Assembly: GCF_016861975.1 (NCBI RefSeq)
Contig: NZ_BOMB01000017.1
Location: 1-64,000 of the forward strand
Reading direction: 5' to 3'
Source: Actinocatenispora rupis
GTDB taxonomy: Bacteria > Actinomycetota > Actinomycetes > Mycobacteriales > Micromonosporaceae
DNA: 64,000 nt
The number at the start of each line of letters is the position of its first letter. The first letter of the stretch is position 1. Below are positions 1-64,000 of the stretch, in pieces. The notes beneath the pieces were generated by a model. That model did no database searches. It saw only the letters and a program-made list of their open reading frames with translations, and had not been told where the DNA came from. The translations under genes were made by a program, and so were the position numbers.

Positions 1-13
1 TCGTGCGTCGTGC

Positions 14-50
14 CTCATGAGTGTTCCGGCGAAGGGGGAACGCTCATGAG
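14..50 (+). promoter_or_regulatory. Hairpin enclosing RBS and start codon of pntAB
   Basis: Bases 14-27 (CTCATGAGTGTTCC) pair with 37-50 (GGAACGCTCATGAG) as a 14-bp stem with one G.U pair (22/42) and a 9-base loop. The purine-rich Shine-Dalgarno (31-38) lies in the loop and inner stem, and the ATG at 46 lies in the outer stem. Bases 1-50 align without gaps to 8099-8148, 42 of 50 identical, in front of an ABC permease. Stem pairs 19/45 and 20/44 change in compensation between the copies, and 22/42 changes from U.G to U-A. A hairpin that could mask translation initiation is visible; regulation by it is inference. Confidence 0.7.
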
Positions 51-324
51 CGTGGCGCTGCTGACCGACCTGACCGTGTTCGTTCTCGCGGTACTGGTCG
101 GCTTCGAGGTGATCAGCAAGGTGCCGGCGACGCTGCACACGCCGCTGATGTCCGGGGCGAACTCGATCCACGGCATCATCCTGATCGGCGTCATGATCAT
201 CGCGGGGGAGGCCAGGACCGTCCCCGAGTACGCGCTCGTGGCGGTGGCCGCCGCGTTCGCCACCGCGAACGTCGTCGGCGGCTACCTGGTGACCGACCGG
301 ATGCTGGAGATGTTCCGGCGATGA
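46..324 (+). CDS. pntAB: NAD(P) transhydrogenase alpha subunit, part 2 (membrane)
   Basis: Small membrane subunit of the proton-translocating transhydrogenase, which moves hydride between NADH and NADP+ at the expense of the proton gradient. The 92-residue product is almost entirely hydrophobic, with about three helices, and carries the conserved segment LHTPLMSGANSIHG near residues 30-43. An upstream frame allows a start at 10, but the ATG at 46 follows a strong GAAGGGGG and matches the family N-terminus. The stop overlaps the pntB start (ATGA at 321). The soluble alpha-1 subunit should lie before the window edge. Family assignment is secure. Confidence 0.93.
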   Translation: MSVALLTDLTVFVLAVLVGFEVISKVPATLHTPLMSGANSIHGIILIGVMIIAGEARTVPEYALVAVAAAFATANVVGGYLVTDRMLEMFRR

Positions 325-1718
325 CGGCCACGGAGACGGTGATCCGGCTCGGCTACCTGCTCGCCGCGGTGGCCTTCGTACTCGGCCTGCACCTGATGAA
401 CTCGCCGGCCACGGCGCGCCGCGGCAACCTCGTGTCGGCCGGCGGCATGGCGCTCGCCGTCGTCCTGACCGTCTGGCACCTGGCGACCGACCGCCCCGGC
501 GCGACCGGCCCCCTGGTACTCGCGGCCGGCGTGCTCGTCGGCGGGGTGGCCGGCGCGCTGCTCGCCCGGCGGGTCGCGATGACCGCGATGCCGCAGCTGG
601 TCAGCCTGTTCAACGCGGTCGGCGGCGGGGCGGCGGCGCTGGTCGCGGTCGCCGAGTACGCCCGGCTGGCGGGCGGCCCGGTGGGCGTGCGGACGACGCT
701 GACGACCGTACTGGACGTGGTGATCGGCGCGACCACGTTCACCGGGTCGCTGGTGGCGGCCGGCAAGTTGCAGGGCTGGGTGACCGGGAGTCCGGTGCTG
801 TTCCCCGGCCGCCGGGCCGTCGGCCTCACCCTCGTCGCCGTCGTACTCGCCGGAGCGGTGTGGCTGTTCGTCGCCCCCAGCGTCGCCGTACTCGTCGTGG
901 TCATCGTGGCGGCCGCGGCGTTCGGGGTGGTGATGGTGCTGCCGATCGGCGGCGCGGACATGCCGGTGGTGATCTCGCTGCTGAACGCGTTCACCGGGAC
1001 GGCGGTGGCGATGGCCGGCTTCGTTCTCGACTCGACCGCGCTGATCATCGCCGGCGCGCTGGTCGGCGCGTCCGGCACCATCCTGACCAAGCTGATGGCC
1101 GACGCGATGAACCGCTCCGTCGTCTCCGTACTGGTCGGCGGGTTCGGCACCGGGGACGGCCCGGCCGCCGCCGTCGCCGCCACCGCCGTACGCCGCACCA
1201 CCGTGGACGACGCCGCGATCCAGCTGGCGTACGCGCGGAAGGTGATCGTGGTCCCCGGGTACGGGCTGGCCGCGGCGCAGGCGCAGCACGAACTGAGCGC
1301 GCTGGCCGACCTGCTCGGCGGGCGCGGCGTCGACGTGCGGTACGCGATCCATCCGGTCGCCGGCCGGATGCCCGGCCACATGAACGTGCTGCTCGCCGAG
1401 GCGAACGTGCCGTACCCGATGTTGCGCGAGATGGACGAGATCAACCCGGAGTTCCCGCTGGCGGACGTGGCGCTGGTGGTCGGGGCGAACGACGTGACCA
1501 ACCCGGCCGCGCGCCGCCCCGGCAACCCGGTGTCCGGCATGCCGATCCTGGACGTCGACAAGGCGCGCAGCGTCATCGTGATCAAGCGTTCGATGGGCCA
1601 CGGGTACGCGGGCATCGACAACGAGCTGTACGCCGGGGAACGCACCTCGATGCTGTTCGCCGACGCGAAGTCCGCGTTGGCCGATCTTTCCGCCGCGGTG
1701 AAGACCCTCGTCGGCTGA
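321..1718 (+). CDS. pntB: NAD(P) transhydrogenase beta subunit
   Basis: Beta subunit of the transhydrogenase, 465 residues, the usual length. The N-terminal 270 residues hold repeated hydrophobic helices (proton channel, domain II). The C-terminal 180 residues are the NADP(H)-binding domain III: the VPGYGLAAAQAQ fingerprint, then HPVAGRMPGHMNVLLAEA, GANDVTNPAA and KRSMGHGYAG are all family hallmarks. The start is set by the 4-base overlap with pntAB, which indicates translational coupling. Partner of pntAB in the inner membrane, supplying NADPH. A much longer reading of this frame from position 21 is an artefact. Confidence 0.96.
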   Translation: MTATETVIRLGYLLAAVAFVLGLHLMNSPATARRGNLVSAGGMALAVVLTVWHLATDRPGATGPLVLAAGVLVGGVAGALLARRVAMTAMPQLVSLFNAVGGGAAALVAVAEYARLAGGPVGVRTTLTTVLDVVIGATTFTGSLVAAGKLQGWVTGSPVLFPGRRAVGLTLVAVVLAGAVWLFVAPSVAVLVVVIVAAAAFGVVMVLPIGGADMPVVISLLNAFTGTAVAMAGFVLDSTALIIAGALVGASGTILTKLMADAMNRSVVSVLVGGFGTGDGPAAAVAATAVRRTTVDDAAIQLAYARKVIVVPGYGLAAAQAQHELSALADLLGGRGVDVRYAIHPVAGRMPGHMNVLLAEANVPYPMLREMDEINPEFPLADVALVVGANDVTNPAARRPGNPVSGMPILDVDKARSVIVIKRSMGHGYAGIDNELYAGERTSMLFADAKSALADLSAAVKTLVG

Positions 1719-1789
1719 ACGGCCGTCACGTTCCGGCGGGCTGCGGTGTCATGACGGGAGAGGCGTTCCACGACGAGGGGACAGTGGCC

Positions 1790-2626
1790 ATGACATCGGA
1801 CATTCTGGTCACCGGCGGCACCGGTACGCTCGGGCGCCAGCTCGTACCGCGGCTCACCGTGGCCGGTCGTACGGTCCGGGTGCTGACCCGGCACGCGCGC
1901 CCGGACACCGAGCACGTGGCGTACGCGGTGGGTGATCTGGCGACGGGGGAGGGCGTCGAGGCCGCGGTCGACGGCGTGGACGTGGTCGTGCACTGCGCCG
2001 GCACCGGCAAGGACGACGTGCCGACGACGCGGCGGCTGCTGCGCGCGCTGCAGACCGCGGGCCGTACGCCGCACCTGGTGTTCATCTCGGTCGTGGGCGC
2101 CGACGCGGTCCCGGTCGTCAGCGGCACCGACCGCGCGATGTTCGGCTACTTCGGCATGAAGGCCGCCACCGAACGGCTCGTCGCCGACTCCGGCCTGCCG
2201 TGGACCACGCTGCGCGCCACCCAGTTCCACGACCTGGTACTCACGGTCGCGCGCGGGCTGGCGAAGATGCCCGTGGTGCCGCTGCCGTCGGGGTTCCGGT
2301 TCCAGCCGGTGGAGACCGACGAGGTCGCCGAACGGCTCGCCGAGCTGACCCTGGCCGACCCGGCCGGCCTGGTACCGGACTTCGCGGGTCCGCGGGTGTG
2401 CGGCGTCGACGAGCTGATGCGGGCGTACCTGTCGGCGGTGGGGCGGCGGCGTCCGATCGTGTCGGTGCCGCTGCCGGGCGGGGCGGCCCGCGCCGTACGT
2501 GCCGGTGCGGTGCTGAACGCGGACCGCGCCGTCGGGACGCGTACCTGGGAGGAGTTCCTGGCCGAACGGCTCGGTCGACCCGCCACGGAGCCCGAGAGCC
2601 CGCGCGTTCCCGGCACCGGTGCCTAG
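1790..2626 (+). CDS. NmrA-like NAD(P)-binding oxidoreductase
   Basis: Atypical short-chain dehydrogenase of the NmrA/NAD(P)H-binding type, 278 residues. The dinucleotide motif TGGTGTLG stands at the extreme N-terminus (residues 7-14), followed by a Rossmann fold and a conserved central stretch (VFISVVGADAVP). The classical YxxxK pair is not obvious, as is common in this subgroup, so catalysis versus redox sensing cannot be decided. ATG 1790 is chosen because GAGGGG precedes it and the Rossmann motif follows directly; an in-frame ATG at 1751 would add 13 non-conserved residues. It stands alone downstream of pntB, about 70 bases away. Substrate unknown. Confidence 0.8.
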   Translation: MTSDILVTGGTGTLGRQLVPRLTVAGRTVRVLTRHARPDTEHVAYAVGDLATGEGVEAAVDGVDVVVHCAGTGKDDVPTTRRLLRALQTAGRTPHLVFISVVGADAVPVVSGTDRAMFGYFGMKAATERLVADSGLPWTTLRATQFHDLVLTVARGLAKMPVVPLPSGFRFQPVETDEVAERLAELTLADPAGLVPDFAGPRVCGVDELMRAYLSAVGRRRPIVSVPLPGGAARAVRAGAVLNADRAVGTRTWEEFLAERLGRPATEPESPRVPGTGA

Positions 2627-2636
2627 ACTGGGCCGA

Positions 2637-3140
2637 ATGCGAAGTGCTGAGCTGCTGGCCGACGCGTTCGGCCGGATCCGGGGGCTCGTCCGGGGCGCGG
2701 TCGACGGGCTGTCCGCCGACCAGCTCGCGGCGCGGCCCGACGACGAGGCCAACTCGATCGCCTGGCTCGTCTGGCATCTCACCCGGATCCAGGACGACCA
2801 CGTCGCCGACGCCGCGGACACCGGGCAGGTGTGGCACGAGGGGTGGGCGGAGCGGTTCGCGTTGCCGTTCGCCCCGTCGGCCACCGGGTACGGGCACTCC
2901 GCGGCCGACGTCGCCGCCGTGCGCGCGGACGCCGACCTGCTCGTCGGGTACCACGAGGCGGTGCACGAGCGGACCCTCGCGTACGTCGAGGGGTTGACGG
3001 ACGCGGACCTGGACCGGATCGTCGACGAGCGCTGGGATCCGCCGGTGAGCCTCGGCGTACGGCTCGTCAGCGTGGTCTCCGACGACCTGCAGCACGCCGG
3101 CCAGGCGGCGTACCTGCGCGGATTGCTGTTGCGGCGGTGA
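2637..3140 (+). CDS. DinB-fold protein, DUF664 / mycothiol-transferase-like
   Basis: A four-helix-bundle protein of the DinB/YfiT superfamily, 167 residues. The segment IAWLVWHLTRIQDDHVAD (about residues 40-57) and the late QHAGQAAYLRG supply histidines of the expected metal site. In actinomycetes this group is linked to mycothiol-dependent transfer and detoxification, but the substrate here is unknown. ATG 2637 begins ten bases after the preceding stop; an in-frame GTG-type start at 2619 would overlap the upstream gene and add six unconserved residues. Likely cytoplasmic. Family confident, function only general. Confidence 0.82.
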   Translation: MRSAELLADAFGRIRGLVRGAVDGLSADQLAARPDDEANSIAWLVWHLTRIQDDHVADAADTGQVWHEGWAERFALPFAPSATGYGHSAADVAAVRADADLLVGYHEAVHERTLAYVEGLTDADLDRIVDERWDPPVSLGVRLVSVVSDDLQHAGQAAYLRGLLLRR

Positions 3141-3165
3141 CGGTCCGGCCGGCACCCTGAGCGCC

Positions 3166-3873
3166 GTGTGGGAGAGGGTGACCGTCGGGCTGTCCGGCGC
3201 GGCCGTACACCGGCGCGACGGCGTGTACCGCAAGGAGTCCGCCGATCCGCGCCACGACCTGGTCGGCGAGGGCGAACGGCTGACCTGGCTGCGGGCGCAC
3301 GGCATCCCGGCCGCGGAGGTCCTCGACTGCCGGCCCGGCCTGCTCGTCACCCGGGAGGTACCGGGGCGCTCGGCCGCGGAGGAGTGGCCCGCGTCGGCGC
3401 GCGACCGGATCGTCGACGGCCTCGCCGACGTACTCCGCGCCCTGCACTCGCTGCCCGTCGCGGACTGCCCGTTCGACCGCCGGCTGGCCGTGACCGTACC
3501 GGCGGCGCTGGCGGCGGCCGTCGACCTCGACGACCTCGACGACGAACGTACCGGCCGGACCCGCGACGAGCTCGCCGCCGAACTGACCGCGACCCGGCCG
3601 GACCGCGAGGACCTGGCGGTCTGCCACGGCGACCCGTGCGTCCCGAACGTGCTGTTCGATCCGGCGACGCTGCGGCCGACCGGGCTGATCGACGCCGGGC
3701 GTCTCGGCGTCGCCGACCGCTGGCTCGACCTGGCCATCGCCACCCGGTCGCTCGTCTCCGACCTGAACCCGCAGTACGGGCCGGTCGCCGCCGACCGTTT
3801 CCTCGCCCGGTACGGGATCGCCCCCGACCCGGCGAAGACCGCGTTCTACCGCCTGCTCGACGAGTTCTTCTGA
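3166..3873 (+). CDS. APH(3')-like aminoglycoside phosphotransferase
   Basis: Kinase-fold phosphotransferase of 235 residues. The catalytic loop CHGDPCVPN and the metal-binding segment IDAGRLGVADRWLDLA match the APH(3') pattern (HGDxCxPN and IDxGRxGxADRYxD). The protein ends in FYRLLDEFF, close to the characteristic YRLLDELF terminus of APH(3') enzymes. It is a little shorter than the usual 255-270 residues. GTG 3166 keeps the nucleotide loop WERVTVGLSGAAVHR. ATP-dependent phosphorylation of an aminoglycoside 3'-hydroxyl is the family reaction; actual resistance is not shown. It sits in ordinary chromosomal context with no mobile element nearby. Confidence 0.8.
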   Translation: MWERVTVGLSGAAVHRRDGVYRKESADPRHDLVGEGERLTWLRAHGIPAAEVLDCRPGLLVTREVPGRSAAEEWPASARDRIVDGLADVLRALHSLPVADCPFDRRLAVTVPAALAAAVDLDDLDDERTGRTRDELAAELTATRPDREDLAVCHGDPCVPNVLFDPATLRPTGLIDAGRLGVADRWLDLAIATRSLVSDLNPQYGPVAADRFLARYGIAPDPAKTAFYRLLDEFF

Positions 3874-3952
3874 CGGCCCCGCGCCGGTCGGTGCGCGGGC
3901 CCGCGCGGCTCCACCCGGCGCCCGGTCACGCGCGGGTCCACCGGGCGTTGGG

Positions 3953-4549
3953 TCAGGCGCTGGCGTACAGGAAGAGGTGGGTTTCGGTGGTGTCGCCGAG
4001 CGCGGTGGTCCGCCGGTGCAGGGCGCGGACGGTGAAGCCGGCGGCCTCGACCGCGGCGCGCAGCGCGCCCGCGGGCAGCGCCGACACGCGCACCGGTACG
4101 CCGAGGAAGTCGACCGGCACGTCGTCGAGATCGCCGTCGACCATGCCGAGCGCGAGCAGCCGCGGGCCGCGCAGCCGGTCGCGCAGCCCCGCCAGCGTCG
4201 GCGTGAACGCGGCGCGCGGCAGCATCAGCAGCGAGAAGAACGCGGCGACCGCGTCGATCTCGCCCACCGCGTCCGGCACGGCGCGCAGGTCGCCGAGGTG
4301 GTACTCGGCGTCCGGTGCGTTGCGGCGGGCCAGATCCAGCATCCGCGCCGAGCTGTCCACGCCGACCACGGCCAGCCCGCCGGCGGTGAGCTGGCGCGCG
4401 GTCGGCAGCCCGGAGCCGCAGCCGAGATCGAGTACCCGGGCCGGGCGCGGCAGCTCGTCGAGCAGCCACCGGCCGGCGGCGAGCTGCCCGGTGCGGTCCT
4501 GGAACGACTCGTCGTACCGCTCGGCGATCAGGTCGAAGGGCTCCGTCAT
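3953..4549 (-). CDS. Class I SAM-dependent methyltransferase
   Basis: 198-residue methyltransferase. Motif I is VLDLGCGSGLPTARQL (about residues 39-54), followed by the acidic residue of motif II in VVGVDSSARMLDLA and a motif III-like HLGDLRAVPDAVGEIDAV. These give the AdoMet pocket of the Methyltransf_25/11 type; the acceptor cannot be told from sequence. Convergent with the phosphotransferase gene (79 bases between) and downstream of the exporter gene, from which it is separated by an inverted-repeat terminator. The C-terminal part (VRALHRRTTALGDTTETHLF) is typical of small actinobacterial methyltransferases of unknown substrate. Confidence 0.85.
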   Translation of the reverse strand: MTEPFDLIAERYDESFQDRTGQLAAGRWLLDELPRPARVLDLGCGSGLPTARQLTAGGLAVVGVDSSARMLDLARRNAPDAEYHLGDLRAVPDAVGEIDAVAAFFSLLMLPRAAFTPTLAGLRDRLRGPRLLALGMVDGDLDDVPVDFLGVPVRVSALPAGALRAAVEAAGFTVRALHRRTTALGDTTETHLFLYASA

Positions 4550-4629
4550 CCGCCCATCATGCCGCCGGATCCGCCGGCCGTCACCCCGACTCTCCGGAGC
4601 CCGTGCAGCCGTTCGGATCCGTGCCGCGG

Positions 4630-4666
4630 CAACGGATCCCGCGACCGGGGTGCGCGGGATCCGTTG
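4630..4666 (-). terminator. 14-bp perfect inverted repeat after the ThrE gene
   Basis: CAACGGATCCCGCG (4630-4643) and CGCGGGATCCGTTG (4653-4666) are perfectly complementary with a 9-base loop. The element lies just past the stop of the exporter gene and ahead of the methyltransferase gene, both read leftwards. It belongs to the GGATCCGTTG repeat family found at other gene ends in the window. No U-tract follows, as is usual in actinomycetes. Terminator function is inferred. Confidence 0.65.
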
Positions 4667-4687
4667 GGCGGCAAGGGATTCGTCCGG

Positions 4688-6085
4688 TCAGTAGCCCCGG
4701 GTACGGCGGGCGGCGGGGCGCCGGCGCGGGCTGGTGCCGACCGTACCGCCGCGGCGGAACGCGCGGACGAGCTCGCCGCCGAGGCTGATCCCCGCGGCCA
4801 GCGCGAACGCCGTCGCCAGCGCGGTGAACAGGCTGAGCAGCCCCTGGTTGAGATCGTTGTGGCTGATCTGGAGCAGCCCGCGGTAGAGCGGGGTACCGGG
4901 CAGCAGCGGACCGATCAACGGCACCGTGTACGGCAGGGCGGGGGAGCGGTGCCGCGCGGCGATCAGGTGCGCGACGAGGCCGACCACGGCGGCGGACACG
5001 CCGGCGGCCAGTACCGGCATGACGTCCGCGGTGCGGAGTGCCACGTACAGCAGCCAGATGGCGCCGCCGCCGATCCCGGCGGTCAGCAGCGCGCGGCGCG
5101 GCACGGCGAGCGAGATCGCGAACGTCACCGACATCGCCACCGCGCCCAGTACCGGCACCGGCCCGGCCGACGGCAGCGAGGTCGGCAGGTCCTCCACGGA
5201 CAGCGGCAGGCCGAGGTGGATCGCCGCGTACACGGTCAGGCCGACGCCGGTGACCAGCGCCGCGACGATGAAGAACACCTCCAGCAGCCGGGCGCCGGCC
5301 GACACCATCGCGCCGGAGATGCCGTCCTGGACGGCGGCGACCAGCGGCCGGCCGGGCAGCAGCGCCATGATCGCGCCGACCACCACCGCGGACGCCTGCA
5401 CCGGCAGACCGGCCGCGATCACCAGCACCGCGATCAGCGAACCGATCGCCGCGCCCACGGCCAGCTGGTAGAACTCGGCGATGCCGCGCCGGCCCAGCCA
5501 CGCGCCTGCCCGGTCGGCCACCAGCGTCGCGGCGAACGCGATCCCGGCCACCATCGCGCCACCGCCGGACAGTACCGACGCCGACGCGGAGATCAACGGC
5601 AGCGACAGCGTGATCAACAGCCCCGGGTACGGCGGGCGGGCGCGCTTGATCGCGCGCAGCCGGTCGAACGCGGCGTCGAGGTCGACGAGCCCGAGCGCGG
5701 CCTGCTCGACGAGCTGGTGGGTGGCGGCGAGCCGCTCGTAGTCGGGCAGCCGGCGCCGCACCGAGCGCTCGCCGGTGACCGGCGGCGCGCCGTCGGTGGG
5801 TACGCAGGACAGCGAGATCGCGGTGAACGTGACGGCCGCCTCGGACCGGGGCAGCCCGTACGCCACGGACAGGCTGCGCATCGCCTCGCTGACGTTCTCC
5901 GTCGCCTCGCCGGACGCCAGCAGCAGTTCGCCGACCCGCAACGCCAGATCCATCGCCCGGTACGTCTCCGCCGCGGCCGCCTCGTCCGGCTCGTCGTGGA
6001 CGTACGCCCGACCGGCGGCACGCTCCCTGACCCGCTCCCAGACGGAGCGGGCCCGGCGGCCGGTACGGGGCATGGTCTGTGTCAT
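4688..6085 (-). CDS. Threonine/serine exporter family protein (ThrE-like)
   Basis: Integral membrane exporter, 465 residues, close to the 489 of Corynebacterium ThrE. The soluble N-terminus (about 1-60) is charged. The DUF1212 half follows, with the conserved LLLASGEATENVSEAMRSL and SLSCVP segments and a helix bundle, and then the DUF3815 half from about residue 310 with five further helices. Such proteins export threonine and serine using the proton motive force. The start ATG at 6085 is preceded by GGGAAGG. The gene is divergent from a methyltransferase with 159 bases between. The charged tail is unconserved. Substrate is inferred from family. Confidence 0.88.
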   Translation of the reverse strand: MTQTMPRTGRRARSVWERVRERAAGRAYVHDEPDEAAAAETYRAMDLALRVGELLLASGEATENVSEAMRSLSVAYGLPRSEAAVTFTAISLSCVPTDGAPPVTGERSVRRRLPDYERLAATHQLVEQAALGLVDLDAAFDRLRAIKRARPPYPGLLITLSLPLISASASVLSGGGAMVAGIAFAATLVADRAGAWLGRRGIAEFYQLAVGAAIGSLIAVLVIAAGLPVQASAVVVGAIMALLPGRPLVAAVQDGISGAMVSAGARLLEVFFIVAALVTGVGLTVYAAIHLGLPLSVEDLPTSLPSAGPVPVLGAVAMSVTFAISLAVPRRALLTAGIGGGAIWLLYVALRTADVMPVLAAGVSAAVVGLVAHLIAARHRSPALPYTVPLIGPLLPGTPLYRGLLQISHNDLNQGLLSLFTALATAFALAAGISLGGELVRAFRRGGTVGTSPRRRPAARRTRGY

Positions 6086-6244
6086 CGGATCCTTCCCGGG
6101 CAGGGGGGAACGGCGGCGAAAGCCGTTGGCGTATCAGGGAATGGGAGGTGCCTCGGGCCACCAGGGGCCACGTGTCTCAGTGTAGGAACGTCGGTGCCCC
6201 GCCGTACAATTCCGCCCCGGTGATCTCCGTCATCGGGAGGCGGC

Positions 6245-6853
6245 ATGGACTGGCAGGGCTGGCACGGCGAGTACGACGACCCGGGTTCGGAGCTGTCGCG
6301 GCGGCTGGCGGTGGTGGCCGACCGGGTCCGCCGTGCCGCGCCGCGCCGGCTGGTGTCGATCTGCGCGGGGCAGGGCCGGGACGTGCTCGCCGGACTGACT
6401 GGATCCGTTGCACCACAACACATCTCGGGTCGGCTGGTGGAGCTCGACGAGGCCAGCGTGGCGTACGCGCGCGCCGGTCTCGCCGCCGCCGGACTGACCG
6501 GCGTGGAGGTGCGGTGCGCCGACGCCGGCACCACCGACGCGTACGTGGGGGCCGTGCCGGCGGACCTGGTGCTGTGCTGCGGCGTGTTCGGCAACGTCGC
6601 CGAGCCCGACATTCGCCGTACCGTCGAGGTTCTGCCGGCGTTCTGCGCGACCGGCGCCACCCTGCTCTGGACCCGGCACCGGCGGGAGCCGGACCGTACC
6701 GGCGCGATCCGCGGGTGGTTCGCCGCGGCCGGCTTCGACGAGCTGGAGTTCGTGGCGCCGGACGACGCCCACTTCTCGGTCGGCGTACAGCGCTGGCCCG
6801 GCACGACCCCGCCGCTGGTGCCGGGCCGCCGGCTGTTCACCTTCGTCCACTGA
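6245..6853 (+). CDS. SAM-dependent methyltransferase family protein
   Basis: 202 residues with a methyltransferase-like nucleotide fold: RRLVSICAGQGRDVLAGL (residues 35-52) is motif I with a CAGQGRD loop, GRLVELDEASVAYAR gives the ribose-binding acid, and ADLVLCCGVFGNV corresponds to motif IV. The N-terminal WQGWHGEYDDPGSELSRRL and C-terminal PGRRLFTFV match a conserved actinobacterial family of unknown substrate. ATG 6245 has GGGAGG nine bases upstream. Monocistronic, divergent from the exporter. Confidence 0.78.
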   Translation: MDWQGWHGEYDDPGSELSRRLAVVADRVRRAAPRRLVSICAGQGRDVLAGLTGSVAPQHISGRLVELDEASVAYARAGLAAAGLTGVEVRCADAGTTDAYVGAVPADLVLCCGVFGNVAEPDIRRTVEVLPAFCATGATLLWTRHRREPDRTGAIRGWFAAAGFDELEFVAPDDAHFSVGVQRWPGTTPPLVPGRRLFTFVH

Positions 6854-7080
6854 CCTCCGCCGTACCCGTGGCGGCGGTGCCGGCTCGGCTCAACCGCACC
6901 GTTTCCGCCCGCTTGCCCGGTAGGTACCCGGATGGTGTGGCCGGTGGGTGGGGGCGGGTGCGGACACGCGGGCACGCGGCAGGGCGGGAGGGTTCTGGAC
7001 GGGCAGTGGCAAACCGGGCAGGATCATGGGGCATTCGACGCCGGGGTCGGCGACGCCGCCGGCCGGACACAGGAGGTCGC

Positions 7081-8070
7081 ATGATCCGACGACGTGGACG
7101 GTGGTGGGGTGCCGCGGCGGTGTTGCTCGTCCTCGCCGCGGCCGGCTGTTCGAACCGGGTGGACATCGGTGCCGCCGGGCCCGCCGCGACGCCGGCGGCG
7201 AAGACCGGCGGCCGGCTGACCGTCGCGGTGGTGACGCACGGCGCGGCGGGCGACCCGTTCTGGTCGATCGTGAAGAACGGCGCGGTCCAGGCCGGCAAGG
7301 ACCTCAAGGTACGGGTGACGTACCAGGGGTCGGGGGTGCCGCAGACGCAGGCGCAGTTCATCGACGCGGCGGTGAACCAGCACGTGGACGGCCTGGTCGT
7401 GTCGATGGCCAACCCGGACGCGCTGAAGGCGTCGGTCGAGCGGGCCGTACACGCCGGGATTCCGGTGATCACGATCAACTCGGGCGGCGACAAGTCGGTC
7501 CAGTTCGGCGCGATCACGCACGTCGGTCAGGACGAGACGATCGCCGGCCGGGCCGCCGGGAAGCGGCTCGCCGACGCGGGTGTGAAGCACGCCATCTGCG
7601 TCGTCCACGAGGCCGGCAACATCGGACTGACGCAGCGCTGCCAGGGTGCCGCGCAGGGGCTCGGCGGCCGGCTCGACACCGTACAGGTCAACGTGAACAA
7701 CCTGGCGCAGGCCCAGGCCACGCTGCGGGCGAAGCTGACCGCCGACCACTCGATCGGCGCCGTACTCACGCTCAACCCGGCGATCGCGACCGCCGCGGTG
7801 GCCGCCGAGTCCGGCAGCGGGTCGTCGGCGAAGATCGCCACGTTCGACCTGTCCGGTGACGTGACGACGGCGATCGAGCAGGGCCGGATCCAGTTCGCCG
7901 TCGACCAGCAGCCCTACCTCCAGGGGTACCTGCCGGTGCAGATGCTGCGGCTGTACCACGACAACGACAACACGGTGGGCGGCGGACAGCCGGTGCTGAC
8001 CGGGCCGGGCTTCGTCACGAAGGCGAACGCCGCCAAGGTCGCCGAGCTCGCCAAGCGGGGCACCCGATGA
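7081..8070 (+). CDS. Sugar-binding lipoprotein of an ABC importer
   Basis: Periplasmic-binding-protein type 4 (ribose/galactose class), 329 residues. The lipoprotein signal peptide ends in LAAAGC with the lipid-anchored Cys at residue 23. The mature domain opens with GRLTVAVVTHGAAGDPFWSIVKNGA, a classic first sugar-contact strand, and later IDAAVNQHVDGLVVSMANPDAL and VITINSGGD. The start follows a near-perfect AGGAGGT at 7071. It heads an importer: permease 73 bases downstream, then the ATPase. A 227-base upstream region should hold the promoter, but no operator was recognised. Probable pentose or hexose ligand; identity unknown. Confidence 0.9.
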   Translation: MIRRRGRWWGAAAVLLVLAAAGCSNRVDIGAAGPAATPAAKTGGRLTVAVVTHGAAGDPFWSIVKNGAVQAGKDLKVRVTYQGSGVPQTQAQFIDAAVNQHVDGLVVSMANPDALKASVERAVHAGIPVITINSGGDKSVQFGAITHVGQDETIAGRAAGKRLADAGVKHAICVVHEAGNIGLTQRCQGAAQGLGGRLDTVQVNVNNLAQAQATLRAKLTADHSIGAVLTLNPAIATAAVAAESGSGSSAKIATFDLSGDVTTAIEQGRIQFAVDQQPYLQGYLPVQMLRLYHDNDNTVGGGQPVLTGPGFVTKANAAKVAELAKRGTR

Positions 8071-8111
8071 GCGAGCGTCAGCGAGCGAGTCAGAAGCATC
8101 GTGCGTCGTGC
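8071..8111 (+). repeat. GCGAGCG repeat upstream of the permease hairpin
   Basis: Directly after the stop of the binding-protein gene, GCGAGCG occurs at 8071-8077 and again at 8081-8087, followed by GTCAGAAGCATCGTGCGTCGTGC-like sequence that also opens this window (1-13). Together with the hairpin at 8112-8148 it forms a modular intergenic cassette. Micromonosporaceae genomes often carry GAGCG-rich intergenic repeats of this style (recollection, not searched). Confidence 0.55.
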
Positions 8112-8148
8112 CTCATCGGTGTTGCGACGAAGGAGGAACACCGATGAG
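8112..8148 (+). promoter_or_regulatory. Hairpin enclosing RBS and start codon of the permease
   Basis: CTCATCGGTGTT (8112-8123) and AACACCGATGAG (8137-8148) form a perfect 12-bp stem. The 13-base loop holds the whole Shine-Dalgarno GAAGGAGG, and the ATG at 8144 is in the stem. It is the counterpart of the hairpin at 14-50, with compensatory stem changes. If formed in the mRNA, it would present the ribosome site in the loop but pair the start codon. Function inferred. Confidence 0.7.
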
Positions 8149-9184
8149 CGCCCCGGCGGTACCCGACGAACGGGTCGCCGCGGTCTCCCCGGTACGGCGG
8201 CTGCTGGTGCGGCCGGAGCTGGGCGCGCTGATCGGCGCGGTCGTGGTGTTCGTGTTCTTCGCGCTGCTGTCCTCGACGTTCCGGTCCGCGGACGGCGTGG
8301 CGAACTGGCTGGACCCCGCCTCGACGCTGGGCATCATGGCGGTCGCGGTGGCGCTGCTGATGATCGGCGGCGAGTTCGACCTGTCCGCCGGCGTCCTCAC
8401 CGGTACGACGGGGCTGGCCGTGACGATCCTCGCCACCCGGTTCGGGCTGAACGTGTGGCTCGCGGTGCTGCTGTCGCTGGTGCTGGCGCTCGCCGTGGGC
8501 CTGGCCAACGGGTACGTGGTGACCCGGACGAAGCTGCCCAGCTTCATCGTCACGCTCGGCATGTTCCTCGTACTCCAGGGCCTGAACCTCGGCGTGACGA
8601 AGCTGCTGACCGGCAACGTACTGGTCGGCGGACTGGTCGGCCGGTCCGGTTTCGACAGCGCGCACCTGGTCTTCGCGTCCTCCGTGGTCCTCGGCGGCAC
8701 GTACTTCAAGGTGTCGATCGTGTGGTGGCTGGTGCTGACCGTGCTGGCGACGCTGGTGCTGCTGCGTACCCGGTTCGGGAACTGGGTGTTCGCGGTCGGC
8801 GGGGACGCGAACGCGGCGCGCAAGGTCGGCGTGCCCGCGACCCGGACGAGCATGGCGCTGTTCGCGACGACGGCAACGGCGGCCTGGCTGGTCGGCACGA
8901 TCACCGCGCTGCGCAACACGTCCGCGCAGGCCGACGCCGGCGTCGGCGACGAGCTGACGTTCATCGTCGCGGCGGTGATCGGCGGCTGCCTGCTGACCGG
9001 CGGGTTCGGCTCGGCGGTCGGCGCGTCGCTGGGCGCGCTGATCTTCGGCATGACCTCCGTCGGCATCGTGTACGCCGGCTGGGACGCCGACTGGTACAAG
9101 CTCTTCCTCGGCGCGATGCTGCTGCTGGCGGTCTTCGCCAACCAGTTCGTACGCCGCTACGCGGAACGGCGGAGGCGCTCATGA
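8144..9184 (+). CDS. Sugar ABC transporter permease (RbsC-type)
   Basis: 346-residue BPD_transp_2 permease with around nine or ten hydrophobic helices. The conserved [17 protein letters not shown] (near residue 80) and the loop [17 protein letters not shown] (near residue 220) are hallmarks of the ribose/branched-chain class permeases. The ATG at 8144 is chosen over an in-frame GTG at 8108 because it has GAAGGAGG at proper distance. Its end overlaps the ATPase start (ATGA at 9181), so the two are coupled. It forms the membrane channel for the upstream lipoprotein. Confidence 0.92.
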
Positions 9185-9963
9185 GCGACGACACTGCCCT
9201 GCTGGAGGTACGCGGGGTCGGCAAGCGGTTCGGCCCGGTGATCGCGCTCGCCGACGTGTCCACCACGGTCGCCGCGGGCCAGGTCACCTGCGTACTCGGG
9301 GACAACGGTGCGGGCAAGTCCACGGTGATCTCGCTGCTGTCCGGGGTGCACCGGCCGGACGAGGGCGAGATCCGGCTCGCCGGCGTACCGGTGGACTTCG
9401 CCGGGCCGCGGGACGCGCTCGCCGCCGGCATCGCGACCGTGTACCAGGATCTGGCGTTGGTGCCGCTGATGTCGGTGTGGCGCAACTTCGTGCTGGGCGC
9501 GGAGCCGACGCGCCGGTTCGGTCCGCTGCGGCGCCTCGACGTACGGGCGGCGCGGGAGACCACCCGGACCGAGCTGGCCGGGATGGGCATCGACCTGCGG
9601 GACGTGGACCAGCCGGTCGGTACGCTGTCCGGCGGTGAGCGGCAGGCGGTCGCCATCGCCCGCGCCGTGTACCTCGGCGCCCGGGTGCTCATCCTCGACG
9701 AGCCGACCTCGGCGCTCGGGGTGAAGCAGGCCGGCACCGTGCTCCGGCACATCGCCGCGGCCCGGGACCGCGGGATCGCCGTGGTGTTCGTGACGCACAA
9801 CCCGCACCACGCGCACCCGGTCGGCGACCGGTTCCTGATCCTCAAGCGTGGCCGCAGTCTCGGCGACCATGCGAAGGGCGAGCTGTCCCGGGACGACCTG
9901 ACCCGGCTGATGGCCGGTGGCGCGGAGCTGGACGACCTCGCCGCCGAGCTGGACCGACCGTAA
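9181..9963 (+). CDS. Sugar ABC transporter ATP-binding protein
   Basis: 260-residue ATPase that energises the importer. Walker A is GDNGAGKST (about residues 40-48), the signature [14 protein letters not shown], Walker [13 protein letters not shown], and the H-loop FVTHN. It has a single nucleotide-binding domain, unlike the tandem RbsA, and resembles the FrcA type. Substrate specificity cannot be derived. Last gene of the three-gene operon, ending 8 bases before a strong inverted-repeat terminator. Confidence 0.93.
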
Positions 9964-9970
9964 CCCACGG

Positions 9971-10006
9971 CGCCGGGATCCGTTGGTACGCAAGCGGATC
10001 CCGGCG
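9971..10006. terminator. Bidirectional terminator-like inverted repeat
   Basis: CGCCGGGATCCG (9971-9982) and CGGATCCCGGCG (9995-10006) form a perfect 12-bp stem around TTGGTACGCAAG. It fills the 43-base gap between the convergent ATPase and TetR genes and abuts the TetR stop codon. This is the best copy of the GGATCCGTTG repeat family. Confidence 0.75.
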
Positions 10007-10627
10007 TCAGTGCCGCCGGCGTCGGCGTGGTGCGGGCAGTCCGACGAGCTTGGTGAGGAACCGGTCGAGCTGCTCCTCGGCCGGCGGCCACGGCAGGTCC
10101 GGTTCGTTGATGCGCTGCGACAGCATCCCGTTCACCGCGGTACGCAGGTCGATCGCGACCGTCGTCGGGTCGTCGGCCGGCGCGACCCCGGCGTCCATGC
10201 ACGCGCGCACGTCGTCGACGGTGCGCTGCACCATCACCTCCTTGAACGGCATGCCGAGCCGGCGGTGCACCGTGCTCTCGTGCAGCACCTTGTAGAGCCC
10301 CGGGTGCTCCTCGGCCCACCGCGCGCCGGCGAGGATCCGCGCCCGTAGCCGCGCGCCGGGCCCCTTCTCCGCGGCGGACGCCTCGTCGCCGGCACGTACC
10401 AGGTCCTCGTGGCAGCGCTGCATGGCGGCGAGGACGAGCGCGTCGCGGTCGGGGAAGTGCAGGTACACCGAGGTGGCGGCGATGTGCACGGCGCGCGCGA
10501 CGGCGCGCAGCGACAGCGCCTCGTCGTCGGCGAGCTCGTCGAGCATCCGTACGGCCGCGGTGACGATCTCGTCGCGCAGGCGGTCGCCCTGTCCGCGCAC
10601 GTTCGGCCGGCGCCGGGTCTGGTCCAT
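10007..10627 (-). CDS. TetR/AcrR family regulator
   Basis: 206 residues. The N-terminal helix-turn-helix spans about 14-60 (LRDEIVTAAVRMLDEL, then LSLRAVARAVHIAATSVYLHFPDRDALV), a typical TetR DNA-binding domain. The C-terminal ligand domain (EEHPGLYKVLHES onwards) resembles the TetR_C_33/WHG group. Divergent from an AhpD-like gene across 74 bases that carry repeated GCGCTACAG; it likely represses that gene and itself. The ligand is unknown. Begins with ATG at 10627, with the gene tail rich in Arg. Confidence 0.88.
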   Translation of the reverse strand: MDQTRRRPNVRGQGDRLRDEIVTAAVRMLDELADDEALSLRAVARAVHIAATSVYLHFPDRDALVLAAMQRCHEDLVRAGDEASAAEKGPGARLRARILAGARWAEEHPGLYKVLHESTVHRRLGMPFKEVMVQRTVDDVRACMDAGVAPADDPTTVAIDLRTAVNGMLSQRINEPDLPWPPAEEQLDRFLTKLVGLPAPRRRRRH

Positions 10628-10701
10628 GACCGCCGATTGTAACTGGACACCTATTGCGCTACAGTCGTCGCGCTACAGCTGTTTTCCAATAAGGAGCGAC
10701 C
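10628..10701. promoter_or_regulatory. Divergent promoter/operator region with repeated GCGCTACAG
   Basis: This unusually AT-containing 74-base region separates TetR and the AhpD-like gene. GCGCTACAG appears twice (10658-10666 and 10672-10680), 14 bases apart, and TGT-N6-ACA is visible at 10638-10649. AAGGAG (10691-10696) serves the GTG at 10702. The repeats are plausible TetR operators; which bases are bound is not shown. Confidence 0.5.
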
Positions 10702-11445
10702 GTGACCGTCACGACCGGAGTTCCCACCACACCAACCGTTCCGGACCCCGCCGCGCTCGACCCGGTGTTCGCGCAGATGGCCGCCGCCACCGTCGGCCAG
10801 GCCGACGCCCTGCCCACGCTGACCGCCCGGGAGAAGACGTTCCTGCACATCACCGCCGACGTGTGCCAGCAGTGCCTCGGCCTGCCGTTCGAACTGCACG
10901 TGCGCGCCGGCCTCCGGCAGGGCGTCTCCACCGCCGACGTCCGCGCCCTGCTGCGCCTCATCTCGTACGACACCGGTTACCACGCGGCGCTGGCCGCCCT
11001 CGAACGGCTGGCGGACGTAGAGGAACGCCTCGGCCTGCCCCGGCCGGACGCCGAGCCGCTGGCCGACGAGCTCGTGTCCACCGGACCCGACGCCGCGCGC
11101 AGCCCGCTGCCCGAGCAGGTCCGCGCCGCACTCACCGACCTCGACCCCGCCTTCCTGGCGTACTTCGAGCTCCAGTCCCGGATGCGGCTGCCGGACGGGC
11201 CGGGGACGCTGACCGTACGGGAGCGGGCGTTCACGACGATGAGCGTCGACGTGCACTACCAGACGCTGGGCGAGACGTTCCGGATCCACATCGACCGGGC
11301 GCTGCGGGGCGGCGCCACGGTCGACGACGTCCGGGTGGCGCTGGCGTACCTGGGGCAGTTCGGTGCGACCCGGGCGTGGCAGGCGTGGCGCGCCTTCCAC
11401 GCGCACGCCGCCGACGCCGGCTGGACCGCTACCCCGGCGGGCTGA
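10702..11445 (+). CDS. Carboxymuconolactone-decarboxylase / AhpD-like protein
   Basis: 247 residues made of two AhpD-like halves. The first half has DVCQQCLGLPFELHVRAGL (about residues 53-71), a CxxC with a downstream His as in AhpD-type peroxidase/reductase folds. The second half has SVDVHYQTLGETFRIHIDRAL at the equivalent place but no cysteine, so it is probably structural. GTG start with AAGGAG six bases ahead. Transcribed away from a TetR gene, so likely induced by a chemical or oxidative signal. The last 17 bases overlap the convergent membrane-protein gene. A decarboxylase activity cannot be claimed. Confidence 0.83.
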   Translation: MTVTTGVPTTPTVPDPAALDPVFAQMAAATVGQADALPTLTAREKTFLHITADVCQQCLGLPFELHVRAGLRQGVSTADVRALLRLISYDTGYHAALAALERLADVEERLGLPRPDAEPLADELVSTGPDAARSPLPEQVRAALTDLDPAFLAYFELQSRMRLPDGPGTLTVRERAFTTMSVDVHYQTLGETFRIHIDRALRGGATVDDVRVALAYLGQFGATRAWQAWRAFHAHAADAGWTATPAG

Positions 11446-12475
11446 CCGCCTCGGCGAGCCGCCGGTGGTGCGCCACCATCGCCAGCATCACCAGCTGGTA
11501 CGGCAGCTCGGCCAGCGCGCCGAACTGGCTGTCGGTGAAGTTGAACAGCTGTGTCACGAACAGGTTCAGGTACAGGGACGCGGACAGCAGCGTCAGCGCG
11601 GTACGCCGCCGGCGTCGCCACAGTACGGCGCCGGTGACGGCGAGCGTCGCCTCCAGCGGGCGTACGACGGCGCTGGCGAGTACGGCGGTGGTGTCCTGGC
11701 CGGGGTCGAGGTGGTGCCCGGCGGCGACCGACAGGGCCTGGCCGAGGAAGATCGCGGCGACCAGTACCCGGGAGACCGTGAACAACCCGATCAGTCCGGG
11801 CATCAGCCAGCGTGTGCCGACCAGCCACCGTACGGCGGCCAGCGGGCGGCGGACGAGTCGGCGCAGGCGTTCGGGCGCGGTGCGTTCGGGTGTCGCGGCC
11901 AGCAACCGGCGTACGGCCGCCGCGGCCTCGTCGTCGCGCCCGGACACCAACCGTTCCGCGGTACGCCGCTGCCGCGCGGTCAGCCCGCCGGCGAGGCCGC
12001 CCGCCGCGATCAGCGCCGCCTCCGCGACCGGGCCGCCGCCCCGCGGCCACCGTGCCGCCGACGCCCGCGACACCGCCAGCAGCATCACCGCGAACAGGCA
12101 GTACATGATGCCGGCGGCGGGGCGGAAGAAGTAGTCGTTGTGCTGCGTGACGAACTTGCCGACCTCGTCGACGAACAGGCCCACGCCGACGCCGCCGACC
12201 AGCGCGGTCCCGACACGCGCCGGCCCGCCGGTCACCAGCAGCCCCAGCATCAGGCCGACCAGCATGAGCAGACCGCCCCACAGCGCGTGGGCGACGTGCA
12301 GCGTGCCGTTGCCGACCTGCGGGTACCCGGAGGCGGCGAGCAGCGCCCGGGTGACGAGCACCGTACTGACGCCGACGAGGAGCAGGACGCGGACGTTGCG
12401 GGCACCGTCCGGCTGCCGTACGGTCCGGCGGCCGAGCGCCGCGCGTACCCCGTCGATCGTGGTGGCCGGGCTCAT
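11429..12475 (-). CDS. Polytopic membrane protein of unknown function
   Basis: 348 residues with about eight hydrophobic segments and a charged middle region (about 150-220). Conserved-looking stretches are HVAHALWGGLLML and FVDEVGKFVTQHNDYFFRP, where charged and aromatic residues lie close to the membrane. I do not recognise an enzymatic family. The start ATG is at 12475. It overlaps the end of the convergent AhpD-like gene by 17 bases and is followed upstream by the AraC gene in the same direction, 45 bases away, so the two could share a transcript. Confidence 0.72.
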   Translation of the reverse strand: MSPATTIDGVRAALGRRTVRQPDGARNVRVLLLVGVSTVLVTRALLAASGYPQVGNGTLHVAHALWGGLLMLVGLMLGLLVTGGPARVGTALVGGVGVGLFVDEVGKFVTQHNDYFFRPAAGIMYCLFAVMLLAVSRASAARWPRGGGPVAEAALIAAGGLAGGLTARQRRTAERLVSGRDDEAAAAVRRLLAATPERTAPERLRRLVRRPLAAVRWLVGTRWLMPGLIGLFTVSRVLVAAIFLGQALSVAAGHHLDPGQDTTAVLASAVVRPLEATLAVTGAVLWRRRRRTALTLLSASLYLNLFVTQLFNFTDSQFGALAELPYQLVMLAMVAHHRRLAEAVSPPG

Positions 12476-12520
12476 GCGGCGTCGCGGATGTCGGTCACCC
12501 CGCCATTCTGCGCCAGCCCC

Positions 12521-13261
12521 TCAGCGGTACGCGCCGGGCGTACTCCCGAACGCGCGGCGGAACACGTCGATGAACGCGCTGGCCGACGACCAGCCGCAGC
12601 GGTGCGCCACCGTGGTCACCGGCTGCCGCTCGGCGAGCAGCAGCAGCGCGTGGTAGAGCCGCAGCCGGGCGCGCCACTGCGGGAACGTCATACCCAGTTC
12701 GGCCGCGCAGAGCCGGGTCAGGGTCCGCTCGCTCGCGCCGACCTCGGCACCCAGCGCCGCCAGCGTACGGCGGTCGGCGGGGTCGCGGCGCAGCAGCTCG
12801 CACACCGCGGCCAGCCGCGGATCGGCCGGCTCCGGCAGGTGGACCGGCCGGTCCGCGCCGGCCCGCCGCAGCCGGTCGAGCAGTACCGCGCGCAGCCGTC
12901 GCCGCTCGGCCGCCCCGTCGTCCACCTCCCGGGTGTACGCGAGGATCAGCTCGCGGAGGAGGGGACCGACGGCGAGGACCGCCGGGGCGGTGAGCCGCAG
13001 CGGGTTGTCGGTGGCGGGCAGCCCGATGGAGTGCAGGTCGAGGCGGCCGTGCGCGTGGTGCGCGTGCACCGTGCCGGCCGGGATCCACAGCGCGTGCGTA
13101 CCGGGGGCGACCCACAACCCGCCGTCGGTACGGACGGACAGCACGCCGCGCCCCGCGTACAGGATCTGGTGTTCGTCGTGGCGGTGCGGGTCGATGCGCT
13201 CCCCGGCGGCCAGCGGGCGGACGCTGGCCGGGGCCGCGGACTCCTGGCGGAAATTCTGCAT
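12521..13261 (-). CDS. AraC family regulator with cupin domain
   Basis: 246 residues. The N-terminal cupin (about 15-100) shows the sensing-type HRHDEHQILYAGRGVLSV. The C-terminal AraC domain holds two helix-turn-helices, with the signature VAHRCGWSSASAFIDVFRRAFGSTPGAYR-like ending, seen from about residue 205. ATG 13261 is preferred; an upstream start at 13318 would run into the divergent MFS start at 13317. It faces the fosmidomycin-resistance-type pump across 55 bases, so it probably controls that pump in response to its substrate. Confidence 0.88.
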   Translation of the reverse strand: MQNFRQESAAPASVRPLAAGERIDPHRHDEHQILYAGRGVLSVRTDGGLWVAPGTHALWIPAGTVHAHHAHGRLDLHSIGLPATDNPLRLTAPAVLAVGPLLRELILAYTREVDDGAAERRRLRAVLLDRLRRAGADRPVHLPEPADPRLAAVCELLRRDPADRRTLAALGAEVGASERTLTRLCAAELGMTFPQWRARLRLYHALLLLAERQPVTTVAHRCGWSSASAFIDVFRRAFGSTPGAYR

Positions 13262-13316
13262 TACCTGGCACTTTATCGGAAGCGGGACGCCGCCCCGGCG
13301 GGTCATGATCGGCGAC

Positions 13317-14462
13317 ATGCCCCGTCGGATCCTCCCGCTGTCGATCGGCCACGGCTGCGTCGACGTGTACCAGGGCGCGGTCGCCGCGCTCGTACCGTTC
13401 CTCGTCGCACAACGGCATTACGGGTACGCGGCGGCGTCCGGTGTCGTGCTTGCCGCGTCGCTGCTGTCGAGCGTGGCGCAGCCGGTGTTCGGGGCGCTGA
13501 CCGACCGGCGGCCGGCTCCGTGGCTGCTGCCGGCCGGTACCGCGGCGGCCGGTGCCGGGATCGCGCTGAGCGGCGTGGCCGGGCCGTACCCGGCGACCCT
13601 GGCGGCGGTGGCGGTGTCCGGGATCGGCGTCGCGGCGTACCACCCGGAGTCGGCGCGGGTGGCGCGGATCGCCGGCGGCGGCTCGCACACCGCGATGGGG
13701 GTCTTCTCGCTCGGCGGCAACCTGGGCTTCGCCGCGGCGCCGCTGCTGGTCACCCCGGTCGTGGCCGCGGCCGGGCTGACCGCGACCCCGCTGCTGGCGC
13801 TGCCGGCGGCGCTCGGCGTCCTGCTGTGCCTGACCGCCGCCCGGGTACCGCGCGCCGCCGGTCCCGCGGCCGTCCGCCCCGGCGGCGTCGACGACCGCGC
13901 CTCGTTCGTACGGTTGGCGGTGGTGGTCGGGCTGCGGTCGGTGGCGTTCGTCGGCCTCGCGTCCTTCCTCGCCGTGTACGTGCGGCAGCGCGTCGGCGGC
14001 GGTCCCGCGGTCGGCGCCGCCGCCCTGTTCGTCCTGTACCTCGGCGGCGCCGTCGGTACCGTCCTCGGCGGCCGGCTGGCCGAGTCGTGGGGCCGCGTCG
14101 CCGTCGTCCGCCGGTCGTACGCGGTGGCCGTGCCGGCCGTCGCCGGTGTGCTGCTCGTACCCGGGCCGGCGTGCTTCGCGTTCGTCGCGCTGACCTCCGC
14201 CGCCCTGTACGTGCCGTTCTCCGTGCAGGTCACCCTCGGCCAGGACTACCTGCCCAGCCGGGTCGGTACCGCGAGCGGCGTCACGCTCGGCCTCGCGGTC
14301 AGCGTCGGCGGCGTCGCCAGCCCGCTGATCGGTGCCGTGGCCGACGCGTACTCGCTGCTCGTGGCGTTGCTGCCGCTGGTGGCCCTGCCGGCGGCCGCCT
14401 GGCTGGTCGCCCGTACGCTGCCCGAGCCCCGTGTTCCCACCCAGGAGCCCGCCCGTGTCTGA
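13317..14462 (+). CDS. MFS transporter, fosmidomycin-resistance (Fsr) type
   Basis: 381 residues, twelve predicted helices. The opening HGCVDVYQGAVAALVPFL, then LTDRRPAPWL, and the YHPESARVARIAGG motif (about residues 107-120) with SLGGNLGFAAAP match the Fsr/YnfM-like subfamily, where HPExA is characteristic. These are proton-driven efflux pumps. ATG 13317. Its last bases overlap an ABC ATPase start (GTG 14455) by 8, so the two are translationally coupled, an unusual pairing. Divergent AraC regulator upstream. The substrate is unknown; the family is named after fosmidomycin but many members export other compounds. Confidence 0.85.
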   Translation: MPRRILPLSIGHGCVDVYQGAVAALVPFLVAQRHYGYAAASGVVLAASLLSSVAQPVFGALTDRRPAPWLLPAGTAAAGAGIALSGVAGPYPATLAAVAVSGIGVAAYHPESARVARIAGGGSHTAMGVFSLGGNLGFAAAPLLVTPVVAAAGLTATPLLALPAALGVLLCLTAARVPRAAGPAAVRPGGVDDRASFVRLAVVVGLRSVAFVGLASFLAVYVRQRVGGGPAVGAAALFVLYLGGAVGTVLGGRLAESWGRVAVVRRSYAVAVPAVAGVLLVPGPACFAFVALTSAALYVPFSVQVTLGQDYLPSRVGTASGVTLGLAVSVGGVASPLIGAVADAYSLLVALLPLVALPAAAWLVARTLPEPRVPTQEPARV

Positions 14463-15261
14463 CGCCGACGTCCCGGTCCTCGCCGCGGTCGGGGTGACCG
14501 TCGTCCGCGACGGCCGCGCCCTGCTCGCCGACATCGACCTCACCGTACGGCCCGGCGAACACTGGGCGCTGCTCGGCGCGAACGGTGCCGGCAAGTCCAC
14601 CCTGCTCTCCGTACTCGGCGCGCACCAGCACCCCACCCGCGGCGGCGCCACCGTACTCGGCCGGCGCCTCGGCCGGGTCGACGTCCGCGAACTGCGCGGC
14701 CACATCGGTCACGTCGATCCGCGGCACCCGGTCCGGTCCCCGCTGACCGTCCGCCAGGTCGTACTGACCGGCTGTACCGGCAGCGTCGAGCCGGTGCCGC
14801 GGTGGCGCCCGGACGATGCGGCGCTCAAGCGGGCCGACGCGCTGATCGACCTGCTCGGCCTGACCCACCGCGCCGGCGCCACCTGGCCGGTACTGTCGCA
14901 GGGCGAGCGGGGCAAGGCGCTGATCGCCCGCGCGCTCATGCCGGCGCCGCGAATGCTGCTGCTCGACGAACCCGCCACCGGGCTCGACCTGGCCGCCCGC
15001 GAACAGCTCCTGGACAGCCTCGACGAGCTGCGCCGGGAGTACCCGGGGCTGGCGAGCGTGCTGGTCACGCACCACCTGGAGGAACTGCCGAGCAGTACCA
15101 GCCACGCGCTGCTGCTGCGCGACGGCCGTACCGTCGCCGCCGGCCCGGTCGACACCGTACTGACCAGCGAGCTGGTGAGCGCCGCGTTCCGGCACCCGGT
15201 GGAGATCGCCCGCGCCGACGGCCGCTGGCGCGCCACCGCCCGGCACCGCCGCCCGGACTGA
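14455..15261 (+). CDS. ABC transporter ATP-binding protein
   Basis: 268 residues with Walker A GANGAGKST (about residues 43-51), signature LSQGERGKALIARAL, Walker B MLLLDEPATGLDL and H-loop VTHHLEEL. The protein resembles the YlmA/ModF-like group of stand-alone ATPases. No permease or binding protein lies beside it. GTG 14455 overlaps the MFS gene by 8 bases. It may serve a transporter encoded elsewhere or have a translational-resistance style role; neither can be shown. It ends 87 bases before a convergent small gene. Confidence 0.86.
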   Translation: MSDADVPVLAAVGVTVVRDGRALLADIDLTVRPGEHWALLGANGAGKSTLLSVLGAHQHPTRGGATVLGRRLGRVDVRELRGHIGHVDPRHPVRSPLTVRQVVLTGCTGSVEPVPRWRPDDAALKRADALIDLLGLTHRAGATWPVLSQGERGKALIARALMPAPRMLLLDEPATGLDLAAREQLLDSLDELRREYPGLASVLVTHHLEELPSSTSHALLLRDGRTVAAGPVDTVLTSELVSAAFRHPVEIARADGRWRATARHRRPD

Positions 15262-15348
15262 CCGCCGGGCCGTACCGTCCAGTGTGGACAGTCGGCGAAC
15301 GTCGGCGCGGCAGGCGACCGGTGACCTGCGCCCGGCGTACCCGGAAGG

Positions 15349-15603
15349 TCAGTCGCGGAGGATCGCGATGCCGGACGTGCGCGCGGACACGGTGCGGTGC
15401 AGGACGCGCTGGCCGCGCGGGTCGAGCTCCCAGCCGGTCAGCAGCAGCCAGCGGGCCTCCTTGGCCGTGCGGTGCTCGGCCGCGTCGATCGTCGACGGCT
15501 GGGGCGGCGCGGTGATGAGCAGCTGGATCGGCCTCGCGCGGAACTGTGGCGATGCCTCGGGTCCGAGGTACACCGTCTGGCCGACGTGCGGAATGACACC
15601 CAT
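15349..15603 (-). CDS. Small conserved-looking protein of unknown function
   Basis: 84 residues from ATG 15603 (a GTG two codons upstream is also possible). The sequence opens MGVIPHVGQTVYLGPEAS and has LLITAPPQPST and RWLLLTGWELDPRGQR. It is neither low-complexity nor membrane-bound, and the pattern of strands suggests a small beta-rich fold such as an SH3-like barrel. I do not recognise a family. Convergent to the ABC ATPase, divergent from the DapA-like gene with 256 bases between, in which nothing else was found. Confidence 0.55.
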   Translation of the reverse strand: MGVIPHVGQTVYLGPEASPQFRARPIQLLITAPPQPSTIDAAEHRTAKEARWLLLTGWELDPRGQRVLHRTVSARTSGIAILRD

Positions 15604-15859
15604 CGTCACCCGTTCATGATCCGCCCCGCCGCTCGCGCTGAACAGACCGACGCCGAAGAGAGCAATGACCGTCACACCCGGCAACCATCCGGGGCACCGG
15701 GCGGGACCGTTCCGTTCCGGGAATCTCACGCCGAAACACCGCGGAACCGCGCAATGACAGGGGATTCCCGCATTGTCGACGCCGGCCGGGTTGCCACCGG
15801 CGGGGCGGTGGCAGCGTGCGACGATCGGGGCCAGGGGAGCCGTATCCGGGAGGGCGCAG

Positions 15860-16831
15860 GTGGCCGACGATCTGGGCAGGCGGACCGAGAGACTCGCCGC
15901 GCTGCTGCGCGGCCGGCTCGTCGCGGCACCGGCCACGCCGATGGACGCCACCCGGCACGTCGACCCGGCCGCGCTGGAGAAGTACGCCACCGGGCTGGCC
16001 GCGGCGGCCGACGGCGTCTGCGTCTGGGCGCACACCGGCCGCGGACTCGCGCTCCCCGCCGCCGACCGGGCGCTCGTGCTGGACACCTTCCGCGCCGCCG
16101 TCACCGGTCCGGTACTCGCCGGCGTCGGTCCCGCCGGCGCCGCCGACGCGCCGTTCCCCGCCCAACTCGACGCCACCGTACGGATGGCGGAAGCGGCCGC
16201 GGCCGGCGGCGCCGACGGGCTGATGGTGTACCCGGCGTCCGGGCTGCGGCCCGCCGAGACCCGCGCCACGCGTACCGTCCGGCTACACGAGGCGGTCGTC
16301 GCCGCCACCGGCCTGCCCGTCCTCGGCTTCCTGCTCTACCCGGAGGCCGGCGGCGTGCGGTACGACCCGGACCTGCTGCGCGAGCTCGTCGCCGTACCCG
16401 GCGTGGTCGGCGTCAAGCTCGCCACCCTGTACCAGGCCGTCGACTGCCAGGACGCGGTCGACGCCATCCACGCCGCCGGCGGACTCGCCGTCACCGGCGA
16501 GGACCGGATGTTCGGCCCCTCCCTCACCTGGGGCGCCGACGCCGCACTCGTCGGCGTGGCCGCCGCCGCGCCCGCCCTCTCCCGATCCCTCGTACGGGCC
16601 TGGTTCGACGGGGACGCGGCGCGCTTCCTCGCCGCCAGTACGGTGATGGACCGGTTCGCCGCCCGCATCTTCCGCGCCCCCATGGACGGGTACGTGCAGC
16701 GCATGCTGTGGGTCGCCGAACGCGAAGGACTCATCGACGCCGCCGCCGCACACGACCCGTACGGCCGGACGCTCGGTGCCGCCGAGCGGGCCGACGCCCG
16801 CGCCGCGTACGACGCCGCCGTCGCCCTCTGA
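15860..16831 (+). CDS. DapA/NAL-superfamily aldolase or lyase
   Basis: 323-residue TIM-barrel protein of the dihydrodipicolinate-synthase superfamily. The Schiff-base Lys is in VVGVKLATLYQ (about residue 184) and the Tyr in FLLYPEAGG (about residue 159). The usual GTTGE carboxylate-binding motif is replaced by WAHTGRGLAL, and the middle carries GADGLMVYPASGL. So it is probably a Schiff-base aldolase or dehydratase on a different 2-oxo acid rather than DapA. GTG 15860 follows GGGAGGG. Monocistronic. A role in the sugar-acid pathway of the neighbouring 18-34 kb cluster is conceivable but unsupported by a shared operator. Confidence 0.8.
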   Translation: MADDLGRRTERLAALLRGRLVAAPATPMDATRHVDPAALEKYATGLAAAADGVCVWAHTGRGLALPAADRALVLDTFRAAVTGPVLAGVGPAGAADAPFPAQLDATVRMAEAAAAGGADGLMVYPASGLRPAETRATRTVRLHEAVVAATGLPVLGFLLYPEAGGVRYDPDLLRELVAVPGVVGVKLATLYQAVDCQDAVDAIHAAGGLAVTGEDRMFGPSLTWGADAALVGVAAAAPALSRSLVRAWFDGDAARFLAASTVMDRFAARIFRAPMDGYVQRMLWVAEREGLIDAAAAHDPYGRTLGAAERADARAAYDAAVAL

Positions 16832-16963
16832 CCGTCCGCCGCCGCCCGCCTGCCCGCTGACCTGGCGCCTTTTCCGCGGAACGGGTGCCGCTGGCCCGGT
16901 GCGCGCGCCAACGCGAGTGTCCGCCCGTCGCCGCGTGGGCCGGCGTCGTACCGTACCGGGGGG

Positions 16964-17461
16964 TCAGTCGAGGACGCGGGACAGGAAGCCGGACAGGTTG
17001 GTGACGGCCCGGTCGACCTTCTCGTCGAGGGTCAGCGACTCCTCCAGCCGACGGCTGCCGGCGCCCACCTCCTTCTTGCCCCGCATGTACAGCGAGCAGG
17101 CCAGGTCGGTGCACAGGTAGATGCCGACCGAGTTGCCCTGCTGCCCGGCGCGGCCGGCGCGCTTCGCGGTCATCAGCGACACGCCGCCGCTCGGATGCGT
17201 GGTCAGGCACAGCGAACACATGCTCCGCCGCAACATTCCCGCGCGGGCCGCGGACCGGCGCAGCGCCACCCCGACGAACCCGTCCCCACGCTCCGCCACC
17301 AGGTACGTCCGGTCGGGTGCGGCCGGGTCCTGCCAGCCGAGGAAGTCCAGGTCGTCCCACGGCGTGTCCGCCAGACCACGCGGTACGGCCAGGCGTGTCG
17401 CCTCGCCCTTGGTGCAGTTGACGAAGGACGCCCGGATCTCACGTTCGGTCGCTGGTCTCAC
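16964..17461 (-). CDS. FBP domain protein (EF-G-binding, FusB-like zinc finger)
   Basis: 165 residues. The opening VRPATEREIRASFVNCTKGEA and WDDLDFLGWQDPAAPDRTYLV match the actinobacterial FBP family. A treble-clef zinc site is formed by CSLC (about residues 84-87) and CTDLAC (about 113-118). Relatives of this fold, such as FusB, bind elongation factor G and relieve ribosomes stalled by fusidic acid. A GTG start at 17461 places the conserved N-terminus first; a longer frame to 17560 is not conserved. Convergent with the DapA-like gene. Confidence 0.82.
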   Translation of the reverse strand: MRPATEREIRASFVNCTKGEATRLAVPRGLADTPWDDLDFLGWQDPAAPDRTYLVAERGDGFVGVALRRSAARAGMLRRSMCSLCLTTHPSGGVSLMTAKRAGRAGQQGNSVGIYLCTDLACSLYMRGKKEVGAGSRRLEESLTLDEKVDRAVTNLSGFLSRVLD

Positions 17462-18107
17462 GGAGCGGACGCTAACCGGCCCGGCCGTTCCGGGCAAAAG
17501 GATTAGCGGACGCCCGGCGTACACGGGTGACTCGGCGCTCGGTCCGCCACGACCCGCCACCGCGCCCCCCCCCCGCGGTCGGTCGCGAGGTGGCCGGACC
17601 TGCCGCCCGCGTTCGGTCGGACACGCCGCTGCCGTCGGTGGCGCCAGAACTCGCCGGCTGCGCTAACTGTTCAACAATTGGACAATGAGACAGTTGAACA
17701 ATCGATAGGTGTCCAAGAAGCGTCCGGTCGCGACGTGACCGGACCTGCCGCCCACTCCCGGTCGCGCGCCAGAGCCCACCAGCCACGACCCGTCGCGACC
17801 CGCAGAGTCCGGCACCTGCGCCCGGTCGCACGCACCTGAACCCAGTCCCGGCACCGCGAGGGGGGAGGCCCCTGCCGCCCGCGCCCGGTCGCGTGTCGGC
17901 AGCACGTCACGACCTGCGGTCGCTCGCCGGGCGGCAGAGGACGCGACGCGAGTCGCCGGCCGCCGCCGGCGACGGCCGCGCGCGTCCACGGAGATGCCAC
18001 CGGCCCGCGATCGCCGTCGTACCAAGGGATCTCGTGGGCGAACGGGTGTCACCCGCCCCGGGGCCGGCCGCTGCGCCGGGTCCGCCCACGGAACTGCGGC
18101 GCCCGGA
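17462..18107. other. 646-base gene-free region with repeats and an AT-rich dyad
   Basis: No convincing gene on either strand; open frames here are proline/arginine-rich shadows. It contains a run of ten C (17565-17574). CCGGACCTGCCGCCC occurs at 17594-17608 and 17740-17754, each followed by a C-rich CGGTCG segment, and a third weaker copy is near 17870. An AT-rich island (17666-17712) holds TGTTCAAC ... GTTGAACA, a perfect 8-bp inverted repeat, and the regulon motif TATCGAT on the minus strand (17701-17707). It may be a regulatory region or the remains of a gene. Confidence 0.6.
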
Positions 18108-18902
18108 CTACTGCGTGTCGCGGTGCGCCAGGTACTCGTCGAGGCCGGCGCCGGTGAGCGGGTAGTAGTCGGAGAGGCGGCCGCCCTCGTCGAGGCGGCG
18201 TCGCGCGTACTCCTCGCGGTCCTGGTGCAGCAGCGCGTCCTCGGCGATGGCGACGGCGCGGGTCTGCGGTACGACGACGGCGCCGTCCTCGTCGGCGACG
18301 ATGAGGTCGCCGGGTGTGACGAGCGCGCCGCCGGCGCCGACGGGGACGTTGAACGCGGCGGGGAACAGTTCGGTCTGGGACGCGTAGTGCGGGGTGACGC
18401 CGGTGCACCAGACCGGTACGCCGAGGGCGCGGACGCGTGGCGCGTCGCGGATGCGACCGTCGACGACGATGCCGGCGCCGCCGCGGAGCTTGAAGTACCG
18501 GACGAGCATGTCGCCGAGGCAGCCGGTGAAGTGGCTGGCGTACGCGGAGACGACGAGGACGTCGCCGGGGCGGACGGATTCGAGTACCCGCCAGAGGGCG
18601 GTCTTGCGTTCGGCGTCCTCCTGTTCGGCGCCGGAGAACACGTCTTCGCGCTGCGGCAGGAACTGGAGGGTGACGGCGCCGCCGACGACGCGGACGTCGG
18701 GCTCGCGGTGCAGCGGTACGGGCCCGTCGATGAAGGTGCGGGTGATGCCCATCTGGTGCAGCTTGGCGCAGGCGGTGGCGGCGCTGACTCCGTCGAGCGC
18801 GTTCACCATGCGCGGTGTCGGGCGGACGAACGTCGACGTCTGGACCGGCGCCAGCATCGACTCGTACGTCTCGCCCGCGGTCTGCTGGTCCGTCACGTTC
18901 AT
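18108..18902 (-). CDS. RraA-family aldolase-like protein
   Basis: 264-residue member of the RraA / HMG-aldolase family. The signature lies in VRYFKLRGGAGIVVDGRIRD (about residues 145-164), containing the GG...DGxxRD metal/pyruvate site, and GVPVWCTGVTP follows. Family members cleave 4-hydroxy-2-oxo acids to pyruvate plus an aldehyde; some act in sugar-acid degradation. The extra N-terminal 70 residues resemble the longer actinobacterial subgroup. ATG 18902 has GGGGAGG upstream. Divergent from the lyase gene, sharing a TATCGAT site. The suggested job is the aldol cleavage step of the cluster. Confidence 0.83.
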   Translation of the reverse strand: MNVTDQQTAGETYESMLAPVQTSTFVRPTPRMVNALDGVSAATACAKLHQMGITRTFIDGPVPLHREPDVRVVGGAVTLQFLPQREDVFSGAEQEDAERKTALWRVLESVRPGDVLVVSAYASHFTGCLGDMLVRYFKLRGGAGIVVDGRIRDAPRVRALGVPVWCTGVTPHYASQTELFPAAFNVPVGAGGALVTPGDLIVADEDGAVVVPQTRAVAIAEDALLHQDREEYARRRLDEGGRLSDYYPLTGAGLDEYLAHRDTQ

Positions 18903-18945
18903 TCCGCCGCCTCCCCGCGCGCCGGACGGCACGCCTCCGCCTGAC

Positions 18946-18961
18946 ATTATCGTCTATCGAT
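18946..18961. promoter_or_regulatory. TATCGAT operator between RraA and lyase genes
   Basis: TATCGAT at 18955-18961, preceded by ATTATCG at 18946-18952. It lies in the 95-base divergent region between the RraA-like and heparinase-like genes. It is one of seven copies in and near the cluster and probably bound by the GntR regulator at 28169-28918. No clear -35/-10 pair is seen here. Confidence 0.6.
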
Positions 18962-18997
18962 GGCAGAGGAAACCCGGGCCGACCAGGAGGCGACCGC

Positions 18998-20932
18998 ATG
19001 GCGTCCGTACCGACCGAGCCGGGGCGCGCCCCGCTGACGGACCGGCTCCCCGCGCTGCACGACCCCGTCGTACTGGCGCGGCTGCTCGCCGGTCCCGCGC
19101 CGCTGCCGACCGTCGCCGACCGTCCACTGTGGACCTCGGTACCGCCGGCCGTGCGTACCGCGGTCCTCGCCGACGCCGCCGCGGACCTGACCGAACCGCC
19201 GCCGCGGCTGCTCGCGTCGGACTGGGCGCGCACTTTCCGCGACGGCGACCGCGGCACGTACGAGACGGCGGTGCGGCGGTTGCGCGAGCGGGTGACCCGG
19301 CTGGTACTCGCCGCCGTGGTGACCGGCGACGTGGCGGACGCGAGCGCGGCACCGGACGCCTGCCCGTACCTGGACGGCGTGGTGGACGGGGTGGTACTGC
19401 TGGCCGAGGCGAGTACGTGGTGCTGGGCGCCGCACGACCGCGGTACGGCGGCGCGCGGGGAGACGGTGCCGGACCCGGGCGAGCCGTACCTGGATCTGGG
19501 CGCGGCGGAGGTCGCGGCGCTGCTGGCGTGGACCGACCACGTGCTCGGCCCGCACCTCGACCGGCGGATGCCGGGACTGCGGCGGCGGATCCGGCGCGAG
19601 GTGCGGGACCGCGTGCTGGGGCCGTTCGAACGGATCCGGGACTGGCGCTGGATCGGCGCCGACGGTACGGCGAACAACTGGAACCCGTGGATCCACGGCG
19701 CCGTACTCACCGCCGCGCTGCTGCTCTGCGACGACCCGGTACGCCGCGCGGGCCTGGTCCGGCTCGTCGTCGCCGGCCTCGACCACTACGTCGCGGTACT
19801 GCCCGGCGACGGCGGCCTCGACGAGGGCATCGCGTACTGGTGGCAGGGGCCCTGCCGGCTGCTGGAGGCGCTGGACCTGCTGGCCGAGGTCGGCGGCCCG
19901 GAGCTGGACGCCCGCGACCTGCCGGTACTCGCGCCGCTGCTGCGGTTCCCGCAGCGGATGCACCTCGGCGCCGACTGGTACGTCAACGTCGGCGACGCGT
20001 CGGCGCGGCTGTCGGCCGAGCCGCCGTGGCAGGTGCCGTACCGGTGGGCGGCGCGGCTGGGTCAGCCGGAGACGGCGGCGCACGCGGTGTCGGGCGCGTC
20101 CGGCCGCGCCGTGGCCCCCGGTACCGGGCTGGGGAGGGCTCTCGCGGCGCTCGCCGACCGTGCCTGGTGCGACGCGGTCGCGGCCCCCCTCCCGCCGGGC
20201 GCGGCGCCGTGGCTGGCGGACGCCTGCTGGCTGCCGAGTACGGGGGTGCTCGTGGCACGCGAGACTCCCGGTACGACGCGGGGTCTGGCGCTGGCGGTGA
20301 AGGCCGGCCACAACGGCGAGCACCACAACCACCTCGACGTCGGCTCGTACCAGGTGGCGGTGGACGGGCGGCCGCTGGTGGTGGACGTGGGGCGGCCGAC
20401 GTACACGGCGGAGACGTTCGGACCGCGCCGGTACGACGGGTGGCCGTTCCGGAGCGCCTGGCACACGGTGCCCGAACCCGGGGCCGAGCAGTGCCCTGGC
20501 CGGGAGTACGGGGCGCGCGGGGTCGCGGTGGCGCTCGACGACGGGTCGGCGACGTTGCGCGCGGATCTGGCCGGCGCGTACCCGGTCGGCTCGGTGGCCC
20601 GCTGGATCCGCACGGTGCGGCTGGTCCGCGGGCCCGGGGCGTACGTGGAGGTGGTGGACGAGTGGGTGGACGCCGCCGATCCGGTACTGGTCCGGCACGT
20701 CCTGGCGGGCCGGGTCCAGCACGGCGCCGGCTGGGCGACGGTCACCGGTACGGCGGGGCGCCGGCTGCGGCTGTCCTGGGATCCGGCCGCCGCGGTCGCG
20801 TCGGTGGACCACCGGGAGCTGACGGATCCGTTGCTGCGACGCAGTTGGGGGCAGCGGCTGGCGCGGTTGACGCTGGCGGTCGCGGACGCCGCCGCGGGGC
20901 GGATCGCGGTAGTGGTACGGGACGACCGGTGA
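18998..20932 (+). CDS. Heparinase II/III-family polysaccharide lyase
   Basis: 644 residues without a signal peptide, so cytoplasmic. An N-terminal alpha/alpha-toroid (to about residue 400) carries NNWNPW (226-231) and DEGIAYWWQG, and a C-terminal beta-sandwich begins near HNGEHHNHLDVGSY (438-451), the Heparinase_II_III signature. Such enzymes cleave uronic-acid linkages by beta-elimination, here probably on imported oligosaccharides. ATG 18998 follows AGGAGG. Opens the cluster opposite the RraA gene. The exact PL family and glycan cannot be read from sequence. Confidence 0.87.
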   Translation: MASVPTEPGRAPLTDRLPALHDPVVLARLLAGPAPLPTVADRPLWTSVPPAVRTAVLADAAADLTEPPPRLLASDWARTFRDGDRGTYETAVRRLRERVTRLVLAAVVTGDVADASAAPDACPYLDGVVDGVVLLAEASTWCWAPHDRGTAARGETVPDPGEPYLDLGAAEVAALLAWTDHVLGPHLDRRMPGLRRRIRREVRDRVLGPFERIRDWRWIGADGTANNWNPWIHGAVLTAALLLCDDPVRRAGLVRLVVAGLDHYVAVLPGDGGLDEGIAYWWQGPCRLLEALDLLAEVGGPELDARDLPVLAPLLRFPQRMHLGADWYVNVGDASARLSAEPPWQVPYRWAARLGQPETAAHAVSGASGRAVAPGTGLGRALAALADRAWCDAVAAPLPPGAAPWLADACWLPSTGVLVARETPGTTRGLALAVKAGHNGEHHNHLDVGSYQVAVDGRPLVVDVGRPTYTAETFGPRRYDGWPFRSAWHTVPEPGAEQCPGREYGARGVAVALDDGSATLRADLAGAYPVGSVARWIRTVRLVRGPGAYVEVVDEWVDAADPVLVRHVLAGRVQHGAGWATVTGTAGRRLRLSWDPAAAVASVDHRELTDPLLRRSWGQRLARLTLAVADAAAGRIAVVVRDDR

Positions 20933-20981
20933 CACCGGCGCCGGCCAGGTCGGGGCGCGGTGACACCGGTCCGACCCGGCC

Positions 20982-21023
20982 TTGACACGTACCGGAAATC
21001 GCATAGAGCATCAGTTATCGATA
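20982..21023 (+). promoter_or_regulatory. Promoter with TATCGATA operator before beta-helix gene 1
   Basis: TTGACA (20982-20987), 16 bases, then TAGAGC (21004-21009) give a sigma-70-like promoter. TATCGATA follows at 21016-21023, overlapping the expected transcription start, a position suited to repression. The layout is repeated ahead of the binding-protein gene (22984-23026) and the 640-residue protein gene (30931-30976). Confidence 0.62.
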
Positions 21024-21043
21024 GACGCTAGGGATGGTGACTG

Positions 21044-22957
21044 ATGCGACGTACTGTCCGGATCCTCACCCTGCTCGGCGCGCTGGCCGTCGGCGCGGTC
21101 CCGGCCTCGTCCGGGGTCGCCGCCGCGGCCGGCCCGACCACCTACTACGTGTCGCCCGCCGGCGACGACACGGCCGCCGGCACCACCACATCGGCGCCGT
21201 TCCAACACATCCAGCGGTGCGCGGAGGTTCTCGTCGCCGGGGACACCTGCGAGGTCATGTCCGGTACGTACCGGGAGACGGTGACGCCCGCGGCCTCCGG
21301 TACGTCGGGCGCGCCGATCACCTACCGGGCGTACCCGGGGGCCAGCGTGCGGGTGGACGGCACGGACCCGGTGACCGGCTTCGCCCAGGTCACCGCCGCG
21401 GACCTGGCCGGACTGGAGGGCAACGACCCGTACCTGACCGGGTCCGGTTTCGCGACGGCGGTCGGCGCCGGGCAGGTCTACCGCACGACCGTGTCGCTGA
21501 ACGCCGACGCCAGCCTCGACCAGATCTTCGTCGACGACCAGATGTACGTGCAGGCGCAGTGGCCGTACCCGGGGCTGGATCTGCTCAACCCCACCGTGGA
21601 ACTGACCCAGGCCGGCACGACGAACACCACCATCGCGGACGCCAACCTCACCCGACCCGCCGGGTACTGGGACGGCGCGACCGTCCTGATGAGCTACTGG
21701 TACGCGACGCAGACCGGTACGGTGGCGAGTTCCGCGCCGGGGTCGGTGACGCTCGCGTCGGCGGCGGGCTGCGCCGGGATCAACGCCGGCGACACCCGGT
21801 ACGCGCTGTCCGGCAAGCTCGGCGAGCTGGCCCACCCCGGCGAGTGGTACTACGACCCGCCCACCGGCCACCTCTACGTGTACGGGAACCCGTCCGGGCA
21901 CACGGTTCTGGCCAAGTCCCGGACGTACGGCTTCGACCTGCGGGCGGCGAGTTACACGACAGTACAGGGGATCGACCTGTTCGGTTCGACCATCGCGACG
22001 TCCGGTACGGGGAACGTCGTCGACGGCGTGCACGCCCGCTACGTCTCGCACTACACCCAGCTCACGGCGCCCGGCAGCGCCTGCAACGTGTCCGTCGGCG
22101 TCACCACCAGCGGCATCCAGCTGCGCGGTTCGGGCAACGTGGTACGCAACAGCAGCGTCGACGGCAGCGCCGGTACCGGGATCCTGTTGGCCGGCACCGG
22201 GAACACCGCCGACGACAACAAGGTCAGCAACGTCGACTACCTGGGGACGTACGCGTCGGGCATCGCGGTGACCGGCAGCGGCGCCGTCGTCACCCACAAC
22301 ACGGTGTCCGACGTCGGCCGGGCCGCGGTGTCGGTGGTGTGGGGGAGCGGGTTCAGCCCGGTGACCGTCGCGTACAACGACCTGTCCGGCTACGACCACC
22401 TGAGTACGGACGGCGCGGCGGTCTACCTGTGCTGCAACGCCGACATGGCCGGTACGAGCGTGCACCACAACTGGCTGCACGACGCGGCGAACATCCCGGG
22501 GATCAACCCGTTCGCGGAGGCCGGCGCGTACGCCGACAACGGGCAGCGCGACATCGCGTTCTACGACAACGTCGGCTGGAACAACCTGCACGGCACGGTG
22601 ATGCTGCACGGCCAGGCCGGCGTCAGCACCGACAACCTGGTGTACGACAACGACGGCGGCGTGTACCTGCTGGGTATCACGAGCGCGGCGGGCACCCGGG
22701 TGGTGAACAACCTCGGCGACGTGGCGAACCCGCCGGACGCGAGTACGGGGATCACGATCTCGCACAACCTGCCGGCCGCGACCGACCCGCTGTACGTCGA
22801 CGCGGCGGGGCACGACTACCGGCTCCAGGCCGGCTCGCCGGCGCGGAACGCGGCCGAGCCGATACCCGGGATCACCGACGGCTCAACGGATCCGACCCCG
22901 AGCCTGGGCGCCTACCAGTACGGGGCGGTGCGCTGGGTACCCGGCGCCACGTGGTGA
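21044..22957 (+). CDS. Secreted right-handed beta-helix protein 1
   Basis: 637 residues. A Sec signal peptide (about 1-28, ending VAAAA) precedes TYYVSPAGDD, the start typical of parallel beta-helix carbohydrate enzymes. Repeated turns such as GIQLRGSGNVVRNSS, GILLAGTGNTADDN and GIAVTGSGAVVTHNTV show the coil. The end, YRLQAGSPARNAAEPIP ... GAYQYGAVRW, is the standard closing strand. Probably an extracellular polysaccharide lyase or hydrolase acting on the cluster substrate; no catalytic residues could be assigned. Paralogue of the gene at 26144. Transcribed from the promoter with TATCGATA just upstream. Confidence 0.83.
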   Translation: MRRTVRILTLLGALAVGAVPASSGVAAAAGPTTYYVSPAGDDTAAGTTTSAPFQHIQRCAEVLVAGDTCEVMSGTYRETVTPAASGTSGAPITYRAYPGASVRVDGTDPVTGFAQVTAADLAGLEGNDPYLTGSGFATAVGAGQVYRTTVSLNADASLDQIFVDDQMYVQAQWPYPGLDLLNPTVELTQAGTTNTTIADANLTRPAGYWDGATVLMSYWYATQTGTVASSAPGSVTLASAAGCAGINAGDTRYALSGKLGELAHPGEWYYDPPTGHLYVYGNPSGHTVLAKSRTYGFDLRAASYTTVQGIDLFGSTIATSGTGNVVDGVHARYVSHYTQLTAPGSACNVSVGVTTSGIQLRGSGNVVRNSSVDGSAGTGILLAGTGNTADDNKVSNVDYLGTYASGIAVTGSGAVVTHNTVSDVGRAAVSVVWGSGFSPVTVAYNDLSGYDHLSTDGAAVYLCCNADMAGTSVHHNWLHDAANIPGINPFAEAGAYADNGQRDIAFYDNVGWNNLHGTVMLHGQAGVSTDNLVYDNDGGVYLLGITSAAGTRVVNNLGDVANPPDASTGITISHNLPAATDPLYVDAAGHDYRLQAGSPARNAAEPIPGITDGSTDPTPSLGAYQYGAVRWVPGATW

Positions 22958-22983
22958 GCGCGCGGGTGCCGGCCGGGGAGTTG

Positions 22984-23026
22984 TTGACCTCCGGCCGGCA
23001 CGCGTGCTTTGATCTCGACTATCGAT
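22984..23026 (+). promoter_or_regulatory. Promoter with TATCGAT operator before the importer operon
   Basis: TTGACC (22984-22989) and TTTGAT (23008-23013), 18 bases apart, followed by TATCGAT at 23020-23026. Position and order match the other promoters of the cluster. A GGAGGT at 23045 serves the binding-protein start. Confidence 0.6.
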
Positions 23027-23059
23027 TATTCATGGCTTCGTAACGGAGGTGTCGTCGAG

Positions 23060-24307
23060 ATGAGACGACTGTGGCGCCGGGCCGGTGTGGCCGCGGTCGC
23101 GGCCACCGCGGTGCTGGCATCGACCGCCGCGTGCGGCGCGGGTTCCGACGACCCGCCCGGCCAGACGACGTTGCGCATCATCGTCAACATCACGCCCAAC
23201 CTGACCCAGCAGTACTGGAACGGGCTGTTCGCCAAGTACGAGAAGAGTCATCCCGGCGTGAAGGTGAAGCTGGAGCTGACCGGTACGATCTCGGCGAGCG
23301 CCAAGCTCAACCAGGACCTCGCCGCCGGCGACCCGCCGGACATCGCCCAGCAGATCACCCCCACCGCCGAGACGGCGAGCCTGTTCGCCGACCTGACCGG
23401 CGAGGCGTGGACGAAGAAGACGCCGCTGGCCGACCAGTACGCGGTGGACGGCAAGCGGTACGTCGTCGGTGTCGGCGAGCAGATCCAGTCGCTGGTGTTC
23501 TACAACAAGGCCGCGTTCGCCAAGGCGAAGCTCGACCCGGCGCAGATCCGTACGCTGGCGCAGCTCACCGCGGCGATGGGGAAGCTCAGGTCCGCCGGGT
23601 ACGTGCCGTTGCAGACCGCGGGGCAGTGGGTGCCGGGCGCGCAGTTCTCGCTGCTGGCCGACTCCGGCGTACTGACCGCCGACCCGGACTGGACGGTCAA
23701 GCGCAAGGACCGGAAGGTCACCTTCGCCGGCAGCGGCTACCAGGACTACCTGACGCTGTACAAGAAGTGGATCGACGCGGGGTACCTGCAGAAGAGCGCG
23801 CTCGGCCTGACGTACGCCGACGGGCAGACCGCGTTCCTCAACGGCAGGTCCGCGATGTACATGATGGGGTCGTTCTTCGTGCCGGCCGCCGACCTGGCGA
23901 AGAAGAGTGACGGGATCGGCGTGTTCACGATGCCGACCGACGGCGCGTACCCGTCCGGGCAGTTCGGCAACATCGCCGACCCGTACGTGGTGGTCAACGC
24001 CTCGCGGCACAAGGCGGCGGCGATCGAGTTCACCCGGTGGCTGGTGACCGACCCGGCCGCGGTCAAGAGCCAGCTCGCCGCGGACGGCAACCTGCGGCAG
24101 GGCATGCCGTACCCGATGTCGAGCCTCGGCACGCAGGTGCAGAAGGTCCTCGACGCCGCGCCGTCGGTGATCGTGAAAGCCGGTGCGCGGCAACCGATCG
24201 ACGGCTACAGCAACGAACTCAACACCGACGTCCAGAAGCTGTACTCGGGTGCGTCGGGCGCCACGGTCGCCAAGGGACTGGACACATGGTGGAACTCGCA
24301 GAGCTGA
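23060..24307 (+). CDS. Sugar-binding lipoprotein, CUT1 ABC importer
   Basis: 415-residue extracellular solute-binding protein, family 1. The lipoprotein signal ends TAAC with the anchored Cys at residue 25. The mature start TTLRIIVNITPN and later NGLFAKYEKSHPGVKVKLE are typical of oligosaccharide-binding proteins, as are FLNGRSAMYMMGSFF and AIEFTRWLV in the second lobe. ATG 23060 follows GGAGGT. First gene of an operon with two permeases and the second beta-helix gene; the permease start at 24286 overlaps its end. It presumably captures oligosaccharides released by the secreted enzymes. Confidence 0.92.
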   Translation: MRRLWRRAGVAAVAATAVLASTAACGAGSDDPPGQTTLRIIVNITPNLTQQYWNGLFAKYEKSHPGVKVKLELTGTISASAKLNQDLAAGDPPDIAQQITPTAETASLFADLTGEAWTKKTPLADQYAVDGKRYVVGVGEQIQSLVFYNKAAFAKAKLDPAQIRTLAQLTAAMGKLRSAGYVPLQTAGQWVPGAQFSLLADSGVLTADPDWTVKRKDRKVTFAGSGYQDYLTLYKKWIDAGYLQKSALGLTYADGQTAFLNGRSAMYMMGSFFVPAADLAKKSDGIGVFTMPTDGAYPSGQFGNIADPYVVVNASRHKAAAIEFTRWLVTDPAAVKSQLAADGNLRQGMPYPMSSLGTQVQKVLDAAPSVIVKAGARQPIDGYSNELNTDVQKLYSGASGATVAKGLDTWWNSQS

Positions 24308-25242
24308 GTGACCGCCGTACGGCGCCGGCCGCGGACACCCCGCGGCCGGCGGTCGGCGGGCGGTCCGCCCGGTTGCGTACGGCGGCCGTGTCGCTCGGCA
24401 TGGTCGGCCCCGCGGTCGCGCTGTACACGGTGCTGACGGTCGTGCCGGTCGGTGTCGCGATCTACCTGAGCCTCACCGACTGGAACGGCTTCTCCACCGC
24501 GGTGTTCGTCGGTTTCGACAACTACCGGCACCTGTTCGCCGACCCCGCCTCCACCCGGTCGTGGTACGTCACGGCCGTGATCGCGGTGGTCGGCACGGTC
24601 GGGATGGTCGGCGGCGGGCTGGCGTACGCGCTGCTGCTCAAGGGCCGGTCCCGGACCAACGCGTTCTTCCGCGCCCTCGCGTACTACCCGCACGTGATCA
24701 GCGCGCTGATCCTCGGGTACCTGTGGGCGGCGATCCTCGGTACGAACGGCGCGGTGAACAGTACGCTGCACCGGTTCGGCCTGAGCGAGCCGATCGGCTT
24801 CCTGTTCGACGAGAAGCTCGCGCTGGTCTCGGTGATCTGGGTGATCGTGTGGGCCGGCTTCGGGTTCAACGTGGTGCTGTTCGTCGCCGCGCTCCAGACC
24901 GTGCCGGCGGAACTGCTGGAGGCGGCGGCGATCGACGGCGCCTCGACGTGGCAGACCAACCGGCGCGTGGTCGTCCCGATGATCGCGCCCGTGGTCACCG
25001 TGGCGACCGTGCTCAACCTGGTCGGCCTGGTCCGCGCGTACGACCTGATCGTCAGCCTCACCGGCGGCGGCCCGGCCGGCTCCACGCAGACCTTCTCGTA
25101 CCTGATCCTCGCCCGGTCGTTCGCCGGCACCAAGGTCGGGTACGCCACGGCGCAGGCGGTGTTCCTCATGGTGGTGTCCGCCGCGCTGGCACTGCTGGTG
25201 ACCGCGCTGCGCAACCGGCAAGACCAGGCTGCGGCCGGATAG
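24286..25242 (+). CDS. CUT1 ABC permease (MalF/UgpA type)
   Basis: 318 residues, six helices after a cytoplasmic N-terminus. The EAA loop reads LLEAAAIDGASTWQTNRRVVVPM (about residues 205-227), with the EAA-G motif that contacts the ATPase. Start ATG 24286 lies 22 bases inside the preceding gene, and no better start is in frame; coupling is likely. With the next gene it forms the heterodimeric channel of a sugar importer. No ATPase gene is nearby. Confidence 0.9.
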   Translation: MVELAELSDRRTAPAADTPRPAVGGRSARLRTAAVSLGMVGPAVALYTVLTVVPVGVAIYLSLTDWNGFSTAVFVGFDNYRHLFADPASTRSWYVTAVIAVVGTVGMVGGGLAYALLLKGRSRTNAFFRALAYYPHVISALILGYLWAAILGTNGAVNSTLHRFGLSEPIGFLFDEKLALVSVIWVIVWAGFGFNVVLFVAALQTVPAELLEAAAIDGASTWQTNRRVVVPMIAPVVTVATVLNLVGLVRAYDLIVSLTGGGPAGSTQTFSYLILARSFAGTKVGYATAQAVFLMVVSAALALLVTALRNRQDQAAAG

Positions 25243-25251
25243 GAGCGGGTG

Positions 25252-26109
25252 GTGGGCAAGGCGGAGAGCGCGCCACGGCGCCGGTCGGTACCGGTGGTCA
25301 AGGTGGTCATGCTGGCGCTGCTGACGGTCGTCATGTCGGTGCCGGTCTACCTGCTGCTGGTGAACAGTTTCAAGCCACAGCAGGCGATCGCGGACAACCC
25401 GTTCGGCATCCCGCTGGGCGAGCTGACCCTGCGGTACCTGTCGGACGCGGTGCACAGCCCGCAGTACAACGTGATCGGTGGCTACGGGTTCACGATCTTC
25501 CTGGTGGTCGTGGTCGACGTGCTGTGCATCGCGCTCGCCGGCCCCGCCGCGTACGTGATCGCGCGGAGCCTGCGGCGCCGTACCCAACTGCTGCTGCTGT
25601 ACTTCCTCGCCGGCACGTTCATCCCGGGTGCCGCCGTCGTCATCCCGGTCATCTACGTGCTGCGCGCGGTCGGCCTGGCGAACACGGTGACCGGGCTGGT
25701 GGCGCACGACGTGGCGTCGACGCTGCCGGTCAGCATCTTCCTGTTCGTCGGCTTCATCCGTACGATCCCCGTCGACATCGACCACGCGGCGGCGATCGAC
25801 GGCGCCGGACGGTACCGCACGTTCTGGCGGATCGTGTTCCCGCTGATGCGGCCGGCGGTCGTCACCGTGCTGATCCTCAACTCGATCGGCATCTGGAACG
25901 ACTTCGTCAGCCCGCAGATCCTGCTCAGCCCCGGCTCCGGCCACTACACCGTGACCACCGCGATCTACGCCGGGATCAGCCAGTACTCGACGGACCTGAC
26001 GAAGGTGTTCCCCAACCTGCTGCTGGCCGTCGCACCGGTCATCGTCTTCTTCATCTACATGCAGCGCCACATCGTCAGCGGCCTCACGGTCGGCGCGGTG
26101 AAGGGATGA
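25252..26109 (+). CDS. CUT1 ABC permease (MalG/UgpE type)
   Basis: 285 residues with six helices and the EAA loop HAAAIDGAGRYRTFWRIVFPL (about residues 181-201). Conserved opening features include LLLVNSFKPQQAI and GYGFTIFLV. Of two adjacent GTG codons, 25252 stands six bases from AGGAG and is preferred over 25249. Partner of the preceding permease. The energising ATPase is presumably a shared MsiK-like protein, as is usual for actinomycete CUT1 systems. Confidence 0.9.
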   Translation: MGKAESAPRRRSVPVVKVVMLALLTVVMSVPVYLLLVNSFKPQQAIADNPFGIPLGELTLRYLSDAVHSPQYNVIGGYGFTIFLVVVVDVLCIALAGPAAYVIARSLRRRTQLLLLYFLAGTFIPGAAVVIPVIYVLRAVGLANTVTGLVAHDVASTLPVSIFLFVGFIRTIPVDIDHAAAIDGAGRYRTFWRIVFPLMRPAVVTVLILNSIGIWNDFVSPQILLSPGSGHYTVTTAIYAGISQYSTDLTKVFPNLLLAVAPVIVFFIYMQRHIVSGLTVGAVKG

Positions 26110-26143
26110 GACCCCGCCCCCAACGCCAAGGGAGACGCCGAGC

Positions 26144-28105
26144 ATGACCCAACGCCCGCCGTACCTGCGGACTGCCGTCACCGTCCTGGTGGCGGCCGTG
26201 TCCGCGGTGGCCGCCACCGTACCGGCCGCCGCCGCACCGAACGCCGGCCACACCTACTACGTCGCCCCGTGGGGCCACGCGACCGGCGGCGGTCACTCGG
26301 CCGCCGCGCCGTTCCGGCACGTCCAGCAGTGCGCCGACGTGATGGTGGCCGGCGACACCTGCGAGATCCTTTCCGGCACGTACGCCGAGACCGTGGTACC
26401 GGCGCACTCCGGTACCGCCGCGAAGCCCATCACGTACCAGGCGGCGCCGGGCGCGCACGTGACGCTGACCGGTACCGAACGGCTGACGGGCTGGTCGGCG
26501 GTGACCGCCGCGGACGTCGCCGACATCGCGGCGACCGACCCGTACGCGGCGGACTCGGCGTTCAGCGCGGCGGTCGGCGCCGGCCACGTGTACCGGACGC
26601 ACGCCGATCTCGGCGAGGACGTGACGACCGTGCAGGTCTTCACCGACGGCCGGATGGACGTGGAGGCGCAGTTCCCGTACCCGGGGCTGGATCTGCTGAC
26701 ACCGACCCTGGAACACGCCGGTGCCGGCAGCGACGGCGCCACGATCGCCGACGCCGGCCTGACCCGCCCCGCCGGCTACTGGACCGGCGCCCGCGCCCTC
26801 ACCGGCTACTGGTACGTCAGCGCGACGACGACCGTACAGAGCTCGCAGGTGGGGTCGGTGACGCTGGCCGCGGCGCCGCCGTGCGTGCACAAGGTCGTGC
26901 CCACCGACACCCGGTACGCGCTGGCCGGCAAGATCGGCGAGCTGGCGCACCCCGGGGAATGGTTCTACGACAAGGAATCCAGGGACCTGTACGTCTACAG
27001 CGAGGACGGCGTCGCCGGGCACGACATCGAGGCGCGCACCAGGCCGCTGGCGTTCGACCTGACCGGCGCCAGCCACACGACCGTCCGCGGCATCGGCGTG
27101 TTCGCGTCCACCATCCGCACCGGTACGGCCAGCACCGGCGTGCTGCTCGACCGGATCACCGGCCGCTACCTGTCGCACTACACCGACATCACCCGCGGCG
27201 CCACCGACTGCGGCAGTACCGTGACGCGCGGCGTCGCCGACACCGGCATCGTGCTGGACGGCACCGGGAACCGGATCGTCCACAGCGACCTCGCGTACAG
27301 CGCGGGGAACGGGATCGCCTTGCGTGGCAACGGAAACAGCGCGACCGACAACGTCATCCACGACGTCGACTACCTCGGCACGTACGCCGCCGCCATCGCC
27401 GTGCAGGGCAACACGCAGACCGTCACCCACAACACCCTGTACCGGCTCGGCCGCAGCGGCATCAACCTGCAACTCGACGGCGACACGCCGGGCCCGGACC
27501 GCATCGCGTACAACGACATCTCCCAGTACGCCCGGCTCAGCCTGGACACCGCCGCGATCTACACCTGCTGCGGCGTCGACATGCGCGGCACGTCCGTCGA
27601 CCACAACCTCCTCCACGACGGTACGCCGACACCCGGCGTCAACCCGTTCGCCGTGGCCGGGGTGTACGCGGACAACGGGCAGAGCAACATGCTCATCGCG
27701 AACAACGTCGGCTGGAACAACCTGGAGGGGACCGTGATGCTCAACGGCCTCGGCTCCGGCTCGCACGACAACCGGGTCTACAACAACACCGGCGGCATGA
27801 CCCTCTTCTACGTCAAGGGACCGGGCCAGTCGACCGGCACCACCGTGTACAACAACATCGGTCCGATCCGGGGGCTGGACGGCGCCACCGCCGGCGGCAT
27901 GGTGCTGTCGAACAACCTGCCGGCCGACGTCGACCCGCTGTTCGTCGACCCGGCGGCGCACGACTACCGGCTCACGGCCGCCTCACCCGCCCGCAACCAG
28001 GCGATCCCGGTACCGGGCGTCACCGACGGGTCGACCGACGCCGTACCGAGTCTCGGCGCCTACCAGTACGGTGCGCCGATGTGGACGGCCGGCGCGCGGC
28101 GCTGA
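26144..28105 (+). CDS. Secreted right-handed beta-helix protein 2
   Basis: 653 residues, with a signal peptide (about 1-31, ending AAAAP) and then HTYYVAPWGHATGGG. The whole length aligns with the gene at 21044: shared blocks include CADVMVAGDTCEILSGTY, YPGLDLL, GKIGELAHPGEWFY, DVDYLGTYA and NNVGWNNL. Coil repeats such as GIVLDGTGNRIVHSDL mark the helix. It is the last gene of the importer operon, 34 bases after the permease, with AAGGGAG before the ATG. Probably an extracellular depolymerase with different specificity from its paralogue. A strong terminator follows. Confidence 0.83.
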   Translation: MTQRPPYLRTAVTVLVAAVSAVAATVPAAAAPNAGHTYYVAPWGHATGGGHSAAAPFRHVQQCADVMVAGDTCEILSGTYAETVVPAHSGTAAKPITYQAAPGAHVTLTGTERLTGWSAVTAADVADIAATDPYAADSAFSAAVGAGHVYRTHADLGEDVTTVQVFTDGRMDVEAQFPYPGLDLLTPTLEHAGAGSDGATIADAGLTRPAGYWTGARALTGYWYVSATTTVQSSQVGSVTLAAAPPCVHKVVPTDTRYALAGKIGELAHPGEWFYDKESRDLYVYSEDGVAGHDIEARTRPLAFDLTGASHTTVRGIGVFASTIRTGTASTGVLLDRITGRYLSHYTDITRGATDCGSTVTRGVADTGIVLDGTGNRIVHSDLAYSAGNGIALRGNGNSATDNVIHDVDYLGTYAAAIAVQGNTQTVTHNTLYRLGRSGINLQLDGDTPGPDRIAYNDISQYARLSLDTAAIYTCCGVDMRGTSVDHNLLHDGTPTPGVNPFAVAGVYADNGQSNMLIANNVGWNNLEGTVMLNGLGSGSHDNRVYNNTGGMTLFYVKGPGQSTGTTVYNNIGPIRGLDGATAGGMVLSNNLPADVDPLFVDPAAHDYRLTAASPARNQAIPVPGVTDGSTDAVPSLGAYQYGAPMWTAGARR

Positions 28106-28117
28106 CCGGCGTACACA

Positions 28118-28153
28118 ATTCTGCCCGGGCCGGAATTGCGGCCCGGGCAGAAT
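28118..28153. terminator. Strong bidirectional hairpin terminator
   Basis: ATTCTGCCCGGGCC (28118-28131) and GGCCCGGGCAGAAT (28140-28153) form a perfect 14-bp stem with an 8-base loop. It fills the 63-base gap between the convergent beta-helix and GntR genes. The A/T bases at the stem foot give a short U tract in either direction. Confidence 0.82.
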
Positions 28154-28168
28154 CACGTACGGAAATGG

Positions 28169-28918
28169 TCAGCGCCGCCGCGTACCCCTGCCCTTGGCGG
28201 CCTTCTTCCCGTTCCGCTCATCGGGCACCGGCGAACGCCCGGCGGCGTGCGCCGCGAACGCCTCCGCGGCCTTCTCGCCGTCCCCGTCCCGCAACAGGGA
28301 AACGAGCCGGCCGTGCTCGTCGGCCATCGCGTGCCAGTCGCCCTCGAAAAGCGGATCGGCGATGGCGTGCAGCGCGCGCAGGCTCGGTTCCAGAACCTCC
28401 CACATGCGGTACAGGAACGGGTTTCCGGCGATCCGGCAGACCAGGGTGTGAAACGCGATGTCGGCGTCCCGGAACTTGCCGAGATCGTTGACCGCCACCG
28501 CCCGGTGCATCCGGTCCACCAGCTCGCCCAGCTCGGCCAGGTGCTCGTCGGTGAGCTGGCCGGCGGCGAGCCCGGCGGCCAGTCGCTCCAACGGTTCCCG
28601 TACCTGACGGGCGTGCTCGGCGTCCTTGCTGGAGATCTCCACGACGAAGTTCCCGCGCCGCGGTACGTGCATGAGCAGGCCCTCGCGGGCGAGCTGCTTG
28701 ACGGCCTCCCGTACGGGAGCCTGGCTCACGCCGAGCCGGCGCGCGATCTCCGATTCGACCACCCGTTCATTGGGGGCCAGCTCGCCGTCGACGATGGCCT
28801 GCCGGAGCAGTTCGTACACCCGGTCGGAGATGAGGGTGTTGCGGAGCCGGTCCTTGTTCGACGCGAGCGTGGAGGCGAAGCCGCTCGGCTCGTCGGTCGT
28901 TTCTCGTTTCGATGCCAT
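28169..28918 (-). CDS. GntR/FadR-type (FCD) regulator of the cluster
   Basis: 249 residues. A winged helix (about 27-95: VYELLRQAIVDGELAPNERV, ARRLGVSQAPVREAVKQLAREG) is followed by an FCD effector domain (about 105-230) with metal-ligand candidates in DADIAFHTLVC and the later MADEHGRLV. The tail is Lys/Arg-rich. TATCGATA lies in its own upstream region (28979-28986), and the same motif occurs before the neighbouring operons, so it likely represses the cluster and itself until a sugar-acid ligand binds. ATG 28918. Confidence 0.87.
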   Translation of the reverse strand: MASKRETTDEPSGFASTLASNKDRLRNTLISDRVYELLRQAIVDGELAPNERVVESEIARRLGVSQAPVREAVKQLAREGLLMHVPRRGNFVVEISSKDAEHARQVREPLERLAAGLAAGQLTDEHLAELGELVDRMHRAVAVNDLGKFRDADIAFHTLVCRIAGNPFLYRMWEVLEPSLRALHAIADPLFEGDWHAMADEHGRLVSLLRDGDGEKAAEAFAAHAAGRSPVPDERNGKKAAKGRGTRRR

Positions 28919-28978
28919 GAATTCCCCATCACGCGATACCGGATCCACCCCGATGATACGCGCCGATCGCCTAACCGG

Positions 28979-28986
28979 TATCGATA
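28979..28986. promoter_or_regulatory. TATCGATA operator upstream of the GntR gene
   Basis: The perfect palindrome TATCGATA is 61 bases ahead of the GntR start, between it and the esterase stop. It suggests autoregulation. The 89-base gap holds no other recognisable element. Confidence 0.6.
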
Positions 28987-29007
28987 GGCTCGCCGGCCCG
29001 GTTTCCC

Positions 29008-29997
29008 TTATCCGGCCGCCTTTTCCCACTGGCGGGCGAGCCAGTCGAGCTTCACGACCTCGTGCGCCGGACCGCCGCCCTCGTGGTCGTTGAACGGGTA
29101 CGCCCGGATCCGCTTGCGCGCCGGGTCGAGCCCGGTCAGCGCGCCGTAGTGGTTGTACGCGGCGTACCCGGTGGAGGGCGGGCAGATGTGGTCCATCAGG
29201 CCGACCGAGAACAGCGCCGGCGCGGTCGCCCGCCGGGCGTGCGCGGCACCGTCCAGATAGGACAGTGTGCGGGCCACCGTGTCCGCGTGCTCCCGGTGCA
29301 GCTTCACGTACTGCGTGACCTCCACGTACGGCGGGCGGTCGGTGATCGTGGTCGCGCGCGGGAAGTGGCACAGGAACGGCACGTCGGGCAGCACCGCCGC
29401 GAGGTCCGGTACGAGACCGGCGGCGGCGAGCGCGATCCCGCCGCCCTGGCTGGTACCGGTCACCGCGACGCGCGTCGGGTCCACCGCCGGATGCGTACGC
29501 ACGGCGTCGACCGCGCGTACCGCGTCGGTGTAGAGCCGGCGGTAGAAGTGGCGGTGCGGGTCGAGGATGCCGCGGGTGAGGAAGCCGGGCGCGGCGACGT
29601 CGCCGGTGGCCGGGTCGGGGTCGGGCGTCTCGGCGCCCTGCCCGCGGGTGTCCATCACCAGGTGCGCGTACCCGGCGTCGGCCCAGAGCCGCTTCTCGTG
29701 CGGCACCCCGCGCCCGCTGCCGTACCCGAGGTACTCGATGACCGCGGGCAGCGGACCGGTACGGGTGACGGGCAGGTGGAGCCACGCCCGTACCGGGTGC
29801 CCGCCGTACCCGCGGAAGGTGACGTCGAGCGTGTCGAGGGTGGCCAGCCCATTGGGTACCGGATCGAACGTGGCGGCCACGTCGGACGCGCGGTGCTCGG
29901 CGAGGGTCTTGGCCCAGAACTCGTCGAAGTCGGCCGGCTCGCCGAGATCGGGCAGGTAGCGCTCCAGCTCGGCGAGGGGGAGGTCGAACTGTGCCAT
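29008..29997 (-). CDS. Acetylxylan esterase / cephalosporin-C deacetylase (CE7)
   Basis: 329-residue alpha/beta hydrolase of carbohydrate-esterase family 7. The nucleophile motif GTSQGGG (about residues 178-184), the acid in GLMDHICPP and the His in NDHEGGG form the triad. Also typical are the N-terminal DLPLAELERYLPD and the oxyanion segment EYLGYGSGRG. No signal peptide, so it deacetylates imported acetylated oligosaccharides in the cytoplasm. ATG 29997 gives the conserved N-terminus. A TATCGAT site lies just upstream at 30038. Confidence 0.92.
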   Translation of the reverse strand: MAQFDLPLAELERYLPDLGEPADFDEFWAKTLAEHRASDVAATFDPVPNGLATLDTLDVTFRGYGGHPVRAWLHLPVTRTGPLPAVIEYLGYGSGRGVPHEKRLWADAGYAHLVMDTRGQGAETPDPDPATGDVAAPGFLTRGILDPHRHFYRRLYTDAVRAVDAVRTHPAVDPTRVAVTGTSQGGGIALAAAGLVPDLAAVLPDVPFLCHFPRATTITDRPPYVEVTQYVKLHREHADTVARTLSYLDGAAHARRATAPALFSVGLMDHICPPSTGYAAYNHYGALTGLDPARKRIRAYPFNDHEGGGPAHEVVKLDWLARQWEKAAG

Positions 29998-30037
29998 GGT
30001 GTCGGGTCTCCGCGGTCGGGTCGAGCGAATCATCGCC

Positions 30038-30044
30038 TATCGAT
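30038..30044. promoter_or_regulatory. TATCGAT operator upstream of the esterase gene
   Basis: TATCGAT 41 bases before the esterase start, in the 60-base space between the amidohydrolase stop and the esterase ATG, both read leftwards. The esterase may therefore have its own promoter under the same regulator. Confidence 0.58.
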
Positions 30045-30057
30045 CAACGTTGGCAGT

Positions 30058-30906
30058 TCAGCAGGGCCGGGTGAGCGTTGTCAACCGACGCAGCCGGTAC
30101 ACCCGCACCGGGGTGTCGTGGCGCACGCGCCGGCGCTCCGCCGCGGTGAGGCCGGCGAGGCCCGATCCGGCCAGCCGCAACGCCTCCGCGCGGGAGCCCG
30201 CCGGCAGGCAGATCGGCCAGTCCGAGCCGAGGACGCAGCGGTCCGGGCCGACCGCGTCGACCACCCGCCGCACCAGTTCCGCCACCCGCCCCGCCGGTAC
30301 GCCGCGCTGCTGCGTCAGCAGTCCGGAGATCTTCACCACCACGCCGGCCCGGCCCGCCGCGTACGCGAGGTCGCGGAGCCAGTCGGACGGGTCGTCGGTG
30401 GTGAGGTTGCCCGGGTTGCCGAGGTGGTCGACGACCACGGTCAGCCCCGGGTACCGGTCGGCGACGTCGGCCGCGGTCCGCAGCGCGCCGGCGCCGAGGT
30501 TGAGATCGAGCGCCATCCCGTACTCGGCGAGCACGTCGAGCAGGGCGCGGGCCGGTTCCGGTGTGGCGGACCAGGTCCGGCCGCCGAGGCGCATCCCGTT
30601 CGGCCGGTCGTCGGCGAGGTCGTCGAGCAGCGCGCGGAACCGGTCCGGCCCGGCGTCGCCGTACACGTGCAGGTTCCCGACGTACCCGGCGACGGTGTCG
30701 GGGTGGGCGGTGCGGGCGGCGCGCAGGGTGTCGGTCTCGCCGGCGTCGCCGCGGGACGCCTCCACCAGTACGGTGCCGGTCACGTCCAGCCCGGCGCCGG
30801 ACCGCGCCAGGTCCGCCACCCGGTACGCGCGGTGGTGCGGTGATCCGGGCCGGATCCACGGGTACCCGTCGGCGGGGTTCCACACGTGTGCGTGGCAGTC
30901 GATCAC
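30058..30906 (-). CDS. Amidohydrolase (sugar-lactonase type)
   Basis: 282-residue TIM-barrel amidohydrolase of the Amidohydro_2 family. It opens with the metal-binding IDCHAHVWNP. Further ligands are in VVVDHLGNPG and VLGSDWPICLP. This subgroup includes L-fucono-1,5-lactonase and related sugar-lactone hydrolases, which fits the aldose dehydrogenase at 32922. Start GTG 30906 sits directly before the IDCHAH motif. Divergent from the 640-residue gene across 96 bases with a TATCGAT operator. The precise lactone is inferred only. Confidence 0.84.
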   Translation of the reverse strand: MIDCHAHVWNPADGYPWIRPGSPHHRAYRVADLARSGAGLDVTGTVLVEASRGDAGETDTLRAARTAHPDTVAGYVGNLHVYGDAGPDRFRALLDDLADDRPNGMRLGGRTWSATPEPARALLDVLAEYGMALDLNLGAGALRTAADVADRYPGLTVVVDHLGNPGNLTTDDPSDWLRDLAYAAGRAGVVVKISGLLTQQRGVPAGRVAELVRRVVDAVGPDRCVLGSDWPICLPAGSRAEALRLAGSGLAGLTAAERRRVRHDTPVRVYRLRRLTTLTRPC

Positions 30907-30930
30907 GGTCGCGTCCTCCCGCGGTGGGTG

Positions 30931-30978
30931 TTGACACGCCAGGGCGGCAGGATGATGCTAGCCATCGGTTATCGATCA
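30931..30978 (+). promoter_or_regulatory. Promoter with TATCGAT operator before the 640-residue gene
   Basis: TTGACA (30931-30936) and GATGCT (30954-30959), 17 bases apart, then TATCGAT at 30970-30976 (within TTATCGATCA). Same geometry as 20982-21023. It serves the rightward gene at 31003; the divergent amidohydrolase may share the operator. Confidence 0.6.
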
Positions 30979-31002
30979 GCAATCACCCGGGAGTCATCCG
31001 CG

Positions 31003-32925
31003 ATGGTCAGCGCAGCGCGAGCCGACGACGCACCCGTACCGGCCGGCACGCCGGAGGTACGGGCGGTGCGGCCGGTGACCACTCCGCCGGTGTGGGCGAC
31101 CCTCGAACGCGAGCTGTTCGCCAGGCAGGACAAGGCATGGCGGGCCTTCGCCGAGAAGTACACGGAGGGCGACGGGCGGCTCGTCTTCCGGGACATGCTC
31201 GGCCGCGGCACCGACGACCGGGACGGCGTGGACGACTTCTACGAGCCGTTCTTCACCTGGCCGACGCTGTATCTGCTCGGCGGCGGCGTGGACGTCCTGA
31301 CCGCGGCGTACCGGCACTGGCGGGGCGTGACCGCGCAGCTCACCGAGATGGGGATGCTGCGCGACGGGATGGACCGCGGGTACGACTGGTTCCACCAGGG
31401 CGAGGGCATGCTGCTGTTCTACGGGCTGTGCCTGGCCCTGCCGGACGACGCGGAACTGCGCGCGACCGCGGTGCGCTTCGCCGACGCGTACCTGCCGGGC
31501 GGGCCGAACTACGACCCGGAGTACCGCGTGATCCGCGCGCCGCACGTCGGCGCCGACGGCCCGCGCTGGGGCTTCAGCGACCACGACACGCTGTTCCCGT
31601 GGAGCACCGCGCTGTGCCCGTACGGGCTGCCGCTGGACTGGATCGCCGAGGCGGCACCGTTCGACGAGCTGGTCGCGTCGCCGGCGCGGGCCCACGCGTA
31701 CGGGCGGGCCATGTGGGAGCGGATGGGTCGCGGCGACACGGTCGTCAACCTGGCCGCCACCAGCCTCGTCACCAACGCGTACCTGGCGGGCGGCGACCGG
31801 CGCCACGCCGACTGGGTCGCCGAGTACGTGGGGGCGTGGCGGGACCGGCTCACCGACCACGAGGTACTCCCGGACAACGCCGGTCTGCACGGCGTGGTCG
31901 GCGAACACCTCGACGGCCGCTGGTACGGCGGGCACTACGGCTGGTCGTGGCCGCACGGGTTCCACTCGGTCGGGCCGGCGGCGCTGATCGGCGCGACGAA
32001 CGCGCTGCTGGTCACCGGCGACCGCGGTTTCCTGGACCTGGCCCGCAACCCGCTCGACGCGGTCCTGCGGCAGGCCCGCCAGCTCACCGAGCACGACCTC
32101 GGTACTCTCGGGCGCCGCTGGCGTCCGCACCTGCGCGCCATGCCGGGCGACCGTACGTTGATGGTTCCGTTGCGGCACAACGATTCCGGCTGGTTCGACC
32201 ACACCGTACCGGCGACGCAGATCCCGGTGGCGCTGTGGCAGCTCGGCCGCGAGCCCGAGGACCGCGACCGGGTCGAGACGCTGCGGGCCGGCGCCGGCTG
32301 GGACTGGGGCGCCGTGCACGTGCAGCGCACCAAGGAGGAGGCCGGCCACGAGGAGCCGTGGTACGAGTACCTTGCCGGGCGCAACCCCGAGTACCCGGAG
32401 CGGATGCTGCGCGCGGCGCTGGCGGTGTGCGCCGAGCGGGTCGCGGCGATCGACGCGGACCCGCTCGACCCCGCGGTCGGCCCGGACGCGCTGGACATCC
32501 ACCACTGGCAGGAACGCAACCCGGTGGTCACGGAAGCGTTGCTGCACCTGACGACCGGCTCCCCGCAGGTGCTGTACAACGGTGGTCTGGCCCAGCTGCA
32601 CCTCCGGTACCACGACGGGGAGCTGCGCCGGCCGGGGCTGCCCGCCGACGTGGCCGCGCTGGTGTCCGACACCCGTACCGACCACACCGTCGTGGACCTG
32701 GTGAACGTCGGCGTCGCGGCGCGCTCGCTCGTCGTCCAGGCCGGCACGTACGCGGAGCACGCCGTGCGTACGGTCGCGGTCGACGACGGGCCACCGGAGC
32801 GCGCGACCGGGCCGTACGTGGTGGTGCGGCTGCCCGCCGCCACCCGGGTACGGCTGACGCTGACGATGGAGCTGCGCGCCGGGGCCCCGACGTACCGGGC
32901 GCCATGGCGGGAGGATGCGCGATGA
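31003..32925 (+). CDS. Unrecognised 640-residue enzyme-like protein of the cluster
   Basis: I do not recognise a family with confidence. 640 residues, no signal peptide, no membrane helix. The first 540 residues are rich in helices with aromatic/acidic/His motifs typical of alpha/alpha-toroid carbohydrate enzymes: GYDWFHQGEG (126-135), GFSDHDTLFPW, HYGWSWPHGFHS (311-322), PLRHNDSGWFDHT and IHHWQERNP (about 499-507). The last 100 residues look like a beta-sandwich. ATG 31003; its stop overlaps the aldo/keto reductase start. The TATCGAT promoter upstream ties it to the cluster. A lyase or unsaturated-glycosidase role is possible but unproven. Confidence 0.78.
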   Translation: MVSAARADDAPVPAGTPEVRAVRPVTTPPVWATLERELFARQDKAWRAFAEKYTEGDGRLVFRDMLGRGTDDRDGVDDFYEPFFTWPTLYLLGGGVDVLTAAYRHWRGVTAQLTEMGMLRDGMDRGYDWFHQGEGMLLFYGLCLALPDDAELRATAVRFADAYLPGGPNYDPEYRVIRAPHVGADGPRWGFSDHDTLFPWSTALCPYGLPLDWIAEAAPFDELVASPARAHAYGRAMWERMGRGDTVVNLAATSLVTNAYLAGGDRRHADWVAEYVGAWRDRLTDHEVLPDNAGLHGVVGEHLDGRWYGGHYGWSWPHGFHSVGPAALIGATNALLVTGDRGFLDLARNPLDAVLRQARQLTEHDLGTLGRRWRPHLRAMPGDRTLMVPLRHNDSGWFDHTVPATQIPVALWQLGREPEDRDRVETLRAGAGWDWGAVHVQRTKEEAGHEEPWYEYLAGRNPEYPERMLRAALAVCAERVAAIDADPLDPAVGPDALDIHHWQERNPVVTEALLHLTTGSPQVLYNGGLAQLHLRYHDGELRRPGLPADVAALVSDTRTDHTVVDLVNVGVAARSLVVQAGTYAEHAVRTVAVDDGPPERATGPYVVVRLPAATRVRLTLTMELRAGAPTYRAPWREDAR

Positions 32926-33830
32926 GCCTGGACCTGCCACCCCTCGGCATCGGTACGGCGCCGCTCGGCGGGCTGTTCCGCGACGTGTCCGAGCAGGACG
33001 CGGCCGACACGGTGGCCGCCGCGGCCGCTGCCGGCGTCACGTACTTCGACACCGCCCCGCGGTACGGGCACGGTCAGGCCGAAGAGCGCCTGGGCCGGGC
33101 GCTGCCCGCAGTACCGGATGCGGTGGTGTCGACGAAGACCGGCTGGCTGCTGCGCCCCGGCCGTACGGTCGTGCCCGACTGGTCCGAGCGCGGCGTTCGC
33201 GCGTCGCTGGAGTCCAGCCTCGACCGGCTCCGGCGCGAGTCCGTCGACATCCTGTACCTGCACGACGCCGACGACGCGGCCGACGCCGTCCGGGCCACCG
33301 CGTACCCGGCGGTGCGGCGGTTGCGGGACGAGGGGCTGGTGCGCGCCGTCGGCTTCGGGATGAACCACAGCGCCCCGCTCGCCGCGTACGTGGCGGAGTA
33401 CGAGCCGGACGTGGTGCTCATCGCCGGCCGGTTCTCGCTGCTCGACCACGACGCGCTGGACACGCTGCTGCCGCTGTGCGCGCGCACCGGTACCGCGGTG
33501 GTGGTGGGCGGGGTGTTCAACACCGGGCTGCTCGCCGACCCCGCGCCGGACGCGATGTTCAACTACCGGCCGGCGCCGGCCGAGCAGCTCGCGCGGGCAC
33601 GGCAGTGCCGTGCGATCTGCGCCGAGTACGGGGTGGGGTTGGCGGCGGCGGCGATCCAGTTCCCGTTCCTGCACCCCGCCGTACGGTCGGTGGTGGTGGG
33701 CTGCCGGTCCGCCGCGGAGGTACGCGACAACGCCGACGCGTTCCGTACGCCGGTGCCGGACGAGCTGTGGGTCCGCCTCGCCGACGCCGGTTTCGTCCCG
33801 CGCGGGCTGCTGGACGTGGCCGCGGGCTGA
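32922..33830 (+). CDS. Aldo/keto reductase (aldose 1-dehydrogenase type)
   Basis: 302-residue AKR. The N-terminus GIGTAPLGGLFRDVSEQDA and YFDTAPRYGHGQAEERLG (about residues 42-59, with catalytic Asp and Tyr), the Lys in STKTG and His in LYLHDAD complete the tetrad. The subgroup includes D-threo-aldose/L-fucose 1-dehydrogenases, which oxidise sugars to lactones with NAD(P)+. ATGA overlap with the preceding gene. Together with the amidohydrolase it suggests a sugar to lactone to aldonate route. LysR follows convergently after 3 bases. Confidence 0.87.
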   Translation: MSLDLPPLGIGTAPLGGLFRDVSEQDAADTVAAAAAAGVTYFDTAPRYGHGQAEERLGRALPAVPDAVVSTKTGWLLRPGRTVVPDWSERGVRASLESSLDRLRRESVDILYLHDADDAADAVRATAYPAVRRLRDEGLVRAVGFGMNHSAPLAAYVAEYEPDVVLIAGRFSLLDHDALDTLLPLCARTGTAVVVGGVFNTGLLADPAPDAMFNYRPAPAEQLARARQCRAICAEYGVGLAAAAIQFPFLHPAVRSVVVGCRSAAEVRDNADAFRTPVPDELWVRLADAGFVPRGLLDVAAG

Positions 33831-33833
33831 CGG

Positions 33834-34691
33834 TCAGAGCGGCCGGTGCAGCCGGTCGCCGGCGGCGAGCAGCGCGGTCCGCAGCGCGGTGACCGGCCCG
33901 CCCTCGTCGGTACCGCCGAGCAGGACGAACTCGACGTCGCCGAGGTCCGGCAGCCGGTGCTGCGCCGGCAGTACGCGCAGGCCCGGTGGTACGAGGCTGC
34001 GCGCGTGTGCGGTGACCCCGAGCCCGGCCACCGCCGCGGCACGTACGCCGGACAGGCTGCCGCTGGTGCAGGTGACCCGCCAGCGGCGACCGTGCCGTTC
34101 GAGTACCTCCATGGCGCGGGCGCGGGTGATCGACGGCGGCGGGTACACGATGAGCGGCACGGGACTGCCGGGGTCGGGGCCGGGCGCGTCGCCGCCGATC
34201 CAGGCGAGCGGCTCCCGCCACACGAGCTGGCCGCGCGTCTCGCCGGCGGGCCGCTTGGCGAAGACCAGGTCCAGCTCGTGCCGGTCGTACAGCTCGTGCA
34301 GGACGCCGGAGAGCCCGACGGTCAGTTCCAGGTCGACGTGCGGGTGGCTGGACCGGAAGTTCCGGAGGATCTCGGGCAGCCGGGTCAGCACGAAGTCCTC
34401 GGACGCGCCGAACCGGACCCGCCCGCGTAGCTCGGCGGCGGCGAAGTAGTGCTCGGCGCGCTGGTGCGCGGACAGGATGCTGTCGGCGAGCGGGACGAGC
34501 GCGGCGCCGTCGGTCGTGAGGACCACCGAGTGCGTGTCGCGGGCGAACAGTGGGCGGCCGGCGGCGGCTTCCAGGCGGCGGATCTGTTGGCTCACGGTCG
34601 ACTGCCGCACCCCGAGGCGGCGCCCGGCCTGGGTGAAGTTGCGGGTCTGCACGACCGCGAGGAACGTCCGCAGGAGTACCGGGTCGAACAT
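33834..34691 (-). CDS. LysR family regulator
   Basis: 285 residues. The winged helix covers about 1-62 (FDPVLLRTFLAVVQTRNFTQAGRRLGVRQSTVSQQI), followed by a LysR substrate domain beginning LRGRVRFGASEDFVLTRLPEIL. ATG 34691 is used; another ATG two codons upstream is equally possible. Divergent from the symporter-like gene, so this is its likely target. It lies at the edge of the glycan cluster, but its promoter lacks the TATCGAT motif, so it probably belongs to another system. Confidence 0.88.
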   Translation of the reverse strand: MFDPVLLRTFLAVVQTRNFTQAGRRLGVRQSTVSQQIRRLEAAAGRPLFARDTHSVVLTTDGAALVPLADSILSAHQRAEHYFAAAELRGRVRFGASEDFVLTRLPEILRNFRSSHPHVDLELTVGLSGVLHELYDRHELDLVFAKRPAGETRGQLVWREPLAWIGGDAPGPDPGSPVPLIVYPPPSITRARAMEVLERHGRRWRVTCTSGSLSGVRAAAVAGLGVTAHARSLVPPGLRVLPAQHRLPDLGDVEFVLLGGTDEGGPVTALRTALLAAGDRLHRPL

Positions 34692-34790
34692 GCCCATCAC
34701 GATAGGCGTTCACAGTCATCGCGGTGAACACGGTTCACAATGACGTCAGCCCGGCGGAGAATCGTCTCGTACGTCCGGCGGAAGGTGGCC

Positions 34791-35795
34791 ATGCTCCGGA
34801 TCCTCGCGCGCCTGCGCATCGACCCGTACCTGCTGGCGATCCTCGGTACGGTCGCCCTCGCCGCCCTGCTGCCCGCCCGCGGTGTCGGCGCCGTCGTCGT
34901 CGGTCACGTCACCGACCTCGCCATCGCCCTGCTGTTCTTCCTGTACGGCGCGCGCCTCTCCGCGCAGACCGCCCTCGCCGGCGCCAAGCACTGGCGACTG
35001 CACCTGGTCGTCTTCGCCTCGACGTACGTGCTGTTCCCGGTACTCGGGATCGCCGCGCGGGTGCTCGTGCCCACCGTCCTGACCCCCCAGCTGTACGTCG
35101 GGGTCCTGTTCCTGTGCTGCCTGCCGTCGACGGTGCAGTCGTCGATCGCGTTCACCGCCGTCGCGAAGGGAAACGTGGCCGCCGCGATCTGCTCCGCCTC
35201 GTTCTCGAACCTGATCGGCGTGGTGATCACGCCGCTGCTGGTGGCGGCGCTGCTGTCCGGGCACGGCGCGAGCGGCTTCTCGCTGGGCTCGGTCGAGCAG
35301 ATCCTGCTGCAACTGCTCGTACCGTTCGTCGCCGGCCAGCTGCTGCGCCGCTGGATCGGCGGATTCGTACAGCGGCACGACAAGGCGCTCAAGCTCGTCG
35401 ACCGCGGGTCGATCCTGCTGGTGGTGTACACGGCGTTCTCGGCCGGGGTGGTCGCCGGCATCTGGCACCAGCTCTCGCTGCCCCGGCTCGGCGCGCTGCT
35501 CGCGGTCGACTGCGCCCTGCTCGCCCTCGTACTCGTGGCCACGTCGGTCGCGTCGCGGCGGCTGCGGTTCGGCCGGGCGGACCGCATCACGATCGTGTTC
35601 TGCGGGTCGAAGAAGAGCCTCGCGTCCGGCCTGCCGATGGCGAGCGTACTGTTCCCGGCCGGTGCGATCGGCCTGGCCGTACTGCCGCTCATGCTGTTCC
35701 ACCAGATCCAGCTGATGGTGTGCGCCTGGCTCGCCCAACGCTGGGCGAGCCAGGCACCCGCCGAGGATCAGGCCGAGGCGTCCGCCGCGGCCTGA
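34791..35795 (+). CDS. Bile-acid:sodium symporter (SBF/YfeH-like) family carrier
   Basis: 334 residues and about ten helices. ALLFFLYGARLS, CCLPSTVQSSIAFTAVAKGN (about residues 114-133) and SKKSLASGLPMASVLFP are typical of the SBF-like YfeH group, where the crossed helices bind sodium and an organic anion. ATG 34791 follows GGAAGG; the frame runs back to 34740 without conservation. Divergent from LysR. Substrate unknown, probably an organic acid or sterol-like anion. Confidence 0.85.
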   Translation: MLRILARLRIDPYLLAILGTVALAALLPARGVGAVVVGHVTDLAIALLFFLYGARLSAQTALAGAKHWRLHLVVFASTYVLFPVLGIAARVLVPTVLTPQLYVGVLFLCCLPSTVQSSIAFTAVAKGNVAAAICSASFSNLIGVVITPLLVAALLSGHGASGFSLGSVEQILLQLLVPFVAGQLLRRWIGGFVQRHDKALKLVDRGSILLVVYTAFSAGVVAGIWHQLSLPRLGALLAVDCALLALVLVATSVASRRLRFGRADRITIVFCGSKKSLASGLPMASVLFPAGAIGLAVLPLMLFHQIQLMVCAWLAQRWASQAPAEDQAEASAAA

Positions 35796-35799
35796 CCGC

Positions 35800-36168
35800 T
35801 CACCGCTGGCAGAGACAGAACGGGTGGCCCGCCGGGTCGAGCATGACCCGCCACGTCTCACCCGGCTGGAACTCCGGCGTCGTCGCGCCGAGCGCCGCGT
35901 ACTCCTTCTCGGCGGCGTCGATGTCGCTCACCCCGAGGTCGAGGTGCACCTGCTTGGCGCCGGACTCGTCCGGCCACGCCGGCGCCCGGTAGTTCGCCAG
36001 CTGACCGAAACCGATCGAGGTGTGCCCGTCCGACACCATCGCGTACTCGGGTTGGCTGTGGGTGATCTCCCAGCCGAGTACGTGGTGGTAGAAGTCGGCG
36101 AGGGCGACGGGGTCCGAGCAGTCGAGGTTCATCATGATCAGGCTTGCGACCTGCGTGTTCGCTGTCAT
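35800..36168 (-). CDS. VOC/glyoxalase family protein
   Basis: 122 residues with paired beta-alpha-beta-beta-beta units of the vicinal-oxygen-chelate fold. NLDCSDPVALADFYHHVLGWEI, KQVHLDLGVSDIDAAEKEY and VMLDPAGHPFCLCQ (the C-terminal strand) are characteristic. Only some of the standard metal ligands are seen, so a resistance/binding protein or a glyoxalase are both possible. Start ATG 36168. Convergent with the symporter (4-base gap), divergent from the WYL regulator. Confidence 0.87.
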   Translation of the reverse strand: MTANTQVASLIMMNLDCSDPVALADFYHHVLGWEITHSQPEYAMVSDGHTSIGFGQLANYRAPAWPDESGAKQVHLDLGVSDIDAAEKEYAALGATTPEFQPGETWRVMLDPAGHPFCLCQR

Positions 36169-36229
36169 GTGCACCATCGTGGACCATGTTCCCGTCAGTT
36201 CCTGTCGGGTACGTGGAAGACTTTCGACC

Positions 36230-37180
36230 ATGCGCGCCTCCCGCCTCCTCTCCCTCCTGCTCTACCTCCAGGTACGCGGTCGGGTCAGCGGCCGCGAGCT
36301 GGCCGCCCGGCTGGAGGTCAGCGAGCGGACCGTGCAGCGCGACATGGAGGCGCTGGCCGCCGCGGGCGTACCGGTGCGGTCGGTGCGCGGCCCCGCCGGC
36401 GGGTACACGCTGCCCGGCGGGTACCGGACGCGGCTGACCGGGCTCGGCGTCGACGAGGCGCAGGCGCTGGCGTTCCTGGGACTGTCCGGGCCGGCCGACG
36501 AACTCGGCCTCACCGGGCAGCTCGACACCGCGCAGCGCAAGCTGTGGGCGGCGCTGTCGGGGGAGGCGCGCGACCGGGCCGAGCGGTCCGCGCAGCGCTT
36601 CCACCTCGACCCCGTCCGGTGGTACGGGACGGCCGAGCCGACGCCGCAGCTCGCCACGCTCGCCGAGGCGGTGTGGACGGACCGCCGGGTCCGCATCCGG
36701 TACACCAGCCGGGCGCGTACGACGGAGCGGGTGCTCGACCCGCTCGGCCTGGTACTCGCCGCAGGCGACTGGTACCTGGTGGCGTTGCGCGACGGCGCGC
36801 GCCGGACGTACCGGATCTCCCGGGTGACCGTGGCGCAGGTACTCGTCGAGCCGGCGCGGCGACCGGCCGGGTTCGACCTGGCCGCCGAGTGGCGCGCCGC
36901 GCGCGTCGAGCTGGAGAACTCGCACACGCTGATGGAGGTCACCGTGCGCGCCGAGGTGGACGTACTGCCCCGGTTGCGCCGGCTGGTCGCCGTCAGCGGG
37001 CAGGACCGGATCGACCTGACGGCGACCGGGCCGGTCGAGGTCACGGTCCCGTTCGAGGGGGTGCGGTGGGCGCGCAGCGCGCTGCTCGGCCTCGGCGCGG
37101 GCGTCGAGGTGCTCGCCCCGCCCGAGGTACGGGACTGGATCGCCGCCGAGTCCCGCGCCACCGCCGCCCGGTACGCCTGA
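36230..37180 (+). CDS. WYL-domain transcriptional regulator (YafY/DeoR HTH)
   Basis: 316 residues. An N-terminal DeoR-type winged helix (RASRLLSLLLYLQVRGRVSG, VSERTVQRDMEALAAAGVPV) is followed by a WYL domain near residues 145-220 (VRIRYTSRARTTERVLDPLGLV, GDWYLVALRDGARRTYRISRV) and a WCX-type C-terminus. Such regulators sense ligands, often nucleotides. ATG 36230. Divergent from the VOC gene across 61 bases, its likely target. Confidence 0.9.
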   Translation: MRASRLLSLLLYLQVRGRVSGRELAARLEVSERTVQRDMEALAAAGVPVRSVRGPAGGYTLPGGYRTRLTGLGVDEAQALAFLGLSGPADELGLTGQLDTAQRKLWAALSGEARDRAERSAQRFHLDPVRWYGTAEPTPQLATLAEAVWTDRRVRIRYTSRARTTERVLDPLGLVLAAGDWYLVALRDGARRTYRISRVTVAQVLVEPARRPAGFDLAAEWRAARVELENSHTLMEVTVRAEVDVLPRLRRLVAVSGQDRIDLTATGPVEVTVPFEGVRWARSALLGLGAGVEVLAPPEVRDWIAAESRATAARYA

Positions 37181-37199
37181 TCCGGCTGGCGGCGGCGCT

Positions 37200-37323
37200 G
37201 ACATGGGATGTCGCCCGGGCGTACGCGGGGGATCGGGGTCGGGTGGATTGGCGGGTGTCTCGGCTGGTTCGGCCTGGTTGAGCGGACTCGCCCGCCCCGC
37301 CCTCCGGTACGACATGGGACGTC
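37200..37323. promoter_or_regulatory. Two GACATGGGAyGTC dyads before the second GntR gene
   Basis: GACATGGGATGTC (37200-37212) and GACATGGGACGTC (37311-37323) are 111 bases apart. The first is a perfect 5-bp palindrome around GGG; the second differs at one base. Only 40 bases separate the second from the GntR start at 37364. They are good operator candidates for that autoregulated repressor. Confidence 0.62.
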
Positions 37324-37363
37324 GGGGCTAGACTCGCGCCGGTACCTCGGGGAGGTGGGCGCG

Positions 37364-38029
37364 ATGACCGATCGGGACGCGGCGTTGCAGGCACGGATCG
37401 TCGGGCTGATCCACGACCGCGGGCTCGGCCCCGGCGCCCCGCTGCCCACCGAACCGCAGCTCGTCGACCTGCTCGGCGCCAGCCGCAACAGCGTACGGGA
37501 GGCGGTGCGGGCGCTGCGCGCGCTGGGCATCGTGGAGATCCGGCGCGGTCTCGGCATGTTCGTCGGCGAGGCGCCGTTGTCGGTGCTGACCCCGTCGCTG
37601 TCGTTCCGGATCCGGGCGGGCGACGGCGGCGACGTCGGCTCGTTGCGCGACCTGGTCGAGGTACGCGAACTGTTGGAGGTCGGGCTGATCGGCCAGGTCG
37701 CCGGCACGTTGAGCGCCGCGCGGCTGGCCGCGCTCGACGCGCTGGTCCGGCGGATGGGCGAGGACCCGGAGACCGACCGCGCCTTCCACGCCCTGCTGTA
37801 CGAGTCGGCCGGCAACGCGCTGGTGCTGCAACTGATCCAGCTCTTCTGGGACGTGTACCACGACGTGGAGCCGACGCTCGGGCCGCCGGAGGACCGGGCC
37901 GCCGAGATCGAGGCCAACCACGACCGGATCGTGGCCGCCCTGCGCGCCGGTGACGCGGCCGCCGCGCAGGACGCGATGCGCCGGCACTTCACCGACGTCA
38001 AGGCGCGGATCTCCCGTGCCGCACGCTGA
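37364..38029 (+). CDS. GntR/FCD family regulator
   Basis: 221 residues. The winged helix spans about 8-75 (VGLIHDRGLGPGAPLPTEPQL, LLGASRNSVREAVRALRALG) and the FCD domain about 90-215 (DLVEVRELLEVGLIG, HDRIVAALRAGDAAAAQDAMRRHF). ATG 37364 is preceded by GGGGAGG. The downstream DUF3626 gene starts inside its 3' end, so they are cotranscribed. It likely represses this pair through the two dyads upstream. The effector is unknown. Confidence 0.9.
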   Translation: MTDRDAALQARIVGLIHDRGLGPGAPLPTEPQLVDLLGASRNSVREAVRALRALGIVEIRRGLGMFVGEAPLSVLTPSLSFRIRAGDGGDVGSLRDLVEVRELLEVGLIGQVAGTLSAARLAALDALVRRMGEDPETDRAFHALLYESAGNALVLQLIQLFWDVYHDVEPTLGPPEDRAAEIEANHDRIVAALRAGDAAAAQDAMRRHFTDVKARISRAAR

Positions 38030-38858
38030 CCCGTACGGTGCGGCCGTGGCGCGGGCGCTGCGGCACGTGGCGGCGGTGTCGTCCGGCCCACCGCTGGATC
38101 CCGCGCTGCGGGTCACCCTCGCCTTCCACCCCGACCGTCCGGTACGCGGGGTGCCGGTGCTGCGCGCGCTCGCCACCGACGGCGTGTACCGCTCGCAGTT
38201 CGTCACGGGGGTGAGCAACGGCGGGCTCACGGCGTACCCGGGCGGCGACCGGTGGCGGTGGGAGAGCCGCATCTTCGGCGGCGCGTACGACGAGGCGCCG
38301 CCGCACGCTCGCCCCGTGTACGGCGCGCTCAACGTGCGCGGCCGTACGGTCGGCGCGGCGCCCCGGTTCGGCTCGGCACACCTGCGGCTGCGCCCCGCGA
38401 CGCTCGCGCGCACCACGTTCTGCTACCCGGACAGCGTCTTCGACCCCACCGATTTCGGTACGGCCACGGCGATGTCGTTGCTCGCACTGGCCGCCGCCGA
38501 CCGGCGCGACGCGCTCGACGACTACATCGAGGCCCAGGTGCACGGCCCCGTACTGCTCGCCGACGACGTCGAGGCGGTCGTCCTCGACCCCTGCTACCGC
38601 GGCACCGACGTCGCGGCGGCGGCGCGCGAGCTGCCCTGCCCGGTCGAGTGGCACGGCGGCTTCCGGCTCACCGTGGCCGAACTGCGCCGCCACCCGGAGT
38701 ACCGCGGGCCGGAGTACGTCGGGCTCGGTGCGGCGATCGCCGTCGACGGCGTCCTCGACCCCCGCGTACTCGGCGACGCCGCCCGGTCCGGCCGGTACGA
38801 CCCGCAGGACCTGAAACGCGTCTGGCACCACGTCGCCCGCTTCGGCGCCCCCGACTGA
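38016..38858 (+). CDS. DUF3626 protein
   Basis: 280 residues of the DUF3626 family, recognised by LAFHPDRP, DGVYRSQFVTGVSNGGLTAY and RWRWESRIFGGAYD (about residues 60-85), and YCHP-like YGALNVRG. Function unknown in the family as I know it. GTG 38016 overlaps the GntR gene by 14 bases; a GTG at 38046 is a shorter option. No signal peptide or membrane helix. Coupled to GntR, hence probably switched by the same ligand. Confidence 0.8.
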   Translation: MPHADPYGAAVARALRHVAAVSSGPPLDPALRVTLAFHPDRPVRGVPVLRALATDGVYRSQFVTGVSNGGLTAYPGGDRWRWESRIFGGAYDEAPPHARPVYGALNVRGRTVGAAPRFGSAHLRLRPATLARTTFCYPDSVFDPTDFGTATAMSLLALAAADRRDALDDYIEAQVHGPVLLADDVEAVVLDPCYRGTDVAAAARELPCPVEWHGGFRLTVAELRRHPEYRGPEYVGLGAAIAVDGVLDPRVLGDAARSGRYDPQDLKRVWHHVARFGAPD

Positions 38859-38921
38859 CCCCACCCCGGATCGCCGCGCTGGATCGGTTTGGTGTCAAGG
38901 GTTCGCGGGCCTGGCCTCGGG

Positions 38922-39638
38922 TCAGGCAGCGGTACTGTCCACTGTGGACCGTACGGGTTCCGGTGCCGCGACGGCGGGTACGGCGACGGGACGGGCGGGG
39001 AGCGGCGGGCGGACCAGGCGTACGGCGGCGAGGGTGACCATGGCGACCTCGGCGACGAGGACGCCGCGCTCCAGGAGCCCGTGCGTGCCGGTGAACAATG
39101 CCGCGGCGGGCAGCGGTACGCCGAACTCGGGCAGGTAGCCGACGAGCATCAGGACCAGGACGACGGCGCCCGCGGTGGCGAGCCGGCGTACCGGGACGGT
39201 CAGGCGGTGCCAGGTGGGGTGCGCGGAGCAGCGGGTGGCGAGCGCCCACCCGGCCACCGGCAGCCCGCCGAACAGCAACCCGCCGCCGAACTTGTGTACC
39301 AGCCCGGACAGTGTCGTACCGGTGCCGGCGGCGTCGCCGTGGCAGGCGGCGATGAGGACGAGGCCGACGGTGGCGATCCCGAGCGGTACGGTGACGCGCC
39401 GGCCGCCGATGCCGGCGGTGTGCAACCCGCGGGCGAGCAGCACCAGCGCGGCCCCGAATGCCAGCAGCCCCAACGGAAGCACGACGGAGCCGAGCGGCGT
39501 GTGCACGTAGTCGCTGACCATCTTGCGTACCGGATCGTCGGGCAGCGCGGCGTGCAGGAACGCGATGCACGCCGCGGCCACGGCGACGAGGACGAGTGCG
39601 GCACGTGCGGCGTGCGCGCGGTTCGGTTCGGTCGGCAC
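38922..39638 (-). CDS. DUF998 membrane protein
   Basis: 238 residues with six to seven hydrophobic helices; MVSDYVHTPLGSV and LSGLVHKFGGGLLFGGLPVAGW fit the DUF998 family, proteins of unknown function in the cytoplasmic membrane. The C-terminal 30 residues are Pro/Val-rich and unconserved. Stands alone, convergent with DUF3626 and divergent from the WD40 gene. The sequence carries no sign of an enzymatic site. Confidence 0.8.
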   Translation of the reverse strand: MPTEPNRAHAARAALVLVAVAAACIAFLHAALPDDPVRKMVSDYVHTPLGSVVLPLGLLAFGAALVLLARGLHTAGIGGRRVTVPLGIATVGLVLIAACHGDAAGTGTTLSGLVHKFGGGLLFGGLPVAGWALATRCSAHPTWHRLTVPVRRLATAGAVVLVLMLVGYLPEFGVPLPAAALFTGTHGLLERGVLVAEVAMVTLAAVRLVRPPLPARPVAVPAVAAPEPVRSTVDSTAA

Positions 39639-39820
39639 CTTTCCACCCCCTGGCGGGCCGTTCGGCCCCGCGTATCACGGTCACATCGGACGAGCCGGAA
39701 GTCAGTGCCGGGCGCCCCCGGACCCGCCCTGGGGCTGTCCCCACCGTCGACGCGCGGGGACCGGTCCCGGGCGCGCCGGTCGTACTCTCGGGCCGTCGTA
39801 CCGAGGGGGAGGGGTGCCCG

Positions 39821-42106
39821 GTGGACCGACCGGACGCGACGGCCGACGAGTTGACCGGCCGTGCCGTGGACCTGCTGGCGGACGGGGAGGTGACGCGGGC
39901 CGAGGAGGCGTTGCGGGCTGCGCTGCTCGCCGATCCGCTGCACCCGACGGCGACGTACGATCTCGGGCTGCTGCGCTGGCGGCGGGGTGAGACGACCGAC
40001 GACGAGGTGCTCGGCGCGCTGGCCGCGGCCCGTACCGACGGGGCTCTGGTGGCGGAGGTGGAGCGGGAGCGCGGCGCCGAGGTGGTGCTCGGCGAGGTGA
40101 AGCTGCGGCTCCGGTCGTCGACGGTACGGATCGCCGCGGCGGCACCGGTCGCGCTGTCCGGCGACGAGGACGGCGTCGTCACCGCGTGGGACCTGACCGA
40201 CGGCGCGCCCCGGGTACTGCACGGCGAACGGTGGCGCCGGTACCGCCCGGTGCCCGCGGTCGCGGTCGGCGCCGACGGTACGCGGGGCGCCGCGGTGTGC
40301 GCGGACGGCGCGATCCGGGTGTGGGACCTGGCCGACGGCCGCTGCCTGGCCACGCTCGACCGCCCGCCGGTACCGGCCAAGAGCGCCGGCTGCCACGTGC
40401 TGGAGGACACGCATGCGGTGCGGTTGAGCGCGGACGGGCGTTCGGTGCTGTGGGCCGCCAACGGCACGGTCCGTTCCTGGCGCACCACCGACGACCACAG
40501 TGACCTGCTGCACGCGGGCGCGGTGTTCGACGGGGAGGCCGTGGACCTGTCCGCCGACGGCCGGCTCGCCGTGTACGCCGACGACGGCGGGCTGCGCGTC
40601 TGGCAGGACGGCCGGGCGCGGCGCATCCCGGGAGTACCGCACGGGCCGGGGCCGGTGGCGGTGGTGCTCGGTGCGGACGGCCGGCTCGCCGCGGTGGCCG
40701 AACCGGGCGCCGCGACGGTCACGGTGTGGGAGCTGGCGAGCGGCCGGCGGGTGGCGACGCTGCGCGGGCACGTCGCGCGATCGGTGTCGTTGAGCCAGGA
40801 CGGCCGCTTCCTGCTGTCCGCCGGCGGGCACACCCTCCGGTACTGGGAGCTCGCCGGCGGGCGCTGCCTGCGGACGTTCCGCGACGACCGGGTGGTGGCG
40901 GCGCGGTTCGGCGACGACCCGGGTACGGCGGTGTCGGTGCGGGCGGGCGGCGCGGTGCGGACCCGGCGGCTGCCGACCGGCGGGTACGTGGCGCCGTACC
41001 GGGCGCCGGCCGTACGCCGGGACGACGAGGCGGCGGGCTGGCTCGCCGAGGCGGAACGGGCCACCGCGGCCGGCCGCGACACCGACGCCCTGCACCTGCT
41101 CACCCGGGTACGGGCCCGGCCCGGGTACGAGCGGGCGCCGCGGGCGTTGGCCGCGTGGCGGGCGCTCGGCGGCGCGGTGACGCGGGTCGGGCTGCGCGAG
41201 GCGTGGCCGGCGCGGACGCTGGCGACGGGCCGGGTGGCCGGCGCGGACCTGGCGGGGTCCGGCGACGTCGCCGCGACCTGCGCGTACGACGGGACGGTGC
41301 AAATCTGGGACGTCGTGCGCGGCGGCCACGTCCGGACGGTCGCGGCCCGGCCACGCCGCTCGCACCCGATCGTGGTGGCGTTGAGCCCGGACGGCCGCCG
41401 CCTGCTGACCGGCGAGGACGACACGGTACGGCTCTGGTCGGTGGACACCGGCGAGTGCCTGCGCGCGATCGGCCGGTACGACGGGACGGTGCGGGCGGTG
41501 GAGTTCACCGCCGACGGGGCCCGGGCGTACGTGCGGCGGTGGGGTGGCCCGGACGAGCTGTGGGAGCTGGCGACCGGCGAGCTGGTGGCGCCGCTGCGCG
41601 CGGACGCGGTCGCCTGGGACCGTCCGGACGGGCCGCTGCTCGCCGCGTCCATGGTCGACGGCGTGGTGTGGCTGACCGGGCTGGACGGCGCGCTGGTACG
41701 CCGGATCGAGGCGCACTCCCAGCGGGTCGGCGCGGTGAGCCTGACCCCGGACGGGCGGTCGCTGCTGACGAGCGGCGGCCGGTTCGGCGACGAGACGGTA
41801 CGGCTGTGGGACACGGCGAGCGGCGAGCTGGTACGCCAGCTCGCGGCGGAGCCCGGGCACCAGCCGTGCGGCGTACGGTTCACCGCCGACCCCCGGTACG
41901 CGGTGGGCACCGGCCGCGACTGCACCGTCCACCTCTGGGACGTCCGTACCGGCGGGTGCCTGGGGGTGGTCGGCCGGCACGACCAGCCCGTCGAACGCCT
42001 CGCCGTCGACGACACCCTCCGGTACGTGCTGAGCTGGTGCCACCACGACGGTGCACGGGTGTGGGAACTGGACTGGGCGCTCGCGGCGGGAGACGGACGT
42101 GGCTGA
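39821..42106 (+). CDS. WD40 beta-propeller protein with TPR segments
   Basis: 761 residues. A TPR-like segment (about 10-65, AEEALRAALLADPLHPTATYDLGL) leads into a first propeller (about 75-395), a second helical segment (RVRARPGYERAPRALAAWRAL, near residue 430) and a second propeller ending ARVWELDWAL. WD-type turns such as GVVTAWDLTDG and TVRLWDTASGEL repeat. There is no kinase, membrane or signal sequence. GTG 39821 follows GGGGGAGGGG. Its layout copies the C-terminal part of the kinase gene that overlaps it by 8 bases, so the pair arose by duplication and is cotranscribed. Role: probably a protein-interaction platform for the kinase. Confidence 0.83.
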   Translation: MDRPDATADELTGRAVDLLADGEVTRAEEALRAALLADPLHPTATYDLGLLRWRRGETTDDEVLGALAAARTDGALVAEVERERGAEVVLGEVKLRLRSSTVRIAAAAPVALSGDEDGVVTAWDLTDGAPRVLHGERWRRYRPVPAVAVGADGTRGAAVCADGAIRVWDLADGRCLATLDRPPVPAKSAGCHVLEDTHAVRLSADGRSVLWAANGTVRSWRTTDDHSDLLHAGAVFDGEAVDLSADGRLAVYADDGGLRVWQDGRARRIPGVPHGPGPVAVVLGADGRLAAVAEPGAATVTVWELASGRRVATLRGHVARSVSLSQDGRFLLSAGGHTLRYWELAGGRCLRTFRDDRVVAARFGDDPGTAVSVRAGGAVRTRRLPTGGYVAPYRAPAVRRDDEAAGWLAEAERATAAGRDTDALHLLTRVRARPGYERAPRALAAWRALGGAVTRVGLREAWPARTLATGRVAGADLAGSGDVAATCAYDGTVQIWDVVRGGHVRTVAARPRRSHPIVVALSPDGRRLLTGEDDTVRLWSVDTGECLRAIGRYDGTVRAVEFTADGARAYVRRWGGPDELWELATGELVAPLRADAVAWDRPDGPLLAASMVDGVVWLTGLDGALVRRIEAHSQRVGAVSLTPDGRSLLTSGGRFGDETVRLWDTASGELVRQLAAEPGHQPCGVRFTADPRYAVGTGRDCTVHLWDVRTGGCLGVVGRHDQPVERLAVDDTLRYVLSWCHHDGARVWELDWALAAGDGRG

Positions 42107-45100
42107 CGGGTGGCGGGTCGGCGACGTCGTCGACGACCGGTACGAGGTGCTCGGCGTCGCCGGGCGCGGCGGCATGGGCGTCGTGCACCGGGTACGGCAC
42201 CGGGAGTGGGGTGTGGACCTCGCGGTGAAGAGCCTGCGGCCGGACCTGTCCCGGCGGGCCGACCTGCGGGACCGGTTCGTGGCCGAGGCGGAGGCGTGGG
42301 TGTCGCTCGGCCTGCACCCGCACGTCTGCTGCTGCCACTACGTGCGCACCCTGGACGGCGTCCCGCGGCTGTTCGCCGAGTACGTGCCGGGTGGCAGCCT
42401 CGCCGACCGCGTCGCCGACCGCACCCTGTACGCGGGGCCCGCGCCGCTGGCGACCGTCCTCGACGTGGCGGTACAGGTCGCCTGGGGGCTGGCGTACGCG
42501 CACGACCGCGGGCTGGTGCACCGGGATGTCAAGCCTGCCAACGTTCTGCTCGACGTCGACGGGGTGGCGAAGCTGGCCGACTTCGGCCTCGCCCGGGTAC
42601 GCCCGGCCGCGCCGGCGCCGGGCCCGGACGGCGCGCCGGGCGCGAGCGTACCGGTGCCCGGCGGTGGCGGCACCCGGGTGTACGCGGCGCCCGAGCAGGC
42701 CGCCGGTCGTCCCGTCGGCCGCCGCGCCGACGTGTACAGCTTCGCCGTCTCCGTACTGGAGCTGTGCGTCGGGGAGGTCCGATGGCTGGCCGGCTCCGCC
42801 GCGCGCGACGTGCTCGACACCGTACGGGACGGGCGGGTCGCGCCGCCGCCGGAGCTGGCCGACCTGCTGCGCCGCTGCCTCGACCCCGACCCCGAGCGGC
42901 GCCCGGCCTCGATGGACGTCGTCGCCGCCGACCTGACCGACCTGTACGCGCGGCTCGTCGGCCGCCCGTACCCGCGGGTCCGGCCGGCGGCGGCGGACCT
43001 GCGGGCCGACGAGCTGAACAACCGCGCGCTGTCGCTGGCCGACCTGGGCCGGAGCGGGCCCGCCGAGGAGGCGTTCGCGGCGGCGCTCGCGGCGGACCCG
43101 CAGCACCTGGCCGCGGCGTACAACCTGGGGTTGGTGCGGTGGCGGACCGGCGCGACCGGCGACACCGACCTCGTCGCGCGGCTGACCGGCGCCGACGACG
43201 GCTCGCCGCAGGAGCGGTACCTGCTGGCCCAGGTGCACCTGGAACGCGGCGACCTCGACGCGGCGCGCGCCCTGCTCACTCCCGACGAGGACCGCCCCGA
43301 GGTACGCGCCGCGCTGGACGTGCTGCGCTCCGGCCGGATCGCCGACGCGCGCCGGGTCGACGAGTGGCGGCTCCCGCCTGTACCGGGCGGATCCGTACTC
43401 GACCTGCTCGGCCGCGGCCGTCCGTTCCGGTTCGCGGCGGAGGAGGACGTGGCGCTCGTCGCCGACGCGGACCGGACGGTACGGCTGTGGGACCTGGCGG
43501 AGCGGGCCTGCCGCCGTACCCTCACCGGGCACGCCGTCGCGGTCCGCGCCGTCGACGTCACCGCCGACGGCCGGTACGGGGTGTCCGCCGACGAGTCCGG
43601 CACGGTGATCGTCTGGGACCTCACCGACGGCACCCGGGTACGGACGCTGACCGCGCCGGCGCCCCGGCCGCCGCAACACCACCACCGGCACACGGTCCGC
43701 CTCACCGCCGGCGCCCGGTTCGTACTGTGGTCCGCCGGCACCACGGTCGAACTGTGGGACGTACGCGACGGGACGCGCCGCACCCTGCACCGCGGGTACG
43801 GCGGGATCGCGGTCGACGTCACCCCGGACGGCCGGTACGCGGCGCTCGTCGAGTACGACGAGGTGCGGGTGTGGGACCTGACGGCGGACCGCTCGTGGCG
43901 CCACCCCGAACGCGACATGCCCGGCAGCGCGGTCGCACTCCGGCTCAGCGCCGACGGCCGGTACGCGGCGATCGGTACCGACCGGGGCGCGGTCCGGCTG
44001 TGGGACCTGCGCGCGGGCCGGTGCACCCGGGTACTCACCGGGCACGAGGAGCCGGTCGACCGGCTCGCGTTCAGTTCCGACGGGACGCGGCTGGTGTCCG
44101 CCGAGGGCGACGCGATCCGGTGCTGGACGCTGGCGACCGGCCGCTGCCTGCGCACGTACCCGTGGCCGGCGGACGGGCTGTCGGTGTGGGACCTGCGGAT
44201 CGACGGCGACACCGCGGTCACGGCCGGCGGCGAGGGCGTGCTGCGTCGCTGGCGGCTGCCCACCGACAGCCACGTCGCGGCGCCGCGGTTGAGCCGGCCG
44301 CGCCCGCCCGTGGAGGTCGCCGGCACGCACGCCGCCGCCGAGTCCGGACTCGCCGACGCCGCCCGCGCGCTGGCCGCCGGCCGGTACCCCGCGGCGCACG
44401 CGGCGTTGACCGCCGTCCGCGCCGTCCCCGGGTACGAGCGGGCGCCGCGGGTGCTGTCCGCCTGGCGTGACCTCACCGCCGTCTCGGTACGGGTCGCGCC
44501 GCGGGACGCCTGGCGTACCGCGACCCTCGACACCGGCGACCTGTACGCGGCGGACCTGTCCGCGGACGGCCGCACCGTCGTCACCGGCGGGCACGGCGGG
44601 GTGGTGGGGGTGTGGGACGCCGTCACCGGCGAGCGGGTCCGGGAGCTGGCGCCGCCGTCGCCGCCCGCCCACGTGGCGCCGGACGTGACGGTCGCGGTCG
44701 GCCTCGACGCCGACGCCCGTACGGTCGCGTCCGTGGGCCGGGGTGGCGGCCTCCGCCTGTGGTCGGTGGCCGACGGCGCCCGGCTCGGCGGCACCACCGT
44801 CGGCGGCGACGATCTCCGGTCCGTACGACTCGCCCACGGCGGCACGGCGCTGGTCGGCACCCGCGGCGGCGTACTGCGGGCCTGGGACGCGGCGGCGGGC
44901 CGGCCGCTGTGGACCCTCGACAGCCCCGACGGGTCCGGCGTCGCCGACGTGTCCGTCTCGGCGGGCGACCGCGCCGCCGCCGTGTGGTACCAGGGGATCG
45001 TGCGGGTGGTGGACGTGCGGGCCGGGCGGGTGCTGCACACCGTCGAGACCGGTCAGCCGCACGTCGTGGCGGTCGCTCTCGCCACGGACGGCCGGCGCCT

Positions 45101-45617
45101 GCTGACCGTGGGAGGCGAGTCGTTCGACCGGTTCATCCAGCTGTGGGACGTCGCCACCGGGAGCTGCCTGCGGGTGTTCGACTGGGAGCAGGCGCTGTCG
45201 ACGCGGACGGTGCGGTGGACGGCCGACGGCCGGTTCGCCGTGTCCGCGGACGAGCAGGGCCGCATCCGCGTCTGGGACGTCGCCACCGGGACCATCCTGC
45301 GCACGCTCGACACCAACCGCAGCGAGCCGCGCGGCGTGGCCGTGTCCGGCGACGGGCGGGTCGTACTGTGGTGGAACGCCGAGGGCGCCCAACTGTGGGA
45401 ACTCGACTGGGACCTCGACGCGCGCGAACCCGCCGACTGGGACGACGGCGCGACACCGTACCTGGCGGCGTTCCTCGACCGGTACGGGCGCGACGAGTTC
45501 ACCGCCGACGACGTCGAGGCGTTGCTGCGCCTGCTGCGGCACGCCGGGTACGGCTGGCTGCGCGCCGACGCCGTCCGCGGCCACGCGTACCGGATGGCCG
45601 AGCGTCCGGTGCCGTGA
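42099..45617 (+). CDS. Soluble Ser/Thr protein kinase with WD40 propellers
   Basis: 1172 residues. The kinase domain covers about 8-290: P-loop GRGGMG (22-27), Lys44, HRDVKPANVLL (141-151), DFGLA (161-165) and APEQ. All catalytic residues are present. TPR-like segments (about 305-370) follow, then two propellers (about 425-730 and 800-1100) separated by a helical segment, and a terminal WELDWDLD...DWDDGA plus helical tail. No transmembrane helix, unlike PknB-type kinases. GTG 42099 overlaps the upstream paralogue. It presumably reads a protein or peptide signal with its propellers. Convergent with the FHA kinase, 7 bases apart. Confidence 0.92.
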   Translation: MADGWRVGDVVDDRYEVLGVAGRGGMGVVHRVRHREWGVDLAVKSLRPDLSRRADLRDRFVAEAEAWVSLGLHPHVCCCHYVRTLDGVPRLFAEYVPGGSLADRVADRTLYAGPAPLATVLDVAVQVAWGLAYAHDRGLVHRDVKPANVLLDVDGVAKLADFGLARVRPAAPAPGPDGAPGASVPVPGGGGTRVYAAPEQAAGRPVGRRADVYSFAVSVLELCVGEVRWLAGSAARDVLDTVRDGRVAPPPELADLLRRCLDPDPERRPASMDVVAADLTDLYARLVGRPYPRVRPAAADLRADELNNRALSLADLGRSGPAEEAFAAALAADPQHLAAAYNLGLVRWRTGATGDTDLVARLTGADDGSPQERYLLAQVHLERGDLDAARALLTPDEDRPEVRAALDVLRSGRIADARRVDEWRLPPVPGGSVLDLLGRGRPFRFAAEEDVALVADADRTVRLWDLAERACRRTLTGHAVAVRAVDVTADGRYGVSADESGTVIVWDLTDGTRVRTLTAPAPRPPQHHHRHTVRLTAGARFVLWSAGTTVELWDVRDGTRRTLHRGYGGIAVDVTPDGRYAALVEYDEVRVWDLTADRSWRHPERDMPGSAVALRLSADGRYAAIGTDRGAVRLWDLRAGRCTRVLTGHEEPVDRLAFSSDGTRLVSAEGDAIRCWTLATGRCLRTYPWPADGLSVWDLRIDGDTAVTAGGEGVLRRWRLPTDSHVAAPRLSRPRPPVEVAGTHAAAESGLADAARALAAGRYPAAHAALTAVRAVPGYERAPRVLSAWRDLTAVSVRVAPRDAWRTATLDTGDLYAADLSADGRTVVTGGHGGVVGVWDAVTGERVRELAPPSPPAHVAPDVTVAVGLDADARTVASVGRGGGLRLWSVADGARLGGTTVGGDDLRSVRLAHGGTALVGTRGGVLRAWDAAAGRPLWTLDSPDGSGVADVSVSAGDRAAAVWYQGIVRVVDVRAGRVLHTVETGQPHVVAVALATDGRRLLTVGGESFDRFIQLWDVATGSCLRVFDWEQALSTRTVRWTADGRFAVSADEQGRIRVWDVATGTILRTLDTNRSEPRGVAVSGDGRVVLWWNAEGAQLWELDWDLDAREPADWDDGATPYLAAFLDRYGRDEFTADDVEALLRLLRHAGYGWLRADAVRGHAYRMAERPVP

Positions 45618-45624
45618 GCCGTCG

Positions 45625-47049
45625 TCAGTCGGGCGGGCAGGCGGCGAGGAGGGCGGCGCGCAGCTCGCCGGCGGTACCGAAGCCGATCGCGGGCCGTTCG
45701 GTGAGGGCGTGGTCGAGCGCGTCGGCCAGCGCGGGCCGCAGGTCCGGCCGGTACCGCCGGACCGGCGTCGCCGGCACCTGCAGCACCGTCTGCCACGGGT
45801 CCACGCCCCGGACGAAACGGCGCGGGAACCGGCCGGTGAGCGCCTCGTACAGGCAGGCGGCGAGGGCCCACACGTCGACCGCGGGCGTCACGTCCCGGAA
45901 CTCGAGCACCTGCTGGCGCGGCATGTACCAGGGCTTGCCGGCGGTGGTGCCGGAGCGGGTCAGGCCGCTCAGCCCGGCCCGGTCGAACGCCTTCGCCAGG
46001 CCGAAGTCGCCGATCCGCGCCACCGGCGCCGGGCCGTCGCCGGCCGCGAGCAGGATGTTGTGCGGGCTCAGGTCGCGGTGCACGACGCCGCTGGCGTGCG
46101 CGTACGCCAGGCCGTCGAGTGCCTGCACGGCCAGCCGGACCGCCTCCCGTTCCGGCAGCCGCCCGCCCCGGCGGCGCAGCACCCCGTCCAGGCTCCCGCC
46201 CGCGCAGTACTCGGAGGTGAACCAGAAGGCGCCGTCGACGGTGCCCGCGTCGTACAGGGGGACGAGGTGCGGGTGGCGCAGCGCCCGGGTGAGCTCGACC
46301 TCGCGCAGGAACCGGCGCCGCGCCATGGGGTCGGCCGCGACCGCCGGCAGCATCAGCTTCAGCGCCAGCTCGCCGCCGGTGTCCTCGTGCCGCGCCAGGA
46401 ACACCGCCCCCATGCCGCCGCGCCCCAGCTCGCGCACCAGCCGGTACCTCCTGGTTTCCTTGGTACCGGCCAGGATCCGCTCCGCCAGCTCGGCGGGACG
46501 CTCGCGGCACCCGGCGCAGACGTACTCCCCGGTGCGGTCGCCGATCTCGGCGCCGACCTCCCGCCCGCACCGGGCGCACAGCGCGGGTTCCAGCGTGCCG
46601 TCGTCGGCGTCGACCCGCACGTCGACCCGGAACACGGTGCGGCCCAGGCGGATCAGGTCCCCGTCGACCAGGTCGTACTCCGGCGACGGCTCCGCCTCGT
46701 CCGGCGCCACGCCCGCCGCGCGCCGCCCGATGGCGCGCCCGTTCACGTACGTGCCGTTGAGGCTGCCGAAGTCGCGGATCCGTACGTCCGGCGGGTTCAC
46801 GTCGAGCAGGCAGTGATGCCGCGACACGGTGCGGTGGTGCTCGTCGTCGGGCAGCCGCGGCCGGCAGTCGGCGGCGCGGCCGAGGATGCACGTGCCGCGC
46901 TCGTCGAACACGTACTCCCGGGTCGTGAGGCGGCCCTCGACCAGCGTCAACCGCACCGTCGCGCTCACCGGCGCACCGTCCGGGCCGTGCCGCCGGAACG
47001 CGGATCGTGCGTCACCGCAAGGCCCTCCCGCCGTCGTCCCGGCCATCAT
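45625..47049 (-). CDS. FHA-zinc-ribbon-Ser/Thr kinase fusion
   Basis: 474 residues. N-terminal FHA domain (about 50-140) with Arg58, SRHH (76-79) and NGT (98-100), the phosphothreonine-binding residues. A four-Cys zinc ribbon follows (C158, C161, C178, C181), then a kinase from about 202: GRGGMG (209-214), Lys231, HRDLSPHN (324-331), DFGLA (348-352). The Lys of HRDxKPxN is Ser, and the APE motif reads MPRQQ. These changes occur in other bacterial kinases but weaken certainty about activity. No membrane segment. ATG 47049 or the next codon. Divergent from an FHA protein gene. Confidence 0.88.
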   Translation of the reverse strand: MMAGTTAGGPCGDARSAFRRHGPDGAPVSATVRLTLVEGRLTTREYVFDERGTCILGRAADCRPRLPDDEHHRTVSRHHCLLDVNPPDVRIRDFGSLNGTYVNGRAIGRRAAGVAPDEAEPSPEYDLVDGDLIRLGRTVFRVDVRVDADDGTLEPALCARCGREVGAEIGDRTGEYVCAGCRERPAELAERILAGTKETRRYRLVRELGRGGMGAVFLARHEDTGGELALKLMLPAVAADPMARRRFLREVELTRALRHPHLVPLYDAGTVDGAFWFTSEYCAGGSLDGVLRRRGGRLPEREAVRLAVQALDGLAYAHASGVVHRDLSPHNILLAAGDGPAPVARIGDFGLAKAFDRAGLSGLTRSGTTAGKPWYMPRQQVLEFRDVTPAVDVWALAACLYEALTGRFPRRFVRGVDPWQTVLQVPATPVRRYRPDLRPALADALDHALTERPAIGFGTAGELRAALLAACPPD

Positions 47050-47105
47050 CGCAGCAGCCTCCGGCGGGGACCGGTCCCCGCCGCACCGCCGGTACCGTGC
47101 ACGGC

Positions 47106-47891
47106 ATGGGGGACAGCGACTTCATCCCGCAGGTACTGCCGGCGTCGACGCCCAGCCTGGCGCACGGCGTCCCGACCGCGCCGCCCGGCACCATCTTCGT
47201 CCTCGGCGCCGACGGCGGGTACGCGGTGCCGCCGCGCCGGTTCAGCCTGTACTTCGGGCGTGGCACCGACGACGTGCACGTGACCGTCGGCGGCGACGAC
47301 CCGTACGTGAGCCGCTTGCAGGGTCGGCTCGTCTGCGACGGGCACGACTGGTGGGTACGCAACGAGGGACGGCTGCCGATCCAGCTGCCGGGCGACTCGC
47401 TGCTGCTGTCCGGCCACGAGCTGCTGATGGACCCCGGGTACACGCCGCTGCTCATCGGCTCCCCGCGCCGGCGTACCCACCTGCTGGAGGTGCACGTCGT
47501 CGCGCCCGCCGCGGTCGACGCCGCCGTCGGCCCGCGCACCCCCACCCGCTCGCCCGACGGGCACGACCTCAGCCCCGTCGAACGGCTCGTCCTCGCCGCC
47601 CTCGCCCAGCGGTACCTGCGGCAGGAGCGCTACCCGCAGCCCGTGAGCTGGAAGCAGGTCGCCGACGACCTCAACGCCGCCACCCCCGGGCGTACCTGGA
47701 CCCGGAAGGCCGCCGAACACGTCGTCGGCCGGGTACGCGAACGGTTGGCGGCCACCGTGCCCGGCGTCCTGCGCGACGACGGCGTCGGCGAACCCGTCGG
47801 CAACACCCTGAACCACAACCTCATCCAGGCCCTTCTGCGAAGCGCCACCCTGCTCCCCGCCGACCTCCACCTCCTCACCCCGCCCGCCTGA
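47106..47891 (+). CDS. FHA-like protein with helical C-terminal domain
   Basis: 261 residues. The first 110 residues show an FHA-type sandwich: FSLYFGRGTDD (Arg), PYVSRLQGRLV (Ser-Arg) and WWVRNEGRLPI (Asn), though the usual NGT is not clear. After a linker, LSPVERLVLAALAQRYLRQ and WTRKAAEHVVGRVRERL (about 165-225) suggest a winged-helix-like domain. This FHA plus helix layout is common in actinomycetes; the target may be a phosphorylated partner of the adjacent kinases. ATG 47106, divergent from the FHA kinase across 56 bases. Confidence 0.78.
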   Translation: MGDSDFIPQVLPASTPSLAHGVPTAPPGTIFVLGADGGYAVPPRRFSLYFGRGTDDVHVTVGGDDPYVSRLQGRLVCDGHDWWVRNEGRLPIQLPGDSLLLSGHELLMDPGYTPLLIGSPRRRTHLLEVHVVAPAAVDAAVGPRTPTRSPDGHDLSPVERLVLAALAQRYLRQERYPQPVSWKQVADDLNAATPGRTWTRKAAEHVVGRVRERLAATVPGVLRDDGVGEPVGNTLNHNLIQALLRSATLLPADLHLLTPPA

Positions 47892-48053
47892 CCCCTGGAT
47901 ACGTTGCAGCACACCGATCCCCGCATCCGCCGAACGGCCCCGGCCGGTTCGAACCGTTCGGGTCAGGACAACGGGCGACCTTGCCGGCACACTGGGTCGT
48001 CATGGATGGGCGTCGCGGGCCGGAGGCCGACGCCCGTACGGGGGTGGTCGAGC

Positions 48054-48455
48054 ATGGGACATCCACTCGTGCCGGTGACGGCCGAGACCCACAAGTTCCT
48101 CACGTACGCCGACTATGTGGCTCAGCCGCAACGTTTTCCGGCCGCGCCGCCGATGCCGTCGTTGCGTGAACTGTGGGCCGTCCAGCTGCCGCCCGTACGT
48201 CTCAAGCCCAACCACACGGTGTTCCACGTCCTGATGGGCCTGGCCGGCTTCGTCACCTTCGGCCTGACCTGGCTGATCCAGCTCGTCGTCGGACTTGCCT
48301 GGCACTCCGGCGACGAGTCCGCGTACCGGGAGCGCGTGGCGAAGCAGCGCTGGTTGGTGGAGATGCGGGCGTGGATGATCCAGGACCAGCAACGCCGTGC
48401 GGTAACGCCCGGAACGGTCCGCGCGATCGAGGGCCCCGTCGACCCGGCGAGCTGA
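48054..48455 (+). CDS. Small protein with one hydrophobic hairpin
   Basis: 133 residues. A hydrophobic segment, FHVLMGLAGFVTFGLTWLIQ and following, about residues 60-85, may be one long or two short helices. The flanks are soluble, with TAETHKFLTYADYVAQPQ in front and QDQQRRAVTPGTVRA behind. No family recognised. ATG 48054. It lies alone after the FHA gene and before a GGATCCGTTG repeat. Confidence 0.62.
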   Translation: MGHPLVPVTAETHKFLTYADYVAQPQRFPAAPPMPSLRELWAVQLPPVRLKPNHTVFHVLMGLAGFVTFGLTWLIQLVVGLAWHSGDESAYRERVAKQRWLVEMRAWMIQDQQRRAVTPGTVRAIEGPVDPAS

Positions 48456-48468
48456 CGGCTGCCTGGCC

Positions 48469-48493
48469 GATCCGTTGGTACGCAAGGGATCCG
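48469..48493. repeat. GATCCGTTG inverted repeat, possible terminator
   Basis: GATCC (48469-48473) with GGATC (48487-48491) around a GTTGGTACGCAAG core nearly identical to the loop of 9971-10006. It follows the stop of the small membrane protein by 13 bases. Confidence 0.55.
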
Positions 48494-48549
48494 CGTGCCG
48501 TGACGTGCGCGGGCGGGGAGTGTCGTACCGGGTGGTTATCCTGCGGCGC

Positions 48550-49179
48550 ATGGGACTGGCTGTGGCGGTGGGCATCGTGCCCGACGAGGAGACGGACGCC
48601 GAGGAGCGCGCCGAGCGGCGCGCGGAGGCCGACGCGTTGGCTGTCGAGCTGGCGATGGAGGGGGTGCGGTGGCGGGAGCCGGAGCGGGGCCGGGTGCCCG
48701 CGACCCGCGCGCACGTCGGCTCGTTCTCGTACTCGTGCCTGCACACCCTGCGCCGGGTGTACGCGCTGCTCGACGAGGGTCGGCCGGTCACGCCGGCCGC
48801 CGCCGACACGGCGGAGGACGACGCGGAGGTGGTGGAGTCGGTGAGCCTGATGTTCGAGTCGCACCTGCTCAACCACTCCGACTGCGAGGGTTACTACGTG
48901 CCGGCGGAGTTCGACGATCCGCTGTTCCTGCCGCCGGACCGGGTGGCGGGCGGCGGGATGGTGGGGTCCTGCCAGGCGCTGCTCGCGGAGTTGCGGATCT
49001 GCGCGCCGGCGATCGGCATCCGGCTGGGGCCGGACGGCGCGCTGTCGGACGCCGAGGCCGACCGGGTGTACGAGCTGCCCGAGGACGACCCGTTCAGCAC
49101 CGAGACGATGGTGTGGTTGACGCTGCACGAGCAGTGCATCGCCAGCATCGCGAGCGGCCGCGCCCTCGTGTTCTGCTGA
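48550..49179 (+). CDS. Conserved actinobacterial protein of unknown function
   Basis: 209 residues, acidic, soluble. It starts MGLAVAVGIVPDEE, and contains HVGSFSYSCLHTLRRVYAL and a characteristic HLLNHSDCEGYYVPAEFDDP (about residues 107-126). I have met this His-Ser-Asp-Cys/Thr-x-GYYVP pattern in Streptomyces hypotheticals, but no function is attached. ATG 48550 heads the conserved part. Convergent with the ferredoxin-reductase gene, with a hairpin between. Confidence 0.72.
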   Translation: MGLAVAVGIVPDEETDAEERAERRAEADALAVELAMEGVRWREPERGRVPATRAHVGSFSYSCLHTLRRVYALLDEGRPVTPAAADTAEDDAEVVESVSLMFESHLLNHSDCEGYYVPAEFDDPLFLPPDRVAGGGMVGSCQALLAELRICAPAIGIRLGPDGALSDAEADRVYELPEDDPFSTETMVWLTLHEQCIASIASGRALVFC

Positions 49180-49184
49180 CCCCG

Positions 49185-49223
49185 CCGACCTGGTTCCCTT
49201 GGGTACCAAGGAGATCAGGTCGG
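49185..49223. terminator. Hairpin between convergent genes
   Basis: CCGACCTG (49185-49192) pairs with CAGGTCGG (49216-49223), and the inner CCTTGG (49197-49202) with CCAAGG (49206-49211), around GTA. It spans the gap between the convergent genes and overlaps the stop codon of the reductase gene. Probable bidirectional terminator, related in core to the other repeats. Confidence 0.65.
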
Positions 49224-50408
49224 TGGGACGGTGTCGGGCCAGGGTCGGTCGACGAGTGGTCGCCAGTCGCGGAGCACGCGCGGCCGGTCGACGGCGACGA
49301 CGCCGGCGACCCGACCCGCCCTCCGGTACGCGACGACCAGGTGCCCGTCGCCGGGGTCGTCCACCACGCGCTGCCCGTCGTGCCCGGTGAGGTCGCCGAG
49401 GATCTGGATCCGCCTGCCGTACTGGTCGGACCAGGCGTAGGCGACGGGTTCGTACGGCCGCGGCGCGCCGCCCGTCGCGGCGGCGAGCAGGTTGTGGGCG
49501 GCGGCGATGCCCTGCGCGGTGGCGTTCGTACGGTGCTCGACCCGCACGTACCGGCCCGCGGCGGGGTGCCACCACCGGGCGACGTCGCCGGCCGCGTAGA
49601 CGCCGGGAGCGGCGGCGCAGTAGGCGTCGCAACGTACGCCGCCGGTGGTGGTGAGGCCGCTGCCGGCGAGCCAGCCGGTCGCCGGCGTCGAGCCGAGCGC
49701 GAGCAGTACCGCGTCGGCGTCGAGCGCGGCGCCGTCGGCGAGGGTCACCCCGACGGCGCGGTTGCCCCGGGACCGCACCGCCCGCACCGCGCCGCCGGTA
49801 CGCAGGTCGACGCCGTGCGTCCGGTGCAGGGACGCGAGCAGCGCGCCGACGGGGCCGCCGAGTCCGGGCAGCGGGGTCGGTCCGGGCTCGACCAGCGTCA
49901 CGTGCACGCCGGCCGTCGCGGCGACCGCGGCCGCCTCGCAGCCCAGGTACCCGGCGCCGACGACGACCAGCCGCGCCCCCGGTACGAGGGCGGCACGCAG
50001 CCGTTGCGCGTCGTCGACGGTGCGCAGGACGTGCACGTTGCCGAGGTGCCGGGTGCCGGGCAGCTGCCGCGGCCGTACTCCGGTGGTGACGAGCACCCCG
50101 TCGTACGGCAGCGTCCCGCCGTCGGCGAGCTGTACCCGCCGGGCGGCCACGTCGAGCCCGACCGCGGCCGTACCGGGGCGGAGGTCGAGGCCGAGGTCGG
50201 TGGTGCGGCCGGCGTCGCACAGGGTCAGGTCGGCGACCGGACGGCTGCCGGCGAGGACGTCCTTGGCCAGCGGCGGCCGATCGTACGGCGGGTGCGGCTC
50301 GTCGCCGACCATGGTCAACGCGCCGTCGTACCCGTCGCCGCGGAGCGCCTGCGCGGCGGCGATCCCGGCCGCACCGGCGCCGACGATCACGACCCGGCGG
50401 AGGCTCAC
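49215..50408 (-). CDS. FAD-dependent ferredoxin reductase (P450 partner 1)
   Basis: 397 residues. FAD-binding GAGAAGIAAAQAL at the N-terminus, the second NAD(P)H-binding VVGAGYLGCEAAAVA (about residues 147-161), and the FAD segment PGVYAAGDVARWWHP mark the rubredoxin/ferredoxin-reductase group that passes electrons from NAD(P)H to small ferredoxins. GTG 50408 overlaps the ferredoxin stop (GTGA). Third gene of the P450-ferredoxin-reductase operon. Confidence 0.92.
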   Translation of the reverse strand: MSLRRVVIVGAGAAGIAAAQALRGDGYDGALTMVGDEPHPPYDRPPLAKDVLAGSRPVADLTLCDAGRTTDLGLDLRPGTAAVGLDVAARRVQLADGGTLPYDGVLVTTGVRPRQLPGTRHLGNVHVLRTVDDAQRLRAALVPGARLVVVGAGYLGCEAAAVAATAGVHVTLVEPGPTPLPGLGGPVGALLASLHRTHGVDLRTGGAVRAVRSRGNRAVGVTLADGAALDADAVLLALGSTPATGWLAGSGLTTTGGVRCDAYCAAAPGVYAAGDVARWWHPAAGRYVRVEHRTNATAQGIAAAHNLLAAATGGAPRPYEPVAYAWSDQYGRRIQILGDLTGHDGQRVVDDPGDGHLVVAYRRAGRVAGVVAVDRPRVLRDWRPLVDRPWPDTVPPT

Positions 50409-50602
50409 CGGTCCGCCAGTCCGAGGCAGCCGGTGGGGCAGACCGCCACGGCCCGCCGTACGCCCGGGAGCTGGGCGGCGGTGGGCCGCTCGGCCCGCAG
50501 TACGACGAGGCCGGTGTCGTCGTCCTGGTCGAAGACGTCCGGGGCGGCTTCGACGCACTGGCCGCTGGCGCAGCAGCGGTCGACGTCCACGGTGACGCGC
50601 AT
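50405..50602 (-). CDS. [3Fe-4S]-type ferredoxin (P450 partner 1)
   Basis: 65 residues. The pattern DVDRCCASGQCVEAAPDVF supplies C-x5-C and AVCPTGC the third ligand with CP, as in the small ferredoxins that feed actinomycete P450s. An additional Cys adjoins the first ligand. Lies 15 bases after the P450 gene and is coupled to the reductase gene. Confidence 0.92.
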   Translation of the reverse strand: MRVTVDVDRCCASGQCVEAAPDVFDQDDDTGLVVLRAERPTAAQLPGVRRAVAVCPTGCLGLADR

Positions 50603-50617
50603 GTCCGTTCTCCTCCG

Positions 50618-51787
50618 TTACCAGGCGACCGGCAGCCGGTGCACGCCGTACACGGCCATCTCGGTGCGCATCGGCACGTCCTCGGCGGGCACCGCGAGGC
50701 GCAGGCCGGGGAATCGCCGCAGCAGTGCGGGAAGCGCGATGCGCAGCTCGGTACGCGCGAGTTGCTGGCCGAGGCACTGGTGGATGCCGTGGCCGAAGGC
50801 GAGGTGGCCGGTGGCGTCCCGGTCGAGGCGCAGCGCGTCGGGCCCGGGGAACCGTCCGGCGTCCCGGTTCGCGGCGGCCAGCGACACCGTGACGGTCTCG
50901 CCCGCCCGGATCGCGTGGCCGTCCAGTTCGAGGTCCGCGGTCGCCGTCCGCAGCACCAGGTACAGCACGCTCAGGTGGCGGAGCAGTTCGTCCGCGGCGC
51001 CGGCCGCCCGGTCCGGGTCGTCGCGCAGCAGGGCGAGCTGTTCCGGCCGTTGCAGCAACGCGAACGTGGCGTGCGCGATCATGTTCGCCGTCGTCTCGTG
51101 GCCGGCGAGGAGCAGCAGCAGCGCGATGCCGGCGAGTTCCTCGTCGGTGACCGCCCCGCTCGCGGCCAGGTCGCCGAGCAGGTCGTCGGGCTTCGTACGG
51201 CGCTTGTCGGCCACCAGCTCCGACAGGTACGCCAGCAGCGAGCCGACGGCGGCGTTCCGGTCGGCGGCCGGCGCCTGGAGGTTGAGCATCCGCGCGCTGT
51301 CGCGCTGGAACCCGCCCCGGTCGGCGTACGGCACGCCGAGCAGTTCGCAGATCACCAGCGACGGGATGGGCAGCGCGTACGTGCTGACGAGGTCGGCGGG
51401 GGAGCCGGCGGCGGCGAGCGAGTCGAGCGCCTCGTCGACGATCGCCGTGATGCCGGGTTCGAGCGCGCGGATCCGCCGCACGGTGAAGCGGCCGGTCAGC
51501 AGCCGCCGGTACCGCTCGTGCTGTGGCGGGTCCATGCGCAGGAAGAACCCGGCGGGCACGGTGAGGTTGGTGGGCTGGGAGTCGGGTTGGTGCGCCAGTT
51601 CGGGCCGCACGCTCATCCGCGGGTCGGCGAGTACGGCGCGGGCCTGCTCGTACCCGGTGACGAGCCAGCCGAGGTGACCGTCGGCGTACCGCATGCGGCG
51701 GACGGGGTCGCGTTCCGGGTCGGTGAGGTCGGCGGGTGGGTCGAACGGGTCGGGTCGGTGCTGGGGCATCGCGTCCACGGCGGTCAC
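50618..51787 (-). CDS. Cytochrome P450 (1)
   Basis: 389-residue soluble P450. The I-helix LLLAGHETTAN, the K-helix ELLR, and the heme-ligand loop FGHGIHQCLGQQLAR are intact. Its general type is CYP105/CYP107-like. GTG 51787 follows AAAGGA; the frame continues further upstream without similarity. Head of the operon with its own ferredoxin and reductase, hence electron supply is dedicated. Divergent TetR gene with TGCA boxes between. Substrate unknown. Confidence 0.93.
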   Translation of the reverse strand: MTAVDAMPQHRPDPFDPPADLTDPERDPVRRMRYADGHLGWLVTGYEQARAVLADPRMSVRPELAHQPDSQPTNLTVPAGFFLRMDPPQHERYRRLLTGRFTVRRIRALEPGITAIVDEALDSLAAAGSPADLVSTYALPIPSLVICELLGVPYADRGGFQRDSARMLNLQAPAADRNAAVGSLLAYLSELVADKRRTKPDDLLGDLAASGAVTDEELAGIALLLLLAGHETTANMIAHATFALLQRPEQLALLRDDPDRAAGAADELLRHLSVLYLVLRTATADLELDGHAIRAGETVTVSLAAANRDAGRFPGPDALRLDRDATGHLAFGHGIHQCLGQQLARTELRIALPALLRRFPGLRLAVPAEDVPMRTEMAVYGVHRLPVAW

Positions 51788-51839
51788 GGTGTGGTCCTTT
51801 CGTTGTCGCGGCGGCCATCCCCGATAAAACCGCACTCAC

Positions 51840-51860
51840 TGCAAAAATGCAACCGCTGCA
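51840..51860. promoter_or_regulatory. Triple TGCA operator between P450 and TetR genes
   Basis: TGCA occurs at 51840-51843, 51848-51851 and 51857-51860, giving TGCA-N4-TGCA-N5-TGCA. It lies in an AT-richer patch of the 104-base divergent region and is a plausible TetR binding site controlling the P450 operon and the regulator. Confidence 0.58.
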
Positions 51861-51891
51861 TTTACTCGCCCGGTGCAGTACGCTGCCGGGC

Positions 51892-52527
51892 ATGGGCGGG
51901 ACACCTGGCTGGCGCGAGACCAAGAAGCAGCGCACCCGGCACGCACTGATCCAGCACGCCGTGCGGCTGTTCACCGAGCAGGGGTACGAGGCGACCACCA
52001 TCGCCGAGATCTCCACCGCCGCCGAGATCTCCCCGCGTACGTTCTTCAGCTACTTCCGTACCAAGGAGGACGTGCTCTTCTTCGACCACGAGACGCGGAT
52101 GGCGCGGGCGCTGGCGATCCTGGCCGAGCCGCGGCCGGACGAGGCGCCGGCCCGGCTGCTGCGCCGGGCGCTGCTCGACAGCGTGCTCGCCGAGTCGGCC
52201 GACAACCAGCTCGCCGCCGAACTCGCGACCACCCGTACCGCCCTCGTCAACGCCGAACCGGCGCTCCAGGCGCGCGAGCTGCACCTGCTGTTCGCCACCC
52301 AGCGGGAACTCGCGCACGCGCTGCACGGGGCGTACCCGGGGCTCGACCTGGTGGACGCGGCCGCCGCGGTCGGCGCGATGGTCGGTGCGGTCACGATCGC
52401 CGCGGCCACCGCCCGGGCCGCCGGCGACGACGAGGACGCGGTCCGCGCGGCCGCCCGGCACGCCGTCGACCTCGTCCTCGACGGCCTCGACACCCTCGGC
52501 CGGCCCGCCCGCGGCCGCCGGCGCTAG
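51892..52527 (+). CDS. TetR family regulator (P450 operon)
   Basis: 211 residues. The HTH lies at about 15-60 (RHALIQHAVRLFTEQGYEATTIAEI, EISPRTFFSYFRTKEDV). The C-terminal domain (QLAAELATTRTALVN onwards) is TetR_C-like. ATG 51892 is the first start in front of RETKKQRTR. Divergent from the P450 gene. Likely represses it; ligand unknown. Followed by the LuxR gene after 11 bases, in the same direction. Confidence 0.9.
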   Translation: MGGTPGWRETKKQRTRHALIQHAVRLFTEQGYEATTIAEISTAAEISPRTFFSYFRTKEDVLFFDHETRMARALAILAEPRPDEAPARLLRRALLDSVLAESADNQLAAELATTRTALVNAEPALQARELHLLFATQRELAHALHGAYPGLDLVDAAAAVGAMVGAVTIAAATARAAGDDEDAVRAAARHAVDLVLDGLDTLGRPARGRRR

Positions 52528-52538
52528 CACGGGTTCGC

Positions 52539-55307
52539 TTGTACACCACCGGATCCGGACCAACCACCCTGTACGGGCGGGGCGCGGAGCTGGCGCGGAT
52601 CGCGCGGCTCGTGGACGGTGCGCGGCACGGGCGGGCCGGCGCGCTCGTGGTCCGCGGCCCGGCCGGCGTCGGCAAGTCCGCGCTGCTCGACCACGCCGGC
52701 CGGCTCGCCGCCGACGACCCCGACACCCCGGCCCGGGTACTCCGGATCACCGGGATCGAGTCGGAGGCCGCGCTGCCGTACGCGGCGCTGCACGCGTTGC
52801 TGCGGCCCGCACTCGGCGCCGTCGACGGGCTGCCGGCGCCGCAGGCCGAGGCGGTACGCGGGGCGTTCCGGATGGGCGAGCGCGCCGGCGGGGACCGGTT
52901 CCTGGTCGGGCTGGGCACGCTGGGCCTGCTCGCCGACCTGTCCCCGGACCGGCCGCTGCTGTGCCTGGTCGACGACGCGCAGTGGCTCGACCGGGAGTCG
53001 GCCGACACCCTCCTGTTCGCGGTACGCCGGCTGTACGCCGAGCCGGTCGTGGTGCTGTTCGCCGCCCGCGACGAGGATCCGGCGTTCGCCGCGCCGGGCC
53101 TCCCGGTCCTGCCACTCGGCGGCCTCGACGGTACGGCGGCGGCCGAGGTGGTGGTCGCCGCGGCCCCGGGCCTGGCGCTGGCCGTACGGGACCGGGTGGT
53201 GGCGGAGGCGGCGGGCAACCCGCTGGCCCTCGTCGAACTGTCCCGCGGCCTGACCGAACGCCAGCGCGCCGGCTTCCTCGGCCCGCTCGGCATACCCACC
53301 AACGGATCGCCGACCAGCCGGGTACGGTCCGCGTTCGTCGACCGGCTCGCCGCGCTCCCCGCCGACACCCGCCACGCCGTACTGGTCGCCGCGCTCGACG
53401 GCGCCGGCGATCCGGACGGGCTGAGCCGCGCGCTGGGCGGGTCGCTCGCCGCCCTCGCCCCCGCCGAACGGGCCGGGCTGCTGCGCGTCACCCGCGCCGG
53501 CGTGGTCTTCCACCACCCGCTGGTACGCACGGCGGCGCGCGGTGCGTCCGACATCGGCGAGCGCATCGCCGCGCACCGCGCCCTGGCCGAGGCGTACGAG
53601 GGGGATCAGCGGGCGTGGCATCGCGCGGCGGTCACGGTCGGGCCGGACGAGTCGGTCGCCGCGGACCTGGCCGACGCGGGCCGGCGCGCCGTCGAACGGG
53701 GCGGTCTCGCAGCCGCCTCCGCCGCGTACGAGCGTGCCGCGGAACTGTCCGGCGAGCCGGAGCCCCGGGTACGCCGGCTGGTGTCGGCGGCGACGGCGGC
53801 CGCGGACGCCGGGCAGCTCGGCCGCGCCGGGCAGCTGGCCGACCGGGCGCTCGGGCACCCCACGGACCCGGCGCTCGCCGCCGGACTGGCCCGGGTACGC
53901 GCCGCGGTGGCGCGAGAACGGCGGCAGCCGGTGGACGCGGCCCGGATCCTGCTGGCCGGTGCGGTCGCGCTGTCCGGCACCGATCCGGTCACCGCCGAGA
54001 CGATGCTGTGCGACGCGAGCGTGCACGTGTGGTCGGCGACCTGGCGGCCCGGTCAGGCGGACCTGGCGCAGCGGATCGCGGCCGCCGCCCGCTCGATGGC
54101 CGGTCGGGCGGGGCCGGCGCTGCGCGCGGTGGTGGACCTCGTCGAGGGCGTGGAATGGCTGCTGTCCGGCGATTCCCCGGCGCACGTCGCGATGCCCCGC
54201 CCGCCGTACGCCGACGTCGCCGGGCTGCCGTTCGCGGTCCGGATGCTGCACCTCTACCTGGACTTCGTACGCGGGGATCTGGTGGCGTTGCGGGCGACGG
54301 GGGAGGCGCTGGTGGTGGAGGCCCGCGCGGCGGGGATGGTCGGCCGGCTGCCGCAGCTGCTGACCCTGCTCGCCGGCGGGTACGCGCTGGCCGGTGAGTA
54401 CGCCGAGCTGGCAGCCGCCGTCGCCGAGGGCCGGCGGGTCGCCACCGACACCGGCCAGGACTCCTGGTCCGGGTACCTCGACGGGCTGGACGCGTGGCTG
54501 GCCGCCGCGCGGGGCGACGAGCCGGCGTGCCGTGCGCTGGCCGTACGGGCTCGGGACGCGGCCGGTGGCACGGTCGTCCAGCCGTACGCGTGGGCCGGGC
54601 TCGCCGAGGCGCGCCTGGACCTTTCCCTCGGCCGGTACGAGGCGGCACTGGACGCGTTGCGCGCGTTGGACACCGGCCCGGTACGCCACTCGTTCGGCCT
54701 GCTGTACGTGTGCGCCGACCAGGTCGAGGCCGCGGTACGCGCCGGCCGACCGGACGCCGCGGAGTACCCGTCGGGTCGGCTCGTGCGGTGGGCCGAGGCG
54801 ACCGGGCAGGACCGGATCCGGGCGCTGGCCGAGCGGTCGGCGGCGCTGCTCGCGACCGGCGACGAGGCCGAATCCGGCTACCTGCGGGCGATCGCGCTGC
54901 TGCCCGGCACCTCCCTCGAAGCCGCCCGTACCCGGCTGCTGTACGGCGAATGGCTGCGCCGGCGGAAGCGCCGCACGGAGGCCCGCGACCAGCTCGCCGA
55001 CGCGGCCGACACGTTCGACCGCCTCGGCACCCCCGCCTGGTACGAGCGCGCCGCGGCCGAACTGCGCGCGGTCGGTGCCGTACCGGGGCGGCGGGCGGCG
55101 GCGGACCCGCTCGCCGCGCTGACCGCGCAGGAGGCGCAGGTGGTACGGCTGGCCGCGACCGGCGCCTCGAACCGCGAGATCGGCGCGCAGCTGTTCCTCA
55201 GCCCGCGCACCGTCGGATACCACCTGTACAAGGCGTTCCCGAAGCTGGGCGTGAGTTCCCGGGCCGAGCTGCCGCGGCTGTGCACCCCGCCCGCACCGAC
55301 GACCTAA
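52539..55307 (+). CDS. LuxR family (LAL-type) ATPase regulator
   Basis: 922 residues. Walker A GPAGVGKSALL (about residues 37-47), a Walker B-like LLCLVDDAQWLD, then a long helical TPR-like region, and a LuxR HTH at the C-terminus (about 860-915: LTAQEAQVVRLAATG, NREIGAQLFLSPRTVGYHL). This is the large ATP-binding LuxR group, which often controls antibiotic or catabolic genes. Only TTG 52539 is available in front of LYGRGAELARI; start is therefore uncertain. Cotranscribed with TetR perhaps. Confidence 0.88.
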   Translation: MYTTGSGPTTLYGRGAELARIARLVDGARHGRAGALVVRGPAGVGKSALLDHAGRLAADDPDTPARVLRITGIESEAALPYAALHALLRPALGAVDGLPAPQAEAVRGAFRMGERAGGDRFLVGLGTLGLLADLSPDRPLLCLVDDAQWLDRESADTLLFAVRRLYAEPVVVLFAARDEDPAFAAPGLPVLPLGGLDGTAAAEVVVAAAPGLALAVRDRVVAEAAGNPLALVELSRGLTERQRAGFLGPLGIPTNGSPTSRVRSAFVDRLAALPADTRHAVLVAALDGAGDPDGLSRALGGSLAALAPAERAGLLRVTRAGVVFHHPLVRTAARGASDIGERIAAHRALAEAYEGDQRAWHRAAVTVGPDESVAADLADAGRRAVERGGLAAASAAYERAAELSGEPEPRVRRLVSAATAAADAGQLGRAGQLADRALGHPTDPALAAGLARVRAAVARERRQPVDAARILLAGAVALSGTDPVTAETMLCDASVHVWSATWRPGQADLAQRIAAAARSMAGRAGPALRAVVDLVEGVEWLLSGDSPAHVAMPRPPYADVAGLPFAVRMLHLYLDFVRGDLVALRATGEALVVEARAAGMVGRLPQLLTLLAGGYALAGEYAELAAAVAEGRRVATDTGQDSWSGYLDGLDAWLAAARGDEPACRALAVRARDAAGGTVVQPYAWAGLAEARLDLSLGRYEAALDALRALDTGPVRHSFGLLYVCADQVEAAVRAGRPDAAEYPSGRLVRWAEATGQDRIRALAERSAALLATGDEAESGYLRAIALLPGTSLEAARTRLLYGEWLRRRKRRTEARDQLADAADTFDRLGTPAWYERAAAELRAVGAVPGRRAAADPLAALTAQEAQVVRLAATGASNREIGAQLFLSPRTVGYHLYKAFPKLGVSSRAELPRLCTPPAPTT

Positions 55308-55403
55308 CCGCGCCCGGCCGATACCGGTACGTCGACGGATTCGCCGCGGTGGCCGGCGCGCCTAGCGTCGCGGCGTATCTGGCGGAGCGGAAAGGGAAGC
55401 CGA

Positions 55404-56669
55404 ATGAGCCGGACAGTACCCACCTACACGCTGGCCGAACGGGACCGCCGCTGGGCGCTCGCCCGGCGGCTGATGGCGACCGAGGGCGTCGACGCGCTGA
55501 TCGCGTACGGCGAGCACGAGTGCGCCGACCTGGCGCCGTTCGCGCCCGACCAGTACTTCAGCAACGACCGGCCCGGTTCGGTCGTCGTGTTCTGCGGCGA
55601 CGCCGAACCGGTCCAGCTCGTCTGGTGCAACATGCCGATCCAGGACCACCTGGAGGCCGCCAAGCGCGGCGACGAGCTGTGGATCGCCCCGGAACGGATC
55701 CGCGCCGGCAGCGGCTTCCAGCCCGGCCGCAACGGCGCCGGCATCGTCGAGGTACTCCGCGACTACGGGCTGGAGCGCGGCCGGATCGGCGTGCTCGGGC
55801 TCGACCCGTACCCGCCGTTCCACATCAACCCGATCATGCCGTACCAGGTGTGGCGGCAGGTGGTGGCGGAGCTGCCCGACGCCGAGTTCACGAACGTCGG
55901 CCCGGCGTTCGTGTTCGCCACCGCCCGGCTGTCCACCGAGGAACAGGCCGTCCTCCGGTACTCCGCGGAGGTCGGCGACGCGATGGCCGCCGCGATGGTA
56001 CGGGCCGCGGTGCCGGGCGCCACCGAGGCCGACCTGTACGCGACCGGCATGGCCGCCGCGTTCCGGCGTGGCTGCGCCGCCCCCGACATGCTGCTGTGGT
56101 CCGGGCCGGGCTTCGTCGCCTGGGGCCCGCCGGCCTGGTCGTACCGGCCGCAGGCGCCGCGGACGCTCGCCGACGGGGACGTGGTGCTGGCCGAGGTGTT
56201 CAACCGCTTCGGCGGCAAGGAGACGCAGCACCAGGTGGCGATCGCGGTCGGCGAGCCGCATCCCGACGTCACGGCCGCCGCCGCGGTCGCCCGCGAGTGC
56301 TACGAGGCCGGCCTCGCGGTCGCCCGCCCCGGCACCACGTTCGGCGAACTGGCCGAGGCGATGCTCGCGCCGCTGCACGCCCACGACTCCTGGAACATCC
56401 ACCCGATGTGCCACCTGATGAACCCGTACGGGCCGGTGTGTGGGTTCGGCCACGGGCTGCGCCGGCTGCCCGAGGCCAAGCGGTACGGCCGGCTGTTCGA
56501 ACTGCCGACGATGGGCGGCGAGATGCCGCTGGCGCCGGGCATGACGCTCTCGTTCGAGCCGAACGCCGTCGTCGACGGTCGCGCGGTGAACCTCGGCGGC
56601 ACCGTACTCATCGGCCCGGACGGTCCGGACGAGCTGAATCCGTACACCGCGCGGCTGCTGCGGGCCTGA
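55404..56669 (+). CDS. M24 (creatinase/prolidase) family protein, degraded metal site
   Basis: 421 residues with the two-domain creatinase/aminopeptidase P fold: N-terminal creatinase_N (about 1-165) and C-terminal pita-bread domain. GFGHGLRRLP retains the His, and MTLSFEPNAV one Glu. But the first Asp position reads LAEVFNRFGGKE and the last Glu position reads NLGGTVLIG, so the usual two-metal set (D, D, H, E, E) is incomplete. Likely a metal-free hydrolase like creatinase, or a non-peptidase. ATG 55404 has AAAGGGAAG. Alone downstream of LuxR. Confidence 0.82.
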   Translation: MSRTVPTYTLAERDRRWALARRLMATEGVDALIAYGEHECADLAPFAPDQYFSNDRPGSVVVFCGDAEPVQLVWCNMPIQDHLEAAKRGDELWIAPERIRAGSGFQPGRNGAGIVEVLRDYGLERGRIGVLGLDPYPPFHINPIMPYQVWRQVVAELPDAEFTNVGPAFVFATARLSTEEQAVLRYSAEVGDAMAAAMVRAAVPGATEADLYATGMAAAFRRGCAAPDMLLWSGPGFVAWGPPAWSYRPQAPRTLADGDVVLAEVFNRFGGKETQHQVAIAVGEPHPDVTAAAAVARECYEAGLAVARPGTTFGELAEAMLAPLHAHDSWNIHPMCHLMNPYGPVCGFGHGLRRLPEAKRYGRLFELPTMGGEMPLAPGMTLSFEPNAVVDGRAVNLGGTVLIGPDGPDELNPYTARLLRA

Positions 56670-56746
56670 GCGGCCGCGCGACGGGGGTCGGCCGGCGGTG
56701 CCCGGCACGCCGGCCGGTCGCGCCGTCTCCAGCGCCGGAACGCTTG

Positions 56747-57154
56747 CTACAGAGCCGATTCGAGCAGGCGGCGGAGGGCGTCGGCGCGTTCGGCGCCGAA
56801 GTCGAGGTTGGTCTGCGAGCGGTGGTCGAACGTCAGAACCCCGTCGGCGAACGTCATCCCCGCGGCGCTGAAGTACTCGCCGGTGTTGCGGACGACGATG
56901 GTACGCAGCCCGTCGCGCAGCGCCTGGCGGCCGAGGTCGTCGACCGCGACCGCGCGCAGCGCGTTCACCAGGGGTGCGAAGTACACGAGGGGGAAGAACT
57001 CGGCGTAGTCGTCGGCGTGGCCGGCGACGGCGAGCTCGTCCCACGAGACGTCGACCGGCACCGGGAAGCCGGCCGCCTCCTCGATCCGCGCCAGCCAGCC
57101 GGGGTAGTCGTCGTCCCGGAACCGTTGCACCGCACGGCGTTCCGCCAGCCCCAT
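56747..57154 (-). CDS. Small hypothetical protein
   Basis: 135 residues, no recognised family. MGLAERRAVQRFRDDDYPGWLARI, VSWDELAV and FFPLVYFAPLVNALRAV suggest a globular protein with helices, and the tail FDHRSQTNLDFGAERADAL is strand plus helix. ATG 57154 follows GGGGGGA. Convergent with the M24 gene, divergent from the S51 peptidase. Confidence 0.66.
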   Translation of the reverse strand: MGLAERRAVQRFRDDDYPGWLARIEEAAGFPVPVDVSWDELAVAGHADDYAEFFPLVYFAPLVNALRAVAVDDLGRQALRDGLRTIVVRNTGEYFSAAGMTFADGVLTFDHRSQTNLDFGAERADALRRLLESAL

Positions 57155-57253
57155 CCGTCCCCCCGTGATGTCCGCCCCCACCCACCGCACGCTAGCGGCG
57201 GGCGCGCCACCCGGCATCGCTACAAGTACCCACAGCCCCGCGATACTGGGCGG

Positions 57254-57862
57254 ATGCGCCTCTACCTGTCCTCGTTCCGTACCGGTGCGCACCCGGCGCG
57301 GCTGCTCGCACTCGCCGGCGGCCCGCGGACGGCGGTGCTGACGCACGCGCTGGACGACGCGCCCCCGGAGGTACGCGACGCCGCGGTACGGCGGGAGGTC
57401 GGTGAGCTGGCCGCGCTCGGGCTCGACCCGTACCCGGTGGATCTGCGCGAGCCGGGAGCGGTCGGCGCGCTCGCCGGCTACGACCTGCTCTGGGTACGCG
57501 GCGGCAACGTCTTCACGCTCCGCCGTGCGCTGGCCGACACCGGCGCCGACACCGTCCTGGTGGACCTGCTGCGCCGTGACACCGTGGCGTACGGCGGGTA
57601 CAGCGCCGGCTGCTGCGTGCTGGCCGACGACCTGAGCGGGCTGGAGCGGGTGGACGACCCGGGCGACCCGCCGGTACGGACCGGGCTGGGGCTGCTCGAC
57701 CGGGCGTTCGTGCCGCACGTGCGGACGCCGGAGCATCCGGAGAGCGCCGACTGCGACGCCCTGGCCGCCGCGTACGCCGCCGCCGGCCGGCCGCACTGGG
57801 CGCTGCGCGACGGCGACGTACTGGTGGTCGACGGCCCGGTCACCGAGCTGCTGGCCGGCTGA
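57254..57862 (+). CDS. Peptidase E (S51) family protein
   Basis: 202 residues with the S51 fold: nucleophile elbow in AYGGYSAGCCVL (about residues 114-125), preceded by LLWVRGGNVFTLRRAL, the typical dipeptidase E segment. His is suggested in DRAFVPHV. Dipeptidase E cleaves Asp-X dipeptides; relatives also act on cyanophycin. ATG 57254. Its stop is one base from the atpB stop, convergently. Confidence 0.85.
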   Translation: MRLYLSSFRTGAHPARLLALAGGPRTAVLTHALDDAPPEVRDAAVRREVGELAALGLDPYPVDLREPGAVGALAGYDLLWVRGGNVFTLRRALADTGADTVLVDLLRRDTVAYGGYSAGCCVLADDLSGLERVDDPGDPPVRTGLGLLDRAFVPHVRTPEHPESADCDALAAAYAAAGRPHWALRDGDVLVVDGPVTELLAG

Positions 57863-57863
57863 C

Positions 57864-58637
57864 TCAGTGGTCCTCGGCCAGCGAACTCTGCACGTAGCTC
57901 GCGGTCAGCACGACGAACACGTACGCCTGGAGGGCGGCGACGATCAGCTCGAAGAACGTCATGATGATCGCCATCGCCCAGGACACCACCGACAGCGGCC
58001 GGAACCAGAGGGTCTGCGCGTTCATCAGGGCGACGCCGCCGAGCGTGAACACCAGCAGCAGCAGGTGCCCGGCGAACATGTTGGCGAACAGCCGGACCGC
58101 CAGCGTGACCGGCCGGGTCAGGAAGTTCTGCACGAACTCGATCGGCACCAGCAGCAGGTGCATCGGCCACGGCACGCCCGGCAGGATCAGCGTGTGCTTG
58201 ATGTACCCGAAGAAGCCGTGCTTGCGGATCCCCAGGTACAGGAACATCACGTACGTGACGATCGCGAGGAACGCGGGGAACGCGATGTGCGAGTTCGGCG
58301 AGATCTGGATGAACGGCACGATGCCGAAGACGTTCATCACGATGATGAACAGGAACAGCGTCGCCAGGTAGGGCGCGAACCGCAGCCCGTCCTTCGCGCC
58401 GATCACCTCGCGGGACACGCCGTCCCGGATGAAGCCATAGATCGACTCGGCCAGCCACTGCGACTTCGTCGGCACCAGCTTCGGCTTCCGGTACGCCACG
58501 AGGAAGAAGACGATGATGATCGCGGCGGCGAGCCAGGCCAGCAGCGTGATCTTCGTGATCGCCTGGCCGAGCGGCGGCACCAGACTCTGGAAGTCGAAGT
58601 CCTGGACTCCGGGCGGGAATCCTTCGGCGACGATCAT
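57864..58637 (-). CDS. atpB: ATP synthase F0 subunit a (solitary)
   Basis: 257-residue subunit a of the F-type ATP synthase. The essential Arg lies in PVTLAVRLFANMFAGHLLLL (about residues 177-196), and VPIEFVQNF and the final helix (IVAALQAYVFVVLTASYV) match the family, so it looks functional. Unusually no atpE/F/H/A/G/D/C follows: a convergent peptidase gene lies directly downstream. It is either a relocated sole copy or a duplicate. ATG 58637 overlaps the stop of a doubtful 75-codon frame. Confidence 0.93.
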   Translation of the reverse strand: MIVAEGFPPGVQDFDFQSLVPPLGQAITKITLLAWLAAAIIIVFFLVAYRKPKLVPTKSQWLAESIYGFIRDGVSREVIGAKDGLRFAPYLATLFLFIIVMNVFGIVPFIQISPNSHIAFPAFLAIVTYVMFLYLGIRKHGFFGYIKHTLILPGVPWPMHLLLVPIEFVQNFLTRPVTLAVRLFANMFAGHLLLLVFTLGGVALMNAQTLWFRPLSVVSWAMAIIMTFFELIVAALQAYVFVVLTASYVQSSLAEDH

Positions 58638-59059
58638 CGGTCCTCCACTGTCGCGGGGGCAGCGTCCGGGCGGCTCTGACGATAGCGAACGGCGTACCGA
58701 TCACCCGCGTCGGCCTCCGCCCGTGGCGGCCGGTCCTGCCCGGGGTGCGGCAGCAACGGCGTGCACCGCTGGTCGGGCCCGTCGTCGCGGAGCTGGGCGT
58801 CCGGACTCGGGTCACCACCACGTCGAACCGGCGCGTGCGTACGGGTGGCGGCGAGCGCCATGGTGCTCCCGGATTCCGTTGGTGGACAAGCGAATGGCGG
58901 TTTCGTCAGGCACGACGACCCGCGTTCGTACGCCGCGGCGCCGGCCGGTGTCGCCGTGCGGTCGTCCGCCCGCCGCCGCGAAGTACGCCCTCGGCGCCGC
59001 GGTCGTGCGCGGTCGTCGAATGCGCCGCGCGGCGCGTACCGGGGCAGGGGGACGACGGA
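58638..59059. other. 422-base region upstream of atpB without a clear gene
   Basis: A 75-codon leftward frame (58634-58861) ends in ATGA overlap with atpB but is Arg/Pro/Asp-rich and not membrane-like, so it does not resemble atpI. An imperfect copy of the repeat family (ATTCCGTTG ... CAAGCGAAT, 58873-58895) is present. No promoter for atpB was recognised. Confidence 0.5.
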
Positions 59060-59830
59060 TCAGGTGCGGCCGTGCTGCTGCGCGTCCGCGGTGTGCGCGC
59101 CCGCGCAGTCGCGGCAGCACAGGGTGCGCAGCGCGGCCGCCAGCCCGCCGAGGTCGGCCACCGGCCGCCGGAACGTCAGGCGCAGGTGCCGCAGGTCGCC
59201 GCCGGCGAGTACCCGCAGGACGAGGCCGTGCCGGTCGACGCGGACCGCCAGCGTCGCCTCCGCGTCCGGTACGACGGCGCGCACGTGCCGCAGCAGCGCG
59301 GCCGTGATCTCCGGGTGGTGGTCGTTGAGGTCGGCGAGCAGCTCGCCCTCCCGTGCGCGCAGCGCGTCGGGCCGCGCCCGCCGGTACGTGTCGAGGTCGA
59401 CGGCGACGCTGCGGTCCTCGCCGTCCAGCCGTACCTCGGCGAGTTCGAGGCGGTAGAGGGTGTGGCCGCGGCCGACGTCGAGCAGCGCCGGCAGCGGGTA
59501 CGCCGCGGCGAACGTGTCCACCGCGGTCCGCAGCTCGTCGCCGGTCACCGGGGCGACCCAGCCGAGCAGCGCCGCCTCGCCCGCGGACGGCGCCGCCGGG
59601 TACGGGGCCTCGTCCGGTACCGAGAGCAGCGCCGCGGCGTCGTCGGCGGCGGCGTCGGCGGGCAGTGCGGCGGCGCCGGGGTCGGCGTCGTCGACCACCA
59701 GCAGCGGCGCCCCGTCGGGGTCGGCGGCGTGTGCGACCGGTACCGGCCAGGTGGTCTCGGGCAGGTGGAGCTGGCCGGTGCCGCGGGCGGCGACCAGGGT
59801 GCGGACCACCTCGGCGGGGGACGGGCGCAT
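59060..59830 (-). CDS. DUF2470 / PNPOx-fold protein (HugZ-like), iron-regulated
   Basis: 256 residues. The N-terminal 150 residues fit the pyridoxamine-oxidase split barrel (GTGQLHLPETTWPVPVAHA), and the C-terminus is DUF2470 (LLADLNDHHPEITAALLRHV, about residues 160-179). The tail has LCCRDC, a cysteine cluster. Family members are linked to heme binding or utilisation. An IdeR/DmdR-like box lies just upstream, which supports iron regulation. ATG 59830. Divergent from the rpsD copy. Confidence 0.8.
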   Translation of the reverse strand: MRPSPAEVVRTLVAARGTGQLHLPETTWPVPVAHAADPDGAPLLVVDDADPGAAALPADAAADDAAALLSVPDEAPYPAAPSAGEAALLGWVAPVTGDELRTAVDTFAAAYPLPALLDVGRGHTLYRLELAEVRLDGEDRSVAVDLDTYRRARPDALRAREGELLADLNDHHPEITAALLRHVRAVVPDAEATLAVRVDRHGLVLRVLAGGDLRHLRLTFRRPVADLGGLAAALRTLCCRDCAGAHTADAQQHGRT

Positions 59831-59843
59831 GGCATCTCCATCA

Positions 59844-59874
59844 GTTAGGTTAGCCTTACTAAGGTCAACCTAAC
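59844..59874. promoter_or_regulatory. IdeR/DmdR-like iron box
   Basis: TTAGGTTAGCCTTACTAAG (59845-59863) resembles the iron-box consensus TTAGGTTAGGCTAACCTAA. The wider region shows perfect GTTAGGTT ... AACCTAAC arms (59844-59851 and 59867-59874). It lies between the DUF2470 gene and the rpsD copy. Iron-dependent repression of the former is the likely effect; an effect on rpsD is possible. Confidence 0.75.
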
Positions 59875-59891
59875 TCATTTCGGAGGTGTGT

Positions 59892-60504
59892 GTGAACCGG
59901 TCCCGGCCCAAGGCCAGGCTGTCCCGGGCGATCGGCTTCCCGCTGACCCGCAGCTGCGTCGCCCCGTTCGAGCGGCGGCCGTACCCGCCCGGCGTGCACG
60001 GTCGCCGGCGCGTCAACGCCAGCGACTACCAGGTCCGGCTCCTGGAGAAGCAGCGCCTGCGCCTCCAGTACGACCTGCGCGAGACGCAGCTCGCCCGGGC
60101 GTTCGCGGAGGCGGACCGGCGGCGCGGCAAGACCGGCGAGATCCTCGTCGCGCTGCTCGAACTCCGGCTGGACGCCGTCGTCCTGCGCGCCGGGGGTCGC
60201 CCGCACCATCTACCAGGCTCGCCAGTTCGTGACGCACCGCCACATCACGGTCAACGGCCGGCGCGTCGACCGCCCCTCGTACCGGACGCGGCCCGGTGAC
60301 GTCGTCGCGGTCGCCGGGCGGAGCCGCGGGCTGGACCCGTTCGTGGTGGCGGCGGCCGGCGCCAACGCGCCCGCGGGCGAGCCGGTGCCGTACCTGGTGG
60401 CCGACCTCAGCGGGCTGACCGTCCGGGTCGAACGCCAGCCCGAGCGCCGCGAGATCCCGGTGCGCTGCGACGAACACCTCGTCGTCGAGTACTACTCGCG
60501 CTGA
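59892..60504 (+). pseudogene. rpsD: Ribosomal protein S4 gene with a one-base frameshift
   Basis: The first frame begins at GTG 59892 after GGAGG: SRPKARLSRAIGFPLT, then YPPGVHGRRRVNASDYQVR and LLEKQRLRLQYDL. It follows actinobacterial S4 to LRAG. A run of five G (60192-60196) then shifts the frame; with four G it reads on as GVARTIYQARQFVTH, then the S4 domain HITVNGRRVDRPSYRTRPGD and the end CDEHLVVEYYSR. The repaired length is 203 residues, normal for S4. Either a sequencing error in a working gene or a real disruption. The S4 domain binds 16S rRNA in 30S assembly. Confidence 0.88.
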
Positions 60505-60556
60505 CCGGCGCCGGAGGTCACAGGGTCACCGAACGGAGCCGACTACGGTGCCAGCC

Positions 60557-61219
60557 ATGGACGACCTGGTACTGCTGCGGCACGAGATGGCCACGCTGTG
60601 GGGCGTCGACGCGTACGGGCGGCACGAGCCCGCGCCGGACGTGGCCGTCGCCGTGGCGCGCGACGGGGTGACCGTGCGGGCCGACGTACGCCTGCCGGCC
60701 GGGGTGCGCGCCCGGATCACCGCCGACGGCACGGCCACCGACGTACTCGACCGCGCGCGCCGGGTACTCGGTGCCGGTGCCACGGTGACCAGCGGCCCCA
60801 GCTTCCTGGTGGAGCACGCGACCCTGCCGGACACGCCGGGCCTGCTGCGCTCCGACGCCCCGGTACCGCCGGCGCTCGTCCCGGCGCGGCCGGTGCGCTG
60901 GTGGCAGCCGGGGGAGTGGGCCGACCTGCTCGCCGGCGCGCTCGGCCCGTGGGCGATGCTCGTCGCGGACGGGCACGTGCGCGCGCTCTGCCACACCCCG
61001 CGGGCGTCCGGCCGGTACGCCGAGGCGGGCGTCTGGACCCACCCCGACCACCGTCGCCGCGGGTACGCCGGGGCGGTGACGGCCGCGTGGGCGGTCACCG
61101 CGCGCCGCGAGTACCCGGTGCTGTTCTACTCGACGTCCGCGGACAACCGGGCGTCGGCGGGGGTGGCCCGGAGTCTCGGACTGCGCCCGCTCGGCGACAT
61201 CTGGCAGTTCCGCCGCTGA
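60557..61219 (+). CDS. GNAT family acetyltransferase
   Basis: 220 residues. The C-terminal half holds the acetyl-CoA loop GVWTHPDHRRRGYAGAVTAAW (about residues 155-175) with the R/Q-x-x-G-x-A pattern, and YSTSADNRASAGVARSLGL, the final strand pattern. The N-terminal half (DDLVLLRHEMATLWGVDAYG) is unassigned. The ATG at 60557 is preferred over GTG 60548. Acceptor unknown. Confidence 0.85.
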   Translation: MDDLVLLRHEMATLWGVDAYGRHEPAPDVAVAVARDGVTVRADVRLPAGVRARITADGTATDVLDRARRVLGAGATVTSGPSFLVEHATLPDTPGLLRSDAPVPPALVPARPVRWWQPGEWADLLAGALGPWAMLVADGHVRALCHTPRASGRYAEAGVWTHPDHRRRGYAGAVTAAWAVTARREYPVLFYSTSADNRASAGVARSLGLRPLGDIWQFRR

Positions 61220-61221
61220 CA

Positions 61222-61251
61222 CCGGATCGCTTGCCGCGCAACGGATGCCGG
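61222..61251. repeat. GGATCGCTTG-type inverted repeat
   Basis: CCGGATCGCTTGC (61222-61234) against GCAACGGATGCCGG (61238-61251) is an imperfect copy of the repeat family between the convergent acetyltransferase and ferredoxin genes. Probable terminator. Confidence 0.55.
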
Positions 61252-61253
61252 GG

Positions 61254-61448
61254 TCAGTCCTGGACCGCGATGGCCAGCGCCGGGCAGATCGCCGCGGCCT
61301 GGCGTACGCCGTCGGCGGCGTCGGCGCCGGGCGTGTCGTCCAGCAGGACCGCGATGCCGTCCTCGTCGCGCTGGTCGAACACGTCGGGCGCGGCCATCAC
61401 GCACTGGCCCGACGCGACGCAGCTGTCCTGGTCGAGGAGTACCTTCAT
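61254..61448 (-). CDS. [3Fe-4S]-type ferredoxin (P450 partner 2)
   Basis: 64 residues. DQDSCVASGQCVMAAPDVF gives C-x5-C, and AAICPALAI the third ligand before Pro. Parallel to the ferredoxin at 50405. It is last in the reductase-P450-ferredoxin order. ATG 61448. Confidence 0.92.
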   Translation of the reverse strand: MKVLLDQDSCVASGQCVMAAPDVFDQRDEDGIAVLLDDTPGADAADGVRQAAAICPALAIAVQD

Positions 61449-61474
61449 CCGTTCCTCACTCTCTCGCGGTGGTG

Positions 61475-62713
61475 TCACCAGGTGACGGGGAGTTCGTAGA
61501 CGCCGTACACGGATCCGTCGTGTTTGAACGGGATCTCGTCGAGCGGGGCCGCCAGTCGCAGGGTCGGGATGCGGCGGTAGAGCGTGCCGTAGACGACCTG
61601 GAGTTCCATCCGGGCGAGCGGCTGGCCGAGGCACTGGTGCACCCCGAACCCGAACGCCACGTGGTGCCGGGCGTCGCGGCCGAGGTCCAGCCGGTCCGGC
61701 TCGGGGAACGCGTCGGGATCCCGGTTGCCGATGTCGTTGGCCATGATCAGGCCGTCACCGGCGCGGACCCTACGGTCGCCGACCTGGATGTCGGCCAGTG
61801 CGACCCTGCGCCGCCCGTTGTGCGTGATGTGCAGGTACCGCAACAGTTCCTCGACGGCGGCGGCGACGACGGCCGGGTCCTCCGCCGTACGCAGGGCGTC
61901 GAGCTGGTCGGGGTGTTCCAGCAGCGCCAGCGTGCCCAGCGCGATCATGTTCGCGGTGGTCTCGTGGCCGGCGATGAGCAGCAGTACGCCCATCTCGGCG
62001 GCGTCGCGCCGGGTCAGCTCGCCGTCCCGGATCCGGTCGGCGAGCCGGGACAGCAGGCCGTCGCCGGGTTCGACGAGCTTGCGCGCCATCAGTTCGTCCA
62101 GGTACCCGACGAGCGCGCCGACCGCCGCGGTCCGTTCCTCGACCGTCGCCGTACGGCGGATGATGGTGCGGCTGTTGACCTGGAAGAAGTCGTGGTCGTC
62201 GTACGGGACGCCGAGCAGCTGGCAGATCACCAGCGACGGGACCGGCAGCGCGAACGCCTCCACCAGGTCCACCGGCTTCGGTCCGGCGAGCAGCCGGTCG
62301 ATCAGCTCGTCCACGATCGTCTGGACCGCCGGCCGCATCGCCGCGACCCGCTTGACCGTGAACGCCGCGGTGACCATCCGCCGCTGCCGCGCGTGTTCCG
62401 GGTCGTCCATCAGGATGAAGCTGAGCGACGGCCGGCGTTCGGTGCCGTCGTCGTCGACCTGCCTCTCCCGCGCCGGCGCCGGCATCGGGTAACCGGGCCG
62501 CGTCACGTCGGCGCTGATCCGCGGATCGGCCAGCAGCGCCCGCTGCTCGGCGTACCGGGTGACCAGCCACGGGGTACTGCCGTCCCACAGCCGTACCCGG
62601 GTCAGCGGCGCTTCCCGTTGCAGCGCGGCGAGATCCGGCGGCGGATCGAACGGGCACCCGCGCGCCCGCGTCATCGGGTACTCCGGCAACGGCGCCTCGT
62701 GCGTCGTGGTCAT
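61475..62713 (-). CDS. Cytochrome P450 (2)
   Basis: 412 residues. The I-helix LLLIAGHETTAN, K-helix EELLRYL, and heme loop FGFGVHQCLGQPLAR are intact. It resembles the CYP105 group. Two points differ from P450 (1): a longer N-terminus (PEYPMTRARGCPFDPP) and a different gene order. ATG 62713 overlaps the reductase stop (ATGA). Substrate unknown. Confidence 0.93.
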   Translation of the reverse strand: MTTTHEAPLPEYPMTRARGCPFDPPPDLAALQREAPLTRVRLWDGSTPWLVTRYAEQRALLADPRISADVTRPGYPMPAPARERQVDDDGTERRPSLSFILMDDPEHARQRRMVTAAFTVKRVAAMRPAVQTIVDELIDRLLAGPKPVDLVEAFALPVPSLVICQLLGVPYDDHDFFQVNSRTIIRRTATVEERTAAVGALVGYLDELMARKLVEPGDGLLSRLADRIRDGELTRRDAAEMGVLLLIAGHETTANMIALGTLALLEHPDQLDALRTAEDPAVVAAAVEELLRYLHITHNGRRRVALADIQVGDRRVRAGDGLIMANDIGNRDPDAFPEPDRLDLGRDARHHVAFGFGVHQCLGQPLARMELQVVYGTLYRRIPTLRLAAPLDEIPFKHDGSVYGVYELPVTW

Positions 62714-63891
62714 CGTGCTCCCTCCGGACGGGATTCCCCGGCGTACGCGGCGGCGACGTCCGCGCGGCGCAGCCGGGCCTGCCTGGGCATGTTCCAGCCG
62801 AGTACCGCGGACGGTCGGCCGGCGTGGCGGTACACGGCGACGAAGCGGCCGTCCGCGACCGCGCCGTCGGTCACCGTCACCTCGGCGTCCGCGGCGGGCC
62901 GGCCGTGCACCTGGATCCGCGCGTCGTACTGGTCGGTCCACATGTACGGCACCGGCGCGTACGGCCGGTCGGCGCCGAGGATCGCGCCGGCCACGGCGAT
63001 CCCCTGCTCGGTGGCGTTGGTCCGGTTCTCCAGCCGTACCAGGCGACCCAGCCCCGGGTGGTACCAGCGGGCGACGTCGCCGGCGGCGTAGATCCCCGGT
63101 GCCGCAACGCATCGCTCGTCGCAGACGACGCCGTCGTCGATCCGCAGGCCGCTGCCGGCGAGCCAGTCCGTCGCCGGCAGCGCGCCGATCGCCACGACGA
63201 CCAGGTCCGCCGGCAGCGTCTCCCCGTCCGCCAGCCGTACGCCGGTGGCCCGGCCGCGGTCGGCGACCACCTCGGCCACGGCCGTACCGAGCCGCAGCCG
63301 TACGCCCCGGGCGGTGTGCAGGTCGGCGAGCAGGCCGGCGGCGAGCGGGCCGAGCTGGTCGGCGAGCGGCGCCGGCTGCGGCCCCGCCATCGTCACCTCG
63401 GCGCCGGATCTCCTTGCGGTGGCGGCGATCTCGGCCGCGAGTACGCCGTCGCCGACGACCACGACGCGGCGCGCGGCGGCCAGCTCGGCGCGCAACGCGG
63501 TCGCGTCGTCCAGGCTGCGCAGCACCCGTACGCCGGCGAGGTCGGGCCGGCCGGGCAGGGTCCGCGGGCGCAGGCCGGTCGCCACCACGACCGCGTCCGC
63601 GGTGAGGGTACGACGGGTGGCCGTGCGGACGGTGCGGGTGGCGGCGTCCAGGCCGACCGCCGCCTCCCCGACCACCAGCGCATCGTCCACAGTGGACGTA
63701 CGCAGCCGGATCCGGTCGGCGTCCCAGTCGCCCGCCAGGTACTGCTTCGACAGCGGCGGCCGGTCGTACGGCCGGTGCGGCTCGGCGTCCAGCAGCGTCA
63801 GCCGCCCGGTGAATCCCTTGCGCCGCAACGCTTCCGCGGTGGCCAGCCCGGCGGCCGACGCGCCCACCACCAGGACGCTGCCGGCGCTCAC
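62710..63891 (-). CDS. FAD-dependent ferredoxin reductase (P450 partner 2)
   Basis: 393 residues, matching the reductase at 49215 in layout: VVGASAAGLATAEAL, the NAD(P)H motif VVVVGDGVLAAEIAATA (the last Gly of GxGxxG is Ala), and PGIYAAGDVARWYHP. GTG 63891 overlaps the stop of the upstream frame. With the P450 and ferredoxin it forms a complete electron chain. Confidence 0.92.
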   Translation of the reverse strand: MSAGSVLVVGASAAGLATAEALRRKGFTGRLTLLDAEPHRPYDRPPLSKQYLAGDWDADRIRLRTSTVDDALVVGEAAVGLDAATRTVRTATRRTLTADAVVVATGLRPRTLPGRPDLAGVRVLRSLDDATALRAELAAARRVVVVGDGVLAAEIAATARRSGAEVTMAGPQPAPLADQLGPLAAGLLADLHTARGVRLRLGTAVAEVVADRGRATGVRLADGETLPADLVVVAIGALPATDWLAGSGLRIDDGVVCDERCVAAPGIYAAGDVARWYHPGLGRLVRLENRTNATEQGIAVAGAILGADRPYAPVPYMWTDQYDARIQVHGRPAADAEVTVTDGAVADGRFVAVYRHAGRPSAVLGWNMPRQARLRRADVAAAYAGESRPEGAR

Positions 63892-64000
63892 CGGTCACCG
63901 CCGACCGGGGCGAGCCACAGGCCGACGATCGCGTCGATCAGGCCGGTGGCCGCCTCCTCCCACGACGACCGCCGGGTACGGGTGCCGTCCGCGAGCGCGC
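63888..64000 (-). CDS. C-terminal end of an upstream gene (perhaps a TetR regulator)
   Basis: The visible 36 codons end SSWEEAATGLIDAIVGLWL, then LAPVGGDR and stop. The helix with GLIDAIVGLW matches the last helix of many TetR regulators, but with so little sequence this is only a suggestion. The stop overlaps the reductase start (GTGA), so it is cotranscribed with the P450 operon. The rest lies beyond the window edge. Confidence 0.5.
   Translation of the reverse strand, partial: ALADGTRTRRSSWEEAATGLIDAIVGLWLAPVGGDR

Follow-up and report, generated by a model that had tools for sequence, protein, structure and literature searches.

We found that a gene of Actinocatenispora rupis, located at 31003-32925 on the + strand of the 64,000-nucleotide stretch analysed (here called the window), encodes a 640-residue protein, P0001, which appears to have no family in the catalogues searched and which may, in our evenly balanced judgement, found a new family of glycoside hydrolases or lyases common to bacteria and haloarchaea. 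Such an enzyme would open the core linkage of imported oligosaccharides that contain L-fucose/L-galactose or uronates, and would feed an oxidative route through an AKR and a lactonase; in actinobacteria, a dedicated GntR-type operator would mark the regulon.

The orphan gene and its product

The reading frame of the orphan gene is open from 30886 in the list of open reading frames, and translation of 31003-32925 gave 640 residues with no internal stop; the start codon at 31003 is putative, and the starts of the relatives were picked by script. The sequence-only reading had pointed to three clear motifs and to ATGA coupling with an AKR gene, and both observations held: the motifs, among them GYDWFHQGEG and IHHWQERNP, begin at residues 126, 311 and 499, and the stop codon of the orphan gene (TGA, 32923-32925) overlaps the start codon of the AKR gene (ATG, 32922-32924). 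The frame is evidently not a chance one, judging from relatives that share 48-73% identity with P0001 over most of its length in the best 80 of 340 loci.

With hmmscan, the best Pfam match of P0001 had an E value of 0.23 and scored 12 bits against a cut-off of 27 bits, and no match to NCBIfam was found; a phmmer search of PDB sequences gave a best E value of 0.14, which is not credible, and its matches to a kinase, a dehydratase and other proteins were dismissed as chance. Among 28 aligned members (P0001 and 27 relatives), seven Pfam families and one NCBIfam family were matched, all at E values of 0.025 or weaker, and the best single values (0.028 for Pfam and 0.025 for NCBIfam) each came from one member and concerned unrelated families. 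Neither P0001 nor the 28 members reached any curated Pfam-A or NCBIfam cut-off. An identity as DUF4232 was rejected, the match (E value 0.23 in P0001) being present in 3 of the 28 members with a best value of 0.12, far below the cut-off. The Pfam models of GH76 (PF03663) and GH47 (PF01532) were not matched by the 28 members, and PF07470 (GH88/GH105) was absent from the families that they matched at E <= 1; when a GH47 profile was to be built, none of 296 genomes gave a match above the cut-off. In the literature searched, no description was recognised as this family. P0001 and its 27 relatives thus appear, by sequence comparison, to be without a family in Pfam, NCBIfam or the PDB sequences, in line with the sequence-only reading, in which no family had come to mind.

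A crude check of N-terminal hydropathy flagged 3 of the 28 aligned rows, barely above the threshold and without a basic start. Because of this outcome, the cytoplasmic location of the actinobacterial members, which is putative and in our reading the most likely one, is a reading rather than a test. Tat-like leaders were seen by eye in the Asticcacaulis and Sphingobium copies, of which the hydropathy check flagged that of Asticcacaulis only. The two alphaproteobacterial copies (9722-11554 in locus L092 and 11734-13575 in L093) look Tat-exported by eye and lie directly after an MFS transporter gene.

Predicted fold and structural neighbours

AlphaFold2, supplied with a 28-row alignment, modelled the whole protein with a pLDDT of 86.2 and a pTM of 0.90, and the toroid alone (residues 28-533) with values of 85.3 and 0.89. 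P0001 is thus confidently predicted to consist of an alpha/alpha toroid (residues ~28-533) followed by a C-terminal beta domain (~534-623), and the helix list may be read as seven outer-inner hairpins preceding a seven-strand domain at 534-623. Both models, and the toroid proteins that are their nearest solved folds, favour the toroid plus beta domain that had been guessed from the letters.

In Foldseek searches with the predicted model, AGE epimerases ranked at the top (E 6e-05, TM 0.35/0.52). VIA-align on the toroid gave Z values of 15.0 for GH47 (1x9d, rmsd 4.2, 358 residues aligned), 14.3 for GH76, 13.7 for GH88, 13.7 for AGE and about 13 for LanC-type folds, a search with the whole model being alike, and mostly helical models can reach values of 13-15 by chance, without relationship. 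The nearest solved folds (GH47, GH76, AGE epimerases and GH88) are remote, with Z values of about 13-15 and 7-16% identity, and we would say that such neighbours indicate a toroid, not which family of toroids.

Profile comparison by hhalign with sets representing DUF2264, AGE, GH88, GH127, GH76 and GH78 gave probabilities of 0.5-2.9%, the GH127 set being used without L114 (which has a stop codon) and the GH88 set without one empty row, leaving 3. This is a weak test: among 15 control pairs drawn from six known toroid families, AGE-GH76 and GH127-GH76 reached 61%, but the other 13 gave at most 13.3%, so that the silence of the orphan family says little and leaves room for remote kinship. The figures do imply that the orphan family is less close to any of the sets than AGE and GH76, or GH127 and GH76, are to each other.

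Invariant residues

The toroid residues that do not vary over 36 rows (actinobacterial, haloarchaeal and alphaproteobacterial) include six Asp, two Glu and one His (D74, D77, D78, E81, D128, H131, E134, D245 and D420), eight Trp (W129, W271, W279, W307, W314, W397, W412 and W453), and Y163, Y170, N249, Y275, R282, Y312, R348 and N506. D171 and D340 were invariant in an 18-row set only, as were E585-H586 in the beta domain, and no invariant Cys was present in either the 18 or the 36 rows. H318, H500 and a KEEAGHEE stretch are striking by eye and are lost in distant members.

Active sites of toroid enzymes usually lie in the loops that lead from outer to inner helices. In the model, D74, D77, D78, E81, D128 and D245 fall in loops before presumed inner helices and E134 starts such a helix; the catalytic acids should therefore be expected among D74/D77/D78/E81, D128, E134 and D245. 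Counting against a catalytic-pocket reading, D420 is in a helix, and both D340 and D420, invariant in the 18 rows, are outside the presumed active-site loops. A sugar pocket would call for acids and aromatics like the invariant ones, which argues against a non-catalytic carbohydrate-binding or regulatory toroid, or a non-sugar enzyme of the LanC-like type. LanCL2, GCR2 and lanthipeptide-synthetase domains do align with the model at Z values of about 13, but the loci described below read mostly as sugar or sugar-acid metabolism, and we regard this explanation as quite improbable.

The same residues bear on whether P0001 is an AGE-type sugar epimerase or isomerase acting on an imported sugar ahead of oxidation. 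In favour of such a function, AGE-type epimerases top the Foldseek lists, and three toroid histidines (H131, H318 and H500) are invariant in 28 mainly actinobacterial rows. However, H131 alone is kept over 36 rows, compared with four His columns conserved at 85% or more in 9 AGE rows, and the AGE Pfam model had no match in the 28 members, making an epimerase very unlikely.

The gene cluster in the window

The AKR gene that follows the orphan gene (32922-33830, +) encodes a protein that is closest, among PDB sequences, to L-galactose dehydrogenases (E 4e-30). Upstream and in the opposite orientation lie genes for an Amidohydrolase 2 protein (PF04909; 30058-30906, -), weakly like L-fucono-1,5-lactonase (67 bits against a cut-off of 400), an acetyl xylan esterase-type protein (PF05448, E 2e-100; 29008-30033, -) and a GntR/FCD regulator (28169-28984, -). 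These are preceded on the + strand by genes for a right-handed beta-helix protein faintly like a xylosidase (3vst) and like GH141 (26144-28105), an ABC importer permease (PF00528; 25249-26109), a second permease in an open frame that contains the true start internally (PF00528; 24037-25242), the binding protein of a sugar ABC importer (PF01547; 23060-24307) and a second right-handed beta-helix protein (21044-22957); both beta-helix proteins have signal-peptide-like N-termini by eye. Farther to the left, a PL33-like gene (18998-20929, +) is divergent from one for an RraA-like aldolase family protein (18111-18947, -). The PL33-like protein matches crystal structures 8r6z/8r75, among others, at E 9e-58, and since it has no obvious signal peptide by eye, it may be intracellular. 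In PMC11848413, structures such as 8r6z/8r75 are identified as PL33, and one Curtobacterium PL33 is described as inactive on its tested substrate panel.

Several genes lie around the cluster. A DHDPS-family protein (15860-16828), possibly a sugar-acid aldolase, has no relative in the 80 loci; a LysR regulator gene divergent from one for an SBF-like transporter adjoins the AKR gene (33834-35795); and a further GntR/FCD regulator gene overlaps a gene for a DUF3626 protein (37208-38855). The source genome has 14 matches to PF02746, none of them within the window.

Distribution of relatives

Relatives of the orphan protein are encoded in 340 stretches of genome contigs, of which the best 80 were examined; by their record titles all 80 are from organisms that we take to be actinobacteria. 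We divided these 80 into clade I (28 loci at 60% identity or more) and clade II (52 loci). The gene is carried by numerous bacteria of soil and by halophilic archaea. Among sampled whole genomes, the source genome included, 4 of the 200 taken from the order had the gene, as did 2 of the 296 taken from the phylum. It was also found in 17 of 72,556 plasmid records (3 actinobacterial, 12 haloarchaeal and 2 alphaproteobacterial), the haloarchaeal copies sharing 34-38% and the alphaproteobacterial copies 29% identity with P0001; eight regions of these 17 matches were read for their neighbourhoods, and in seven annotated plasmid regions the relatives are called hypothetical protein.

A shared operator

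The sequence TATCGAT, taken in the sequence-only reading for a promoter, is present at 30970-30976; a search of 30880-31060 showed no sigma-70-like promoter, and the promoter was rejected in favour of an operator. The heptamer is the centre of a 20-bp palindrome, ATCGNNNATCGATNNNCGAT, which occurs with one mismatch at 30964-30983, where the amidohydrolase and orphan genes diverge. Further copies lie before the acetyl-esterase/GntR gene pair (30032-30051, one mismatch), before the second beta-helix gene (21010-21029, two mismatches) and between the divergent RraA-like and PL33-like genes (18949-18968, two mismatches), and a weaker operator-like site with three mismatches precedes the binding protein gene (23014-23033). 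At up to three mismatches, the window contained six matches, two of them overlapping at 21003/21010, compared with 0.98 expected, and the sites at 18949, 21010, 23014, 30032 and 30964 each stand before a gene of the cluster. The source genome (7.83 Mb, 96.8% complete) had six sites at up to two mismatches, four of them in the cluster, compared with none in a reversed control; the two others (on C34 and C38) were taken as chance, one being inside an open reading frame with a helix-turn-helix match and the other between ACT-type and pro-kumamolisin-type genes.

A copy with no more than one mismatch was found upstream of the orphan gene in all 28 clade I loci. The ATCGAT core was likewise upstream in 28/28 clade I loci, compared with a background frequency of 6%, and none of 51 clade II loci had it there. 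At up to two mismatches, there were 68 matches in 451,507 bp of clade I and 11 in 875,268 bp of clade II, compared with one in a single Markov control of clade I. Of the matches in clade II, all but one represent a single near-identical site in 10 of the 52 loci, about 3 kb before the orphan gene (e.g., at 4801 in L043 and 4925 in L059), so that some of clade II may use a related operator, although not directly at the orphan gene. The palindrome is better read as a candidate operator shared by the genes of the cluster than as a promoter; these genes may form a closed regulon that it marks, and its putative reader is likely the GntR/FCD protein encoded among them.

Gene context in relatives

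Neighbours were counted in flanks of up to 8 kb, where the contig allowed. In clade I, an AKR gene lay downstream on the same strand within 275 bp in 28/28 loci, and an amidohydrolase gene in the opposite orientation was present in 26 (25 of these within 300 bp), a GntR regulator in 26, a binding protein in 22 and an esterase in 16. Among the 52 clade II loci, we found a beta-helix/GH141-like protein in 34 (about 29% identity), an amidohydrolase in 23, RraA in 15, GH95 and AKR in 11 each, SDR in 10, ADH in 8, GH106 in 7, GH29 in 4 and AXE1 in 3; in 19, an ABC permease match was within 300 bp of the orphan gene. GHric was excluded from this tally, being counted in 2 of the 52 by tblastn compared with 20 loci by clustering, and two clusters of neighbour proteins (c14 and c18) look like shadow open reading frames.

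Single loci gave further clues. The amidohydrolase of L165 scored 117 bits against the L-fuconolactonase model (cut-off 400); in L003, an adjacent FAH protein resembles 2,4-didehydro-3-deoxy-L-rhamnonate hydrolase (313 bits, below the cut-off of 500); and in L163, two enolase-superfamily proteins with an AKR are 5-8 kb from the orphan gene. A KdgD of L092 scored 431 bits, above its cut-off, and L093 has an annotated KdgD and a galactonate dehydratase. Near orphan relatives are also a mannonate dehydratase with a TRAP transporter in L087, and GH4, GH3 and 'pectate lyase' genes in L088, L090 and L091. On the haloarchaeal plasmids (L087-L091 and L094), the family lies near TRAP or ABC importers, IclR regulators or genes of the sugar-acid dehydratase type, depending on the locus. 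What the loci have in common is a route that breaks down L-deoxysugars, L-galactose or uronates by oxidation, and this conserved context supports the putative carbohydrate-active role that had been suggested earlier.

In a rival reading, P0001 would be an unsaturated-uronyl hydrolase working like GH88/GH105, or an oligosaccharide lyase, and would remove or create a 4,5-unsaturated uronic acid from lyase products. The PL33-like lyase in the same regulon, the KdgD or mannonate dehydratase near some distant members, the invariance of R282 and R348, and the presence of GH88 structures among the nearest folds (1vd5, Z 14.2/13.5; 2fv0, Z 13.8/13.7) are all consistent with such an activity. However, a PL33-like gene occurred in 2 of the 28 clade I and 0 of the 52 clade II loci within flanks of up to 8 kb, so that we rejected PL33 as a general partner of the orphan gene, and hhalign, a weak test, gave no profile link to GH88. 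We consider this activity unlikely.

Proposed role

The reading that we prefer, and hold to be an even call, is that the orphan proteins are a putative new carbohydrate-active family on an alpha/alpha toroid and that P0001 is a cytoplasmic exo-acting glycoside hydrolase feeding an oxidative route. In this scheme, the secreted beta-helix enzymes would cut an acetylated polysaccharide containing deoxysugars or uronates, the ABC importer would take up the resulting oligosaccharide, the esterase would deacetylate it, and the orphan protein would cleave its core linkage in the cytoplasm; the released sugar would then pass to the co-translated AKR, acting as dehydrogenase, and to the amidohydrolase, acting as lactonase, for oxidative, non-phosphorylating breakdown. 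We infer from fold, residues and context that P0001 is an enzyme and a hydrolase, as well as its substrate, the compartment of each step and their order. The orphan gene is constant while the known glycosidases vary, suggesting action on a core linkage, a lead to be read with the loci having been chosen for carrying that gene.

Some observations count against this glycoside hydrolase. Known fucosidase and rhamnosidase families are already beside the orphan gene in some loci, and an AKR gene is present in just 11 of the 52 clade II loci. The sugar is not fixed, because the AKR and the amidohydrolase score far below the NCBIfam cut-offs, and the neighbourhoods of distant members fit uronates no less than deoxysugars. 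A family that is widespread, confidently folded and unnamed, and whose regulon and operator are defined, is a ready target for a new CAZy-type family: the partner genes restrict the class of substrates to L-sugars or uronates that are catabolised by oxidation, while the operator gives a way to find the inducer.

Comparison with known systems

GH47 alpha-mannosidases, which have an (alpha/alpha)7 fold, gave the best VIA-align Z over the toroid (15.0 over 358 residues, near the chance level for helical models), but share 8-16% identity with the orphan protein among the matches listed, have no Pfam match to it and are not known to have a beta domain of its kind. GH76 endo-mannanases and GH88/GH105 enzymes resemble the orphan model in their toroid (Z about 13-14.5), but there is no Pfam match or profile similarity, identity is about 10%, and they are not known to have the C-terminal beta domain. 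AGE/cellobiose 2-epimerases and YihS, the top Foldseek matches (E 6e-05 and weaker), have the toroid in common with the orphan protein, in the latter by prediction. AGE epimerases have conserved catalytic histidines in the toroid, and this pattern is not kept in the orphan family, in which one His (H131) persists over 36 rows, compared with at least two expected of an AGE enzyme. GH127 beta-L-arabinofuranosidases, which combine a toroid with beta domains and have a conserved Cys cluster, ranked 17th in Foldseek (E 2.5e-03); they have three invariant Cys in six rows, whereas the orphan family has none, and hhalign gave 0.5%. Finally, PL33 and other heparinase II/III-like lyases, to which the orphan protein has no sequence match, have a toroid plus beta architecture, and one such lyase is encoded in the same regulon.
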